Shown here piece by piece: positions 1 through 64,000 of a DNA stretch of 64,000 nucleotides. The notes under the pieces are model-generated. The model saw only the letters and a list, made by a program, of their open reading frames with translations. It did no database searches and had not been told where the DNA came from. The translations under genes and the position numbers were made by a program. This DNA is from Bryoerythrophyllum caledonicum. Its lineage: Eukaryota > Streptophyta > Bryopsida > Pottiales > Pottiaceae. Within the stretch, counting starts at the first letter, position 1. Each line of letters begins with the position of its first letter. The DNA lies in contig OZ020525.1 of NCBI GenBank assembly GCA_963971425.1, positions 11,290,187 to 11,354,186 on the forward strand, read 5' to 3'.

Positions 1-480
1 AACATTATAAACCTTAAACGTCAGAAGGTGCCACTGAGGGCCATGATATTCTACATGTATGGTGTTATATATGACATGATAAGGTTCAAAATATTGAAAT
101 GACCTCCAAATGAAAGATGCTAGTTGAAGAATCTACAATCTAAAGGTGTTGTTAAACTTTTTTACATCTTTTTGTACCCTATGCATTGGCTAGGTTTGTA
201 CATAATTAGTTCAAAATGGTAGATGTCCAATTTTTTTGGAAAATATAAAATATATGTCTAAGGTGATACCCATGTTATGCCAAGGTCATAACCCTTGTAA
301 TATATAGGCAATACTTGCGTAATACCTAGGTGATATCCATTGTGTCCAAACCAGTGTGTTAAAAACAAATAATTGGGTCGTACAAGGGGTGTCCCAATCA
401 GACCGATGCATATGATATATCCTATAGAGTAAAATACGTGACCATATATACGGTTCCCAACTGACGTTTGAGGGTTAAAG
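1..480. repeat. AT-rich repeat-like DNA with degenerate GGTGATACC motifs
   Basis: No gene is supported here. Positions 258-420 carry degenerate copies of a GGTGATACC/GGTATCACC motif joined to 'atgccaagg' or 'taatacctagg' words. The same word family recurs, often in the opposite orientation, at 4780-5090, 17960-18130 and 25200-25310, so this is a dispersed low-copy repeat. Confidence 0.5.
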
Positions 481-599
481 CCCAAGTTCCCACGTTCCCA
501 CGTCCACGCTTCCACGAAGATGCCCACGTTCCCACGTTCCCAAGTGGCGCCGAGGCGTGCACTGACCAGGCCCGAATTCAAACCCCAAGCACGCGCGCA

Positions 600-1020
600 A
601 ATTCAAATGGGCCCGCACAAGCGCGGGAGCGGGAAACCTCGAAATGCCGCTCCCCCCCCACTGCTTATAGTCCCCGCCACATCCCACGCTACCATTCTCA
701 CCACTGCACTCTCTCGCGCTTCCGCTCGCCATCGCCAAACCCTCGCTCTCGCTCCCTCTCTCGCGCGCCCTCGCTCGCTCTCGCTCGCTCTCGCTCTCGC
801 CATCGCGGCCGCGACTGGTTCACCGGGTCGCTTCCTGGTGCCTTCTCGTTCAGGCTTCCCCCCGCTCCCTCGCGCCGTCTCTCGTACGCTACCTCTGTCA
901 GCGTCAAACTCTCGCTCCTGTTCGTCTCGTTGCTTTTCTTGTCTTGTGAGTTTTTTCGTGTTTCTGGTTTGTTGAAGTTGGGGAATATCTGTGGTTAGGG
1001 TTTCGGGAGGGTTTGGTGTA
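600..1020 (+). promoter_or_regulatory. Probable H1 promoter and pyrimidine-rich 5' leader
   Basis: A GC- and CT-rich stretch lies directly upstream of the histone H1 start codon. It holds a weak TATA-like word (gcttatag, about 663) and then about 130 bases of CTCTCGCG-type pyrimidine repeats (700-830), as is common in plant 5' leaders. The transcription start cannot be placed from sequence alone. Confidence 0.4.
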
Positions 1021-2033
1021 ATGGCTGCTGTGGAGACTGCGCCGGTGGTTGAGGAGGTGGCGGCCGAGGAGGCACCGGCCGTTGCGACTCCTGCGAAGGA
1101 GAGTAAGGCGCGGAAGGCCAAGGAGCCGAAGGAGAAGAAGGAGAAGGTTGTGAAGGCGCCCAAGGAGAAGAAGGAGAAAGTTGTCAAGGAGAAGGTTGTG
1201 AAGGAGAAGGGCCCGAAGCCGGCGGCGTTGCATCCGTCATATCTCGTGGTGAGTTGATGAGTGGTTGCGTGGGGTTTGAGGGGTGGAGGTTGGGGTTTCT
1301 GGTTGTTGGATTGCTGCTGAATTGTTGTTGGACGGGGGTTTGGTTGCAGATGATTGTGGAAGCCATTGGCGCTTTGAAGGAGAGGACTGGCTCCAGTCAG
1401 TATGCGATTGCGAAGTACTTGGAGGACAAGTACAAGACTGCTCTGCCGCCGAATTTCAAGAAGACGTTGACCGTGCAGCTGCGCAACTTGACTAAGGGGG
1501 AGAAGTTGGTGAAGGTGAAGAACTCGTTCAAGCTCTCCGACGAGTTGAAGAAGCCGGCGAAGGCTGCGGGTGCCCCGAAGGCGGCGGTGAAGGTTGCGCC
1601 TAAGGCGAAGGTTCTGAAGAAGCCGTCGGCGGTGAAGACTAAGACTGTGAAGGCGAAGGCCGGGAGTGCGAAGGCGGCGAAGCCAGATGCGAAGGCGGCG
1701 AAGCCAGACGCCAAGGCGACGAAAGCGGCAAAGGCGACGAAAGCGGCGAAGGCGAAGCCTGTGAAGGCGAGTGCTCCAGCAGCTAAGAAGGCGAAGGCAG
1801 CAGCAGCTCCCGCGAAGAAGGCTGCGCCGGCAGCAGCAGCGAAGAAGGCCGTACCGGCTGTAGCCAAGAAGCCCGCAGGAAGGAAGCCGCCGACGGTGAG
1901 GAAGATGGTGACGCCGAAGAAGGGCCCCAAGACTGTGAAGGCCGTGGGCGCTAAGGCGAAAACAGCGAAGCCTGCGGCAAAGGCGAAGCCGGCGAAGGCT
2001 GCAAGTCCGGCAGCGAAGAAAGCAAAGAAGTGA
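1021..2033 (+). CDS. Linker histone H1 (two exons)
   Basis: Encodes a linker histone, which binds DNA at the nucleosome dyad and compacts chromatin in the nucleus. Exon 1 (1021-1248) codes for a short Ala/Glu N-terminus and a Lys/Glu-rich tail ending at HPSYLV. The intron (1249-1349) starts GTGAGT and ends TTGCAG. Exon 2 (1350-2033) restarts in frame at MIVEAIGALKERTGSSQYAI, the diagnostic helix 1-2 region of the H1 winged-helix domain, followed by LPPNFKKTLTVQLRNLTKGE and KVKNSFKLS. The rest is a tail of about 160 residues of AKKA/AKPA/PKAK repeats ending AAKKAKK. The spliced product is 303 aa, normal for plant H1. The intron interrupts the globular domain near its start. The ATG at 1021 is chosen because it opens the longest exon-1 frame in good context; an in-frame GTG 30 bases upstream is not a plausible start. 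This is the only clearly host-type gene in the window, and it has no in-frame stops. Confidence 0.95.
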
Positions 2034-3413
2034 GGTCTTTGCTTGTCCTGTGAGCTATTCCAACTGGTGTTTGTGAACACCACCATCACACGGAATTTAC
2101 AATCGTCTCGAGATGTGAATGTAAATGTTTTGATGGCGCTGTATTGTTCTTAGTTGTCACGCGTCTGTGTCGAACTGATTAGGCTCGTTGTCCATCTAAC
2201 TGAAACGCAGCTCTCCGTCGACCCTCACATGCAGTGTGCCATCATCGACCGAGTCTCGACAACAGCGGAGCTTACGACGACCGATTGTATGGTCGGAGTG
2301 GATTGGACGGTAGTCCGGGAAGGCGTGTATATGGCGGTCGAGTCAATGGAAGGCAGTTGAACTCGAGAAGATCATCTCGAACGAACGATATCCCCAGACA
2401 GTCCTAACGATATGCCTGGAACCGATCCAGAACAGGGCGAAATGGGCAGCCCGCCACATCACAGTTCGACTCATCACATTTCCAATCACTCCTGCGTCAA
2501 TTATACCCTAACCGTAGGTATCGTGCCCTATTTTGAGCCACAGCAAGATATTTGCAGCAGAGAAGGAATGGGAGAATTTCAGAAATGTGCTGGCTAAAAG
2601 GCAGACGAGTCACAGCATCTGGAACGCGTGTCTGCGTCGGATTAACCTGCAACTTCGATTAAGTCAGCAAAAAATCGCATGAGTGAATACTGTTCAATGT
2701 GTGCAAGCCACGGCGAACCGTCTGCTCAGTGCAGATACTGTGCACACGTTGGACCATGTCAAAAGGGTGATAGTAGCGATTCACGAAGTGCGGGACGACG
2801 TCTGGTTCATCGTGAAGAAACACCTAAAACTTCCCATTCACGTTTTAGAACATCCGCAGCCTCACACGCTGATCTGGACCGGCGCAGCCAACTTCACCGT
2901 GTGAGATGTGCCTCAAATAAGTTGTTGGCCTCTCTCCCCGGACAAGACCCTCACCGTCCTCATGCCACCGGTGTGCACGAACCCTCACTCAACCAACAGA
3001 CTAGAACAGACATAGATAGTGCATGGTACGATATCCATCTTGGCTATGATAAGAGTGTTTTCTGCAGGACCTGGCGCCATCCACTCATTACGTTAAGCGC
3101 TCTTGTTGAGCTCCTTTGCACACTCACCCGGTTAGTTGCCCAGATGCTTGTGGGGGGTGCCTCTGCTATGGATGCTCTTAAACATGCAACTGCACATTTC
3201 ACGTCCTCTTGCATTTCACGTGGATTTTAATTTCCGTGAAGGATCATTTTAGCATGTATATTAATGGCATTGATTCCTTTGCTACAGTAAAATTCATAAA
3301 CTTGGCAATGACGCCAAAGTTGTGACATCTTATTTGGATTATTACAAGTACCGAGGCGTGGAGACAACAAATTCCTTGTTTTCTAAAAAAAATTGTATTG
3401 ACTTTTTCAACTA
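2034..3413. other. No supported gene
   Basis: Several short ORFs of under 190 codons occur on the plus strand (about 2154-3230), but they overlap in different frames, show no recognisable domain, and lack convincing exon signals. The base composition is more balanced than in the flanking AT-rich DNA, so a fast-evolving or decayed gene cannot be excluded. Confidence 0.4.
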
Positions 3414-3582
3414 AGGTAAGCCCCTCTAAAACCGACAAGTTAAGGAATGTGCATATATGGAGAGAGGAGATAATTATACTGATATTTGTCAGTGATAGCC
3501 GATAGAATTACAATTCCAACCCAAGTGATTTCATATTTTTTTTGATGAAAAGTGAATTAGTTATGAATTTTCAAACTGTGCA
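3414..3582 (+). repeat. Dispersed repeat, copy 1 (pair with 54541-54706)
   Basis: About 170 bases starting 'taagccc(c/t)(c/t)ctaaaa' and containing 'gacaagttaa', 'gccgatagaatt' and 'caacccaagtgatt' recur in the same orientation at 54541-54706 with roughly 85% identity by eye. The copies end together. No coding potential or terminal structure is seen. Confidence 0.75.
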
Positions 3583-3851
3583 ACCATGTTTAGTGGGTGG
3601 CTAGTAGTAGGTATCCCCCAATAACCAACGACCAAAAGTAAGGGTCTTGACTAATAGCAAACCTCCATTTGGAGCTCAATTGGTGGTAATGGGATGGAAG
3701 AGGGTTGGATATACCCCACTTTTATAGGCGTTGGCTATGGATTTTTGTTGGTTATGGGGAGGCTTACCTTACTTCAAAACATTGTACCCTGGACACTTTT
3801 GGCACGTACATGTCTCCCTAGTGATTGGAACACAATGGTTATCACTTGGCA
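3583..3851. other. AT-rich DNA, nothing recognised
   Basis: No ORF or repeat boundary is visible between the dispersed repeat and the MITE. The sequence has TATCCCC/GGTATCC-type words similar to those of the low-copy repeat at the window start. Confidence 0.4.
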
Positions 3852-3855
3852 TTAA

Positions 3856-4775
3856 CCCCTAAAAGCCCAAGTGTACATGAGGTGTACATTTCGGATTTTA
3901 GGCAAGTTCCTAAATTCGAAAAAAATATTATTTAAAAAAAACTCTTATACTAGATTGTCCCTAATAAGAGCTCCATGGAAGTATTTTTATTATTATTTTT
4001 GGATTCATGGTTTGAAAGTTAGTACCACTCAAAGTTAGAAATAGAGACTCTGGGCAACTACAAAATTTTGCTAGAAGTCTCTATTGACATTGAGATTTTC
4101 CATACATGTAGAGAAAACTACCTTCTTTGAAAATGTAAATTTTTTTTCTTGTCTTTAGTGTAAAAAAACATTTAAACTCAAGTCAAACATTTTTATACAT
4201 TTCGGGCAAGTAGGGAAAAATATTTCTTCTTTTCCACATAAAACTTATAGATCTTCATATTTTTCACTTTTTATTTTTTCTACAACAATACGTGGTGTAA
4301 ACCTTCATATTGACCATATAGATTATCATTCTAAAACATATCAAACTCTCAAAAAATAAATCATGAATTGACAATTTTTGAACCTTCACTCTTTGCACAC
4401 TTGTTTTGAATATGCTACACCCCTTTTCTACCTCTAAAAATTGGTATAATCAGAACTAACACCATGCTTAACACAAAGGTAAGAGATTCAGTCCTTGTGT
4501 AATGCAAAAATTGGATATCAAGTGAAGTCAAAGTCTACTGACCCACTGAACGCAGGGAAGAAAATGAATCATTGTCTTGACTTCAAACACTATAATCTTT
4601 CAATCCGAACGGTCAAAGTGTATGAAAATTTGTGAGTATGTTATTTAGTAAGTCCTATTGGAGATCCTACGGTCAAAAAGAAAAATATAAGGTTTTATTT
4701 CCTTCTTTACTCATTGCACTAGAATCAACAATTTTGAAGTGTTTTTGGTGTGAAATTGTCACGGGCCTTTAGGGG
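3856..4775 (+). mobile_element. TTAA-flanked MITE, copy 1 (920 bp)
   Basis: A non-coding element bounded by TTAA on both sides (3852-3855 and 4776-4779). The termini are inverted: it begins CCCCTAAAAGCCC and ends GGGCCTTTAGGGG. Inside lies a sequence shared with the elements at 20109-21043 and 47865-48783 and with the 355-bp units at 16857-17870, for example 'gaaccttcactctttgcaca' and 'tttgaatatgctaca'. A TTAA duplication plus termini beginning CCC is typical of piggyBac-type elements; Kolobok also targets TTAA. No transposase is encoded, so it must be mobilised in trans. Confidence 0.8.
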
Positions 4776-4779
4776 TTAA

Positions 4780-5100
4780 ATGGGTATCACCTTGGCATTA
4801 CACAAGTATCACCATGCCATTGCCTGGGTATCACCTTGTCATTGAATGGGTATCATTTTGAGAGACAATAAATTCCTTGTTGCCTAAAAAAGGTCTATTG
4901 ACTTTTTCAACTACTTCACAATACTGTACCGCAGTTACTTTCGGCACCTACTTGTCTTCTCAGTGGTCTCGATACAATGGGTATCACTTAGAAATGACAA
5001 GGGTATCACATAGGCATTACACAAGTATAATCATAGCATGGGTATCATTTTGGCATTTACACAAGTATATCCATTTTGGTGATTTTCAAGATTTTTTCAT
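4780..5100 (+). repeat. GGTATCAC-type degenerate tandem repeat
   Basis: A run of about 12 degenerate copies of a 20-25 base word built on 'gggtatcacctTGGCATTac'. The same words occur at 25200-25310 and, inverted, at 258-330. It directly abuts the right TTAA of MITE copy 1. Confidence 0.6.
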
Positions 5101-5840
5101 TAATTAAAAAAATATTTTTTGGAAGGGATAATCATGTTTGAAAATCCTATTCCAAAAAAATCCTACTAGGATGATGACCTTGCTATATTGATAAGGTACT
5201 TGGTAAACATTGACAACTTGTATATTGACATGTTGTCTTCAAAGGGACAAAGTAACAACTTTCTTTCTTTCCCCGTCTCCATCTTGCAGTCCCCAATCCC
5301 CGGTCCCCATCCCGGTCTCCATCCTTTCCCAGTCCTTTCCCCCTCCCTGTTCTTGGCGTTGTTGTTTTCTTCCTTCATTGTTGTGTTCCTCGGAGAAGTT
5401 GATGAGTGTATAGGGGTAGTCACAGTTGGAGGGAGTGGAGAGAGTCTCTTCACAGAGAACTTCTCCCAGCTGTTTCCCCCAGGACCAATGGCAAAAGTTC
5501 TCCACTCCCCGCAACTGTGACGACCCCTTGTGCATGGTTGTGAAGAAAGGTAAAACAAAAGTGAGATGTGAAGAGTTTTCCAAGGAGACAACGGTAAAAC
5601 AAAAGTGGGGACGATGAATTTTGAAGAGATAGGTGAAACTTAGAGCAGGAAGGTCAAAAAATTTGCACGCAAAACTCTCTCAAAGGCTTCTCTTCACCTC
5701 TGGAGCAAGAGAGATGACCGTGCGAACCATTCACAGGATAAGAATATTCTCTTGCGGGGTGTCATGGAAAGCCAATCTCATCCACCCACGTTCGCAGGTG
5801 GAGAGAGTCTCTCATTCTCACGCACTGTGACTACCCCTTA
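5101..5840. other. No supported gene; pyrimidine-rich stretch
   Basis: A CT-rich stretch (5260-5400) is open in several frames on both strands, which reflects composition rather than coding. 'GTGACTACCCC'-type words recur (inverted near 5413-5420, direct near 5825), as do 'ggagagagtctct' words near 5430 and 5800, suggesting an old local duplication. Confidence 0.4.
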
Positions 5841-5844
5841 TCAT

Positions 5845-6530
5845 TAAGCATGCCATTGATTTTAAGCCTCCTCGATGCCGAAGAGCACGTTCTATGATAA
5901 AGCATTGTTTGTTTCGTGCATTTCAACTTCTACTTTTCATTGCTTACGTTTAATTTTCAAGTCAAGCTTTTAGAAGTTGATGAGTTTATCACCATGCATG
6001 CCGTTCATTTTAAGCCTCCTCGGTGCCGAGGAGTAGGTTCTAGCATGAAGCATTGTTTGTTTCGGGCATGCTCAGCTTGTGCTATTCTTCGCTTATGCGT
6101 AGTATTCGTGTTAAGCTTTAAAATGTTCATGAGTCCTTTGCTTGTTGTCCTTCTAGCAAGTCTCCTTGCCATGTTGAGGAGCAGGCTGCAGCTTGCAGCA
6201 TCTCTTATGCAGGATCGGCTTTGCTTTCCTTTGCTTATGCTTTGCTTTCACCTTCTCGGTTTTAAAAGTTGATAAGGTATGGATCATTCATGCCGTTGAT
6301 TGTAAGCCTCCTCGCCGTGGAGGAACATGTTCAGCTTGAGGAGCATTGTCTGGTCTAATGCAGGCTCAGCTTGAAGCATGTCTTGTCTTCTGCTTTTCTT
6401 GCATATGCGTTTTCTCCACAGCTTGTGCATAATGCTAATGCTCCCTAGTGATGATATATAGTGTTGTATAATGGTAATGCCTTCACTTCCATGTGTTGCT
6501 AGTATGCCTCCTAGGTGCCGGGTTCCTTTT
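5845..6530 (+). repeat. Degenerate repeat with CCTCGGTGCCGAGG palindromes
   Basis: Three or four diverged copies, spaced about 150-290 bases, of a segment containing 'tgccgttgattttaagcctcctcg', a palindromic core (clearest at 6016-6030, CCTCGGTGCCGAGG), and 'agcattgtttgtttcg'. Copies begin near 5848, 5996, 6288 and, weakly, 6500. They lie just upstream of methylase-like copy A. Similar palindromes cluster near copies B and C. Confidence 0.6.
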
Positions 6531-6582
6531 GCTTGCTAGGTCCTCTCATGCTTGTTCTTTTGCTACTTTTCTAACGGGATAC

Positions 6583-8102
6583 TTTTTTTAATTGTGAAGT
6601 TATTTAAAAAGGGAGCTGCCAGAAAAGAATGGAATCGATTGGAGGTCATTCCCAATGCTTTTTGGGGCATACCTCAAAAAGTCACTAGAGACCTTCATGT
6701 TCACTTTTGGTCAGGTTCGCGCTTATTACTTGACGGAACTGGAATCTTGTCCCTGGTACATTGAGTGCCAAAAAAAAGTTTTGTCCTGCTAGTGAGCAAT
6801 AGGAGAAAGCTGACCAAGCCCCACCTCCTGTGGAAGTCTAGGAGGACTCCGACGACGTTGTGGCCGAGGAATCTCCAGTTGAGATTGTACCTGCCATTGA
6901 CAAGAAGTCCTCCAAGAAACGAAGAAAACGAACGGGACGAAGGAGACTAAAGAGGCAAAGACCACCAAGAATACGAAGGAGATGAAGAGCACCAAGGGTA
7001 GCAGTTCTAAAGAGAAGAAGGCCGAAAGCGCTCCTCCACCAATTGCAGTGGCTCCCGTTCTTGGTGCCCTAGATGCGGTGGTTGATAAGCAACCATTCTC
7101 ACTGCCTACCCGAGCTGCTTTCTGCCTCAACAGAGCTTTTCTCTCCCTCTTAGCTTTATGCAATGAGTGCAAAACGATCTGGCACTCACAGCATGGAGCC
7201 GAAATTGTTGATTTTGAACACCTCTGTCCCGGCCATGCTCGACTGTATGGAGAAGAATAAAAACATGGACCCTGAATTTAATAAGCTTCAAAATTTTGCA
7301 CAAGTGGTATGTATGGTTCATATCACCCTTGGTTTTCATGATTTATCATTTTCAACATTATCTTACTTTGAAGTTCAAAGTCTTATTTATATGATTGTTA
7401 ATATTTTTTAAACATGTTGGTCGAGGAAGAGACAATGAGAGATGTTGTGGCAGTGTGCCCAAGCAAGAGGCATGCTTTGATATCATCATTGCTGGTATGC
7501 CCTACAGCCTTCCAGTTTCTAGTACCTTATTTCCACATGATGTGGTACTCAAGGACGTCACATACGTCTAAAATTCAGGGCCCTGGAAGTCCATCCCGTC
7601 CGGAACGTCATCTGGACATGAGTAAATTGGAGGTTGCCCAATTTTCCTTCGGTCAGGCCTGGTGGCCGCACGGTCGGTGGACGGTCGCCTAGTGACCGCC
7701 CCGGTCAACGGGCGACTGCATACGGACCGGACAGCCACCGGGCTAGGACGAAGGCGACCAGGCCGGGACCGGCAATAAAAGAGGTAAATAAAGTTTTAAA
7801 AAAAACCTCAAAGTTATGAACGTCTCGTGGAGCTCTCAGACGGACGTCTCGTCCCGTCCGTTTGAACAAGCTAGGTGGTACCTACCTGGAATCAATTGGA
7901 AGAGGAATGGATTGTAGACATTTTTGAAATGGCCCATGATTCGCTCGAAGGTGATGGTGCCATTGTGCTCTTCCATCCCAACAATGCGGATATCCGGAAA
8001 CCCACTGATCTCGATGCTAAGTCATATGGATTCACCTATTTGGAGGTTTTATGGGGCATCAATGACATGCATCTCACCTCTTCCAAGAGCTCGAATGGCA
8101 CG
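6583..8102 (+). pseudogene. ParB-like/amino-methyltransferase-like gene, copy A (truncated, frameshifted)
   Basis: A decayed, partial copy of the gene at 38580-45074. Homologous blocks in order: an exon-like block at 6583-6760 with WYIEC (copy B: WYLEC); an acidic then Lys-rich linker (6833-7020) split over frames; a block ending NKLQNFAQ at about 7306 (copy B LHDFISR); an intron of about 105 bases starting GTATGT; a block 7412-7572 with FDIIIAGMPY, which lies where beta-class DNA methylases have DLIIADPPY (motif IV); then 7865-8102 with VPTWN and GAIVLFHPNN (copy B IPPWN, LLLFHPND), ending at a donor, GTATGT. About 290 bases between 7573 and 7864 have no counterpart and may be an intron or insertion. 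Neither the ParB-like N-terminus nor the C-terminal motif I part was found. The homology to copy B is seen directly; methylase identity is inferred. Confidence 0.6.
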
Positions 8103-11100
8103 GTATGTCCACCTGTTGTAGTCTAGTAGTTCCTAATTCTTAAGGTTAACTAAAATTCACCTTAAGCGAGCCCACCTTACCAGATCTATTCCAGGGATTT
8201 TTATTGTGTGTCAAATTCTCTAAATCTTAAAGACAATTCACACTTAATATCTCAGCACATCTTGGAGGATGGCTTCCCTGGTACCTCAGTGACCGGTAAC
8301 AAGTAACTACAGATGCTTTGCATTTTCAAATCACGCAAAACAAAGCCGGTCACGCAAAGTGTCTAGACTGTGTGGACTGTGTGGACCGTCAGTAAATCGG
8401 TCACGTAAAGCCGGATTCCAACTAGATCCACACCCAATGAATCAAACAAAGAAGATACAAGAATCACAGCAATCTAATGCTAAGCAAATCACATAAGCAA
8501 GACAACCTTCCACGAGGATCAAGGGACCTCATCCACTGTAAGGGTAGAAACCCCGGAATACTCCGGACTCAAGCTTAGCCGGGATTTTTACCGGTGTACC
8601 AAGAGGGGGGATATCACCCCTCCTACCCACCAATCCAAACACTTCCCACTTAAGGGATGCTATCATAAATAGCCGTGGGCTTCTCCGATCCCATCCGGTA
8701 AGCAACTCTTCCCAGTCCAACTGGTCAAGGGTTTGGAGTAGATCCCCGATCTTACTCCACCTATCTAACTTGGATATCCTACTCCCTCCGGAAGCCTCTA
8801 CTCACATTCAATCACATAATATTCAACAAGCCACAACCATGCACATCCTAGCAAAGACTCACGAGGAGACTCAGCCCTCTTCCTCTCTACTTACACCAGC
8901 TCAACAAAGACTCTAGATACAAGCAATGAAGGCAAGACACAAGCAAAGAAATAAAGAGAAGAATATTTAAACCAAGAGCTCAAGGCTTCTTAAGTACTCA
9001 AAGGCTACTATCTACCCTCCAAAACTAGATCTACAAATGGGGCAAAACGGCATCTAGCTCCTAGAGGGTGCACAAAAGTCAATAGCTACCCTCCAAAAAC
9101 TAGAACCACAAAAGGACGAAACGGCATCTAGCTCATAGGGTTGCATAGTCACCGGCGGATTATCGGTTAGACCGATAAACCGGTAGACTTCCGGTCCGAG
9201 ACCAATAAAACATTCTTTAACAAAAGTAGATAGCTGGAGAAATCACTCAAGTGGTAGTGACCGGGTGCACAACGGGACCCCATCGAAATCACTACTCTCA
9301 CTTTAGCGTCAATCTACCACACCTAGCAATATCCTATCAACGGATAGAATAAATCCACAATAACATGTAACATATAACATAGGCTTAAGCTGAAGACCTA
9401 TCCGGAAGAGTGGAATTATCTTCCGGTAGATCTATGGAAGGATTGACCGGAAGATTGAGTTTAAAAACTCAACCACCTTCCTCAAACTATTCTCCTTTCG
9501 CAGTATCCTCCCACTTGTTTGGGCCAATCTTGGAAAGCGTCTGTATTACCGGTGGAGTCGTGTTGTCTAGGATGAACTTACTCCAGGATGTGCCTTGTAT
9601 TTACATCAATCACCTATCACAAATTCCGGTCCGGCCCGGAAAGCATTAGTATACCGGACAATCGGTGTACTTTCTCCGGAACACTTTACTCGACTAACGT
9701 GGATGTAGGTATATCACATATCTAGTAACACGTCTAACGAAACAACATCACAATTGACCACTTCAAAGAGATGACTAGGAGAACAAGAATTTTGGAAGGG
9801 GGTTTCTTAGTTGACGAGGGAGACTGGGAAAAAGATGGAAAATTTAGGCAAGACCTAGAGAAGAGGAGAGGATAGAGAAAACATAAAAGAAGACTTGCCA
9901 CGAGGCCGGGACAATGGGAAACAAACGCTCGGACACGAAGGTAGATGCACAAGTACAAGAAATTAAGATCTAGAGCATACAAGGTCTAGATAGAGTCTAC
10001 CGGGCGACTTTTCTCTAGATCGGAAAGAAGATAACCGGAGTTTATCCCAGATAAAGAAAAGTGAGAAGAGATCTAACAAACAAGAAAGTTGTACAACCAA
10101 AAAAAACCCATTAATTGGCAAGAATCACCTTTTCTACAACTTCTTGCCACCTCATTCTTACACCCGCAACCTCCTTGAAATCGTGGTCTAGTCTTTGAAT
10201 CTTCTCGCCGCGGCCGTGAATCTCCTTGCACCACGTCCACGCCTAGGAATCTCCACCTCCGTTGTGTCAAAAGCCTCCTCCACGACAATTTCTTCTAAAT
10301 CCTAAGTGCCCCAACTCTCCTCCAAAACCCTAGCTTCCGCACCCTTCCTCATGCTTTCTTCAACAACCTCCTTCTTCAAGAACCTTCAACCTCCTTAAAA
10401 TCTCCTTCTTTTTATTTTTCTTTAGCTCCTTCACCTCTTTGTTGCAACCCAACTTCCAAAGAAATAGAGAGAGAGAGAGAGGCGCCGAGAAGGGAGACCG
10501 GCGAGAGGAGGGAGGCCTAAAGTCGAAGGTTGGATGGAGGGGGGGACGCAGATCGGTTGGTGCCCGGGTGTGCGCCGGTACCTAGGTCTACCGAGACCTG
10601 ACTTGGTTGGTACCCGGCCTGGCCCGGTACTCGGGTGGGCTGGTGTCCGGCCCGTACCCAAGTTGGTACCCGGATTCGTATCCGGGTACATAATTATAAT
10701 TATAATTATTATTTAAAAAAAAACTATATATATATAGCTATTTTTTTCTCTTTTATTTTTATATCTTCCTCAGATAAAATTAAGTGCCTATTTTCTCAAA
10801 TAGAAACTTAAAATTTCAACAACAAGGTAAAAGAAAAACTTAAACAACTACTAAAACGAACACCACTTAGTGTACTATCTAGTTGATGAAGACTTTGACT
10901 AGCTAGTTTAGTTTTAAGTGGTGATTTTGACTTTTGTCCCGGAAATCCTTCTCGGGCATTCTTTCTAGGTTTTTCCGGGCACAACCTTGGTAGTTTTAAG
11001 GCCAATTTAATCACCACTTTAACACTAATTAACTAGTTAAGCATTCACCGACTTTCACTAATTATTATACAACCTGCTTCTACGTAATACTAACTACTTT

Positions 11101-11140
11101 GCCCGTTATCTACGACTAAAAATCACAATTTTACTAAATT
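8103..11140. other. No supported gene; low-complexity stretches
   Basis: About 3 kb without convincing coding sequence. It holds words rich in CCGG and ACCGGT (9130-9680), a pyrimidine-rich stretch (10130-10440), a degenerate 'ggtacccgg' series (10560-10690) followed by AT-rich simple sequence (10690-10750). It may be non-coding parts of old retroelements, but no LTR pair, primer-binding site or target duplication could be placed. Confidence 0.4.
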
Positions 11141-11207
11141 TTTTTTGTCGGGGCAACCAAGTGGGAGTTCAAACTCCCACACGACCATTGCACAATTTTT
11201 ATTTCCT

Positions 11208-11774
11208 TTGTCGTGCACAACCGCATCGTGCAAAAATAACATCGTGCTAATCAGGTGAGGACGCACAGTTGGAGACAACTCGAGAGTAACGGTGACATAA
11301 CCACCGTTACCTCTATTAAACAATACAACAATATACACTTACACACTATCAGCAATACAGACTTAGGGAAAATAAATAAATGACTCATAACCTCATACAC
11401 CAAGAAGTAGTAAGCGGTCTACAAGTACCCCTTTACTCGCCCCCTTCGCCCGTGCTAAAGCCCCTTTCACACCGGTGAACCACACAGTTTATATATAAAT
11501 TGAATGATAACCGTGAATGAAAACCTCTCAAACCATAGAATCAATGTGGTCCAAATGAAAAGACGCTAAAAGACTCAACAAACAAAGGGTAGGCCGGGTG
11601 CAAGTAGAGCCCCATCATTAATCGCCTCTAACACATTTTTAATGCTAGACTTTGTCTACTCAAACCCTCAACATTCTAAACACTCAGGACAAGACCATTG
11701 ACCCACTAGTACCTCCAAAAGAGGTGGAGTTAAGCATTCTAATTTCTAAATGCCACCCCGTAGAACATAAATCA
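11208..11774 (+). repeat. 0.56-kb dispersed repeat, copy 1
   Basis: About 565 bases beginning 'tcgtgcacaaccgcatcgtg' are repeated in the same orientation at 27196-27759 (full length, over 90% identical by eye) and at 26603-26822 (first 220 bases). Both full copies end together at 'gtagaacata(a)(a/g)tcac'. It could be a solo LTR or the end of a larger element. No coding sequence is seen. Confidence 0.75.
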
Positions 11775-12213
11775 CGGTCTTTTAGAGGTTGAGATGGCAT
11801 AACTTTTGCATTTAATGTCTTACTTAGGAAAAAATTGTACTCGCAGAAAGCTTTTGGTAATGTCCATCTACAGTAAAAAATTCTTAGAATAATGTTCTAA
11901 ATTGACATCGTACGAACTTGCCCGAGGGAACTCTTGGAAATTTAGGGGTTTAAGTAGGTTGCAACAATGGTTAGATGATGAACCAAGTTGGAACATCTTG
12001 GAAATGTGTTGGGGGGAGCGTGCATTTAAGGAAGGACCAATTTGAGGTTGATGCATAGAGAATGAATGGCACTTGGATTGCCGTCCTCTTAGACTTAATG
12101 GGTCCTCTTCTAGCTGTTGTTGATGGGCACATTTTGATTATGAGGTTCACTACCTTGTGTTGCTTTTAATTCTATTTTGTTGTTAATACTACTTGTCATG
12201 TGTTTTGAATCAT
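11775..12213. other. AT-rich flank of the 12.8-kb transposon
   Basis: No gene seen. The last four bases before the transposon (12214-12217) are TGGT, the left copy of its target duplication. Confidence 0.5.
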
Positions 12214-12217
12214 TGGT

Positions 12218-12255
12218 AACACGCAATTAAGCAATTATGCACTTAGCCAAGTGCA
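12218..12255 (+). repeat. Left terminal inverted repeat and subterminal site
   Basis: The 32-bp TIR (12218-12249) is followed by an overlapping AAGTGCA (12249-12255), which together with TGCACTT inside the TIR makes a small inverted pair. Confidence 0.85.
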
Positions 12256-12815
12256 CTGGTTGTTGGTAGAAAGCCGCAAGTTATTTGCTCATAACTTTTT
12301 AAAAAATCAAATTTTGGCAAAAGTTTAGTATGTTTTTTGTCAAATTTTTTGGGTGTTTGTCGTGTCATACATTGGCATCTTCATGTTCATATCAATAATA
12401 TATTTTTTACATTCGCTACCTTTTTTAAGAAAATATATGATTTCTAATCTAGTTTCCAAATCCTGCTACAAAATTATGATCATGTGCCCAAAGAGATTAT
12501 AAATGTGTTATGAGTTATTATAGGATTTTAGAGTACTGCACTACAAATACAATGTGTAAGAGATACAAAAATATATATGCAATTTCCTAAGACAGTGTAA
12601 AGTACCTCACTGTATTTTATAATGCAAAAACATACATAATCAAACAATTCCACACTATCACTGAGGAATTCTAAAATCAAACATATCATATGGACCATCC
12701 AATATATAAATATTTACCACCCACCGAACGATAGACACATCTCAAACTACATTATACTAACGTACTTGCCACCTAAACTACGTGCATGCTCTACTATAGT
12801 ATATAGCTCCAGGGC

Positions 12816-15800
12816 TCAGAGCTCATCTTCTGGCGGAACGACTCCCTCCACGTGTCCAATGGCGCTACCTACCATAGCGGACAGTTCATGATCCTGCACT
12901 GGACGATCTCCCACATCTTCGATGCCAATGGACGCACACTCAACAAATCGGTAATTGCCAGGTACACCCTCCCGCGTATGCCTTACGCGATCATCATTGT
13001 AGAAAAAGCCATCTTCAGGATTGAAGGACATCTCTCGCTCTAATGAGAAGGCCCCCTGAAATGCAATGATGTCCTCGGATACGCTAGATCTTGGAACGGA
13101 AGGCAAACCTAGTCCGGTATCACTCTGAGTACCTCCGAACGTCTCTTGTGTCTCCGATACAGGCTCTGATTGAGAAGGCATCAAAGGCTGTCGAATCCTC
13201 CTCTGCACCGAAAAGAATTCCAATGAATCCAATTCTTCTTCCTCCATCTCCAGCCTAGGACCATCAAATGTACGCCCCCCTCCTGCCCCTGCCGCCAAAC
13301 CAACATCTACTACACCGGTATCTTGCATCCTCTCTGTAGGTGATGTAGACGTCTCCCGTGAAGTATCTCCCACCGCCCGCTGCGTTGATGGAATCGTCTC
13401 TCTTGGAGGAGACTGATGCACTCCATCTTCATCGGCGTCTGAACCACTGTCAGATGAGAAATCTTCAGTGGTACCTGAACGTGGCAATCTCTCATGTAAA
13501 CCATCTCCATCCTCATTGTCATCTTCATTCCTCACTCCACCAACCACCTCTTCGGTCTCAGGTACGATGTTGCAACCAGTACTTGTTCCACCAGTCCTGA
13601 CCAATAGTTGTCCTTGGAAATTGTCGGACAACTCATTGAACAGAAATGAAACTCTGTCTGTACAATCGTCAATGATGAAAACCTCAGATCCCTCGAAATC
13701 TCCTTCAAGGATCGTGGGAATGGCCGTAGATATGTTACACGCCACTAAACCCCAACCACGGGGCAAGTATGAGCCCACTAGTCTTGCCAGCTCTGATGGA
13801 GATCTCTCAAGTGAATCAACTTCAGAAGGTTGGCATGCTTCACTCCAGTGATCCAAGAAAACAAGAGGAAGTGGAACGTCTCCAGAAACATAGTTTGGGC
13901 CAGGAGATGTATCTACAGGGTGCTGCATACAAATCACAACATCGCCAATCGGTTGTACTACTTGCTCCAGACGCCCATTCTCTGTAAAATCGAGAGCATA
14001 GGGATTAACCGAGTTCGGATCAAATGCCCAACATCCACGTCGCATGGTACATCCCTCTGGAAGCTTCACCTTCGTGAAAAAGTCTTCGTTGGCATACACG
14101 GCCGCTGGTAACAAGAAGATGACGTTCCATCGTTCAATATTTGCCATCCATAATGACAGCTGTGCAAAAGCAGCGGATAACTGGGCGTCTCCCCAATGAC
14201 CATCTCCATGCCTCCCACCGCCACGTCGACAATCAATCACCCACAAACATGGTTTCCCCAACTCTATGTAGTCGGTGCGGAATAACCCTCTTCTACACCG
14301 AATCGGAATAAGATTCTCTGTGTCGCTCTGGCCTGGCCTCTTGACTTCCATCTGCCATTCCCAATTAGCAGTAGCCTGTCCTCCCACATCCACGGACAGT
14401 CCAATGTATCCACGCCCCCCTGCTGCAATGTCACCATAATGAAACCTGATGGAAGGAGGGATGAGGTAGCCTATGTCTTCCAGCTTAGACACCTTCCCCC
14501 GTACAGGAGCAGTCCAAGCTTTTTTCGTGGCAGCATTCAAAAGCTTTCCAAAGGTATCAAGTTGTGCGTTACTCCTCGGAAAATACTTCCCTACACGGAT
14601 ACGGAAGAACTCCTCCATGGAATCAGGTGTACTTTCCTTGTTCTCCACCATCAACCAACGGATGGAATTGATCACAGCTTCTCGTCTCTGATATCGATCA
14701 CAAACACCGGCAATCGTACGAGGATGTGGATTCTTGTCTTTCACACCGTCGAAGTAGTATGCTTGACGAGGTCTTACTCCATCCTCCGTCACCGGCTTCG
14801 CTGCAGCAGACTTTGCCAACCGAAGATAATATGGAATTGGAACCCTACCTAACGGCCTCAACCAATTCTGTGTCATCTCCTTTCTTGTTGGTCGTACGTC
14901 CACATTTGGATCCAGCTCTTTCTTCCTCGCCATGTCCTTCCACTTGTCCTCTTCATCCTTGCTGTAAAAGAGAATGCCATCTTCGTAGTCCTTGCATACT
15001 TGAATGATAGCTTCGAAGCAGTCATTGCTCGGATTCCATGCATGATTGGTCAGATCCTCCATGTTTTTGGCCAACCTCTTCACCGTGACAACTCCATCCC
15101 CCTTGGGTAACTTATGCACTGCACTTGCCGCACTCACCAAAGCAACAGCCCTACGTGCATCGTCCGCACGTAGTGTGCTATCAGGCCTCCCGTATAGATC
15201 CCAAATCTGACGGATCTTCCTCAAATCCTCCTCTATGGTAGAATATGAATGTCTTTGGAACTCCGCCACGTTGATTCGCGCAGACTTCTCAATGTAAAAG
15301 CGACGATCATCATATACGACAAAAGAGGCCTCCCGCCGCTCAAACGTGTCCAGATACTCGTTTAAAGGCATAGTACCATCTCTCCACTGCTGCTGTGCAA
15401 ACTTACAAGCTGCTACTATGTGTTGCCCATCCACCGGTTCCCAAATGATATGATCTTGAAGCCAAGAATACTGGGATCCCATAGCACCCTCTGCAGAAGC
15501 ACTCCCATGTGCAATGAACATGCGTTCAAACTCTCGTGCGGTACCTACCAACGGAAATGGCAGCTCTTCCTTCTCAACGACACCATCATCGGTGGTAGTA
15601 TGCACGATGTATCTGATCGGTCGAAGTACCAATCTACTCACCCGAGTCGCGGATTCTGGGTCTCGTAAGCGGTTGAATACTTCTATGACCCTCTTCTGTG
15701 ATAAAACCCGGTGGTTGGTTTCCGGATTCTCCACAGAGACAATGCGGTCTATGTGTGCCTTAAACACAAAATTCCCCCACACTGATCCTTTCGCAATCTC

Positions 15801-16781
15801 CTCTGTTGTAGGCACTGGTGCTTTTAAATTCATTGGAGTTGGAACATCCTGTGGTATCTCCGCATTGTCTTCAAAATCCTCCGGTATAGTGTCTGGAAGG
15901 TTGTGAAAATCTTCTTCCTCTGGCGCCATGGCTGACAAATCAGCTAAATCTCCCGGTGTAGATGTAGGGGCCGTACGATGACCATCAGACGTCCTGAGCC
16001 CCGACCTAGGAATCCTGCCACCCGATCTTGCACTTCTCCCAATCAACCTCCTCCCACTTGGATCCAAACTTGATGGGCCTTCTCTTGAACCAGAAGCTAC
16101 ATCACTGTCAACACGCCGTGGCCTCTTCGTAGGACGTCTACTTGTTATTGGAGGATTCGGTAATGTCTGTACCTCAGAAGATGTGGTGGGATGTTGGCCT
16201 CCACTTCCTCTCCCCCCCTCCAGTGGTCGCCAATCCAGTTGCAACGGCTCAGCAAGGATTCGATAAACTTCTGTTTCTTCTGGTTCCGCTGGTGGGGCTT
16301 GAGTTGTCGCATGTGATGGGTCTCTCTCTCGAAATGCTTCATATCTAATATGTTCCTCCATAATCTTCTTAGCCTTCAGCACCATCTCCGGTGATAACGC
16401 TAAACAGGCTAAGACGTTGTTGTGTCTAGCAGTACGTACCGCGAGAGAGATGTTCAACCAAAATGTCTGCAAGGATTTGAGGAATTTCACCTGACCTGGA
16501 TTTTGAAGAAGATTCAAAGGAACAGGTGCCAAAAACAACTTCTTCGAAAGAGAAGTCTTCACCTCCGATTGACCTGGACCCACTGCGCATGTAACGTATA
16601 CCATATCATCACGTCGAAGAGTGATTGCTTGGATTTTGCCAAAACTCTTTCCCAATGCCGATTTACGCTTCCCCAGCTCAAAGGGATAATCCGTCACCCA
16701 TAAGAAGGCGCTCGACCCATCCACTTCTGCGATCCACCAACCGTGGCTCTCCCAGATTCTATCAATATTTGGTGGTGCCAT
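12816..16781 (-). CDS. Transposon partner protein: ParB-like domain plus degenerate amino-methyltransferase-like fold
   Basis: A single uninterrupted frame. The longest start (16862) gives 1348 aa, but its first 27 codons overlap a repeat, so ATG 16781 (MAPPNIDRIW, 1321 aa) is preferred. Numbering from the longer form: a basic patch RRPTKRPRR (242-250, likely nuclear signal); residues 364-500 resemble a ParB/sulfiredoxin-type domain, with PVDGQH (476-481) where ParB has DGxHR; 860-930, LWVIDCRRGG then an amphipathic helix and NVIFLLP, resembles the motif IV region of beta-class DNA methylases; 1021-1080, SPSELARLV, GWGLVACNIST, EVFIIDD, matches the layout of the C-terminal motif X/I/II block (KPxEL, LDPFAGSGT, IGIEID). 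The catalytic DPPY and the FxGSG residues are replaced, so it may bind DNA or AdoMet without methylating. Residues 1100-1348 are acidic and Ser/Thr-rich. The ParB and methylase assignments are inferences from pattern and from similarity of layout to copy B. Confidence 0.6.
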   Translation of the reverse strand: MAPPNIDRIWESHGWWIAEVDGSSAFLWVTDYPFELGKRKSALGKSFGKIQAITLRRDDMVYVTCAVGPGQSEVKTSLSKKLFLAPVPLNLLQNPGQVKFLKSLQTFWLNISLAVRTARHNNVLACLALSPEMVLKAKKIMEEHIRYEAFRERDPSHATTQAPPAEPEETEVYRILAEPLQLDWRPLEGGRGSGGQHPTTSSEVQTLPNPPITSRRPTKRPRRVDSDVASGSREGPSSLDPSGRRLIGRSARSGGRIPRSGLRTSDGHRTAPTSTPGDLADLSAMAPEEEDFHNLPDTIPEDFEDNAEIPQDVPTPMNLKAPVPTTEEIAKGSVWGNFVFKAHIDRIVSVENPETNHRVLSQKRVIEVFNRLRDPESATRVSRLVLRPIRYIVHTTTDDGVVEKEELPFPLVGTAREFERMFIAHGSASAEGAMGSQYSWLQDHIIWEPVDGQHIVAACKFAQQQWRDGTMPLNEYLDTFERREASFVVYDDRRFYIEKSARINVAEFQRHSYSTIEEDLRKIRQIWDLYGRPDSTLRADDARRAVALVSAASAVHKLPKGDGVVTVKRLAKNMEDLTNHAWNPSNDCFEAIIQVCKDYEDGILFYSKDEEDKWKDMARKKELDPNVDVRPTRKEMTQNWLRPLGRVPIPYYLRLAKSAAAKPVTEDGVRPRQAYYFDGVKDKNPHPRTIAGVCDRYQRREAVINSIRWLMVENKESTPDSMEEFFRIRVGKYFPRSNAQLDTFGKLLNAATKKAWTAPVRGKVSKLEDIGYLIPPSIRFHYGDIAAGGRGYIGLSVDVGGQATANWEWQMEVKRPGQSDTENLIPIRCRRGLFRTDYIELGKPCLWVIDCRRGGGRHGDGHWGDAQLSAAFAQLSLWMANIERWNVIFLLPAAVYANEDFFTKVKLPEGCTMRRGCWAFDPNSVNPYALDFTENGRLEQVVQPIGDVVICMQHPVDTSPGPNYVSGDVPLPLVFLDHWSEACQPSEVDSLERSPSELARLVGSYLPRGWGLVACNISTAIPTILEGDFEGSEVFIIDDCTDRVSFLFNELSDNFQGQLLVRTGGTSTGCNIVPETEEVVGGVRNEDDNEDGDGLHERLPRSGTTEDFSSDSGSDADEDGVHQSPPRETIPSTQRAVGDTSRETSTSPTERMQDTGVVDVGLAAGAGGGRTFDGPRLEMEEEELDSLEFFSVQRRIRQPLMPSQSEPVSETQETFGGTQSDTGLGLPSVPRSSVSEDIIAFQGAFSLEREMSFNPEDGFFYNDDRVRHTREGVPGNYRFVECASIGIEDVGDRPVQDHELSAMVGSAIGHVEGVVPPEDEL

Positions 16782-16856
16782 AACGCAACACTCAAAAAAC
16801 CTGTGTATCATTACAAAACGATAGTCACTATTAGTATGGAATAAGAATTTTTGAAC

Positions 16857-17870
16857 CACCACTCATTGCACAATATTTTTGAACATGCAACACCCCTTGT
16901 CTACCTCTAAAAACTTTTGCACTACACAAGATCTAAATCCAATATCATCGTGTTAAGCATGTTGTTACTTCTTTGGTGAAATAGCATATTAGTCCAAGTC
17001 AATTATTTTCAATCATTGTCACACATTTTCTAGGAGAGTACCAGAAAACTTCTACCTTTCCACATAAAACTTTGAGAACTTCGTACGATTCACTTTTGAT
17101 TTTGCCTACAACATTATGCGATGTAAAACTTCTCATTGACCATTTGGATTCTCATTTCAAACGATATCAAGTTCACAAAAAACCATAACGTGAATTGAGA
17201 ATTTTTGAACCTCCACTCATTGCACAATTTTATTTTTTTATGCTACACCCCTTGTCTACCTCTAAAAACTTATAAACTACAGAAGATCTAAATCCAATAC
17301 CATTGTGTTAAGCATGTTGTTAGTTCTTTGGTGAAATAGCATATTAGTCCAAGTCAATTATTTTCAATCATTGTCACACATTTTCTAGGAGAGTACCAAA
17401 AAACTTCTACCTTTCCACATAAAACTTTAAGATCTTTGTATGATTCACTTTTGATTTTTCCTACGGCATTATGTGATGTAAACCTTCGTATTGACCATTT
17501 GGATTCTCATTTCAAACGATATCAAGTTCACAAAAAACCATAACGTGAATTGAGAATTTTTGAACCCCAACTCATTGCACAATTTTTTTGAATATGCTAC
17601 ACCCCTTTTCTAACTCTAAAAATTGGTATACAACAAAGTAACATCATGCTTAACATTATGGTAATTAATTTGAGACCACTTATAGTGCAAAAATGTGACA
17701 CCAATTGAAGTCAAAGTCTGCTGATCCAGAAAACGCAGTGAAGAAAATGAGCCTTTTCACTACTTCAAACATTATAATCTTTCAATCCGTGCGGTGAAAA
17801 TTTATGAAATTTTTTGAGCATATTATTTAATAGGTAAGGATTAAGATCCTACGGTTAAAACTACCAAAAA
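16857..17870 (+). repeat. 355-bp tandem duplication related to the TTAA MITE interior
   Basis: Two near-identical 355-base units (16857-17210 and 17211-17565) and a third, diverged part-unit (to about 17870) lie just upstream of the partner gene. Each begins '(c)ctccactcattgcacaa' and contains 'cacataaaactttgagaact' and 'ttctcatttcaaacgatatc'. The same words occur inside the three TTAA MITEs, but no TTAA/CCCCTAAAG ends are found here, so this is an internal fragment that was amplified. Confidence 0.7.
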
Positions 17871-18515
17871 AACTATATTTTGTCTTCCTTGCTAAATGCA
17901 CTAAAAACAAGCATTTTAAACGATTTTTGGTTGACATGTTCTCAACATCATTTATGGACCAAGGTACATTGGGTATCAATAGCGAGGGTATCACCACCAG
18001 GGTATGAGTTCATAGGTACCATTTCCAAGTTATCAACCGAGGTATCTAATGCGGGTATCAATTAGGGTTTGATATTAGGGTTTTGGAAATGTGGGTATCA
18101 ATCCTTTGCAATGGAGGATATCAATCCTTTGCAAGGTTGGGTTGTCCTACGAGGGGGGTGTGCGCGCGCACACCCCTGGCAGTAGTTTGAGGGAGGCTGT
18201 GAGTGTTAGAGAGGGTTTGGAGGAGGGTTTGAGAGAAGGGCTTGTGAGGGTGAGGAGAGTAGAGATGTGAGGGAGAGGAATGGAGGGGAGTTGTGAGGGA
18301 GAGAAGTAGTGGGCGACTAGGGTTTGGGTGAGAGAAGGAGAGAAGTTTGGAAGGTGTGAGAGATTGAGTGATTGAGAGGTGTGAGAGATTGAGAGGTGAG
18401 AGAGATGTGAGATTGAGAGGTGAGAGAGATGTGAGATTGAGAGGTGAGAGAGATGTGAGTGATTGAGAGGTGAGAGAGATGGAGCTTGGAGGCGAGCGCC
18501 CGCGCCGCGCCTGGG
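17871..18515. repeat. Low-complexity central region of the transposon, left of the gap
   Basis: Contains GGTATCA-type degenerate repeats (17960-18130), a perfect palindrome GTGTGCGCGCGCACAC (about 18159-18174), and a purine-rich tandem array (18340-18480) of about 24-27-base units based on 'gattgagaggtgagagagat'. No coding sequence. Confidence 0.6.
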
Positions 18516-18715
18516 NNNNNNNNNNNNNNNNNNNNNNNNNNNNNNNNNNNNNNNNNNNNNNNNNNNNNNNNNNNNNNNNNNNNNNNNNNNNNNNNNNNNN
18601 NNNNNNNNNNNNNNNNNNNNNNNNNNNNNNNNNNNNNNNNNNNNNNNNNNNNNNNNNNNNNNNNNNNNNNNNNNNNNNNNNNNNNNNNNNNNNNNNNNNN
18701 NNNNNNNNNNNNNNN
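18516..18715. other. Assembly gap (200 N)
   Basis: Exactly 200 N, so the true length is unknown. The gap lies between the two GTGTGCGCGCGCACAC palindromes, in GC-rich DNA. Any reading frame drawn across it is not real evidence. Confidence 0.99.
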
Positions 18716-18889
18716 TGGCCAGCCAAGCTTGCGCCGCGCCCCGAGGATGGATTCGAATCGCAGCGCAGCGGCGGGGCGTTTTTTGGATGGGTGCAGGTGC
18801 AGCAGCAGTTGGGGGTGTGCGCGCGCACACCTCTAGTCCACGGTTATTCCATGAGGTGTCGCGCGAACTCCATGGGACCTTTGGCTGCG

Positions 18890-19016
18890 GCGGCTCACGT
18901 TTAGTTGCGGCGGCTAGGGTTTAGTTGCGGCGGCTAGGGTTTAGTTGCGGCAGCTAGGTTTTGGGTGCGGCGGCTAGGGTTTGAGTGCCTAGGTGTGGCG
19001 GCTAGGGTTTTAGGTT
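18890..19016 (+). repeat. Tandem repeat of about 20 bp with telomere-like AGGGTTTAG words
   Basis: About five copies of 'tgcggcggctagggtttagt' with drift. Each holds AGGGTTT, as in the plant telomere repeat TTTAGGG, but the spacing by GC-rich 'ttgcggcggc' makes a telomeric origin unlikely. A second GTGTGCGCGCGCACAC palindrome lies just left, at about 18812-18827. Confidence 0.65.
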
Positions 19017-20108
19017 GTGCGGTGATGTGCCGTACTGAGGATTTAGTGCCATATTATTAACTTCACATTGACTTCAATTTGTGTGGTGTTGGTGTAATTA
19101 TTTCAGTTGAACGAAGGTTGAACTTACTAGTTGTTGACTGCTATATGTGTATTCATTCAACTTTGCAATTGTGTACATACTGAAGTTGGTGTCCTCATTT
19201 GTGTATTCTGGTATTGGTATTCACCTAACTCTATACTGAACTTCAATCATCATGTACGTATCCCTGAGTTCGCTCTATGCAGAATTGAAACAAAGTTAGA
19301 TGCTTACCAAATTTGCTAAAGTCTCCTCGATGTGCAAATTTCCTTCAATCTACACAATACACAAAGTTGACAGAAATTAGTGAATGGAGTCAAAACACAC
19401 ATGGCCTTAAGGTTTCGAATGCAAGAGAGCTCACCTTAGAAACTGGGAAGAGAAATGACCTCCAAATTTGCATAGAAACCTTATATCTATGTTGGAACCT
19501 TGTGCCTCAAGTTTACAAGTCAAAGTTTGACTTCTGAACTCTGGTCCTTTTGCTTTGTTCCTCTTTATGTTTAAACTTTTTACATATTATATTAAAATTT
19601 TGGGGTATATGTAATACGATGATACTTAGGAGGTTTTATCCCATAGTTTACCATATAAATTTTGTGCATGTGGTGCAGGTAAAGTGGGAAGGGTTAAAAA
19701 ACATGTTCAACAACAACGGAATGATGATTAAATGTCGAACACCATCAAGCATCAGTGCGTATACCGCTAACACCTGCAACGTATCTTGAGGTAAACTTTT
19801 ATTTTTATACAAGTTTAAGATTGAATGTTGATTGATCTTCTATACTATATTGTTTGTAGAATAACCTTTATGTGGATGTACAAACCTTTTTTTTTTAGCG
19901 ATTGTAATAAGTTCCAATGGTATCAGTAATAGCAAGTAGACAACATGGTTCATTTTCTTCCCTAAGTTCAGTGGATTCCCTTCGTTTCAATTCACTTGGA
20001 TTCTAAAAATCGCATCACACATGATCTAGATTCGTTATCATGTCAGAAATGATATAAGTTCCATTTACACCAATGTTCAGGGATGCAAAAGAGGTGTAGC
20101 ATATTTAA

Positions 20109-21043
20109 CCCCTAAAGGTGTCCAAAATGGGCTTTTTGAAAGTTCGGTCAAGTTCCTATGGTGTCAATTTCCACCATTTCTCTTTGAAATATTTTCTATA
20201 GAAAGGCATTACGAAGACTTTAGTGGGAAAATAATTTTTACCTAAATTGGACATTTGATCAAAACAATTTAGGGTTTTGAATTTCAAATGGGGAGAGCAG
20301 ACAAGTCGAGCACGTCCAAAAACTTTTGCTAGGACACTCTGTTGAATGTGAGATTTTCAGTACTTGCAAGTAATACAATTTCCCTTCATGTTGTCAAAAT
20401 AAGTTCTTGTTTTTAGCGAAAAATAGCATACCAACCCATGTCAAACATTTCACACATTCTCACTCGGTGTTGAGCAAGGTACCAAAAAAACTTCTTGTTT
20501 TTCAATTAAAACCGTGATATCTTTTTATATTTCACTTTTTATTTTTCCACAACATCATGTGGTGTAAATGTTCTTATTGACGATTTTGATTATCAATCTA
20601 AAACATATTAAGTTCACAAAAAATTACACTGTGAATTAACAACTTCCAAACTTCCACTCCTTGCATAGTTGTTTTGAATATGCTACAGCCATTCTCTACC
20701 TCTGAAAATTGGTGTACAAGGAACTAACACCATGCTTAACAAGATGGTTATGGATTTAGACCTTGTATAGTGCAAAATATTGACACCAAGTAAAGTCAAA
20801 GTCTGCTGATCCACTCCATGCAGGGAACAAAATGAACCATTTGCTTGACTTCAAACACTATAATTTTTCAATCCGTGCGGTCAAAGTTTATGAAAGTTTT
20901 TGAGTATGTTAATGAATAAGTCTTAATTGAGATCCTACGGTCAAAAGTTAGATAAAAGTTTTTGTTGCCTTTTTTGTTCATTGCGATGGAATCCAACAAT
21001 TTTGAAGTGTTTTTGGTGTAAAACTGTCATTGTATCTTCAGGG
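20109..21043 (+). mobile_element. TTAA-flanked MITE, copy 2 (935 bp), nested in the 12.8-kb transposon
   Basis: Flanked by TTAA at 20105-20108 and 21044-21047; it begins CCCCTAAAGGTGTCC and ends with a decayed CTTCAGGG. The interior aligns by eye with copy 1 in the same orientation. It lies between the two divergent genes of the transposon, about 220 bases upstream of the transposase start, so it inserted after or during the life of the larger element without breaking either frame. Confidence 0.78.
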
Positions 21044-21265
21044 TTAAAGACTCCATGCAAGGAATTCATGCTCTACAAATTCTTAATTTTTTTATTTCAA
21101 AGTTGTTTTATCAAAAGGTCCAATATCATCATCATATTTTGAACTGTAAATATGTGTTTAGAAACATATCTTTTATCAGATGAATGGTGCTTTAAAGGTT
21201 AACAATTAATACATGTATTTTGACTAATGTGTAGCCATAATGTTCCTATTTTTTGAACAGTTATA

Positions 21266-24200
21266 ATGGAGAGCCGCACGATTGGAACTCCTTTGATGCG
21301 GCCACACATCGAAAGGATCAATATGCCTTCTAATAGCTCTGTGGGGGCCCGATTAGTACGAGCAGTACGTGCAAGGCAAATTCAACAAAGATCTGTTGGG
21401 ATCACAACATCTGAATTGGAAAGAACAGTAGAATTGCTTTCAGAAAGAGGAGATGTGGTGGGCTTAGCAACGAGAGAGCATGCATTCAAAAGTGGCATGG
21501 AATTGAATGGGTCAAAGTTGTTCCCATTCGAGGTGGCGGTGCGTATCACTAGGGTAGATGATGCATTGCATTGGACCGGAGAGATTGTAGGAGAACGCCT
21601 TGGCATGTGTGTGGGCTTGATCATTCGTTGGCATCGATCTTTGCTGCGTGTAGTGGCTGTAGAACCTGATATCACAGGTGTCCATGGTGACATTGGATCA
21701 CAGATAGCGCCTACACAAGTGATGGCCCCAGAATTTGATTTTCCTGAGTTCATCAACACACCAGGATCCACCCAGAGGTCTCGACGCAGTAGTCATGCTT
21801 CAAACGCCATAGATGAAAATTCGCCGTTTTCCCAATCTACTCCCTCAAATATCCAAGATTTACCCCATGTAGATGGATTTGCTTATGTTAGACCAGCACG
21901 TCGTCCATATTCTATGCAAAATAGGAGAAGGAGAGATTCAAGGGAGTCATCATTGACAGAAGCTGCACCATCTAAGGTATCGCTTAGAAGCGTGCAAATT
22001 GCAATGGCACAAGGAGGATGCAAACGCAATTGTTTGAGAGACATTCCAGCAAGGTATCTATTGGACATGCGATATAATGCATGGGGTAATGAGTTTTCAG
22101 TTCGAAGTACGTGGATGAGACAAATGCTGGTTTCTTTTTACACAAGGACGGAAGGAACTCGTCGAGACAAGTTTGTAACAAAGTTAGATGGGAAAGAAGT
22201 TTGCAATGCTTGCTACGCTCTTGGGGTTGGATATTCACAGAGGCGTTTCAAGCAATTGAAGAAGGATTGTCTAATATATGGAAGAGTGACATCGATTCAC
22301 GGCAATACCCTTTCAGATCCGATAAGAGAGAGTACTAGAATGTCTGCAGCAGAGGCTTGCTTTAAATCGTTTGTCGATGAAGCTGGTTGTCCTCAACCTC
22401 ATCGTTGTATTCGCCGTAAGAGTGACAACGAAGTGGTGCCTCTCATTCTCCTTCCTATGAATACAGCCAAATTTGATGTATTCAATTACGTGAACGAGGA
22501 GGTCAAGAGAATTTGCAATGGAGAAACCATTTCTATGAGTTCGTTCCGGAGGTTGTGGCGCATCAAGTATCCCCACGTTCAGGTACCTCCATTCTCGAGA
22601 TTCTCAAAGTGTTATCATTGTTGGGAGTATAAATGTGCCATGGAGGGAACCACCAATGCGGATGCAAGGATAAAGATAAAGGAGTTGTTTATGTTGCATC
22701 TACGCAACCAGATGGAAGAACGTAGGCATTATTGGATATTCAAGAGGTCGTGTTATATTAGCCCTGAGTTGTACATGTGCATCATCGTCGATGGCATGGA
22801 CCAAAACACGACCATGGTACCGAGGATGCGTCAGACTGTGAAGAATATTGAACATCGGTTTGTGAAGACCCATCTGTGTGGTGCTCTTGTACATGGGATT
22901 GGTTTGTATTGCGACGTGTGGTTCGGGGCTCACCACAAACACGATAGCAACCAAGTCGTGAGTACATTGTTGTACGTGATTGGAGATGTGCTGCGGAGGA
23001 GGGGATTTTTGCCACCAACATTGCGGATTCAGGCCGATAACTGCACGCGTGAGAACAAAAACATTTATATGTTTGCTCTATGTGCTACATTGGTGGGATT
23101 GGGGTTTTTTCAGGAGGTGGAACTATCTTTTCTTATTGTGGGCCATACACACGAAGATATTGATCAACGCTTCAGTTGTATATCAAATACGTTGAAGAGG
23201 TCGGACGTGGATTCGTTGAAGGAAATGATGAGTCTTATAGAACGAGGAACATCTCCTACGGAGGCATTTGTTAGCGCCCGGCTGCTAGAGAATGTATGGG
23301 ATTGGAAATTGTTCATAACTCCTCACTTACTGACAGGTCAGGATTCATTGGTCGGCATAACATTTCCGCACCACATGCGCTTCTATATGGACAATCGAGA
23401 AGGGACTCGTGAGGTTCGAGTACAACACAAGCATTATTGCAAGGATCCATGGGGACCGGAGGCAGGGACGAAAACTTTGAGGTCGTTGCCAAGTAGGGAT
23501 GAGCAACCAGCGTTTGCGGAAGTATTTGGAGCAGACGAACGGGAGTTGAAGGCGTTGGATGACTTCATTGTATATAAAGAAAGGTGCATCCAAAGGTTGC
23601 AGCATGAGGACAAGAATCGTGAGGCAAAAGTAGAGGCTGAAAGATTGAAACTCTATTTAGCTGAATTTCCACACAAAGACCGTAGCAATGAGCATCGTTC
23701 CTCACCGTTTTGGCCTTCAGAGTTCTCCAACACCGGACCTACAGGGAGCGCATCTTTGGATGTAATAGATGGTGCAAGTGAAGAAAATCGTGAGATAGAT
23801 GTTGTAGAGCAGGTAGTGGCCATGCTTCCAAATGCCGAGGCTCGAGGATACTTTGGTCCTCGTAGAGGAAGACCCTCTAATCAAGCAGTGCGTAGGGCAC
23901 AACACACAGAGCGCAACTATGTTGAGGAACGCGCCGAAGAAGGAGCAATGTATGAAGGTAATCACGACCCATTTCCACCATTTAATCCACAATCTGATAT
24001 CCGTTGTGGACAGTTTGTAGCCTTGAGTGTTGATCGAGCAGAGATAGAAGGCGGTGTACCATTTTATGTGGGGAAAGTGATTGAGGAAGGAAAAAACCGA
24101 TGGAGACTTAAGATTAAGGTTTGTTGGTATTGGCCCATCATCCAAAGGGGGGTTGCTGATGGACATGGGTCTTCTGCACAACGGTATGCAAATTGCATGG

Positions 24201-24457
24201 ATTCATTCTGGGAGCCATCTGGGGAGAGCCATAGTTGGGTAGAGAAAGATTCCTGCATTTTTTCATGGGTAGACACACTGGAAAGAACCATGTCTGGGGC
24301 GAGCGGGTGGAGAAAGCGCAATGTATTTGGAGTGCAAGTTGAAAGCAGGATTCGCATTCTTCAATCGGCAAAGGCTCACATCCTACAATATATTGCAATG
24401 CAAACCGAAGCTATCGATGACGACCGTTTGCAAGCAGCCCTAAATTCTGTGGAGTAG
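21266..24457 (+). CDS. DDE transposase-like protein (DUF7869-like)
   Basis: A single frame of 1063 aa in the right half of the TIR element, very probably its transposase, which would cut and join DNA at the 32-bp ends. The likely catalytic core spans about 500-640: VDGMD (D509), QADN (D591) and GHTHEDIDQRFS (E630/D631/D633), the order and spacing of an RNase H-fold DDE enzyme; the GHTHEDID box is the hallmark I associate with DUF7869 proteins. N-terminal to it are Cys/His clusters that could bind zinc (GCKRNC 251-256; CNAC 313-316; CYHC 449-452). Residues 864-872 (GPRRGRPSN) look like an AT-hook. The C-terminal part (915-960, with FVALSVDR and YVGKVIEE) may be a small beta-barrel. The first ATG at 21266 follows a TTTTTGAACAG|TT acceptor-like site, so an upstream exon is possible. 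No in-frame stops. The family label is from memory and needs a profile search. Confidence 0.75.
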   Translation: MESRTIGTPLMRPHIERINMPSNSSVGARLVRAVRARQIQQRSVGITTSELERTVELLSERGDVVGLATREHAFKSGMELNGSKLFPFEVAVRITRVDDALHWTGEIVGERLGMCVGLIIRWHRSLLRVVAVEPDITGVHGDIGSQIAPTQVMAPEFDFPEFINTPGSTQRSRRSSHASNAIDENSPFSQSTPSNIQDLPHVDGFAYVRPARRPYSMQNRRRRDSRESSLTEAAPSKVSLRSVQIAMAQGGCKRNCLRDIPARYLLDMRYNAWGNEFSVRSTWMRQMLVSFYTRTEGTRRDKFVTKLDGKEVCNACYALGVGYSQRRFKQLKKDCLIYGRVTSIHGNTLSDPIRESTRMSAAEACFKSFVDEAGCPQPHRCIRRKSDNEVVPLILLPMNTAKFDVFNYVNEEVKRICNGETISMSSFRRLWRIKYPHVQVPPFSRFSKCYHCWEYKCAMEGTTNADARIKIKELFMLHLRNQMEERRHYWIFKRSCYISPELYMCIIVDGMDQNTTMVPRMRQTVKNIEHRFVKTHLCGALVHGIGLYCDVWFGAHHKHDSNQVVSTLLYVIGDVLRRRGFLPPTLRIQADNCTRENKNIYMFALCATLVGLGFFQEVELSFLIVGHTHEDIDQRFSCISNTLKRSDVDSLKEMMSLIERGTSPTEAFVSARLLENVWDWKLFITPHLLTGQDSLVGITFPHHMRFYMDNREGTREVRVQHKHYCKDPWGPEAGTKTLRSLPSRDEQPAFAEVFGADERELKALDDFIVYKERCIQRLQHEDKNREAKVEAERLKLYLAEFPHKDRSNEHRSSPFWPSEFSNTGPTGSASLDVIDGASEENREIDVVEQVVAMLPNAEARGYFGPRRGRPSNQAVRRAQHTERNYVEERAEEGAMYEGNHDPFPPFNPQSDIRCGQFVALSVDRAEIEGGVPFYVGKVIEEGKNRWRLKIKVCWYWPIIQRGVADGHGSSAQRYANCMDSFWEPSGESHSWVEKDSCIFSWVDTLERTMSGASGWRKRNVFGVQVESRIRILQSAKAHILQYIAMQTEAIDDDRLQAALNSVE

Positions 24458-24998
24458 ATAGTGTGCCTTTATGAGAGTATACTAGTTGTGTATGGTAATT
24501 GATATATAGTGTATGTGTAAGAGTAGTATATTCTAAGGGTGATGTAAGACGTTATGTCATTAATCCTATAGAGTAAAGGTAATTTTACTATTGGTGCTAA
24601 GTCCAGATGTAGAAGAATCTATATTTAATTTCCACCATTGTATGCATTATATACTACGTAGAATATCTTTTAATCAACTGCCAACCCTTGCATAAACTAT
24701 GTTTTTCTGTGATTACGCCGGTTTGTACACTACAATCCTTCAAATCTATCTTTGAAATATTGTGAAACTATATTAAATTCAGATTTATCTAGTATTAACG
24801 AGGGGCCACCAAAAATTAGTTGAAAATGCCAAAAAACCGCTTCGAATATTAACAACCATGATTGTACGTAATATTGTTGTAGAAGCTCAATTTTTTTTCT
24901 TTGGAAATCATTTTTTTTCATTGTTTTTTTTTTGCAATTTTGCAATTTTGCCGCTTTTGTTCGCAATGGCCGCCGTTGTACCCAAGTGCACTTTTATA
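24458..24998. other. 3' region of the transposase gene and right subterminal DNA
   Basis: AT-rich, no ORF. It includes T-rich runs (24890-24935) and an AAGTGCA subterminal site (24984-24990) next to the right TIR. Confidence 0.5.
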
Positions 24999-25030
24999 TG
25001 GCCAAGTGCATAATTGCTTAATTGCGTGTT
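24999..25030 (-). repeat. Right terminal inverted repeat
   Basis: Inverted copy of 12218-12249 with a single mismatch, followed directly by TGGT (25031-25034), the right target duplication. Confidence 0.88.
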
Positions 25031-25034
25031 TGGT

Positions 25035-26602
25035 GTGCTACTTGTAGTTTCATGAAATTGTTGAAATTGTAATCCAAATCTTCTATGACTTTCCAATAGA
25101 ACCCAACCATCTACACACACTTCACAAAACAAGTGTCATATTGTACTGAGTGGTCACTTTCGAACGCTACTTGCGAAACCAATTATTTTTTAAAAATTAT
25201 AGTAGTTTGGACACAATGGGGATCAATGGGTATCACCTAGGCATTACATAGATATTACCTATGAATTACATAGACATTACCTAGGCATTACATGGGTATC
25301 ACCTAGACAAATCTTCAGAAATTTCAAAAAATATTAGACATTCTCCTTTTTAAATTAATTAAGCACAATCTGACCACTGTGTAGAGTAGCCTGACATCAG
25401 CTCTGATTTGTGGAGTCCTGCCTTAATCATCCTGGATCCTGCATCAAACTAGCCAACTCAACTCATTCAAACCTGAACTCTAAACCTCTCTCAAACCTAA
25501 CTTCCAAAACTCTAAACATATGCAAACCATTTTCTTTCTCATATCTAATAACTCTTCATTAACTTTTTCAACATATGAGTCTTTGAACATTGGTTATGGG
25601 ATTTACAAAACATGCCATAAACCCACATGAGGAGCCATTTCCATGTGAGATGCCCAAATGTCATCCAAGTCTCCCTCTTGCCACAAATCACACTAATTTT
25701 GTATGTATCCTTGTTATGGGGTCAAGATTAAGTCAATTTTCCATGAGGGTCATGGTACTTAACTTGTAGTGTTTTCTTCACATAGAATATTTGTTTTGAC
25801 TTCCGAGGTTGTGAATGAAATGAACAAGGTATCCGATCCATTAATAACCATATTCTATTACCATTACACTGTAAATGGTTCCATTTCCACCCCATTATCA
25901 CCCATTTATGGAGTATTTGTGAAAGCGTTAGATGACATGTGAAAAATCCATATGACCATGCCAATTTGAGTTGGCCTTCTTGTACTCTCTTTGTAGGCAA
26001 GTTGGATGGTTGAAAAGCTCAAAAAGTTGTTTCAAAACCATTCAAACCAGTCTTGAAAGGAAGATTATAACACATGATAGGATTGTCGCACTAGTGTAAT
26101 TGAATAGTGATCTTGTTGTGATTGAATAGTGGTAATGTGAAGGAAATATGACACTATTAAAGGAGTGGTAGCACTGTTAAGTGGTATGGTGAACGTAGTA
26201 ATTGATTGGTCTTAAAAAAAATATTACATGCAAATATCAGGGTTGATCATGGGACCTCCATGTCCGAGGACATTCCGGTCTGCATATCCATCCGTTAAGG
26301 TTCAGGGAAGGTCCGTTATGGGTCAACTTAGGGTTGACCATATGAAGGATTAAAATGGAGATAGCTTGTCCACCTAAGATGCCACGCGTGTGACATATCA
26401 CCAAATATTCTAAAGAATAAATCTGACTTAGAGAGACACTAGCATCTAGGAAGGAGGGCGCGAGTGTTTGAGAGAGGGGGGGGGTGCGCGCTTCTGGAGG
26501 GAGGAGGTGCGCGCACGCGCTCTCTCACACTTTTTTTTCTTTGGTAAGCTCTCTTGATTTTTTGAGTATTTACGTTCATGTTCTCTTTGTTTTGGCACTA
26601 TC
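25035..26602. other. Repeat-like AT-rich DNA without genes
   Basis: Positions 25200-25310 carry GGTATCACCTAGGCATTAC repeats as at 4780-5090. The rest shows no coding sequence. A GC-rich GGTGCGCGC/GCGCGCACGC stretch lies at 26460-26525. Confidence 0.45.
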
Positions 26603-26822
26603 GTGCACAACCGCATCGTGCCAAGATAACATCGTGCTAATCAGGCGAGGGCGCACAATCAGAGACAACTTGAGAGTAACGGTGACATAACCACCACCGT
26701 TACCTCTATTAAACAATACACACTTATACACTCAGCAATCCAGACTTAGGAAAAAGAAATAAATGACTCATAACCTTGTACACCAAGAAGTAGTAAGCGG
26801 TCTACAAGTACCCCTTTACTAA
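26603..26822 (+). repeat. 0.56-kb dispersed repeat, partial copy 2
   Basis: Matches the first 220 or so bases of the repeat at 11208-11774 and stops at 'aagtacccctttact'. The adjacent DNA to 27195 has no match in the window apart from a (GCAC)n run at 26915-26932. Confidence 0.7.
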
Positions 26823-27195
26823 TAAACAAGTAGAAAATACTCATAAACTATACATAGTCAAGTGAATGCCATTCTTAAAGAATGATCGCATAATAACAAT
26901 GAAGCTAAAGAAGTGCACGCACGCACGCATTCTCTCTCACTCCATCACGTGGGAGACTCAACTTGAGAAAGATGAGTCTCCATCAACTACACGTGGAGGT
27001 CATTTGGACTCCAAGTCCCAAATGAGGTGTCAAAAGACACCACCAATGCCCTAAAAGTCAAAAGACTCTAATACTAACTCTAATTAATAACTAGAGCTAG
27101 AATCTAGGTCTTCCTTGGGCCGCTTAACCTCCTAGTTGGTTTATAACACATAAACCAACCTTTACAAATCCTCCAACGCGCCGAACTTGACAGCT

Positions 27196-27759
27196 ATCGT
27201 GTACAACCGCATTGTACGAAGATAACATCGTGCTAATCAGGTGAGGGCGCAAAGTCAGAGACAACTCGAGAGTAATGATGACATAACCACCATTACTTCT
27301 ATTAAACAATACAACAATATACACTTACACACTATCAGCAATCCAGACTTAGGGAAAATAAATAAATGACTCATAACCTCGTACACCAAGAAGTAGTAAG
27401 CGGTCTACAAGTACCCCTTTACTTGCCCCCTTCGTCCGTGCTAAAGCCCCTTTCACACCGGCGAACCGCACAGTTTATATATAAATTGAATGATAATCTT
27501 GAATGAAAACCTCTCAAACCATAAATCAATGTGGTCTAAATGAAAAGACGCTAAAAGACTCAACAAACAAAGGGTAGGCCGGGTGCAAGTAGAGCCCCAT
27601 CGTTAATCGCCTCTAACACATTTTTAATGCTAGACTTTGTCTACTCAAACCCTCAACGTTCTAAACACTTAGGACAAGACCATTGACCCACTAGTACCTC
27701 CAAAAGAGGTGGAGCTAAGCATTCTAATTTCTAAATGCCACACCGTAGAACATAAGTCA
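27196..27759 (+). repeat. 0.56-kb dispersed repeat, copy 3, truncating the gypsy element
   Basis: Full-length copy of 11208-11774. Its end at 27759 coincides with the point where the minus-strand gypsy reading frame is lost inside the PHD finger, so this repeat, or an element of which it is the end, forms the downstream boundary of the retroelement. Confidence 0.75.
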
Positions 27760-27960
27760 CAAATAACCATACTGGCTGCCCGTTTGGCACTACCACACAA
27801 CCGACAACGTAATCCAGCAGAGATGTGAGAGAGACTAAGGTGTACTGTCCCATCAATGTGTGGCAAGTGGCAAGGCGCACAATTGCGTGTGTGATCCTTC
27901 CACATCTTGCCATCACGACCCTCCAACATTAACACTTCTGATTTCTTCACCTCACGAGCT
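27760..27960 (-). pseudogene. PHD-type zinc finger at the C-terminus of the integrase (truncated)
   Basis: The frame reads CRLCGS, then MVICDLCSTVWHL, giving CxxC, CDxC and WH, the Cys4-His core of a PHD finger; the final Cys pair is missing because the dispersed repeat at 27196-27759 begins there. PHD fingers read histone H3 tails, so in an integrase it would be expected to guide insertion to certain chromatin, as chromodomains do in chromoviruses. The role is inference; the motif is seen. Confidence 0.7.
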
Positions 27961-29088
27961 CTTAAGATTATCCTTCATGCTGTCATATCCAAGGTGGTGG
28001 GTGGTGCTTGTTGCAAATACACATAGTCTCTAGGCGTGAAACGCCGCACCTGCGGTCGATAACCACCTCCTCGTATTGTAGCATAACGCAACGTATCCCG
28101 ATTTTGAGCAATGGAGAGGTTCTCCAATGCCATATGCATCACCCTTTTGAACAAATCTGCACGTTGCTCACACTTGAGCCCACGTGTCTGGATTGTCCAT
28201 GTTAGCCAACACGGTGTCAGCATCTGCTTGAATGGCCTTTGGTAAAACCGGGTGCCTTCCAAACAATAGATAGTAAGGTGAAAAAGACGCCAAAGACGCT
28301 TGTTTACTGAACTGATAGCCCATTGCTATCCATAGTAGCTGCAAATCCTAATCCTGGTGATGTCCTTCATTCAAGCTATACTTCCGGAGCCCCCTCTTGA
28401 CGGTTTGCACCATGCGCTCCGCCAATCCATCTGCTTCGGGGTGATCCCTCGAAGTAGTGCGATGATCAATCATCGCTTGCTCACACAACGTCTAAAACCC
28501 ACCCAAGAATTCTCTACCTTGGTTTGTGAGTACCTTTGCTGGAGCTCCAAAGCGACCCAGAACAAGGTGAAGAAACGAATAAGCGGCCTCCTCACTAAAT
28601 TTATCAGGCAATGCTACTAACTCTATCCATTTTGAGAAATGCTTAATGATTACCAACACATATTTGTTGTGTCGAGGTGTCACTGGCAATGGACCTGCAA
28701 AATCCAAGCTCCATCTATATCCTAAATCCGTAATTGACAAAGGTTGTAACTGAGGCATTGGAGCGTTAAGAGACGCTCGTACCCGGTTACACACTATACA
28801 CCGGGCCACCAAAGCTTGTACTTGGGATTGCATTCCACGCCACCAATAGTGAATCTGAAGTAAACTATAAGCCCTCCGCACTCCAAAGTGTCCAAGGTCC
28901 TCATTTGTGTCCTTAATCAGTTTTACTCTTTCTATTGGAGCTGGTACTACCTTCTTAGTACCATCTGGCCACACTCTCATAAGGTGAGTCTTCTCCCACA
29001 CAAACCTCTTAGCTCGTTGTAGAACCCGATCTCTCTCTTTATGAGACCATGAAGTCACTGTCTCTCCATCCTTCAAGAACTGCATCAC
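27961..29088 (-). pseudogene. gypsy integrase
   Basis: N-terminal zinc domain with GHFGVRR, IHYWW and CIVC (HHCC). Catalytic core: WSLDFAGPLP (first Asp), VLTNQGREFLGGF (second Asp changed to Asn), GLAERMVQTVKRGL (Glu). A TAG follows LGGF and another TAG stands where Trp is expected further on. The C-terminal part has RYATIRGGGYRPQVRRF, like the GPY/F module. Asp to Asn in the active site alone would abolish integration. Confidence 0.88.
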
Positions 29089-29741
29089 ATCGTGTCTTCA
29101 TGGATATCTCTGGCGCCCCCAGACTCTTCACCTCCATCCTTATCTACTGTAGCCACAGTAGCTTCCCCGGTGGTATCTCCATTCATTGCCAATATCCCTA
29201 GAAAGATTGAACAATGCCAACTTGGCAACGGGTCGGTTTCACCCTCAGTATGCCACCTAGCACCTGTATCATCCTCTTGGTTTGGAATTGGATTGCGGCT
29301 AAGGCTATCATCATCCATATTTACCAAACCTACCCTATGAACCACCTTGAAGTCATACTCCATCAACATCAAGGCCCACCGTGCTACTTTTCCTGTCAAT
29401 TTGTCAGACTCCATCAACCATTTCAAAGGCTGATGATCTGTAACTAATAGAAATTCATTACCATAAACATAACACCGAAAATGAGCAATTTCCCATATGG
29501 CAGCCAAACATTTCCCTTCATACGAGCTACACTGAGCCTCAGCGTTGTTGTTGGACCGGCTCGCATACGCAATCACAAATTCCTTGCCATCATCATCCAT
29601 TTGCGTCAATACTGCATCAATTTCCAACGAGATTCAGTCTGTGTGTAGCTGGTACGTCCTTCCTGCTATAGGCCTCCGAAGTATTGGTGCTGATGCCAAA
29701 CGGTCTTTCAATTGTTGAAAGGCCGCCTCTTGCTCATCTCC
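29085..29741 (-). pseudogene. gypsy RNase H domain
   Basis: Shows AVLTQMDDDGKEFVIAYASR, YEGKCLAAIW, VTDHQPLKWLM and the HRVGLVNMDDDSLSR tail of Ty3-type RNase H. An in-frame TGA just upstream, after LHTD, sits where Trp is expected, so the frame is broken between RT and RNase H. Confidence 0.85.
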
Positions 29742-30900
29742 CTAGATCCAAGGTTGATCATTCCTTGTCAACATGGTTAATGGCTTGGCAATAGCACTGA
29801 AAGTTTTAACAAACTTTCTATAATAGTTATACAACCCTAAGAATGCTCTCAATCTACTAACATCTCGTGGTCTAGGAATAGACATTACTACTTCCACTTT
29901 GCTAGCTACCACACCTAATCCACTTGGATAAATCATGTGGCCTAAATACTCAATGCGATCAAAGTAGAATTTGCACTTACCAGGGTGCAACTTTAATCCA
30001 TGAAGCCTCAATCTAGCAAAAACCTCTATCAAGTATAGTCTGTCGCTTTCGATTCCTACTAAAGACAATAATGTCATCAATATAGCATCTCACGAAATCC
30101 AACCCCAAGAATACTTTGTCCATAACCCTTTGAAATTCTGCTGGAGCATTCTTCAATCCAAACGGTAAAAACTTCCATTGAAACAACCGGTCCTTCTCAT
30201 CTCTGTCAATGCTCCAGAACGCGGTTGTCTCCTTGTCTTCATCTTTCAACCCAATCTGGTGGTATCCAGAGCGTAAATCCAACGTACTAAATACTTTGGC
30301 ATGGCCAATGGCCTCAAAGTTCTCCTCTGGACTTGGCATGGCATAACGGTCTGACTTAGTGAATTTATTAATTCTCCTACAGTCACCACACATCCTTTTC
30401 TCTGTCCAATTACCATAAATGTCCTTTTTGGATGGCATAACCGTTGTTGATGCATACTCACAATCTGGTGGAGCCAACTCCACCAACCCTGCAACCATCA
30501 ATTCTTCTGTGCGAGCACGAATCATCTTTCACTCCATGTCGCTATACTTGTATGGCTTTCGGTAAATTGGTGCTTCGTTGGTTAAGTTAATACGCACTTA
30601 TTGCCCCTTCAACACTCCCAAATCATGTAAACTGAAAGCAAAACAATCTAAATACTCCTTTAGGAACTCATGTTTCTCCACCTCCATTGCTCCATCCGCC
30701 AGGCCTACTCTTGGTTTCCAAGTGTCCTTAGTCACCACCTCCTTCGATTCCTCTGGAGTAGGGTTTTCCACCCTTGGTTGCTATTGAATCCCATGTGAAT
30801 GAGACTCCTCTCTTTCCTCCCCAATAACGCTCTCAAGTCCTTCTAATTGACCAAATTTGTCAATTTCTTCCATGTGAAGAGCTGTGTATTTTTCTAAGAA
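29742..30900 (-). pseudogene. gypsy reverse transcriptase
   Basis: Palm motifs: KKDIYGNWTEKRMCGDCRR, FSTLDLRSGYHQI (first Asp), FLPFGLKNAPAEFQRVMD, and the CYIDDIIVFS active site, still intact. A frameshift at about 30050-30080 separates this from HGLKLHPGKCKF, IEYLGHMI and LRAFLGLYNYYRKFV. Upstream (30530-30900) lies the usual linker to RT, with at least one in-frame stop. Confidence 0.92.
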
Positions 30901-31149
30901 GATCTTCTCGACAACATCCTCCAAATCTATCCTCTAGTGAACCGATCTGCTCCCTTCACTCCAGTTCTTCCCTCAATAGTGAAGATCTGTTGTTGTGGTG
31001 GTCGCAAAAATATTTGTGGTATCCCACATGTTCCATGGATGACGTGCAAAGGCCCTCTTGTTTCCAACCACTTTGCTTGTCACCTTGACAGAGGCAAGTG
31101 GTTTTTCTGCCGCCCGCAACTCATAATAACCCATGTAACTCGTTAAGCT

Positions 31150-32267
31150 AGAAGCTAAACGCTTCTGTTCAGCAACCACTAACGATACAATCCAAGTCAG
31201 GCAATTTAAATCCATTTCCTGACCAAGTAAAAATCGTCTCTGTGCTTCTGAAATCCTAGACACATCGGTGGTGCCAGTGGAAAAGCCCATGGCTTTCTCC
31301 CGCTCATCTGCATTAGGCTCCACCATCTCTTGGGATAATGAATCCCATACAAGCCGAGGTCCATTATCCTTGAAAGCATAAGACCGTGCAAGCTAACCAA
31401 CGTAGGCAAGGCCCTACGTGGTTCCCCCTTGCGGTTAACCACCGCTAATGGTGCTTGGTCATCGTGATACGCACGCCGTGGTGTCTTGTGAGGATCCAAT
31501 ATATCACTCACATACACATCTGGGCGTTTAATGCGACCCACCGCGGACTGTAGTAACTCTGTTGGTGCCAGGTTTGTCCACCATAAACGTGGTCGATGTG
31601 CTCTTGACCCTACTACAACCGCATCAATTAACACTGGCAAACCCAGAGTCTGATGGATTCTATGCATACTCTCGAGTGTCCTGGACCTCGAACTGCTCAC
31701 CACCGGCACGTTCTCTATAATATAATGAGGTGGTTGTCTCTGAGAAGTCTGAAGCAACCGAAACACTGGAATCATGTCAAAGAACCTCGAAGATTGGGAG
31801 TCCTTTAACCCATTTTGATTGCCTACCATAGACATGCCTTGGCAAGGCCATCCTACAATGACAAGGTCCACATGACCCACACGGTGAATGTCATCCTCTG
31901 ATAGCAAGGAAATATTGCCCACAAGTGTAGAGAAAGAAGTTTTGATGGCACTAGTGGCCAACAATTCTAGAAATTGTGTCCTCAGTCTCCGTGTGTGACG
32001 TTTGGCCACATGTCTTGTTGTTTCATCCACATCCACGTACATGTAGCGCTAAACTTTGATCCCATTTTGTAAAACAGCTGCCAATCATGTGCCAATTCCT
32101 CCAAATAACTCCAACAACACGATGCCATTTGTTGGTGCCTTCCAATGGATGGTAGTAGTATCTAACGGAGGCCCTAGGTCGTGCTCAACTCCAGGCTCCT
32201 GTTGCATTTGTGGTTGCATGGAATGTTGCCATGCTTCTTCCACTGCTAACTCCGCGGCCTCCCTCAA
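31150..32267 (-). pseudogene. DNMT3-like cytosine-5 DNA methyltransferase inside the gypsy polyprotein
   Basis: All main C5-methylase motifs are seen in the standard order: LLELFGGIGT (I, AdoMet), VDLVIVGWPCQGMS (IV, catalytic Cys), IIENV (VI, Glu), RAHRPRLWWTNL (VIII), and, after a frameshift at about 31325, EREKAMGF, TDVS and RRFLLG (IX/X). GIQV-like GIKV after motif I, the AHRxRxxW box and TDVS place it with DNMT3 rather than DNMT1 or the rearranged DRM enzymes. The target-recognition region is short. Two in-frame stops follow motif I (TGA and TAG within about 45 bases), so this copy is dead. It lies between protease and RT. Such an enzyme would methylate CG sites de novo; whether on the element or the host genome is unknown. 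Confidence 0.9.
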
Positions 32268-32552
32268 CTAGGTGGTGTTGCTCCACGCCGCCTCGATTCC
32301 AGGTCGATATCCTTCTTCTTCTCCACCACTCGTGTTGCCCATGTAGACATCCACCTTCTCTAAAGTGTAGCCAACAATAGAAAGATCCTCAAAACCTGCG
32401 TGAAACCATGAAGGTTTCATATTCATATACCTAGAGAAGGCAAACACGTCGCAAGATTTCTAGTAAGAACTCGAATAAATCGAGCTGGCAGCTGAGCCTT
32501 CCGCCCATCTCTTGCTTGCCATCCTGGTCTATATATAGCTTGCTGACTCCTC

Positions 32553-33491
32553 CTAGAAATCCAAGGTGAATCCCATTGGGTATAGCACCGCCGAGCCCAC
32601 CAAGACATCATATGACTTGGCCTTCGTGACTATTGCTTTCACCTTCATAGAACTGGCATTTGCCACATCACTTTGATTGGGTTGTAACACCAACTCAGCC
32701 CTTGTGATCCTTGTAGCGTGATCTGTACCCCCCATGGATGTGCTAATTGTTCAGGGACACTTTTCCAAAGTATCCCCAGTTAAACCCAATCTTTCAATAG
32801 CGGACGCTCCCAGCATCAAAGGTTGAGATCTTGAATCCAAAAGCACATGTCGAGGTACAAAAACCTTTCCCTTAGGCCCAACGAGTTGGAAAATGCCTTG
32901 GAAATTATCAACTAGTACCACACTAAGGGTAATGGATGATCTCTCAATCGCAGGTCTGGCGGCCATTGTCTTCACACGCATGGCTATTGAAAGCAACCCC
33001 TCCACATTATCACTCTGGCTCTCCTCTACATTGATTATGTCTGTCTTCAACACATTTACACCCGTAGAGTTGTCCAACTCACACATTGAGGCTATTGTCT
33101 TCAAAACCTTTGCCACACTGAAGCCATCTTGTGACAACATCTTAGCAGAAAATAAAGAGGCTTCCCATACAGAAGTTGTTGCCCTCATAAGTGCTCCAGA
33201 ACCTCTTGTGAGTCCTCTAGCTTGTGGTGAGGCTCGTGTGGATGTCGCCCCTGGTTGTGATGGAGGCACCATAGACGACGTGGGCACCATCTCTTCCAAT
33301 GTGAAGGATTGGGGCAATCTTGCTTGTCGATTATCCTTTCCATGGTGAGGATCTAGAGTTGGACTAGCTCCACGTGGAACATCCTTGGAAATTGGAGTAT
33401 GACTCCGTGTCAGGGCGTAGGCCTCTTGTGTGCCATCCCCGATGGCAGGTGCCATGCCACTCAACATGAAGTCTCCAAATTCATCATCCAC
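32553..33491 (-). pseudogene. gypsy aspartic protease region
   Basis: VLLDSRSQPLMLG matches the retropepsin active site (usually DS/TG), with Gly changed to Arg (AGA where GGA is expected), and YDVLVGSAVLYPMGF is the C-terminal part after a frameshift at about 32740. The N-terminal 130 residues are a low-complexity linker from Gag. The catalytic change would inactivate it. Confidence 0.75.
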
Positions 33492-33655
33492 GGAACTAAA
33501 ACTGTCCCTAGTATGGAAACTGAGAGTAACCTAAGGGTTGCCACCTCCCACGGTAGTGTTGGCACTCATTGCTTCTATTTTGGCCTCCAACCCTACGAAC
33601 TTGGATTTCCAGCTCTTCTTTTTCCCTCCAGTGGCCTTGGATTCCTGCTTCTGTC

Positions 33656-34093
33656 TCATTTAGCTCCCTTGCTTCCGGTGAGCTTCAACTCTGGATGAAG
33701 CTTCCAGCAGCTGGCCTCTGCATGTCCTTTGGCACCACAATCAGAGCAGAAACCTCCAGTCTCAGGTGTGGAAGTCTTACCTTCCTTGCAATTCTTCCTA
33801 TGATGTCCTGGTTTTCCACATTTGAAGCACAAGGCACCAGTGTCTGCAGTATACGAAGGGATAGCCACTTTGGCCACCTTAATCTTTTCTGGGACCTTCT
33901 CTTCACGCTTGAGAAATCCCATGGCTGCCTTCTCTTCCAGTAAATTTATCTCAATTCGCTCCGAGGTTTACAAGAAAAACCGTAGTATCGTTGGTACTCT
34001 CAATCGCAATGCCTTTTTGCAAACCAAAGTCTTCAATCCTTGTTCAGGATATTGTACCAGTGTTGCACTGCATGTTGCTCTGTAACTCCGTGA
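33656..34093 (-). pseudogene. gypsy Gag nucleocapsid remnant
   Basis: Two CCHC-like zinc knuckles: CFKCGKPGHHRKNC (canonical) and CSDCGAKGHAEASC. Upstream the frame is broken but still shows Gag-like text (HGVTEQHAVQHWYN) until 34093, where the element is cut by the start of the GAGCAGTGAGTGG repeat. The rest of Gag is missing. Confidence 0.8.
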
Positions 34094-34112
34094 GCCAACG
34101 AAGCTAGAATGC

Positions 34113-34158
34113 GAGCAGTGAGTGGTGAGCGGTGAGTGATGAGTAGTGAGGAGGGAGG
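34113..34158 (+). repeat. GAGCGGTGAG-type terminal repeat, copy 1
   Basis: Short tandem words GAGCAGTGAG, TGGTGAGCGGTGAG, TGATGAGTAGTGAG. Related runs occur in the same orientation at 37900-37936 and inverted at 49226-49260. It is the left boundary between the gypsy remnant and the MULE-like locus, so probably an element end. Confidence 0.6.
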
Positions 34159-34937
34159 ATAAAAATGGTCATGAATATTCTAATTATAGGAATTTTCTAT
34201 TAATGATATTTTGAATTTTCTGAATAAAATAAAATTTTGCAACCTATTACCGTGGTTTAGAAATATCTTTTGTGATTTATCACTTACAAATGGTCTATGA
34301 AATTGCTTCACATGAAAATAAATGTTGAATTTTAGGGACAAACGTACTCAAAGTTTAATATGGAGTTGACTACTTCTCGTCATTAATTAGATGAATAATT
34401 TTGGATGATATATTTCATGGATGGTCAGAGTTTATGGATGAATGAAGTTCAGGGCATCCATTCAAAATCTCATCTAGTTTTACGAAAATTTCTCTACGAG
34501 TGACATGAAATTTAATGGGAAACTAAAACTATGTTAGTTTACAATGCTTCATAATTCATGCCGTATAAAAAAATATACCTTTCAAGAATAAAGATGAATC
34601 ACTGAACTACTAAATTTTAAAGAAGTCAAAAGAAGTTGTTCTGTGCCAAAGAGCCTATTAGGCCCATTTATTTCTTTCTTTTTTTGTCTACTTTTTTTGA
34701 TTTTTTTTTTCTCATTCCCAACAACGGGATAACATATTTTTTAAATGTTTTCGTCAAGAAATTCTACTATTTCCTCAAGTGAAAATCGTTGCACTTCACA
34801 AGTTTTCTGTGAAGCCCAAAAGGGTTCCTCGGTACCAAGGAGCCATTTTGGCCCTCCAAAGTTTTGTGTAGTTTCAAAGTTAAACTATAAAAGAGGCAAT
34901 AACTTGCCATAACTACTATGACCACAACAAGAAAAAC
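34159..34937. other. AT-rich 3' flank of the MULE-like gene
   Basis: No coding sequence. It holds a TTCCTCGGTACCAAGGAG palindrome near 34826, one of the dispersed GGTACC-centred palindromes of this window. Confidence 0.45.
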
Positions 34938-37837
34938 TTAGAGATTATTATTGCGGAGTAGAAGGTGTACTTCATTGAAACTAAGACTTGGTGCATGTAT
35001 ATACTTGTCGTCTTCCAGGTTTGCCTTGCACAAGAATCTGAATACATAATACAAGTGTTTGCAATTCACTCATGCTTTGCGTTTGCCTAATGCTCCACTG
35101 CTCATGGTTATAAAATCTTTACATGTGCAAGACGGAAAGCCACAAAGCAAAACAATATATGTCTTCTGTTTGGGATTGTTACCTAAATCCATGGTGATGA
35201 TTCTTCCAAAACTAGGATATAGAATTATAGTGACGTTCTTCACAATAGCCAAGTCGTTTCGGGCTGTTTCCCACTTGTTGCGATGGTCAACAGTAGGAGC
35301 CTTTTTCCACCGCTTGATGGTCCTGCCATAGCGCTTTGTTGGATGTGAATCACCATTTGATGGACTCGGACTCACAATGACTCCAAGAGTTGATGTAGGT
35401 GAGCTATGGAAGAGACGTCGGGGAGACATGTCAAAGTCCTTCGTTTGAAGTTGAAAGCCTCCTTCCAATGTCAGGATCTCGCTCTTTGTCAGATTAGTGC
35501 CATGTGCAACCGGCCAAATCTCTGGAATAGTGGGCCAGTCATGGACATACCTAGATTTGGATCCGTGAACACATCTGTTGATATCATCAGGGCAAAACCA
35601 AAAATTGAAGTTGATGATTGCCCTAGTACCATACTCTGTCATGCGGCCATTGTAAGTTGGTGCAGGAGTACCATTCTTCTTATCCTTGCAGACTAAAGCA
35701 CCACACTTCGTATCTTTCTTTCGTACGTGAATGCTAGGACATTTCTTTCCAACCTTCTTGCAGCGTCCAATGTGCCACTGATGTGGATTGCACTCGGTCT
35801 CAAGAATAGAAGTTGCATGTAGAAGATAGGACACTACAGATTCATTAAAAGGGGTGTTTACCTCCGAAGTTCCTGCGTTAGTTTGAGCTTGTGTTGAACG
35901 CGTTTGAACACGAGGATGGGAGAAGTTCACTTTGTCATGCCGGTGAGAGTCCTCATCCGATCCGGGTGGAAGATCAAGCTTCCGTTTGCTAGATCCAAAA
36001 ATCTCTTCACCCTCTAAGTGAGGAACTCTAGTGGTAAATCTATCAGCCCCTGGAAGCAAGCTAATTGCGGCAGCAATCTTTACCGGGTCCTTCGAACGTC
36101 TGGTAGCCCGAAGCCAAAGTTCATCGAGGTGGGGCCTAGTGCCAGATGCGTGACCTTGAAGGAACGTCCAATAATTGGTGGATTGCATCATTGCTCGCAT
36201 TATGTTGTCTGTCGTAGCTACATAAAGGCAAGTCCCTCGGTTCCCTGACATTTGCAACCACTTGTTGTGCACGATCTCCGCGAGGTTGCAAGATGGCATC
36301 TCCGCCAATTGCTCAATGTCCAATTTCTGTATCGCAAGACACACATTTTAGGGTTCAGTAGTACAATTTCGTAAGTGTTAGCAGAGGAATAATTTATAGC
36401 TAGGGCTTGAAAGCAGAAGGACAACAATATAAACCAACGAGTGTAGTTAGGGTTGAATGGTGTAGGGTTTTACTATGTCCATGAAGCCTCCCCACTGGTG
36501 ATAGCGGAAATGCCAGAAACCCAACCAGTCGTCCAGTTCACGCACTACATCTTTGATGCCGCACGCGATGAGAGCCACCAACCTTTGATGCCGAGGTAAA
36601 GTTCTTCCGCCTCTTCAGACGTCTTAGCGTCTTTGTAATGTCTGCAGAGGCGCACATGTTGTTCTCGAAATTCAGGTTTGATGAGCTTATTAGTGTGTCT
36701 GTTTAGAGATGTCACCCAATGAAGAAGTCACGAACTCTCCTTGTCAACCATCTTAATGGTTGGGTCGCCATTCTCGTAGATGATGCGGACAACATTCCAG
36801 TTTTCTTGGGCGCTGTCCACCATGAAACCCTTGAAGTTAGGATTTGGGATTCCGTGGCGAACCATCACCCTGTTCAAAGACTGCCACATTAACTTTTGGG
36901 ATTCCACATCTTCGCTCTGCATATCACAGACGGCGATGCTCATCACATAACAATACTTGGGATCATAGACATGGGCAGCCATGGTAGTCCATCCCTTCAC
37001 TCATTTGACGTGGTCAAACATGATCTAAGAGTTTTGAAGATCTCCACCAGGCTGCATACGTTTGACGAGGTCGACACCACTGCCCGGGCCTTGTTCAGAC
37101 ATCTTGAACAGGTATACCTTCTCTTTGCTTTGCCTTGGAAAGACACTATCTTGGATATAGACATAGAGACTCTTCAATTTCAGTTTGATGATGTTGTCAA
37201 GTGGTCCGCCATTAGCAGTAGCTCGGAAGGAAGAGATAGCATTTCTGATGTTAGGAGAACTAAGTATCCGAAACCTCTCCATGACCCTGACTAGAGAATC
37301 CCCACGAAGCGGTTCGGGCGTACCCTCCCGATGAAGTGCAAAGACCTCATTTGACAAAAACTCCTTACTAGCAGCTAAAGCAATGGCAGAGTTCTTTGCA
37401 ATAGGTGTTTTAGAGACTTCATTACTCACAAGCTCAGTGACTCTGTCAATGGTTTCACAGCAAGTGCCCTTAGCAATAGGATGTTGGTGTATACCAATAT
37501 GGATGCAGGCTCTACCAATACCATTTCTATTGACAACGTAATACATCCTCGAGGGGCATAATTCAAGGCAAGACGGTGGAGACTTACATATCCGGCAGAC
37601 AAGGGTCGAGTTTGGAGGAGGGATGTCACCTACAAGAAAGACATGGGGCGAAAGGCCTTCCCAATCAGTGTCATTATGAGAGCCACTTCGACACAACCTC
37701 GGGCACGCATCGTTCTTACACTGCAGGTGACCAATACAATTAGAAGATCAAAAGGTAAGCCCAAAGTCGTTCACAATGTTAGTGGTATGAGTTTTAGTCC
37801 ATGCATGACCATCGTATCGTTTTTCCATGCCTTCCAT
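34938..37837 (-). pseudogene. MULE-like transposase with SWIM zinc finger, copy 1 (decayed)
   Basis: Likely start MEGMEKRYDGHAW at 37837. Then a Cys-rich N-terminal part (CKNDACPRLC; VCRICKSPP) joined after a TGA; a DDE-like core with GWTTMAAHVYD, IAVCDMQSED and FKGFMVDSAQENWNVV (36728-37000); HWVTSL, where MULEs have a conserved C/H-x-H-W; an intron near 36345-36490; then 34938-36344 ending in a SWIM zinc finger, SCTCKDF followed, across a TGA that replaces Trp, by NCKHLYYVF (CxCxnCxH). SWIM fingers are typical of Mutator-like transposases. Several in-frame stops make it non-functional. The whole set has a clear relative at 45361-47622. The order N-terminal zinc region, DDE core, SWIM is seen; the superfamily name is an inference. 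Confidence 0.7.
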
Positions 37838-37899
37838 CTGGCGAGCTATGGATGGAGAAGTAGAAATAGGAAGGGGAGGGAACTGGGGAAAGCTCATAT

Positions 37900-37936
37900 G
37901 TGAGCGGTGAGTGGTGAGCGGAGAGCGATGAGCAGA
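37900..37936 (+). repeat. GAGCGGTGAG-type terminal repeat, copy 2
   Basis: TGTGAGCGGTGAGTGGTGAG followed by CGGAGAGCGATGAG, about 60 bases upstream of the MULE-like copy 1 start. Read inward from here it matches the reverse complement of 49226-49260, as the two ends of one element would. Confidence 0.6.
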
Positions 37937-38579
37937 AAAAGAGAGCTAACTTTTAAGGATTTTACACAGACTTAATGAACAAAGGGGCCCCTATTACCAT
38001 GGGATACTTTTAAAAAACTTGAAAAAGTTTGCATTCGAATGGATTTTCTTAGCATATTTATAGACATTAGGGCTGACATCATCATGAACATTTATTAAAA
38101 AGAGTGATGTCACCATGTACTATGTAGGGTTTTTTAACCATAATATTGAATACTATATGGATTAAGGGCTCAAATATTACAAGTACTAACAAAAAGAAAA
38201 ACTCAAAAGTGAAAATAAATAAAGATTGATAAGATGAAGATCCAAAATATGGTTAAATATATTTCTTTTTTGATAACATGATAGTGCGGGAGTAAATTAG
38301 TAAGATAGAAGATAAATGTATGTGCTAGTTATTAGTGTGAAATTGGTATTGTAAAACCATTATAACATTATATGAAGAGAAGAAAAGAAGATCAATATAT
38401 AATGAAATAGTTCTAAAGGACACGATACAATGCGATAAGTATAAATGAAATCTAAGATAAAGCTATCAATTGGCAAATCAATGTCAACTGAAGGCCAAGT
38501 TAAACCAAAACAAATGCTTATTCAATTAGCATGCAATGCAAATAAAAAAACTATCTATGAACGGACCGCCATTGTAAGC
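37937..38579. other. AT-rich DNA between MULE-like copy 1 and methylase-like copy B
   Basis: No ORF or repeat recognised. Confidence 0.4.
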
Positions 38580-41500
38580 CTATTTAGAACTATCCTCGCT
38601 ACTAGCACTTTCATGAGCCTCTAAATCAAGATACTAAATAACACACTTATCAAAAGCGCGCCTAGGTTGCCGTAATTGTGGAGATTGCAACTCTGCCATC
38701 ACTTGAACCGCAGCTCCAGCATAGCTAGGGAGAAAAATGCTTGATGGTGGTGAAGACAAAGCAAGCCCTAATGGAGCAGAAGGAGTTGATCTGATTGAAA
38801 CTCTACAAGGAAAAAAACAACAAGGAATTGAAGAAGATTTAGTATTATATTTTTAGTATAAAGGATAAACCATAGAGAAGGTCCAAACTTACTCACAAGA
38901 TGCTACGCGATTGCATTTTTGTCTCTTTTCAGGACACTCATTAGAAGCATAATGTCGAATCCCCTTATTCTGAGCCACCGGAGGCGGCATTGCTGTAGAA
39001 ATAAGAGGTTCCAATAGAAATTTGAAGATTTTCAAGTCATTTTCAAAGGCCAAAATGTGGCAACTGGTTGCTTGACAAACATGAATAGATGCTCCTGCAA
39101 GAGGCCAAGACAATTAAAAACTGGCTTGACTGAATAAATAAAAGCTTGAGCACATTAAAAAATTGAATGGAAGATTTAGTGTCAAATAAGAATTACCGGT
39201 GGAGGCATCCCAATCTAATATAATATCTCCAACCTCTGATGTTGCCTCAATGAAGAACCGCATGAAATCAAAACCTTTTTCCCGAGGCCCTCGCCATGGC
39301 ACACTCTCATACATAAGCTGAGTGTAAGACGTTACCACATTGTAGAAAGTGTCGTGTTCATCAATGCTCGAGCGGAAGAAGAATTGAGATTTGATTGGAT
39401 CATCTCGTACAAATAACTGAGCCCAGAACCGAGTACACTACAAAAACAAAGTAAGAATGAATTAGGACATATAAAATTAATATGCTATGCAGATTGTAGA
39501 AAATGAAAAGTGTAAACATAGCGTGGAGGAGGAATTACGTGGCAAAGCTAAAGGAAGATCATTCATTGCCCACCAATCGTGCTCAAGCCGGAAATAATAA
39601 GTCTCTGCTAGCTCTTCCACCTCAAACAAGACGTCACGATCATTTGGATGAAATAGTAGGAGAGCGGCATCGTCATGCAAGTATAAATCAACAAATTCAA
39701 ACACCGTCTCTATATATTTATCCGGCCTAACATTCCAAGGTGGAATGGCCGTATTTGATACTGATATTCCAGGCACAGGCAAATTCTCTCGAATGTCCAC
39801 AATAATCAGATTGATTCCAATGTGTTTGCATTGTGGATTGGAAACACGGCAGGTCCTCCTTGTTCCAACCTGATAGAAGAAATTATGAATAATGAAAAGA
39901 ATGAAATCAAATGATATCATATGAACATATTGAAATTGATAAGGAAAAATTAAATACCCGAGAAATAAAATCATGGAGTGAAGCCCAAAGAGGATGTTGA
40001 CCACCATTGAGCCCCAAAAAATCCATAATAGTGGACACTGAGGCATTTTGAATGAATGACTCAGTGGACACATGAGGTGGTACAGAAGAACCAAAGGCTG
40101 TAGGTTGACGTGCCTTTCGTTGCGCAGCCACGTTCCAAGAGGTTTGCAAATAACAAGAACCTACAACCTGCAAATCCATTACAGGAGAAGAATCTAATAC
40201 ATGATGATTTGATGTTGCCGCCTTCGTAAGAGCATCTACCACTACTTTCTCTACAATTTCAGCTTATTCTTTTGCAGCAAGAGTTGCCTTCTCTTCCTGA
40301 AGCTTCTCCTTCTCCTTCTTCGACAACCTTTTTTTTTTTACGAAGTCCTAACTTCTATCTCAACTAGAGGTAATGAAGAAGGACCCCGCAATATAATGTC
40401 ATCCTCTTCCTCTGCTACTGGTAAAACATGTGCGTTGCCATGTATGCTACTTCAAAACTCCAACTCTTCATTTGGGGTAAACAAAATGGGACACTCTAGG
40501 TACCAAGCACCCCCTTGAAGGTGTGTTGCCAAGAACTTGCTTTGTTGAATTGCCGTGAAGATGCAAAGACCAGAGTTAGGTTGAGTCCATGCAGCAAAGA
40601 ATGGAGGACAGTTGTTCTCCCCAAGTGCATTCTGAGGCAAAAGTTCTCTTATGACATACCCGTACTAACAATGCGATTGTTTAAAATATATAACACAATT
40701 TCAATATGATAAAATCAACAATAACTAAATATTCTTGAAAGCAAATGATGGAGTTTAGTTCAAACATGTAGACAAGACGGCTAACAACAAAGACTCCAGT
40801 TGGTAGATTTTGAAGCCGAGAATTCTTGAGAAAAGGAGGCTTGACGCTTGTGTGCAGAAATGATAAATATGCCTTGTCCCATTATTAAATGCGCCACCTC
40901 TCAATATAATCAGCACGCCTCATGATTCCGGGACACGCTTGCCAATCCACTGAAATGGTGCCTTTCGAAGAAAGGCGCTCGAACTCGACAATGAACAAGT
41001 TTTTCAACTAAATTTATAATAAAGAAATAGATCAAATAATAACATTGAAAGTTAAAGAACAAAATCAACAAAATTTTAGTTTATAGCTGAGCCCAAAACG
41101 TAGCCCGGTTCAGCCACGAGTCCAGCACAATTTCTTTGACATCATCTGGAAATCAAAATGAAGATCGAAGGGTCGATCCCAAATTCCACCAATGAAGCCA
41201 TTTGGCTGTAAAACGAGGCTCAATAGCTGCAGTGGCAACCTTCTGCAGTTTTTCGATTGTCATCTCGATTTTTTTGAAGTGACTGAAATGATAGTTGATC
41301 TACACACATCAAGACATTAAAATAACAATATGAGACACCATAAAATGGTTATGTTGTAATATTTGCTATGATTATATTTGATATTAGTGCAAACATACCT
41401 CTTCAAAATAACCATCCCCATTGTCGGGATTTGCAACGGAAAGGTATTTTAAAAAATCTTTAGATTTGATTGCTTTAACTGTTGCGTTTATAGTAGCTTC

Positions 41501-44500
41501 CATCGCATCACATGCACCTTGTGGAGATTTATCTTCATCTGGAGTTGACTTCTCGTACTCATCAGCAGCTTCATCGGATGCACGAGAAATGTCTTGCTGC
41601 AAACATAACTTGTATATCATAAACATTGAAGTGAAGAGTTATTTAAAATTAATGAAAGTCAAATTGAAGAGTCAAGTTACTTACCCATAATAAAAATGAT
41701 ATGAATACGTCAACTGTAAGCGGGTACCAAGATGGTTTAGTTTTCTTCACTTTGAGACAAGTGCGATACTTTTTAGGAATAAGAAGGTCTTTAAATTCCT
41801 CCAACTTCAATCCACCATAGTAACGAATGCGTCGCAATTTAGCAGTCAAACTGTTCTTGACGTGATCATTTTGTGTAGACCTGTGAATTTGAATTTATGA
41901 GCATAATAACAATAAAATCTAAAGGACAAAATCTATGATTGAATTAAATTCTTACTAGTTCACATCATGCATACAGTTAAGCATTGTTGAAATACGCCCC
42001 TTGGGATCCAATACTATGCTGAAGACTGAATAATGCCATTGGGAATCATTCCCATGCTCTACATTAATGAAGTGCCACCATGTAGAATACCTGTGGTTGC
42101 CGTCCCACACATAGAACATCTTACCGCGGAATGTAGCATAATCTGGATTCGAACATAAAAGGTCTACGAACCGTTCATTAGCTTCACGCCAGTGAGAACT
42201 CCAAGCTGCCTTGACTTCTTCAGAAACATCTTGAGTCTTTTTGTGATCATCAAAGATGGAAATATAGAGAGCTCTATCCCCATCAATGTAGCCTTCCTCA
42301 AAACGCCTCTCCAATGCAGCAACATCAATCTCCTACAATGGACAAACTGTTGGTAGTGGAATCATCCTACACAAAGGCACATAAAAACCTCTTTGTGTAA
42401 TACTCATACTATGAAGGACGTGCACAAAATCAGACTTTTGTTGATGTCTCCTTGCTCGTTCTCCCGCCTTGAAATCAAAAAGCCCCTCGTACATTTGAGG
42501 TCGTAGGAGTCTTCATTTTCAGAATCTGTCAAATCCTGGTTCCATAAATAGAATGTCAAGTTTCATACCATTAATACTATCAAAGTGTACTATTAAAAAA
42601 ATAGTATTAATTATAATACAAAGGTGACGTACTTGAACTTCAGCATTTGAAATTGGCTGCGTGGATTCTTCCATATTACTTATCACCTCCTACAACAAGT
42701 TTGAAAAACAACACATTAGGAAGGTTAAAAATTAAATGGCAAATTAAGAGGCATCTTAAGTAAGGTACAATGGAGACATAAACAACGTAAGTATGCGTAA
42801 GAGAAGAGTAGTCCATCTGTGTTTTAGTCATTGACGTAGAGGAGTATGTATGTATACGCCACATGATACATGCATCGGTGCCAAGGATCATGCTTCGGCG
42901 CCGAAGCACCTCCACCGAAGTCCAGTCACATACAATCCGGGTTGATTCCAGAGATGGAGCCTGTGATGCGGCTACCACATCCAAACATTCTAAAATCTCT
43001 ACATCGTATTCGTTGATGCAGTTCAGTGGTGAAGGAAAGGAGTGCTGCAGGATGACGCCCTTGCAGTAAGACAACAGACTACGAAGCTCCGGAAAGAGAG
43101 ACTGATCTAAAGCTCTATACATCTAAATTTCAGTTTGATCAATCATTGCCGAACTTACCTGCCGTCGCTTGTCAATCCCTGTCACTTCCGACCTCTCCCG
43201 CTCACCATCCTGACGCCGCTTCAACACAAGCGGCGGCGTGGATAATATGTACACAAAACCCTACCAGCTCGTCCAAGAACGTCATTCAAATGACGGAGTT
43301 CATTCTCGTTTGTTTTTCATTCACAGACATGCATGAGCTAGAAACCTTGATAATTTACTATTTAAAGAATGATTCGGTACCGAAGCATTCTTTGGTGATA
43401 GCATAAATTAAAACTATATGAATCTAGTGGAATCGCCGAACAACCTCCTCGATATCTCAATCACTGGAACAACGTTCTTGATTGAGATGTTTCGGTGCCG
43501 AATCTCCCTTCACTAGTACAAAACTGGGAAAAAAAACCGTGTAATATACCGTTGGAAGCGTGTTTTCAAGGCGCTTTCAACGGTATGTTACACGTCTAAA
43601 AAATCCCAAAAATTGAGGGAGTTATGGCCAAAAAACCCGGGATAGCCCAAATATTCTCTATAAAAGAGATGATTCGGTGCCGAAGCATTCATTGACGGCA
43701 TCATAATTCATTACTATGGAGAAGTAGTGAGATTTTGTTAAACAATGACAGATACAGGCTACTTTTGATACCGAAACAATTTTTTCGGCTGACTTAATCA
43801 GAATCTAGTTGTAGAATTTTAATGAACGAAGACAGATATGGGCTACTTTTGATACCGAAACAACTTTTTCGGTTGACTTAATTAGAATCTAATTGTGGAA
43901 TTTTGTTGGACGATGACAGATATGGGCTACGTTTGGTACGGAAACAACTTTGTCATCTGACATAATCAGAATCTAGTTGTGGAATTTCGTTGAACTTAGA
44001 CAGATATGGGCTACTTTCGGAACCGAAACAATTTTTCGGCTGACTTAATCAGAATCTAGTTATGAAATTTTGTTGAACGATGACAGATACGGGCTACTTT
44101 TGATACCAAAACAATTTTTTCGGCTGACTTAATCAGAATCTAGTTGTGGAATTTTGTTGAACGAAGACAGATATGGGCTACTTTCGGTACCGAGACAACT
44201 TTTTCGGTTGACTTAATCAGAATCTAATTGTGGAATTTTGTTGGACGATGACAGATATGGGCTACGTTCGGTACGGAAACAACTTTGTCATCTGACATAA
44301 TCAGAATCTAGTTGTGGAATTTCGTTGAACTTAGACAGATATGGGCTACTTTCGGAACCGAAACAATTTTTCGGCTGACTTAATCAGAATCTAGTTATGA
44401 AATTTTGTTGAATGATGACAGATATGGGCTACTTTTGGTACGGAAACAACCTTTTAGGCTTACTAAATCAGAATCTAGTTGTGGAGTTTTGTTGAACGAA

Positions 44501-45074
44501 GACAAATATGGGCTACTTTCGGTACCAAAACAAAATCAAAACTTAGAGATGAGAAACTTACTTCTACATTTGGAGTCACCGACGTCGCAATTGGAGTTGC
44601 TTTCGCCGAAGCTTCTGCACTTGATTTCATTGTAGGTTCTTCTGGGATAGAGTCCCCCATGTCATCTTTGTGGCTCCGTCCTAAGACCTTAGGCAACCAC
44701 ACACACGAGAATTTGAATCCACGAACTAGGTCAACACGAGGCAATCAACAATTCATGTACCTGCGATCACAATAAGTATTAAAGCAAGACATAATTATCC
44801 TATTTAGACACTACTCTCTGTGTAGACTTACAACATGAACTTCGTCATTCTCCAAAATGGGGAGTAGTTTGTCATCACAATCACGCTCTGTCGAAGCATA
44901 TGACAACACCTTTGCAGTATCGGAAACGTCAACTTCGGAAATATGTGCCTTTCTCCTTCCCATCTCAGACCTTTTTAGTTGCTTACTACTTGAAAACAAA
45001 AGGCCTCTCTTCCTCCGCTTCTGCTTCCTCACGGTCATTGGAACTACGGTAGCTTCAATAGTTTTCCCAGTCAT
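38580..45074 (-). pseudogene. ParB-like domain fused to amino-methyltransferase-like domain, copy B (multi-exon)
   Basis: Reading 45074 to 38580. Possible 5' exons (44832-45074 with RKQKRRKRG; 44562-44760) with GTAAGT donors. ParB-like exon about 41955-42440: YVPLCRMIPLP, then after a TAG, RRFEEGYIDGDRALYISI and MFYVWDGNHRYSTWW; WDGNHR corresponds to the DGxHR box of ParB. Middle exons 41696-41890 and 41405-41600, and 39950-40640 with a Lys-rich linker. Methylase part: INLIIVDIREN (motif IV position, DPPY lost) and IPPWN, LLLFHPND (39535-39870); EKGFDFMRFFIEATSEVGD plus IILDWDASTG (39199-39437), spliced by a clean GT-AG intron to ASIHVCQATSCHILAFEND (38891-39098), matching KPxEL, LDPFAGSGT and IGIEID of N6/N4 methylases. 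The last exon (38580-38810) is unconserved. Stops in several exons, and CTATGT where copy A has a GTATGT donor, mark it as decayed. ParB-methylase fusions are common in bacteria and phages; a eukaryotic one is unusual. Homology among copies is seen, function inferred. Confidence 0.65.
43747..44535 (-). repeat. 84-bp tandem repeat with 335-bp higher-order period
   Basis: Nine units of about 84 bases plus a part unit, each starting GACAGATATGGGCTAC and holding a TCGGTACCGA-like core and 'taatcagaatcta'. Units 1-4 closely match units 5-8 (43747 to 44082 = 335 bases), so a block of four was duplicated. The array lies between the possible 5' exons and the ParB-like exon of copy B, so it would be intronic. 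Confidence 0.88.
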
Positions 45075-45360
45075 TAGGGATATGTCAGTTCTATCTACTA
45101 AGGTGTGCCAACAATGTCAAAGTCCTCTAGAATTTATATTGTGTTGTAGATGATATCAAATACACCCTAGAAACTCGTAAATGAGGTACAAAATAATTTC
45201 TCTTTATTTAAACAATTATAGTTGTCATATTAATTAGGATAAATGCTTGCAGATTCATGATAACTATTTATATGCTCTCCGTTGTCTTTGCTTACAACAC
45301 ATGTTTTCATTTCATTAATTTAAATGATTCCTATTCTATGTCATGCGCATGGATTCTCAT

Positions 45361-47622
45361 CGTGGGAGAAGAATCCAAGGTCTTCATCTTCAAGATGTCA
45401 AAGGTCAGGCCGTGATCTGGCGTTGACCTTGTCAAGCGGATGCAACCGGGTAATGATCTGGATAATGCGTGGATTATGTTCGATCGCGTCAAGTGCCTGA
45501 CGGGCTGGACAACAATAGGATGTCACGTTTACAACGCTACGTACTGTAGGGTGATGACCGTCGCTATCTGTGACTTGATGTCGGAGGATAAGGATGCTCA
45601 GATGCTTTTCTGGAATAACCTCAATGACATCATGCTTTGACACGGAGTGGAGAAGCCGAACTTCAAGGGATTCATGGCGGACGGTGCTTAGGCCAATTGA
45701 AATGCGATAAGAGCTATCTACGGGGGTGGCAACGTCATGGCGGACAAGGAGCGTACATGCCTATTTCACTATATGCAGAGTATGATCAAGTACACAGAAA
45801 AATGGATTGCCGAGGAATTTCAAGAGCAGTACAAGAGCCTCTGTAAACAATACAAGGAAGCAACAACTATAGAGGATGTCGACTAATTGTACGACGCGCT
45901 TCAGGCATGGTACAAGCTATCTGGAGCTGTGTCTGAAAAGGGGCTTGAGGCCATGTCAAACTGGATTGCATAGTGGCACTTTAGGTACCGTCAATGGGGC
46001 GGGTTCATGACCTCGGTATGGTACGCGCACTCTCACTTACGTTCTCAATATTGTGCACTCTTAGTCCATTTCTTACTTCGTCCTTGATTCTTGACAAACT
46101 TTTGCAGAACATTTCCATTGACAAACTAGCCGAGATGCCTTCTTACAACCTAGCGGAGATCGTGCACAATAAGTGGAAGTAAGCCTTTGGGGGCCGAGGG
46201 GCAGACCTATACGTCACCACTGTAGACGACTACATCCGCGGATTCTTGCAAGTTGTTAACTACCACCAATTCTTGAAAAACAATGTTGGTCGGACCGGAC
46301 CTAGCAAGGAAGAACTAATGCTTAGGGTGGCCGAGAGAAAAGCTCAAAGGACAGGCGACGCCAGTGTCTTGAAGGAGCCCATGTTGCATATGCCCGGGGT
46401 AGAGGAATTTTGTACTCGCACAACAAAGAAGGTTGGAGAAGAGGTGTTCGGTTCACGGAAGCCTAAGCCAAACATGCCAATTGGTGCCGATGACGAGTCA
46501 CATCGACTTGATAAGGTGAACTTCTCTCGCCCTTGACATTCTTTAGGACCCTTAGGAACTTCTTCAGATTTGCTGCCCATTATCAACAAAGACAATGGCA
46601 TTAGTGATGACGACGGTGTCTATGCCGACGACGGCGTCCCTAATAATGATGTCTATTATGTACGACTGGCACATGTGTCACCAATGGCGACTCTGGCTCA
46701 GAGACCTCGTTTGCGGCACGTCACAGCGGTGGAAGAGACTCATGCTGAATTGATAGAGTGGCATATCACTTGCTTGTCAAAGAATTCTGCCAAGAAATGT
46801 TTTGAGCAACGCACAAAAACAAGGACAAAATGTGTAGAGAGGATTGTGAGAGGTGGAAAGGCAACCCCAGCACCAATATACACTGGTTTTTACCATCACC
46901 CGAAAAAGAATGTCTTGGAAACCATGGATTTCTACTTCTGCAACGATGACATCGAAAGGTGTGTGAAGGGTACGAGGCGTGTGTGGGTGGTTCAATATAA
47001 GAAGGGCGTCGATAGGCCTCCAATCCGGGACGTATGGCCTATCATAGTGGGCACTAATCTGACCCGTGGCGAGATTGAGGATCTGGAAGCGGCTCGATTT
47101 CAACTTCCGCAAAAGCTGCAAGTTTCTTCAAGATGTCTATTTACTAACGACAGGCCCCTAAGAGACCTGAGTTCCATCCCAGTGCCAGCGGACGCCAACA
47201 GAATTCCTGCAAAGAGAGATGGTAAGACGGTAAAGCGCACCTCCGAAGTACGCAATGACAAACAAAGGAAGTCCATGGCGTCTGTTGATTCCCCAAATGC
47301 TTCCATTAAAGCCGTGAGGATGCTCCAAGGTCCCGGCTTGGGGTGCCACATTTCTCTCGTTTCATATGGTGATCCGCCCGAAGTTAAAACCTACTCCGTC
47401 ACGGTGAGTGCATTCCCTCATTGCACTTGCCCAGTTTTCACAAAGACTTGGAAGGCGTTCCGTGGAAAGAGCCAATACTTCCATTGTAAGCATCTCTACT
47501 TCATCTTTCTCACTATTTGTGGAATTGATGGAACTATAGAATTCATCCATACTTCTACCTTCAGTTGGAAGGAGGTCAAGGAGATTCTTGAACGCGGCAT
47601 CCAGACACATCCTTGGACCTAG
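45361..47622 (+). pseudogene. MULE-like transposase with SWIM zinc finger, copy 2 (5'-truncated)
   Basis: Colinear with copy 1 (34938-37837) from SKVFIFKMS on: SGVDLVKRMQPG, GWTTIGCHVYN, VAICDLMSED, FKGFMADGA, then an intron (about 46017-46107, GTATGG...TTGCAG) at the same place as in copy 1, DKLAEMPSYNLAEIVHNKW, LDKVNFSRP, and a complete SWIM finger FPHCTCPVF ... YFHCKHLYF in the longest open stretch (46570-47622). The N-terminal Cys-rich region of about 220 residues is absent; homology starts abruptly about 290 bases from the start of the divergent copy B gene. In-frame stops occur in the DDE core. Together with copy B it resembles the layout of the 12.8-kb transposon, transposase on one strand and ParB/methylase-like gene on the other. 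Confidence 0.72.
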
Positions 47623-47864
47623 TCCGGGTCTTTAGCGTATATCAGTAGCGTATACCCTGAACCTACGTGTGAACCTAGGATTAGTTATAGGATAGGTGTT
47701 TGAAAAAAAAATATGACTTTGTTCGGGGAGCACCTATATATATATCAAGATATTTGTTGTGTCGAAAAATATTACGACTCTACGAGTTTGACCTCACAAT
47801 ATGATCTCTCGGTGCTTAGTGGTTATATTCTTACCTATTGGTACCAAGACAAACTATATATTAA

Positions 47865-48783
47865 CCCCTAAAGGACCACGACCACTTTCGCTCTAAAATC
47901 AGTCCAAAACTGCCACTGCCAAAAAGAAACATGAAAATCACAATTTAAAGTGAATTTCGGATTTTCAACCGTAAGATCTTAAAATGGACTTCTATGTTAA
48001 CATGCCACAAATTTTGGTTGCAATCCACCACACGTATTGATAAATTATAGTATTTAAAGTCAAAACAATGGTTCATTTTCTTCCCTACGTTGAGTAGATC
48101 AGCAGACTTTGACTTCACTTTGTATCAAATTTTTGCATTGTACAAGGTCTAAATCTTTTACCATTGTCTTAAGCATGATGATATTTCCCAACACACTAAG
48201 TTTTAGAGGTAAAAAATGGGTGTAGCATATTCAAAACAAGTGTGCAAGGAGTGGAGGTTCAAAAATTGCCATTTCACGTTTTTTTTTTATGAACTACGTA
48301 TGTATTCAAATGATAATCCAAACGGTCAATAAGAAGGCTTTCAGCACATACTATTGAAGAAAAAATAAAAAGTGAAAAATATAAAGATCTCTAGGTTTTA
48401 TGTAAAAAAGATGATTTTTTTCCCCGGTTGCCCAACAATGTGTGAAAATGTTTGACTTGGAATAAAATGCCTTTTCACACTAAAGACAAGATTTTTTTTG
48501 AAAATTTCTAAAGATGGGAATTTTATTTATATTTGTGAAAAATCTCAATGTCAATAGAAACTTTTGTCAAAAAATTTGGAGGTGCCCGGAGTCCCCACTT
48601 TTGGCTTTAAGTGGTACTAACTTTCAAACTACAAATCCAAAAAATAAAATAAAAATATCTCCACAAAGCTCTTATCGGAGGCTATCTTATATAAAATTTT
48701 CAATACAAAAGGTTTTTTTTCCGAATTGTAGGTACATGCCCTAAATCCAATTTGACCCTGGGGGACTTTTGGTCCTTTAGGGA
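47865..48783 (-). mobile_element. TTAA-flanked MITE, copy 3 (919 bp)
   Basis: Flanked by TTAA at 47861-47864 and 48784-48787; begins CCCCTAAAGGACCACGACC and ends GGTCCTTTAGGGA. The interior is the reverse complement of copies 1 and 2 (for example 'ggagtggaggttcaaaaatt'). It has the longest well-preserved inverted ends of the three, about 14 bases. Confidence 0.8.
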
Positions 48784-48785
48784 TT

Positions 48786-49045
48786 AACCTTTTGGTATCG
48801 AGACCCTAAACCGTAACCTCTTGGTACCGAGAGGTTATACCAAAAGCTCTTGGTACCGAGAGGTTATACCAAAACCTCTTGGTACCGATCTATTATACTG
48901 GAACCTCTTGGTACCAAGAGGTTATACCGTAATCTCTTGGGGTCGAGAGGGTACGGTTTAACCTCTTGTGATGTAGAAGTAAATGTATAAACATCGATAC
49001 GAAGTGGGTACGGTATAACCTTTTGGTATCAAGAAGTTCTAAAGT
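48786..49045 (+). repeat. 29-bp tandem repeat built on the palindrome CTCTTGGTACCGAGAG
   Basis: About eight units of 'acctcttggtaccgagaggt' plus 'tataccaaa'. Each unit can form a small hairpin. It adjoins the right TTAA of MITE copy 3, and the last units are degraded. There are no spacers between units. Confidence 0.85.
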
Positions 49046-49225
49046 TAGTACAAAATGTAGAATCTATTTTTGAAGAATAGATACCAATTATCAATCTGAG
49101 TCATGTCTAAATTTAGCAAGAAACCCTAAATCCTAAAAATGGAAAAAATATTATCCAAATATTCATTAAATATCCGAATATTCCAAGAATATTCAAATAT
49201 TTTCTGCTCTCCGTGGTTGAATTCT

Positions 49226-49260
49226 CTGCTAACCACTCACCGCTCTCCGCTCACCGCTCA
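49226..49260 (-). repeat. GAGCGGTGAG-type terminal repeat, copy 3 (inverted)
   Basis: The reverse complement reads TGAGCGGTGAGCGGAGAGCG followed by GTGAGTGG, matching 37900-37936 and, less well, 34113-34158. Its inverted orientation makes it a candidate right end for an element starting at 37900 or at 34113. No matching target duplication was found for either pairing. Confidence 0.6.
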
Positions 49261-49790
49261 TGAATAAGACTCCCTCGGAGGGAACTCAAATAGCACATTC
49301 CCGTTAAACTCTGGAGGAAGATACTTGACCTTTTCGCAGCGTAGCGTATTTAGATCTAAAAACTTCACATCGCTCTTCCCACGTGGTCTACTCTGCAATT
49401 GCCTAATGCACTCTAGAATAAAAGAGGTCTCGTTTTTACGAGGTAAAGGCGGTCAAGAATTTAGCGAAGGCAAGCTAGTGAGGGACTAAGATACGCTCTC
49501 CTGCTGTCCTATAACAATTTCAGTGATGGGGGAAAGAAACGAATATTGTCGAGCTCTCTCCTTAGGAAGGCCGTCGTCATTAGATGACTCGCTTAGAATA
49601 ATAGTGTCAGTCCCTGAGCCCTCGACCTAGATAGAAGAGGAGAAAGCAGTGTGCATTGTGGACTTCCTAGACTCTAGGGTAAGAAGAGAGGGGCTATGGA
49701 AAGGAACGCCAAAAACTCTGAATTTCCCAGTTGGGAGTGTAAGCCCAAAAATAGACCCCCTACGAGAATCAATTTTTAAACCTACAAGGT
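49261..49790 (-). pseudogene. Decayed reading frame of unknown function
   Basis: The minus strand keeps one frame for about 530 bases, interrupted by TAG, TAG and TGA, each of which could come from CAG or CGA. Readable parts include GLTLPTGKFRVFGVPFHS, SNDDGLPKERARQYSFLSPI and KVKYLPPEFNGNVLFEFPP. The frame is cut directly by the inverted GAGCGGTGAG repeat at 49260. It may be the missing N-terminal part of the gypsy Gag (same strand, cut by the other boundary at 34093), but no sequence link proves this. Confidence 0.45.
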
Positions 49791-50376
49791 CCTATTGTTG
49801 CACCGCTTAAACCATTCCATGTGCTTAACTGTAACTTCTGATTTTACTGGATCTGGATCCTTGGCATATATATCTATATATTTAGGATTTAATAGTACTA
49901 TTATTTTAACCCAATTAAGTGGACTCAATTAACCTTTCCTTGGAATTTAAACACTTAACTCTGGATAAATTAAATAGGTATAAGTAATTATTTAATTATT
50001 TGTTATCTCATTATTATGGTTATTATTTATTATGATTATATATATATATATATATATATTATTATTTTTTGTTTGTTTTGTTTTATTTATTTATTTATTA
50101 TTTTTTGAGTTTAGGTCGGCTGATCAGGCCTGATCCAGATCCTGTTTTGTAGCAGCAACTTCGGCAGCCTTTATCTTTTGGTTCGGGACTCCGAACCCAA
50201 AAAAATTTCCTCTTAAAGTGACCAGCAGCTCAATTCCAACTTGAATAGACCACATAGAATCAAAATCAGCAGGCCGAGGACGTAGAAACCACCATCACAA
50301 GCAATTTTCATGCACCAACGATCTCAACACATCATTATGATCCCAAAGACGAACTTATGCATACAAAATAGAATCA
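49791..50376. other. AT-rich DNA with (TA)n microsatellite
   Basis: A (TA)12 run at about 50036-50059 inside AT-rich DNA. No coding sequence. Confidence 0.6.
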
Positions 50377-51721
50377 ATGCCAAATGGGCTGTGGACCGGT
50401 TCAGCTCTGGTGGAACTTTGTGGTCAAATACCTAATTCTGGCAACGAATTACCAGCGCTTCCGCATGAGATTCGGTCACCAGAATTTAAACACCTAACAT
50501 CGCATGTATACACGTGGCCCAATGTTACCGCCTTGACCAGTACACCAAGACACGAGGGAGAAATCAGGGTTCCAAGGAAGGATCACTCCCTGATTCAAGT
50601 ACTCGCACAACACCTTGCTCCTTGCAGCTCTCCAACACCTCCTCTCCAGATAGCACCGCGCGCGCAGGCTCTTGATCTTCTCACACCGACACCACCCAGC
50701 TCGGGACTCCTGGCCTCCACAGACGCTCACCCCGAACACACCACTTGTGGTCAGCGGCGTTTACAAACGCCGGCACTCATTCCGCACTCCACCCAGCTGC
50801 CTTCAGACTGCTGCAGTACCTCGTGATCCACAAAACAGTTCCCCCTGCGCGCGCACTCACACGCACAGCGCTTCCGCGCCGTTCTCATGCACCAATGCAC
50901 TCTCACCCTCCGATCACCCACTCGCACTCGCGCCTCGTGCACACTCCGTGCACCCCCGCAGCCCGCAGGCGCGCGCCACACTCACAACCAAAAGGAAGAA
51001 AGAAAAAAAAAACAAAACGCCGCCCTCTCCTCACTCGTACGAGCCTCTCGCGCCAAGCACAGGCGCACTCTCACCACAGCTGCCCTCCCACAGACCGCCC
51101 TCGCCGAGCTCCCAACTCCGGCACACGTCCACGCTCCAATCGCCGGCACTCCTCCAGACAGACACCTCCTCGAATCTCCCAGCTCTCGGCACACTCCGTG
51201 CACGCCCTGCGCGCACAGACAGGCACCTCCTACTCCACTGCAGCTCATTCGCGCCCGGGACACACGCGCGCTCTCCCCCTGGATTCTACCACTTCGCACC
51301 ACCTCCTTCGCGCACTCAGGCGCGCACTCACGAAAAACACAGCCCTCCCAAAACAGCGAGACTCCCAGCTCCCTCGCTCGCAGGAGCCTCCCGCACACAA
51401 GTGCGCCCAAAAAAAAAACGGCTCTTCCCAAAAAAAACAACAGCCCTCGTCGAGCTCTCTCGCGCACTCCGGCGCTCTCTCCTCCCAAACCAAAAACGGC
51501 TCTCTCGACAGAGTCTCCCACAGCTCGCCTCCCTGGGATTCGGCCTGGCCGAGGTCCTTCCTTTTTTTTTTCTTTCCCCCGACCAGACTGGCTTCCTTTT
51601 AATGAGGCAGCCCATGACCTCTCACAGAAGTGCAGGATTGGCTACTTACAGCCGTTTTTTGCATGTTTTTAGTTTATCACGAGCATTAACTCGCCGCTTT
51701 GCTCCTGACAAGCCGCCCTAA
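50377..51721. other. C-rich low-complexity block
   Basis: All three plus-strand frames and two minus-strand frames stay open for 180-349 codons with Pro/Ser/Thr/Arg-rich translations and no conserved motif. This is the effect of a C-rich, stop-poor composition (cact/ctcgcg/cgcac words), not of a gene. It could be a leader or LTR of an unrecognised element. Confidence 0.5.
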
Positions 51722-53892
51722 ATTAAATTCATAGTGGCTAGAATTGTCATGTGGCATGTGCATGGAGAAGTACCTCCAACCACCTTCTTTTTCTTTCCTT
51801 TTCCTTTTTTTTTTTTTTTCTTTTAATCTTTTAAAGACTATTACACTAGATCTAATACTATCTACTGATGATTTGCAATTTACTTATAAATTAAAAAACT
51901 AACCACACAGTTGGACTTCTAGAATCCTAATTAGTCTACCTATATTTCCTTAGCATTTTTGAAGTTTCCTAAGTATTTTTCCCGAACGGTCAACCCGTCA
52001 ATCATCTAGTCAAACCCTAGAATAAAATAGCAATTCAACTTGGAAAATTCTAGAAATTTTACCACTACTTCTACCTGCCAGGAGACACTCTTCCCATTTT
52101 TTCCATATTTTTTGACCCATTTCTCAATTTTTGGTCATTTTCCAAGGACTTTTCTTTTCGTCTTTTATTTCTTTTCTTCGTTTCCATTCCACTTCCACTA
52201 CACTTTTAAGCACATTAGTAGGAAGGAGGAAGAATAGGAATTTTAGTGTCACATCATGGCTCTAGGCCTATTTATTAGGAATTTGACTCTAATAGATGGG
52301 TTGACCACCAATTTAACTAAAATGTTGTTAATACTATAAAAAAACTCGGAAAAATGAAGAAAAAGAGTGAGGGCCCATTTTGGCCACTCACACGGAGTCT
52401 CCAGGTTACTTTTGTATCCTTGACTCTCTTCTTCTGCAATACTGTCGAGACTCGAAACTACCTTTAAACCCTCAATGTCATAGATTTCCATCTCTAATCA
52501 CATGGATGTTCTATCTAAACTGAAGTGCTGCGAGAGCATTGCTTTGGCGACCCAAACAACACCATCATCATCCACAGGTAGTGACAAAGGGATAGTGTGG
52601 TACAATCCCCGAATGGAGGCCATAGCCATAATGATGGAGGAGAGGGTATTGGAATGGAGAGGTGACTTGCTAGTGATAAACCATCTCCTTTTATAGTGAA
52701 TATAGAGTGCGGAAGGGAATTGTAATTCTGTAGGAGGTTTACCTTTATGGATGATAAAAGTTACGAAAGGATATTATTATGGGAAAAAGACACTCGGCGA
52801 TTTGGGTAGATTTAGTATCCGGACAGATTTGGATTTTGAAGGAAAACAATGAAGACACCGAGATCATGGAGGTCCATGGGCGGCTTTCGGGTGGAAGCAA
52901 GTTAGGGTGGAGCATTTAGTACGTCACGAGCAGTTTTTTCAGGGGGTCCCAAACTTCAATGGCCGGATTAGTAGTGCTTCCAATGCAAAAGTACTAATGT
53001 TTTTGGCAATGATGTTAGCAATACTAATGAATATTATAAAACTATTGTGCTTTACTCCAAAAAACATTGGGAACACATAAATATATGTACTTTTTTAACT
53101 TTCAGAAAGTACGTCACACTCTGGATAAAAACAACAAAAGTACGAATATCATGTTGTTTGACAAAAGATAGTACAAATTCACACTTGGATAATGGAAAAA
53201 CATGTTTAAAGCCTTCAAATGCACATTAAAAGTTGTGATAATTTTTAGTCGCTCATTGTGATTTTTACGGTCAAAGTGCAAAAATTATTTTTGGGCAAAA
53301 TATACTCAAAAATGATCCAAACTGATTTTCAAGTAATATGAGTAAAAGGTGGCAAACTGAAACACCTTCCACTCCTGCAAAGGTACAAATATAGTACAAA
53401 TTAAACCTCTTAAACGCCTCCAAAAACTGCAAATGGCACGACTTTCAAGGCTCCTAAAGCCGCGCGTGTCACACCACCTGCCACGCTTTAGGAATGCTAA
53501 AAATATTCTTGTTTATACTCAATGTACACAAGGCAAATTGGATCCCAAGAAGGGTTGACTTTTACCACTTTTTTGGTACAATAGGTTGTCCGAAAGTGCA
53601 CCCACCTTAGTGTGCTTCTACCCTTTTAGAAGCGTATATAGAATGCTGTTAAATAAGAATGTCTCAGATTGGTACAATTTCAAATTTCAAACAACTGAGA
53701 TAGCAAGAATATTTAAAGTGTAGTCAAGGGTTGATGAGTTTAGTTTTCCAATGAATCTGTGGGGGCGTAATAGTTAATTTAGCCAGTATAGGCAGGTAGG
53801 CATGATGGAAAATACAAGTGAATGGTTAGGATGACGCATAGGATGTGAGTCATTCTGTAAGACAATGGTCCTGGCCATAAAGATAGAGATTA
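51722..53892. other. No supported gene
   Basis: AT-rich DNA with poly-T runs (51795-51820). Only short ORFs without motifs. Confidence 0.4.
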
Positions 53893-54252
53893 GTGCAAGA
53901 GGGGCATAAGAGAAAGAGAGCAAAGAATAGTTTGGGGGTTTCAATTAGGAAGAAACTGGAGAACTCTAGAATGGCGAGGCGCTATCAGACTAGGTTTGGG
54001 GAGGCAAGGGGGACATCCTTGGCTGCTACGTTTGAGAGCATGGCTAGTAGCACTGCAAAGGTGGGAGACAAGGCATTGAGAGGTAGGGTGTAGTACAATT
54101 CTGCGGACGATTTCTTGGAATCACAGGCCGACTTCGGAGATCACCATGAAGATGGCACATGTCAACCAGCTAGTATTGAAGTAGAAGAGTTCGAATCATT
54201 GACACAATTATCGGATTCACAAATAAGTGCGGGACTCCTATCTCTTGAGGTG
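53893..54252 (+). pseudogene. Exon-like frame with basic then acidic composition (unknown)
   Basis: One frame starts KRKRAKNSLG, runs through MARRYQTRFGEARG and AATFESMASSTAKVGDKALRG, crosses a TAG (expected CAG), and continues SADDFLESQADFGDHHEDG ... QISAGLLSLE to a GTGAGT donor at about 54252. The basic-then-acidic pattern recalls the first possible exon of copy B, and the next downstream coding exon on this strand is copy C at 63165, so it may be the first exon of that gene. There is no direct sequence similarity to prove this. Confidence 0.35.
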
Positions 54253-54540
54253 AGTTCAGTAATCCAAGTTTATATTTTGAGTCCATATTACTTCATTTGT
54301 GAGAGAGAATACATATTTTAGAGCATCCTAGGTCAATACTCCTTTCAATCTGGTTAGTTGAGTTGCTTAGTTATCTGTATGGATTGTAGGGCTTCTGTTC
54401 GAGGGGTATCCCTGATTGCTTTAGTCTAAAATACACTAAATACGAAGCCATAAAATAAATTCAAAATTTTCAATTATTGTAATTGCATAACAATGCACCA
54501 TATGGGTTTTCAAGTAAGGATTGCAATGTATTTTTGTATA

Positions 54541-54706
54541 AGATAAGCCCCCCTAAAATCGACAAGTTAAGAAATGTGCATATATAGAGAGAGGATATAA
54601 TTATACTATTTTTTTTCAGTGATTGCCGATAGAATTGCAATTCCAACCCAAGTGATTCCATGTTTTTCCGATGAAATCTGAATTAGTTATGTATTTTCAA
54701 ACAATG
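54541..54706 (+). repeat. Dispersed repeat, copy 2 (pair with 3414-3582)
   Basis: Direct copy of the sequence at 3414-3582 with scattered substitutions and small indels. Confidence 0.75.
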
Positions 54707-55420
54707 TTTTGAATGTCACCTTAAAGTAGTTAACCTGCATATCCTACGATTAAAAGTACTAAGAAGTACTTTCAATTAGTCAGTTACGAAAGGTGTGTAG
54801 TAGCTTTTCAATCGTCCATTTGATTGTCTTAACTCACAAAACAGATGGTAACATGTTTGCAGAGTCCAGACGGTCTAGAAATTAGGTGTATCTGATATCT
54901 ACGAGCAACAAACTCGTCTCAACTAAGATCAGTGGACATATTATGAATTGATGATAAAGATTAGGATGTATTACTGATGGATGAGGACTTTCAAGTCATT
55001 CATCCATTAGTTTAGATCTCGTAATGATTTGGCATCGAAGTAGGGTTTTGGACCTCTTGCTGGGCAAGTTTCTGGTCGACCTCTTGTTTGCATGTACGTT
55101 GGATCACTTGCAGACTGGTGTAATGAGGTAGGAGTACAAACCTGATCCTTGTTACCGAGGACGTCACTTGTTGTGAGTTTAGATACGTTTTGTAAGTTTC
55201 ATTGCTTTACGTTGCTTCTCTAGATTATGAGAAAGTTTCGTGGTACGTGAATGTAGTGTCGATATGTTGTGTAAATGTAGTGCTGATTTGATATAGACGG
55301 GTCGATGTAGTCGTTGAATCTTCGATACTGACAGCTAAAGTTTAGATTCCATTTTTCAAGAATGAGTTTTCGAGAGTCATGTGTCATATGTTATGTCGTG
55401 TATTTGTCATATGTCTGCGT
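54707..55420. other. No supported gene
   Basis: Unique-looking AT-rich sequence upstream of the first satellite-related segment. Confidence 0.4.
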
Positions 55421-55876
55421 GCTTGGTGGTGAGTGGGCGCGTGGTGTCCGGAAAACTCCTTGTCGTGGTCTATCTGGGCTTCTCCAGATCTCCAAATCTC
55501 GTGAGTTTGGTGGCGCGTGGTCGCGCGGTATCGAGAGGAAGTGTTGGTGATGATGGTGCACCCCGAGTCCGGATGCACCATGCTAATCGCCTGACCTGAT
55601 ACATAGTGGCTCAAGGACGGAGTTGTACATTTAATGAATGAAACAATGTGCAGTGGGGAGTTAAACAGCTAGGGTTTGACTCGGAATCTATATGGACGGG
55701 TCACGCCACTAGCGTGCCACTTCGAGACAACATGATGAGAGCATAAATGTTGAGCTCGTGTAAACTCAGTGTTTCATGGATGAGTAGAATGCCAAAATAT
55801 CCTCCTCGGTACCGAGGATCGTTTTTCAGGTTTATCTTGACTTCTCGAGATCTCTACATATCATGAGTTTGGTGGC
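55421..55876 (+). repeat. 345-bp satellite, left diverged part
   Basis: Two diverged part-units: 55421-55640 (GGGCGCGTGG..., 'gtgatgatggtgcac', 'gcaccatgctaatcgcctga') and 55790-55876, with the palindrome CCTCGGTACCGAGG (55804-55817). The unit stops at GTGGC (55872-55876), where the 5.0-kb insertion begins. Confidence 0.75.
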
Positions 55877-56439
55877 TGTCGTACCACGAATTTTTCGTTT
55901 TTTTTTGTTAGGTAGGTATAGGTATTAAAATTTGGCAAGATAGCTAGGCTAGAAGGTTATCCCCACCCGGGATTAACCTTTGGGTAATATTAGGGTAGGA
56001 GGAATACGGGGCTTTTATGAAAGCCTTAAAAATGATAAGAAGGGACCTCGGGCCCTAGCCTAGACTCTAGCCTAGAATCGATTTCCCGGGCCCCGAACCC
56101 ATGTAGAGACCAAGACAAGGAGCTCGAGAGTGCAATACAAGGAATGCCATCCTCCAGGCCAGCCAACGGAAGAAAATCAAGACCAGGGATTCCAACTCGA
56201 ATCTGGCTCGGAAAATGAAGAAATACGAATCTGGCCCGGAAAATGGACGCAACCCGAATCTGGCCCGGAAGGTGGGAAGAAGCGGGACTGGAAGGAACTA
56301 GGAAGGTCTCCAAGACGCGAGCCAGTGGGCATAAAGACGGCCTCGACGAGGAAGATCATCAATAGCCAGACGAGGGGCATCGCAGCCAGCAAGACGAGAG
56401 GCATCGCAGCTTGCGGGGAGCACGACGAGGAGGACCACA

Positions 56440-57290
56440 AGGGGTCTCCAGGCCAGCCTACACGAGGAGCTTGCAGCCATTTTGCACGAGGAGCATCGCA
56501 GCTTATAGGGAGCCTACACGAAGAGCTTGACGAGGAGCCACCAGCTTGTCCGGGCCAGCCTGCACGAAGAGCTCGACAAGGAGCCACCAGCTTGTCCGGG
56601 CCAGCCTACACAAAGAGCACGACGAAGAGCCACCAACTTGTCCGGGCCAGCCTGCGCGAAGAACACCTCAGGGAAGCAAGGCGAAGAGTACCTCAGGGGA
56701 GCAAGGCGAAGAGCACCTCAGGGGAGAACAAGACGAAGGGCATCAGCACCCTTGCTCGACGAGGGACCTTGTGAAGAGCACGACGAGGAGCCACCAGCTT
56801 GTCCGGGCTAGCCTGCACGAAGAGCACGACGAGGAGCCACTAGCACGTCCGGACCAACCTGCACGAATTAGAAACACCAACACCCTTGCTCAACGAGGGA
56901 CCTTGCAGGGAGCACAACGAGGACCATCGCGGACAACACCACGAGAAGAAGCCGCCTTGAGGAACACCCCAGGAGCGCACCTTGTGCAAGGAACACCACC
57001 TGCTTGTGTCCACTACACAACCAAGGTACGTAGTTATAAGAAACCTACAACATGTTGAACGAGCCTCCACGTTCGGGCCAGCTTCTGCGAGAACACCCCA
57101 GCACGTCCGGGCCAGCTTGTGCGAGAGCACCCCCAGCACGTCCAGCTAGCCTGCACGAGGAGCATCACCAACATGTGCGAGAGCACCCCCAGCACGTCCG
57201 GGCCAGCTTGTGCGAGAGCATTTCAGCTCATCCGGGCCAGCCTGTGCGAGAGCACCCCCAACTCACACCCAAGCTCGCGTGACGAAGAGA
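56440..57290 (+). repeat. Degenerate tandem repeat, GAGCCACCAGCTTGTCCGGG-type
   Basis: Units of about 36-60 bases containing CAGCTTGTCCGGGCCAGCCT, (T)GCACGA and AGAGC(A)(C)GACGA, repeated some 15 times with deletions. All three frames are open over parts of it because the repeat lacks stops. The copies change reading frame relative to one another, so a protein is unlikely. Confidence 0.75.
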
Positions 57291-57348
57291 ATCAGCAGCA
57301 AATCAAGGAGAACAAGTCTCAACCTTGTTTTCACATCACCCAAATCCA

Positions 57349-59330
57349 ATGGCCTCTAACTTGGTGTCATCAAGGAAGAAGGATATTACCCCAGTCATTC
57401 CCAAGGATATTCTAGAGCTCACCGAGCTCAAAGAAGATCTTCTTCGCATGGGATGTCTTTCTCTTATGGATTGCTGTTAGAGTTTTTGGGTGGAATCAAC
57501 CGTGTAGGAGATGAGGCAAGACCCTTTGCCCGAACCGGACGGAGATTGCATTCGGGCTTGTCAAGATAGGTGGACCATGGCGAGGTGGCAAGAGGTGTAT
57601 GGATTTCCACGACAAGGGGCGGGATGGACAAGTATGAAGAAAGAGGAGTATGCCAAGGGGAGGTTTGGTAACAAGGATGCCAAGAATGGTTATGCCGTAC
57701 AAGATTGCGTGGACCTCGGCGCCAAACGGGTCTTCGCATTCCTCATACCAATCTTACACTCTGATGAACCTACCCGAGTGACGGTTACTCTCGCTAACAC
57801 TGTGTATGGTTACTACCTTGGCGACAGGGTGGTGAATTGGGCCATCATTGTGAAGGATGTGGTGATCAGGTTGACTCGGAGTATTCACAATGTCAAGCGT
57901 GTACCCCTCTACCCATTTTTGATCCACTTGTATCACCATTTCAAGGAGACTACTCCGGAGGAGGACATGGCGAATGGAACGCAACTGATGATGAAGAAAT
58001 TCGAAGGGACAGAATCAGAACCCGAACCGGGGTTTGAAAGAGGGAGCAATTCATCACAGTCATGAGAGGAGGTTGTACCACCTCCCAAGCGCCCAAGATA
58101 GAGACAGGGAGGAGCCCCCTCCACCCGCACAGCCATCCGCGCCACAGCCACCGGGCCGACGCAACTCGGAGATAAGTCTTACCCGGCCTCTGAGCTACTA
58201 GAAGCCATTCGCGTATATGTGGAAGACGCGGATAGGGCTTTGGGACAAGCGAGCAGCTTGGTGGGTAACCCTCCGCGTAAAGGGTTGATCGCTGTGATCA
58301 AGGAGAAGGTCGGAGGAGCTGGTGATCTCCGCCTCATGGAGCAGAAGGTCAACCGACTCACACTCGATGTGACAAAGGTGAAGAGTTGAGGGTTGGAGGC
58401 AGAGAGAAATTGCAAGGCGGCTCTTCTCCAAGCCAATGCCTCGGCGGCACCATTACAGCAGGTAGACGAAGCATTATGTTTTTCCGCAGATGTAGTACTG
58501 AAGGCCAAGATGTTTGATGCTTGATTGGAGAGGGATGACCACATTTCCAACAAGAGAGTGATTGCCTTTGTGATGGAGCAAACCGTGAAGGTTGAGGCGG
58601 CTTATGCCAACATGAGATTGTTGGTGAGCAATCTCACTCACATCCTACCCAAGTTTGTGGAAGACTCTGACAGCTCCGACAAGGATGGAGACTCGGGTTT
58701 AAGAACAACCCGAAGGAGCGTCGCCTTGGTGATCACGGCCCACGGAAGGAAAAGGAAGTGGTGGACCTTGATAGCCCGGATCTGCCCCCTCAACTCCCGA
58801 GTTCGAGGGTCCCGGCACGACCATTCCCTTCAGAGGTCACCACATCGATGCAGAGCGGTTGAAAGAAACGTTTGGGTGTTGCGATGGAGCCCCCACTCCC
58901 CGTGCATCTTTGCCAGCTGCCACTCAGTGACCCCCCGTGCACTACACCGATTGTGGCCCCTTTGCAGAGCGGGCTTCACCTTGAGAAGACCGCAAGCGAG
59001 AGTTCCTCTTATTTATACACTCCAGGACATATATCCGGCCAGGATGTCATCATGGGCACCCCGAGTCAGGTATCGGTCCCCTCGACACGATCTGGGCTTC
59101 ATCCGGGCATGACTACCGTGCCACTCACCCCGGATGGCCCGGATTCCTCCTTGCCTTCAAGGGAAACCTTGTTGAGGGCAACGACTGCCCAACCCACGCC
59201 TTCCACCAATGTGTTTTCGCCCTTGGTGGCACTTGCAGCAGCCGCGCCTTCCCGACTTCAAGCCGGAGTTCCAAGAAGCCCAAGAAGAGGGAGGAGCGGA
59301 AGAGACTCGAGGAGTTGGCCCAGAAGTAGG
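57349..59330 (+). pseudogene. Decayed long reading frame of the 5.0-kb insertion (possible Gag-like protein)
   Basis: One frame from ATG 57349 (MASNLVSSRKKDITPVIPKD) runs to about 58720 through stops at 57478 (TAG), 57505 (TAG), 58063 (TGA), 58099 (TAG), 58387 (TGA) and 58522 (TGA), all explainable as C-to-T changes of CAG or CGA. The frame then shifts twice and ends near KKREERKRLEELAQK at about 59330. The clearest domain is 57511-58000, with VQDCVDLGAKRVFAFLIPIL and VPLYPFLIHLYHHF, an all-helical-looking segment; after it come coiled-coil-like helices and a Pro/Ser-rich region. Length, order and lack of enzymatic motifs would suit a Gag-like structural protein, but I do not recognise the family. 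Confidence 0.55.
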
Positions 59331-60590
59331 CCAGGATCTTGGTTCGTAGGTCACTGGTCAGTCCAAGATTTGGCCCCCGGTTGACTTTGGTTTAGACTTG
59401 GTTTTGCCTTGGATTTTGTATAATAAGTGACCTTCTGACGGTGCACGTCGTGTGGAGTGGCAGCCACCGCCGCCAAGAGTAGTTAATGCCACCGTTTTTA
59501 GTTAGAAGGCATCGTTTGAGTTTGGACGTTTGTGTGAGTTCTTGGCAGTATAAGAGAGGAGTCTCGTGGCCTCTCTCTTCATTGCTTGATGTGTGTACTT
59601 GCTTTGAGTTTAATTCTAAACCTACGCTCTCAGAAAACCTTCGTCGGTTAGAGAGCTCGGATTCGATATGACTGTGAGTGCCATTCCAAGTAGTCCACTC
59701 CTCAAGTTCATACTAACAGTCGAAGTCATTGTTTCCTTGTTCCATCAAGTAGAGTAGTCCGGGTGGATGGGAATAACAGGTGAGATGATTAGATTGTTAG
59801 TCAGGCGTGACTCTAACTCAAACATTTGTAATTGTTTCCTTGTTCCATCATGTAGGATTAGTCCGGGTGAATGGAAATAACAGGTGAGATTATAAGTGGT
59901 TAGGGGAGGACGAGGGGGGAGTGACGAGTGTGGAAGGAGTCTTGATATGTCTTGTGTGACCTATCGGCAGCAGGATGTCATCGATTGTGAGGATGTACTC
60001 TAGATCCCGGACACATCAACCTTTGGTCGGATAGGTTGATCCATGGGAGTATTACATACTTTAACCCTTCGTGTTGAGGACGGAGTAGACTAGTTTGACT
60101 CAAAGGTAGTAAGCCTAGAACTGCTCTAATAGCTCGGATTATCTTGAGAGAAGAAAGGAGATCCAACTAACCCTTTTGCGAGGTGACCATCGGAGTAATA
60201 GGAGGAGGACTTTGTTCCCTGAAGAAAATGAGTAGAATCGGGTATCCCTTGAGCTAATGGCTATGCGAGCCCACTAGGTACTACTCCTTTAGCTGATCCT
60301 GAGGTAAAGGAAGGTCTAACAGCTCGGATGGTAGGTAAACCACGTACTTGCCACAAGAGTAGTGCTAGTCTTTTAGACCCAAGCCTTATTCCCCCTTACG
60401 GAGGAAACCTAGTGACACCACAACCATCCCAAGTTAGTGAGTAGGAGTGATTGGAGAAACCGTGAGGAAGAATTGTCGTTTACTAAAATCTGTTTGAGTC
60501 TGTGAACCGTCGTTCATGGTGATAAAACACTCTTCGGATACGCAAGTATCCCGGATGTCTATAATGTACATAGTTATAAAGTCCATGTGG
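59331..60590. other. Non-coding 3' part of the 5.0-kb insertion
   Basis: No ORF. A segment of about 55 bases ('tgtttccttgttccatca', then 'agtccgggtg', 'atgg', 'aataacaggtgagat') occurs twice, at about 59730-59785 and 59835-59890. Confidence 0.55.
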
Positions 60591-60591
60591 G

Positions 60592-60706
60592 ATCTGGGCC
60601 GTGTAGGATCCGGGCCGTATAGGATCCAGGCCATATAGGATCCGGGCCATGTACGATCCGGGCCATATAGGATCCGGGCCATGTACGATCCGGGCCATGT
60701 AAAGCA
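60592..60706 (+). repeat. 16-bp tandem repeat, GATCCGGGCCATATAG
   Basis: About seven tandem units of 16 bases alternating between ...CCATATAG and ...CCATGTAC, so there is a weak two-unit period. It is near the right end of the 5.0-kb insertion. Confidence 0.85.
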
Positions 60707-60917
60707 CTTGGGTGGGGCCGTTGGTGTAATTAACGCTCATACCTTGTGATCTAAATCCTTCTCTCCTTTCTTTTGATGTATCTATTGTATATTTGACATT
60801 GTACAGATCGTGGCTTGATGTTAGTCGTTGTAGTTCTTGGTGACTCTTTGTGGGAACGATTACCTTAAGGGTATCTTTGTGTTAAGATGTGAATACTTGC
60901 CAACGCGTACTACGACA

Positions 60918-62345
60918 GTGGCGCATGGGCGCGCAGTATGGAGACGAAGTGCTAGTGATGATGGTGGTGCACGATAAGATGCACCATGCTGATTGCCTGA
61001 AGTGATTTCGGTGGCAAGGTGACGATGATCTAGTTAGTTTCAATGACCTAGTGTGCACTGGGGAGGCAAGCGGTTAGGATTTGACTCGGATGTATGGTTG
61101 GCTGTAGCGTGCACACATCAGTGCACCAAATTCGTTTGAACTTTGTGCCGAATATACTTTTTTCATCAGGGATGAGTTTTGAGCCGAATTATCATCTTCG
61201 GTACCGAGGAGCGTTTTTGAGGTCCATCTCGACTTCTCCAAATCTCTAGTTTTCAAGAGTTTATTGGCGCGTGGGCGCACAGTATGGAGATGAAGTGCTG
61301 GTGATGATGGTGGTGCACAATAAGATGCACCATGCTGATTGCCTGACGTGATTTTGGTGGCAAGGTGACGTAGATCCAATTAGTTTCAATGAGACAGTGT
61401 GCACTGGAGAGGCAAGCAGTTAGGGTTTGACTCGGATGTATGGACGGCTATAGCGTGCACACATCACTGCACAAAACTCGTTTGAACTTGTGCCAAATAT
61501 ACTTATTACATCAGGGATGAGTTTTGAGCCAAATTATCATCCTCAGTACCGAGAAGCGTTTTTGAGGTCCATCTCAACTTTTCCAGATCTCTAGTTTTCA
61601 AGAGTTTGTTGGCGCGTGGGCGCATAGTATGGAGACGAAGTGCTGGTGATGATGGTGGTGCACGATTAGATGCACCATGCTGATCGCCTGACGTGATTTT
61701 GGTGGCAAGGTGACGCAGATCCAATTAGTTTCAATGAGACAGTGTGCACTGGAGAGGCAAGCAGTTAGGGTTTGACTCGGATGTATGGACGGCTATAGCG
61801 TGCACACATCACTGCACAAAACTCGTTTGAACTTGTGCCAAATATACTTATTACATCAGGGATGAGTTTTGAGCCAAATTATCATCCTCAGTACCGAGAA
61901 GCGTTTTTGAGGTCCATCTCAACTTTTCCAGATCTCTAGTTTTCAAGAGTTTGTTGGCGCGTGGGCGCATAGTATGGAGACGAAGTGCTGGTGATGATGG
62001 TGGTGCACGATTAGATGCACCATGCTGATCGCCTGACGTGATTTTGGTGGCAAAGTGACGTAGATCCAATTAGTTTCAATGAGACAGTGTGCACTGGGGA
62101 GGCAAGCAGTTAGGGTTTGACTCGGAAGATGTATGGACGGCTGTAGCGTGACTGACCAATGCACAAAACTCGTTTGAACTTTGCCAAAATATCCTCCTCG
62201 GTACCGAGGAATGTTTTTGAGGTCTATCTGGACTTCTCCAGATCTCAAGTTTCATGAGTTTGGACCTTGGTGGCGCGTAGACGCGCGATATGAAGAGGAA
62301 GTGCTAGTGATGATGGTGGTGCACGATAAGATGCACCATGCTGAT
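60918..62345 (+). repeat. 345-bp satellite array
   Basis: Units begin with (T)GGCGC(G)TGGGCGC at 60920, 61266, 61611 and 61956, with a shorter last one at 62272, giving a period of 345-346 bases. The second and third full units are nearly identical. Each unit carries a GGTACCGAG palindrome, a 'gtgcac ... gtgcac' inverted pair and 'gttagggtttgactcgga'. Confidence 0.92.
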
Positions 62346-63164
62346 GTTTGTCTCCAGATGCCACTTACTGACAACCCCTCAGAAGTCACAAGAATGGAAG
62401 ATTCCCCTCCTACCACCGCTGGGGAGCCTGTAACACTCTTTTCTTCTGTTGCAACGACAGCATCATGGGTCATGGATCATGGATCATAGGTCTTGAGGGT
62501 CATGGGTCTGGGGTGTATGCATGTGTTTGTCTTTGCCTCCCGAGGGCGGACTGTCACCTCCGTCATCACTTTTATCGTCCTGCTCCAGCTACGGTGCCGC
62601 TGACAGTGAGAATGTGCTTGAAAACTACGACATTGCGTACAGTCGTGCACTCCTCTAGATGGATCCCGGTGATTCGAGTTTCGAGTCGAAATATCCTCTT
62701 CGGTACCGAGGATCGTTTTGTGGTCATTCTGGACTGAAACATATGAACTCCAGATCTCGTAAGATATGTGGATTTTAAGTTTTACTACTATTAAAGAATT
62801 GCATGGGGAGGGTGTCCAGCTCCTGTGCAGGAATTAAGTTAGGGTCGGAATGCCCTCTTCAGTACCGAGGATCGTTTTGGGGTCTATCAAGACTTTAGCT
62901 AATGAGCTCGTGCGTGCGTGAGTTTTGTGGATCTAAAGTATTCCTATTGTGAAGGAATATGCTTGGGTAGGGTGTCCAGCTCGTGTACAAGAATGAAGTT
63001 TGGTTTTGAATGCCCTCCTCGGTACCGTGGATCACGTTTTCTTGTCTTGATTGAAGATCTTGTTTGATGATCTTGTTTGATCTTGTTCGAGATATAATAT
63101 GACCTTGATTATGCGAACTCCACTTCATGAACTCATGGAGTTATTTCCTTTGTATTTAATGTAG
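62346..63164. repeat. Diverged GGTACCGAGG repeat region upstream of copy C
   Basis: Three further palindromes of the satellite type (62699-62708, about 62860, about 63018), each preceded by 'gaatgccctc(c/t)tc' or 'gaaatatcctcttc' and followed by 'gatcgttttg'. The last lies about 140 bases upstream of the copy C exon, which begins after an ATGTAG acceptor. Confidence 0.6.
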
Positions 63165-64000
63165 ATGGAAGATGATGAGGGTGTCTCGGAGAGCCAAATA
63201 CATGGAGACGGGTTTGATGCCCCATGTGGGGATGGTTCTCAGCCCGTTAGTGAACCAATGGCTCAAGTTGAAGGTGATTGCTTCACGGCAGAAGCGAAGA
63301 TTGGGGCATGCAACGATGGAGTCGATGAGCAGAGCTTAGTTGAAGAGGTGATGGATGGACTAAGCATTGAAGAAGCTGAAAACTCATTCCGGGTGAAGGG
63401 GAAGCTAGATTCAATCTCAATTATCCAAGAATTGCGTTTGAAGCCCATAAGCTCATCATGGCTTCGAATTCCAGTATGTAGAATGATTCCTTTGCCTCTA
63501 GTCCGTCCACTTCTTCACTCTGACGTTAAGCGCTTGGAGTCTGAGTTCGTGCATGGGTATCGCGAAGGTGATAGGGTATTCTATGTGTCAATAACGGACA
63601 ATACAGGGAAGTCTCAACTGGTCACTGACAAAATAAGGGACACTTGGGACATGCATTGGCTTCAAGAGAACGCGACATTTGAGAGGATGTTAGCTGCGGA
63701 CAAGAATCATTCAACTTTTGCAGGTCATATGTTCTTCATCTGGGATGGGAACCATAGGTGTCAAGCATCGTATTCGTATATATCTCGCCTTCATTCGGAG
63801 GAGGTGGACTAGCATTATTCAGTGGACTCCATAGTCCTAACATCAAAGGGCAATACATGGATTCTATTGAACGCGATGAATGATGTGAATTGATATGCAT
63901 AGTGATTGATATGCTCTTGATGGTCATATGAATTAATTTCCTTCTTTACTTCTAATCCTCTTGAATTTATGTTCAGGTCCAATGAAAATGCCCATGTGAA
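63165..64000 (+). pseudogene. ParB-like/amino-methyltransferase-like gene, copy C (5' part, runs off the window)
   Basis: An exon beginning MEDDEGVSESQIHGDG after an AG acceptor holds an acidic leader (to about residue 70) and a ParB-like domain: SSWLRIPVCRMIPLPLVRPL, LESEFVHGYREGDRVFYVSI and MFFIWDGNHRCQASY. It aligns with copy B over about 140 residues (RMIPLP, GY..GDR, YxSI, WDGNHR all shared) and is unbroken where copy B has a TAG. A TAG then follows EEVD (copy B continues at HYSV), and similarity goes on to DVN. After an intron, an acceptor (TTCAG at 63972-63976) opens SNENAHVK, matching copy B STQNDHVK, and the window ends. The single TAG (CAG expected) is its only visible defect, so this is the best preserved ParB-like part of the family. 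The methylase part would lie beyond 64000. Confidence 0.65.

Follow-up and report, generated by a model that had tools for sequence, protein, structure and literature searches.

Decayed, transposon-associated genes with an amino-DNA-methyltransferase-like domain and a probable ParB/Srx-like box in Bryoerythrophyllum caledonicum

The window analysed here is a stretch of 64,000 nucleotides from Bryoerythrophyllum caledonicum that is eukaryotic in content, with a linker histone gene (Pfam E 1.4e-15), a gypsy-type retroelement and short introns; tRNA and Rfam scans of the window gave no match. It contains three copies, here called A, B and C, of a multi-exon gene, along with transposase-like genes, inverted element ends and noncoding arrays of a palindromic motif (Table 1). 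An initial annotation made from the sequence had claimed that the three copies share exon structure and sequence, and tblastn searches within the window confirm this exon by exon. The exons carrying the WDGNHR motif in B and C match with an E-value of 1.6e-38 at 37% identity, the motif-IV exon of A (7887-8102) matches that of B with an E-value of 9e-12 or 1.4e-9 depending on direction, and the preceding exon of A (6601-6768) matches its counterpart in B at 1.4e-5 or 2.9e-5. By sequence comparison, then, A, B and C are homologous above chance.

Table 1. Positions of the gene copies, element parts and repeat arrays in the window
Feature	Positions	Strand	Basis
Copy A: middle exons only (matching e7 and e9 of B), with an interrupting stretch	6598..8102	+	In-window tblastn, hhalign
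Older element copy with terminal repeat (34100) and transposase-like gene (~34968-37747)	34100..37747	-	Homology to right copy
Target-site duplication, left copy GGAGGGAACT	37875..37884	+	Exact 10-bp match
Left terminal inverted repeat, GAGCGGT-type heptads	37885..37939	+	Complementarity to right arm; recurs at 34100
Copy B: decayed multi-exon gene, WDGNHR exon and permuted amino-methyltransferase-like exons	38580..45074	-	Exon tracing, profile matches
Copy B exon: remainder of motif I and CHILAFEND	38893..39094	-	HMM match, exon tracing
Copy B exon: EATSEVGD (motif X side) and IILDWDASTG (motif I)	39197..39437	-	HMM 21.3 bits
Copy B exon: motif IV block; LIIVDIREN (~39783-39809) opposite DPPY region of phage enzymes	39522..39869	-	hhalign columns, FDIIIAGMPY of A hand-placed
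Copy B exon with WDGNHR, ParB/Srx-like box	41956..42535	-	Homology to copy C; local ParB match
Copy B intron of 1439 nt, containing an 84-bp repeat (~9.6 units) that carries TTCGGTACCGAA-type palindromes	43123..44561	-	Repeat and palindrome scans
Transposase-like gene, divergent from B, stop-interrupted	45371..47622	+	Homology to left copy, E 3.5e-67
Subterminal stretch: 7 palindrome matches including a 29-bp tandem array; MITE-like repeat 47861-48787 inserted	47837..49033	+	Repeat and palindrome scans
Right terminal inverted repeat	49222..49276	-	Complementarity to left arm
Target-site duplication, right copy	49277..49286	+	Exact 10-bp match
Region 5' of copy C, with a 345-bp repeat array and isolated palindrome sites	60919..63165	+	Palindrome scan
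Copy C: exon with WDGNHR plus the first part of the following exon, truncated by window end	63165..64000	+	Homology to B

All of the copies visible in the window are broken or cut, and no intact copy was seen there. Copy A has neither WDGNHR nor motif I, and the halves of its motif-IV exon are split by about 300 nt containing stops; copy C leaves the window after its WDGNHR exon and carries one in-frame stop. Because A consists of middle exons and C is cut, WDGNHR and the methyltransferase-like domains are seen jointly in B only. The exon chain of B descends on its strand to about 38580 and includes 12 introns with both ends placed, a count that omits one intron with an unplaced donor as well as the 11-nt A-run separating e7 from e8. 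Ten of these begin with GT and two with CT, and 11 are about 72-109 nt long, the exception being the repeat-bearing intron in Table 1. The motifs on which the initial annotation relied (WDGNHR, EATSEVGD, IILDWDASTG and CHILAFEND) were found where it had placed them, and the intron that it described as cleanly splitting the motif I region is indeed canonical (102 nt, GTAATT...TTGCAG, phase kept). Decay of B is evident from stop codons that interrupt the reading frame of five coding blocks (e5, e6, e7, e8 and the exon with WDGNHR) and from two frame breaks, one inside the WDGNHR exon and one at the A-run between e7 and e8.

Despite this decay the copies retain a record of selection. Identity at third codon positions is 0.32-0.40 versus 0.50-0.64 at positions 1 and 2 in all three within-family comparisons (p 0.00023, 0.0044 and 0.025). 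Since third positions are the most diverged in every case and exon homology is strong, the genes evolved as proteins before breaking; the codon positions, as read from these alignments, are those of a gene family under past protein-level constraint. Two further candidates in the window were set aside. An intact 1348-aa ORF (12816-16862) was considered as a second ParB/methyltransferase-like protein and dropped, its HMM scores being reached by 210 of 1000 shuffles for ParB and 108 of 1000 for methyltransferase; it has no Pfam, PHROG or NCBIfam match and a PDB match at chance level (E 1.2). Pfam likewise did not support reading ...CNECKTIWHS... of copy A as a PHD finger.

The evidence for METHYLTRANSFERASE comes from the spliced 264-aa block e9-e11 of copy B, which matches three PHROG families (E 4.4e-4, 6.1e-3 and 0.02), all annotated as DNA methyltransferase or methyltransferase. 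The same block matches the Pfam family N6_N4_Mtase (PF01555) at E 0.019 and 15.3 bits, below the curated cut-off of 26.7; methyltransferases are its sole matches in PHROGs and Pfam at limits of E 1 and 10. It has no methyltransferase match in NCBIfam, and none among PDB sequences, where a replication protein (E 0.45) came top. Scored with an HMM built from 16 phage and viral enzymes, the block reaches 21.3 bits, compared with 8.6 for the best of 5000 shuffles, and the reversed block fell outside the top eight rows of the scoring. These 16 enzymes were drawn from 21 loci (L001-L021), leaving out L005 (partial), L014 (split gene) and L016, L018 and L020 (long inserts); further scans of viral and genome contigs used phage queries to enlarge the reference sets, and the single genome locus went unused. 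The HMM match spans residues 165-225 of the block, corresponding to the X-I block. With hhalign, copy B alone aligns to the methyltransferase set at Prob 86 and E 4.8e-6 over only 66 columns, and a query joining B with the pieces of A, which were set against those of B by hand, aligns at Prob 94.7 and E 5.8e-8 over 194 columns (score 57.0 versus 26.1 for the best of 200 column shuffles). This joint query has no match to the ParB set. Together these results uphold the initial annotation's beta-class reading of copy B, and homology of its last exons to permuted beta-class amino-DNA-methyltransferases is supported.

The placement of motif IV is less secure. The initial annotation had put it upstream of the X-I block, and that order, motif IV and then X-I as in permuted (beta-class) enzymes, is recovered in the 194-column alignment. 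However, the motif-IV half by itself, including the hand-placed row of A, reaches 27.3, barely more than the 26.7 of its best shuffle, and since the match of B alone covers 66 columns, the placement leans on the hand-placed pieces. A MAFFT alignment sets PPW of copy B under DPPY, whereas hhalign sets LIIVDIREN of B and FDIIIAGMPY of A there; we followed hhalign because A keeps PY, which is a choice. Searches of phage and viral sequences for relatives found little. In phage tblastn the methyltransferase block of B returned six weak records (best E 1e-2) and copy C none, and viral contig scans with copy C, the methyltransferase block of B, the B/C alignment and the left transposase-like ORF, whose reach is limited to near relatives, found no relative.

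Evidence for a ParB-like region is local. In copy C, WDGNHR sits within MFFIWDGNHRCQAS, which contains a GxxR-type box of the ParB/Srx superfamily and aligns with the corresponding box of 11 phage ParB-like sequences at Prob 20 and E 1.1e-3 over 14 columns; the score of 28.2 was equalled by none of 200 column shuffles (maximum 23.2), and the same query has no match to the methyltransferase set. A single-sequence ParB HMM gives copy C 5.0 bits and copy B 2.7 bits, values that 9 and 16, respectively, of 3000 shuffles matched or exceeded; with a free deletion permitted, the score was reached by 0 of 400 shuffles for C and 10 of 400 for B. Outside the WDGNHR box no significance was found in Pfam, NCBIfam, PDB sequences, HMM scoring or shuffles. 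A ParB family profile over the whole domain found no match in Pfam, NCBIfam or PDB sequences, the last of which gave a phage tail protein at E 0.69 as top match to the B/C alignment. The ParB setting claimed by the initial annotation thus stands for the local box but not as a whole-domain match, and of the two Pfam families that it named as a check, N6_N4_Mtase appears under its cut-off and ParB is absent. On the strength of some 14 residues around WDGNHR, we consider a ParB/Srx-like box in the N-terminal part of the protein likely, by a modest margin over its absence.

Copy B lies inside a transposable element of 11,392 bp (37885-49276), which also encloses the right transposase-like gene, the two genes being arranged head to head. 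The terminal arms (37901-37939 and 49222-49260) are 82% complementary, and the 10-mer GGAGGGAACT occurs 16 nt outside the terminal heptads at either end. An equally symmetric match arose in 65 of 200000 random anchor pairs and in 50 of 100000 pairs loosely matched in composition, the matching (left purines at least 0.62) being looser than the observed left flank (0.775); the 10-mer had been found by searching about 160 nt per side, and the symmetry test came afterwards. Direct duplications were sought for three pairings of ends. Pairing 37.9 with 49.26 kb gave the 10-mer and pairing 34.1 with 37.95 kb gave nothing; the asymmetric 9-mer (45125/49411) obtained by pairing 45.1 with 49.26 kb was taken as chance. 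MULE target-site duplications are 8-11 bp long, and the symmetric 10-bp duplication and inverted ends at this element are of the MULE type. Transposase-like genes flank copy B on both sides and point outward; they are mutually homologous, and a third copy of the element end lies beside the left one. No MULE transposase profile was found in the transposase-like gene with Pfam, where SWIM appears only at E 0.17. We call it transposase-like on the basis of the homology between its two copies, the ends, the duplication and what we take to be a DDE/SWIM resemblance. Inverted ends and a 10-bp duplication that enclose both the gene and a transposase-like ORF thus support copy B as element-borne, in keeping with the link to transposases that had been proposed; the element boundaries and the palindrome arrays described below go beyond that proposal. 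The left transposase-like gene is judged to start near 37.8 kb, adjoining the insertion point. A second, older element of the same layout probably surrounds that of B, and copy C, 14 kb beyond the insertion, may be its methyltransferase partner.

A palindrome centred on GGTACC turns up repeatedly, both in noncoding repeats that adjoin the three gene copies and in the subterminal parts of the two elements. Allowing at most one mismatch, TCGGTACCGA has 21 matches in the window versus 0.73 expected, a count reached in none of 100 shuffles, and the exact form CGGTACCG occurs 7 times versus 0.21 expected. All 1024 ten-base palindromes were screened, and the 67 with at least 6 raw matches were ranked after similar contexts had been collapsed. 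By this measure TCGGTACCGA is found in 8 contexts versus 0.77 expected (P 1.6e-6 before correction for 1024) and ranks fifth by both ratio and P, behind four palindromes of alternating GC or TA type. The degenerate form YTYGGTRCCRAR, again at no more than one mismatch, has 45 sites compared with a mean of 3.2 and a largest value of 6 in 30 Markov sequences; 43 of the 45 lie within 26.6 kb of element-associated sequence, and only 3 of 23 inside the element of B fall in exons or the ORF. Both the degenerate form and these territories were picked after the first palindrome result, and array units are not independent. A site at 55.8 kb belongs to the repeat family of the copy C array (about 70% identity). 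No exact 9- or 10-mer is common to the three 5' stretches tested, and the likeness among them is therefore the palindrome and not the repeat units.

Position is what would tie the palindrome to the protein, and repeat arrays also arise passively. It could instead have nothing to do with the methyltransferase-like protein and be a binding site for the transposase or a minisatellite prone to hairpins, an explanation compatible with an element-borne gene and one that we regard as a serious if minority possibility. Transposase sites typically lie in subterminal regions, where the palindrome also occurs in both elements; its greatest density, however, is in the 5' intron of B and 5' of C, away from the element ends.

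We propose, with a probability of roughly 55%, that a family of Mutator-like (MULE-like) DNA transposons with VANDAL/VANC-like self-regulation carried an accessory gene, of which A, B and C are decayed copies. The encoded protein would have combined a C-terminal permuted, bacterial-type amino-methyltransferase domain with a probable N-terminal ParB/Srx-like box. Through its N-terminal part or the methyltransferase it may have recognised the GGTACC-core palindrome, and it may have marked or bound the noncoding regions of its own element. The outcome would be control of element expression or transposition, or resistance to host silencing; overall, the proposal is one of sequence-specific self-regulation by an amino-methyltransferase-type protein. 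Its putative activity and function are read from homology, which suggests the writing of 6mA or 4mC, perhaps controlling transposition. The fuller version, in which the transposon encodes a ParB-box/amino-methyltransferase together with cognate YTYGGTACCRAR arrays, and self-marking with 6mA/4mC or clamp loading controls mobility and allows escape from silencing, appears doubtful to us.

Loss of catalysis would fit within the same proposal. In place of a full (D/N/S)PP(Y/W) motif IV, copy B has DIRE and copy A has GMPY, and motif I of B is DASTG; neither copy therefore has an intact active site, and that region of copy C falls outside the window. The protein might then be a non-catalytic, DNA-binding methyltransferase relative (a pseudoenzyme) acting as a repressor or anti-silencing factor, in that constraint on codon positions coexists with a degenerate motif IV in each copy where this motif is visible. 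Against this, PY kept in A and D kept in B suggest a DPPY-type ancestor, and as the copies are otherwise broken or cut, loss by decay is equally likely; we think an ancestral pseudoenzyme improbable, though compatible with self-regulation by an element. An alternative in which the gene comes from a multi-exon family of the host that transposons captured or simply flank, with an element not dependent on the gene, is suggested by the many small, host-like introns (~72-109 nt), by the capture of host genes by MULEs (PMC13317346) and by the lack of an end near copy A among the element ends listed, but we judge it unlikely given the head-to-head arrangement of gene and transposase-like ORF within inverted ends and a 10-bp duplication, the same order in what is probably a second element, and the overlap in amino-acid identity between copies of the methyltransferase-like gene (0.30-0.41) and of the transposase-like gene (0.37-0.59).

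An element-borne accessory gene of this kind has partial counterparts in several known systems. ParB-methyltransferase fusions are already known from phages, according to PMC12704722 and PMC5512222, the second of which names the Bacillus cereus ParB-methylase Bce_0392. Those of phages and archaeal viruses (for example phiH YcdA, L009) likewise place a ParB-type box ahead of the permuted N6_N4 methyltransferase, and L009 matches ParB_N at E 1.3e-4, below its cut-off, and N6_N4_Mtase at E 5.7e-35. Unlike these, the gene described here is eukaryotic, has many exons, an extra middle region and degenerate motifs, and lies within a DNA transposon. The VANDAL MULEs of Arabidopsis also have degenerate ends, an accessory gene and noncoding tandem repeats with a short motif, and their accessory protein VANC binds arrays of the motif in the noncoding DNA of the element and lifts silencing (PMC10398659). 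The present system differs in that its accessory protein resembles a methyltransferase and its motif is a palindrome. The bdelloid N4CMT is similarly a eukaryotic, intron-containing N6_N4 methyltransferase of permuted, bacterial type that is linked to transposons (PMC8885841), but it is a host gene with a chromodomain, whereas ours is an element gene with a ParB-like box. DNA methyltransferases on transposable elements are also described in PMC5890265, namely KnitGypsy-Dnmt3 DNMT retrotransposons of Symbiodinium and Dam-like DIRS; these are retroelements with C5 or Dam-like enzymes, in contrast to a DNA transposon with a beta-class-like protein.

The same bdelloid account states that the enzyme has no eukaryotic homologs (PMC8885841). 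A later count, however, gives 66 N6_N4_Mtase genes in the red alga Asparagopsis taxiformis and 4-6 in three other red algae, so eukaryotic members of the family are not unheard of; these genes are likewise eukaryotic and multiple, and in the available sections of that report (PMC12115072) they are described without element context or a ParB box. In the literature searched, which left most subscription papers and bioRxiv preprints outside, none of the matches listed showed a DNA transposon that carries a gene for a beta-class amino-methyltransferase. If the proposed self-regulation is correct, it would join methyltransferase-carrying retroelements with MULE anti-silencing on motif arrays. It would predict modified GGTACC-core sites on active copies, and the question whether 6mA or 4mC can act as a selfish mark in a complex eukaryote would become directly testable.

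In copy B's element, the MULE-like unit carrying the decayed methyltransferase-like gene, one of four copies of a diverged interspersed repeat lies within the right end and splits the array of GGTACC-core palindromes. The inverted ends of this copy span 18 nt and are 94% complementary, most pairs of copies share 73–77% identity, and the repeat is MITE-like.

Other features of the window, with positions
Feature	Position	Strand	Details
Interspersed repeat	3852-4779, 16844-17931, 20320-21029, 47861-48787	both	fourth copy within copy B's element
565-bp stretch	11211-11775, 27197-27760		two copies, 95% identity
1348-aa ORF	12816-16862	-	intact
DUF7869 ORF	21257-24457	+	1066 aa, intact; E 1.2e-50
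Gypsy-type retroelement	27672-33967	-	RVT_1 (E 2.3e-21), RNase H, integrase
C5 cytosine methyltransferase domain, in retroelement	31209-32048		E 1.5e-10

Searches of Pfam, PHROGs and NCBIfam recognised no domain in the 1348-aa ORF, and comparison with PDB sequences gave no significant match. The DUF7869 ORF is possibly a transposase belonging to another element.

The gypsy-type retroelement adjoins the older MULE-like copy, a terminal repeat with a transposase-like gene. Its partial PHD finger (E 0.0021) falls under the cut-off for that profile. Near 27.7 kb, one of the two 565-bp copies reaches into the end of the ORF that encodes this finger. The retroelement resembles the charophyte Gypsy-Dnmt3 elements (PMC5890265).
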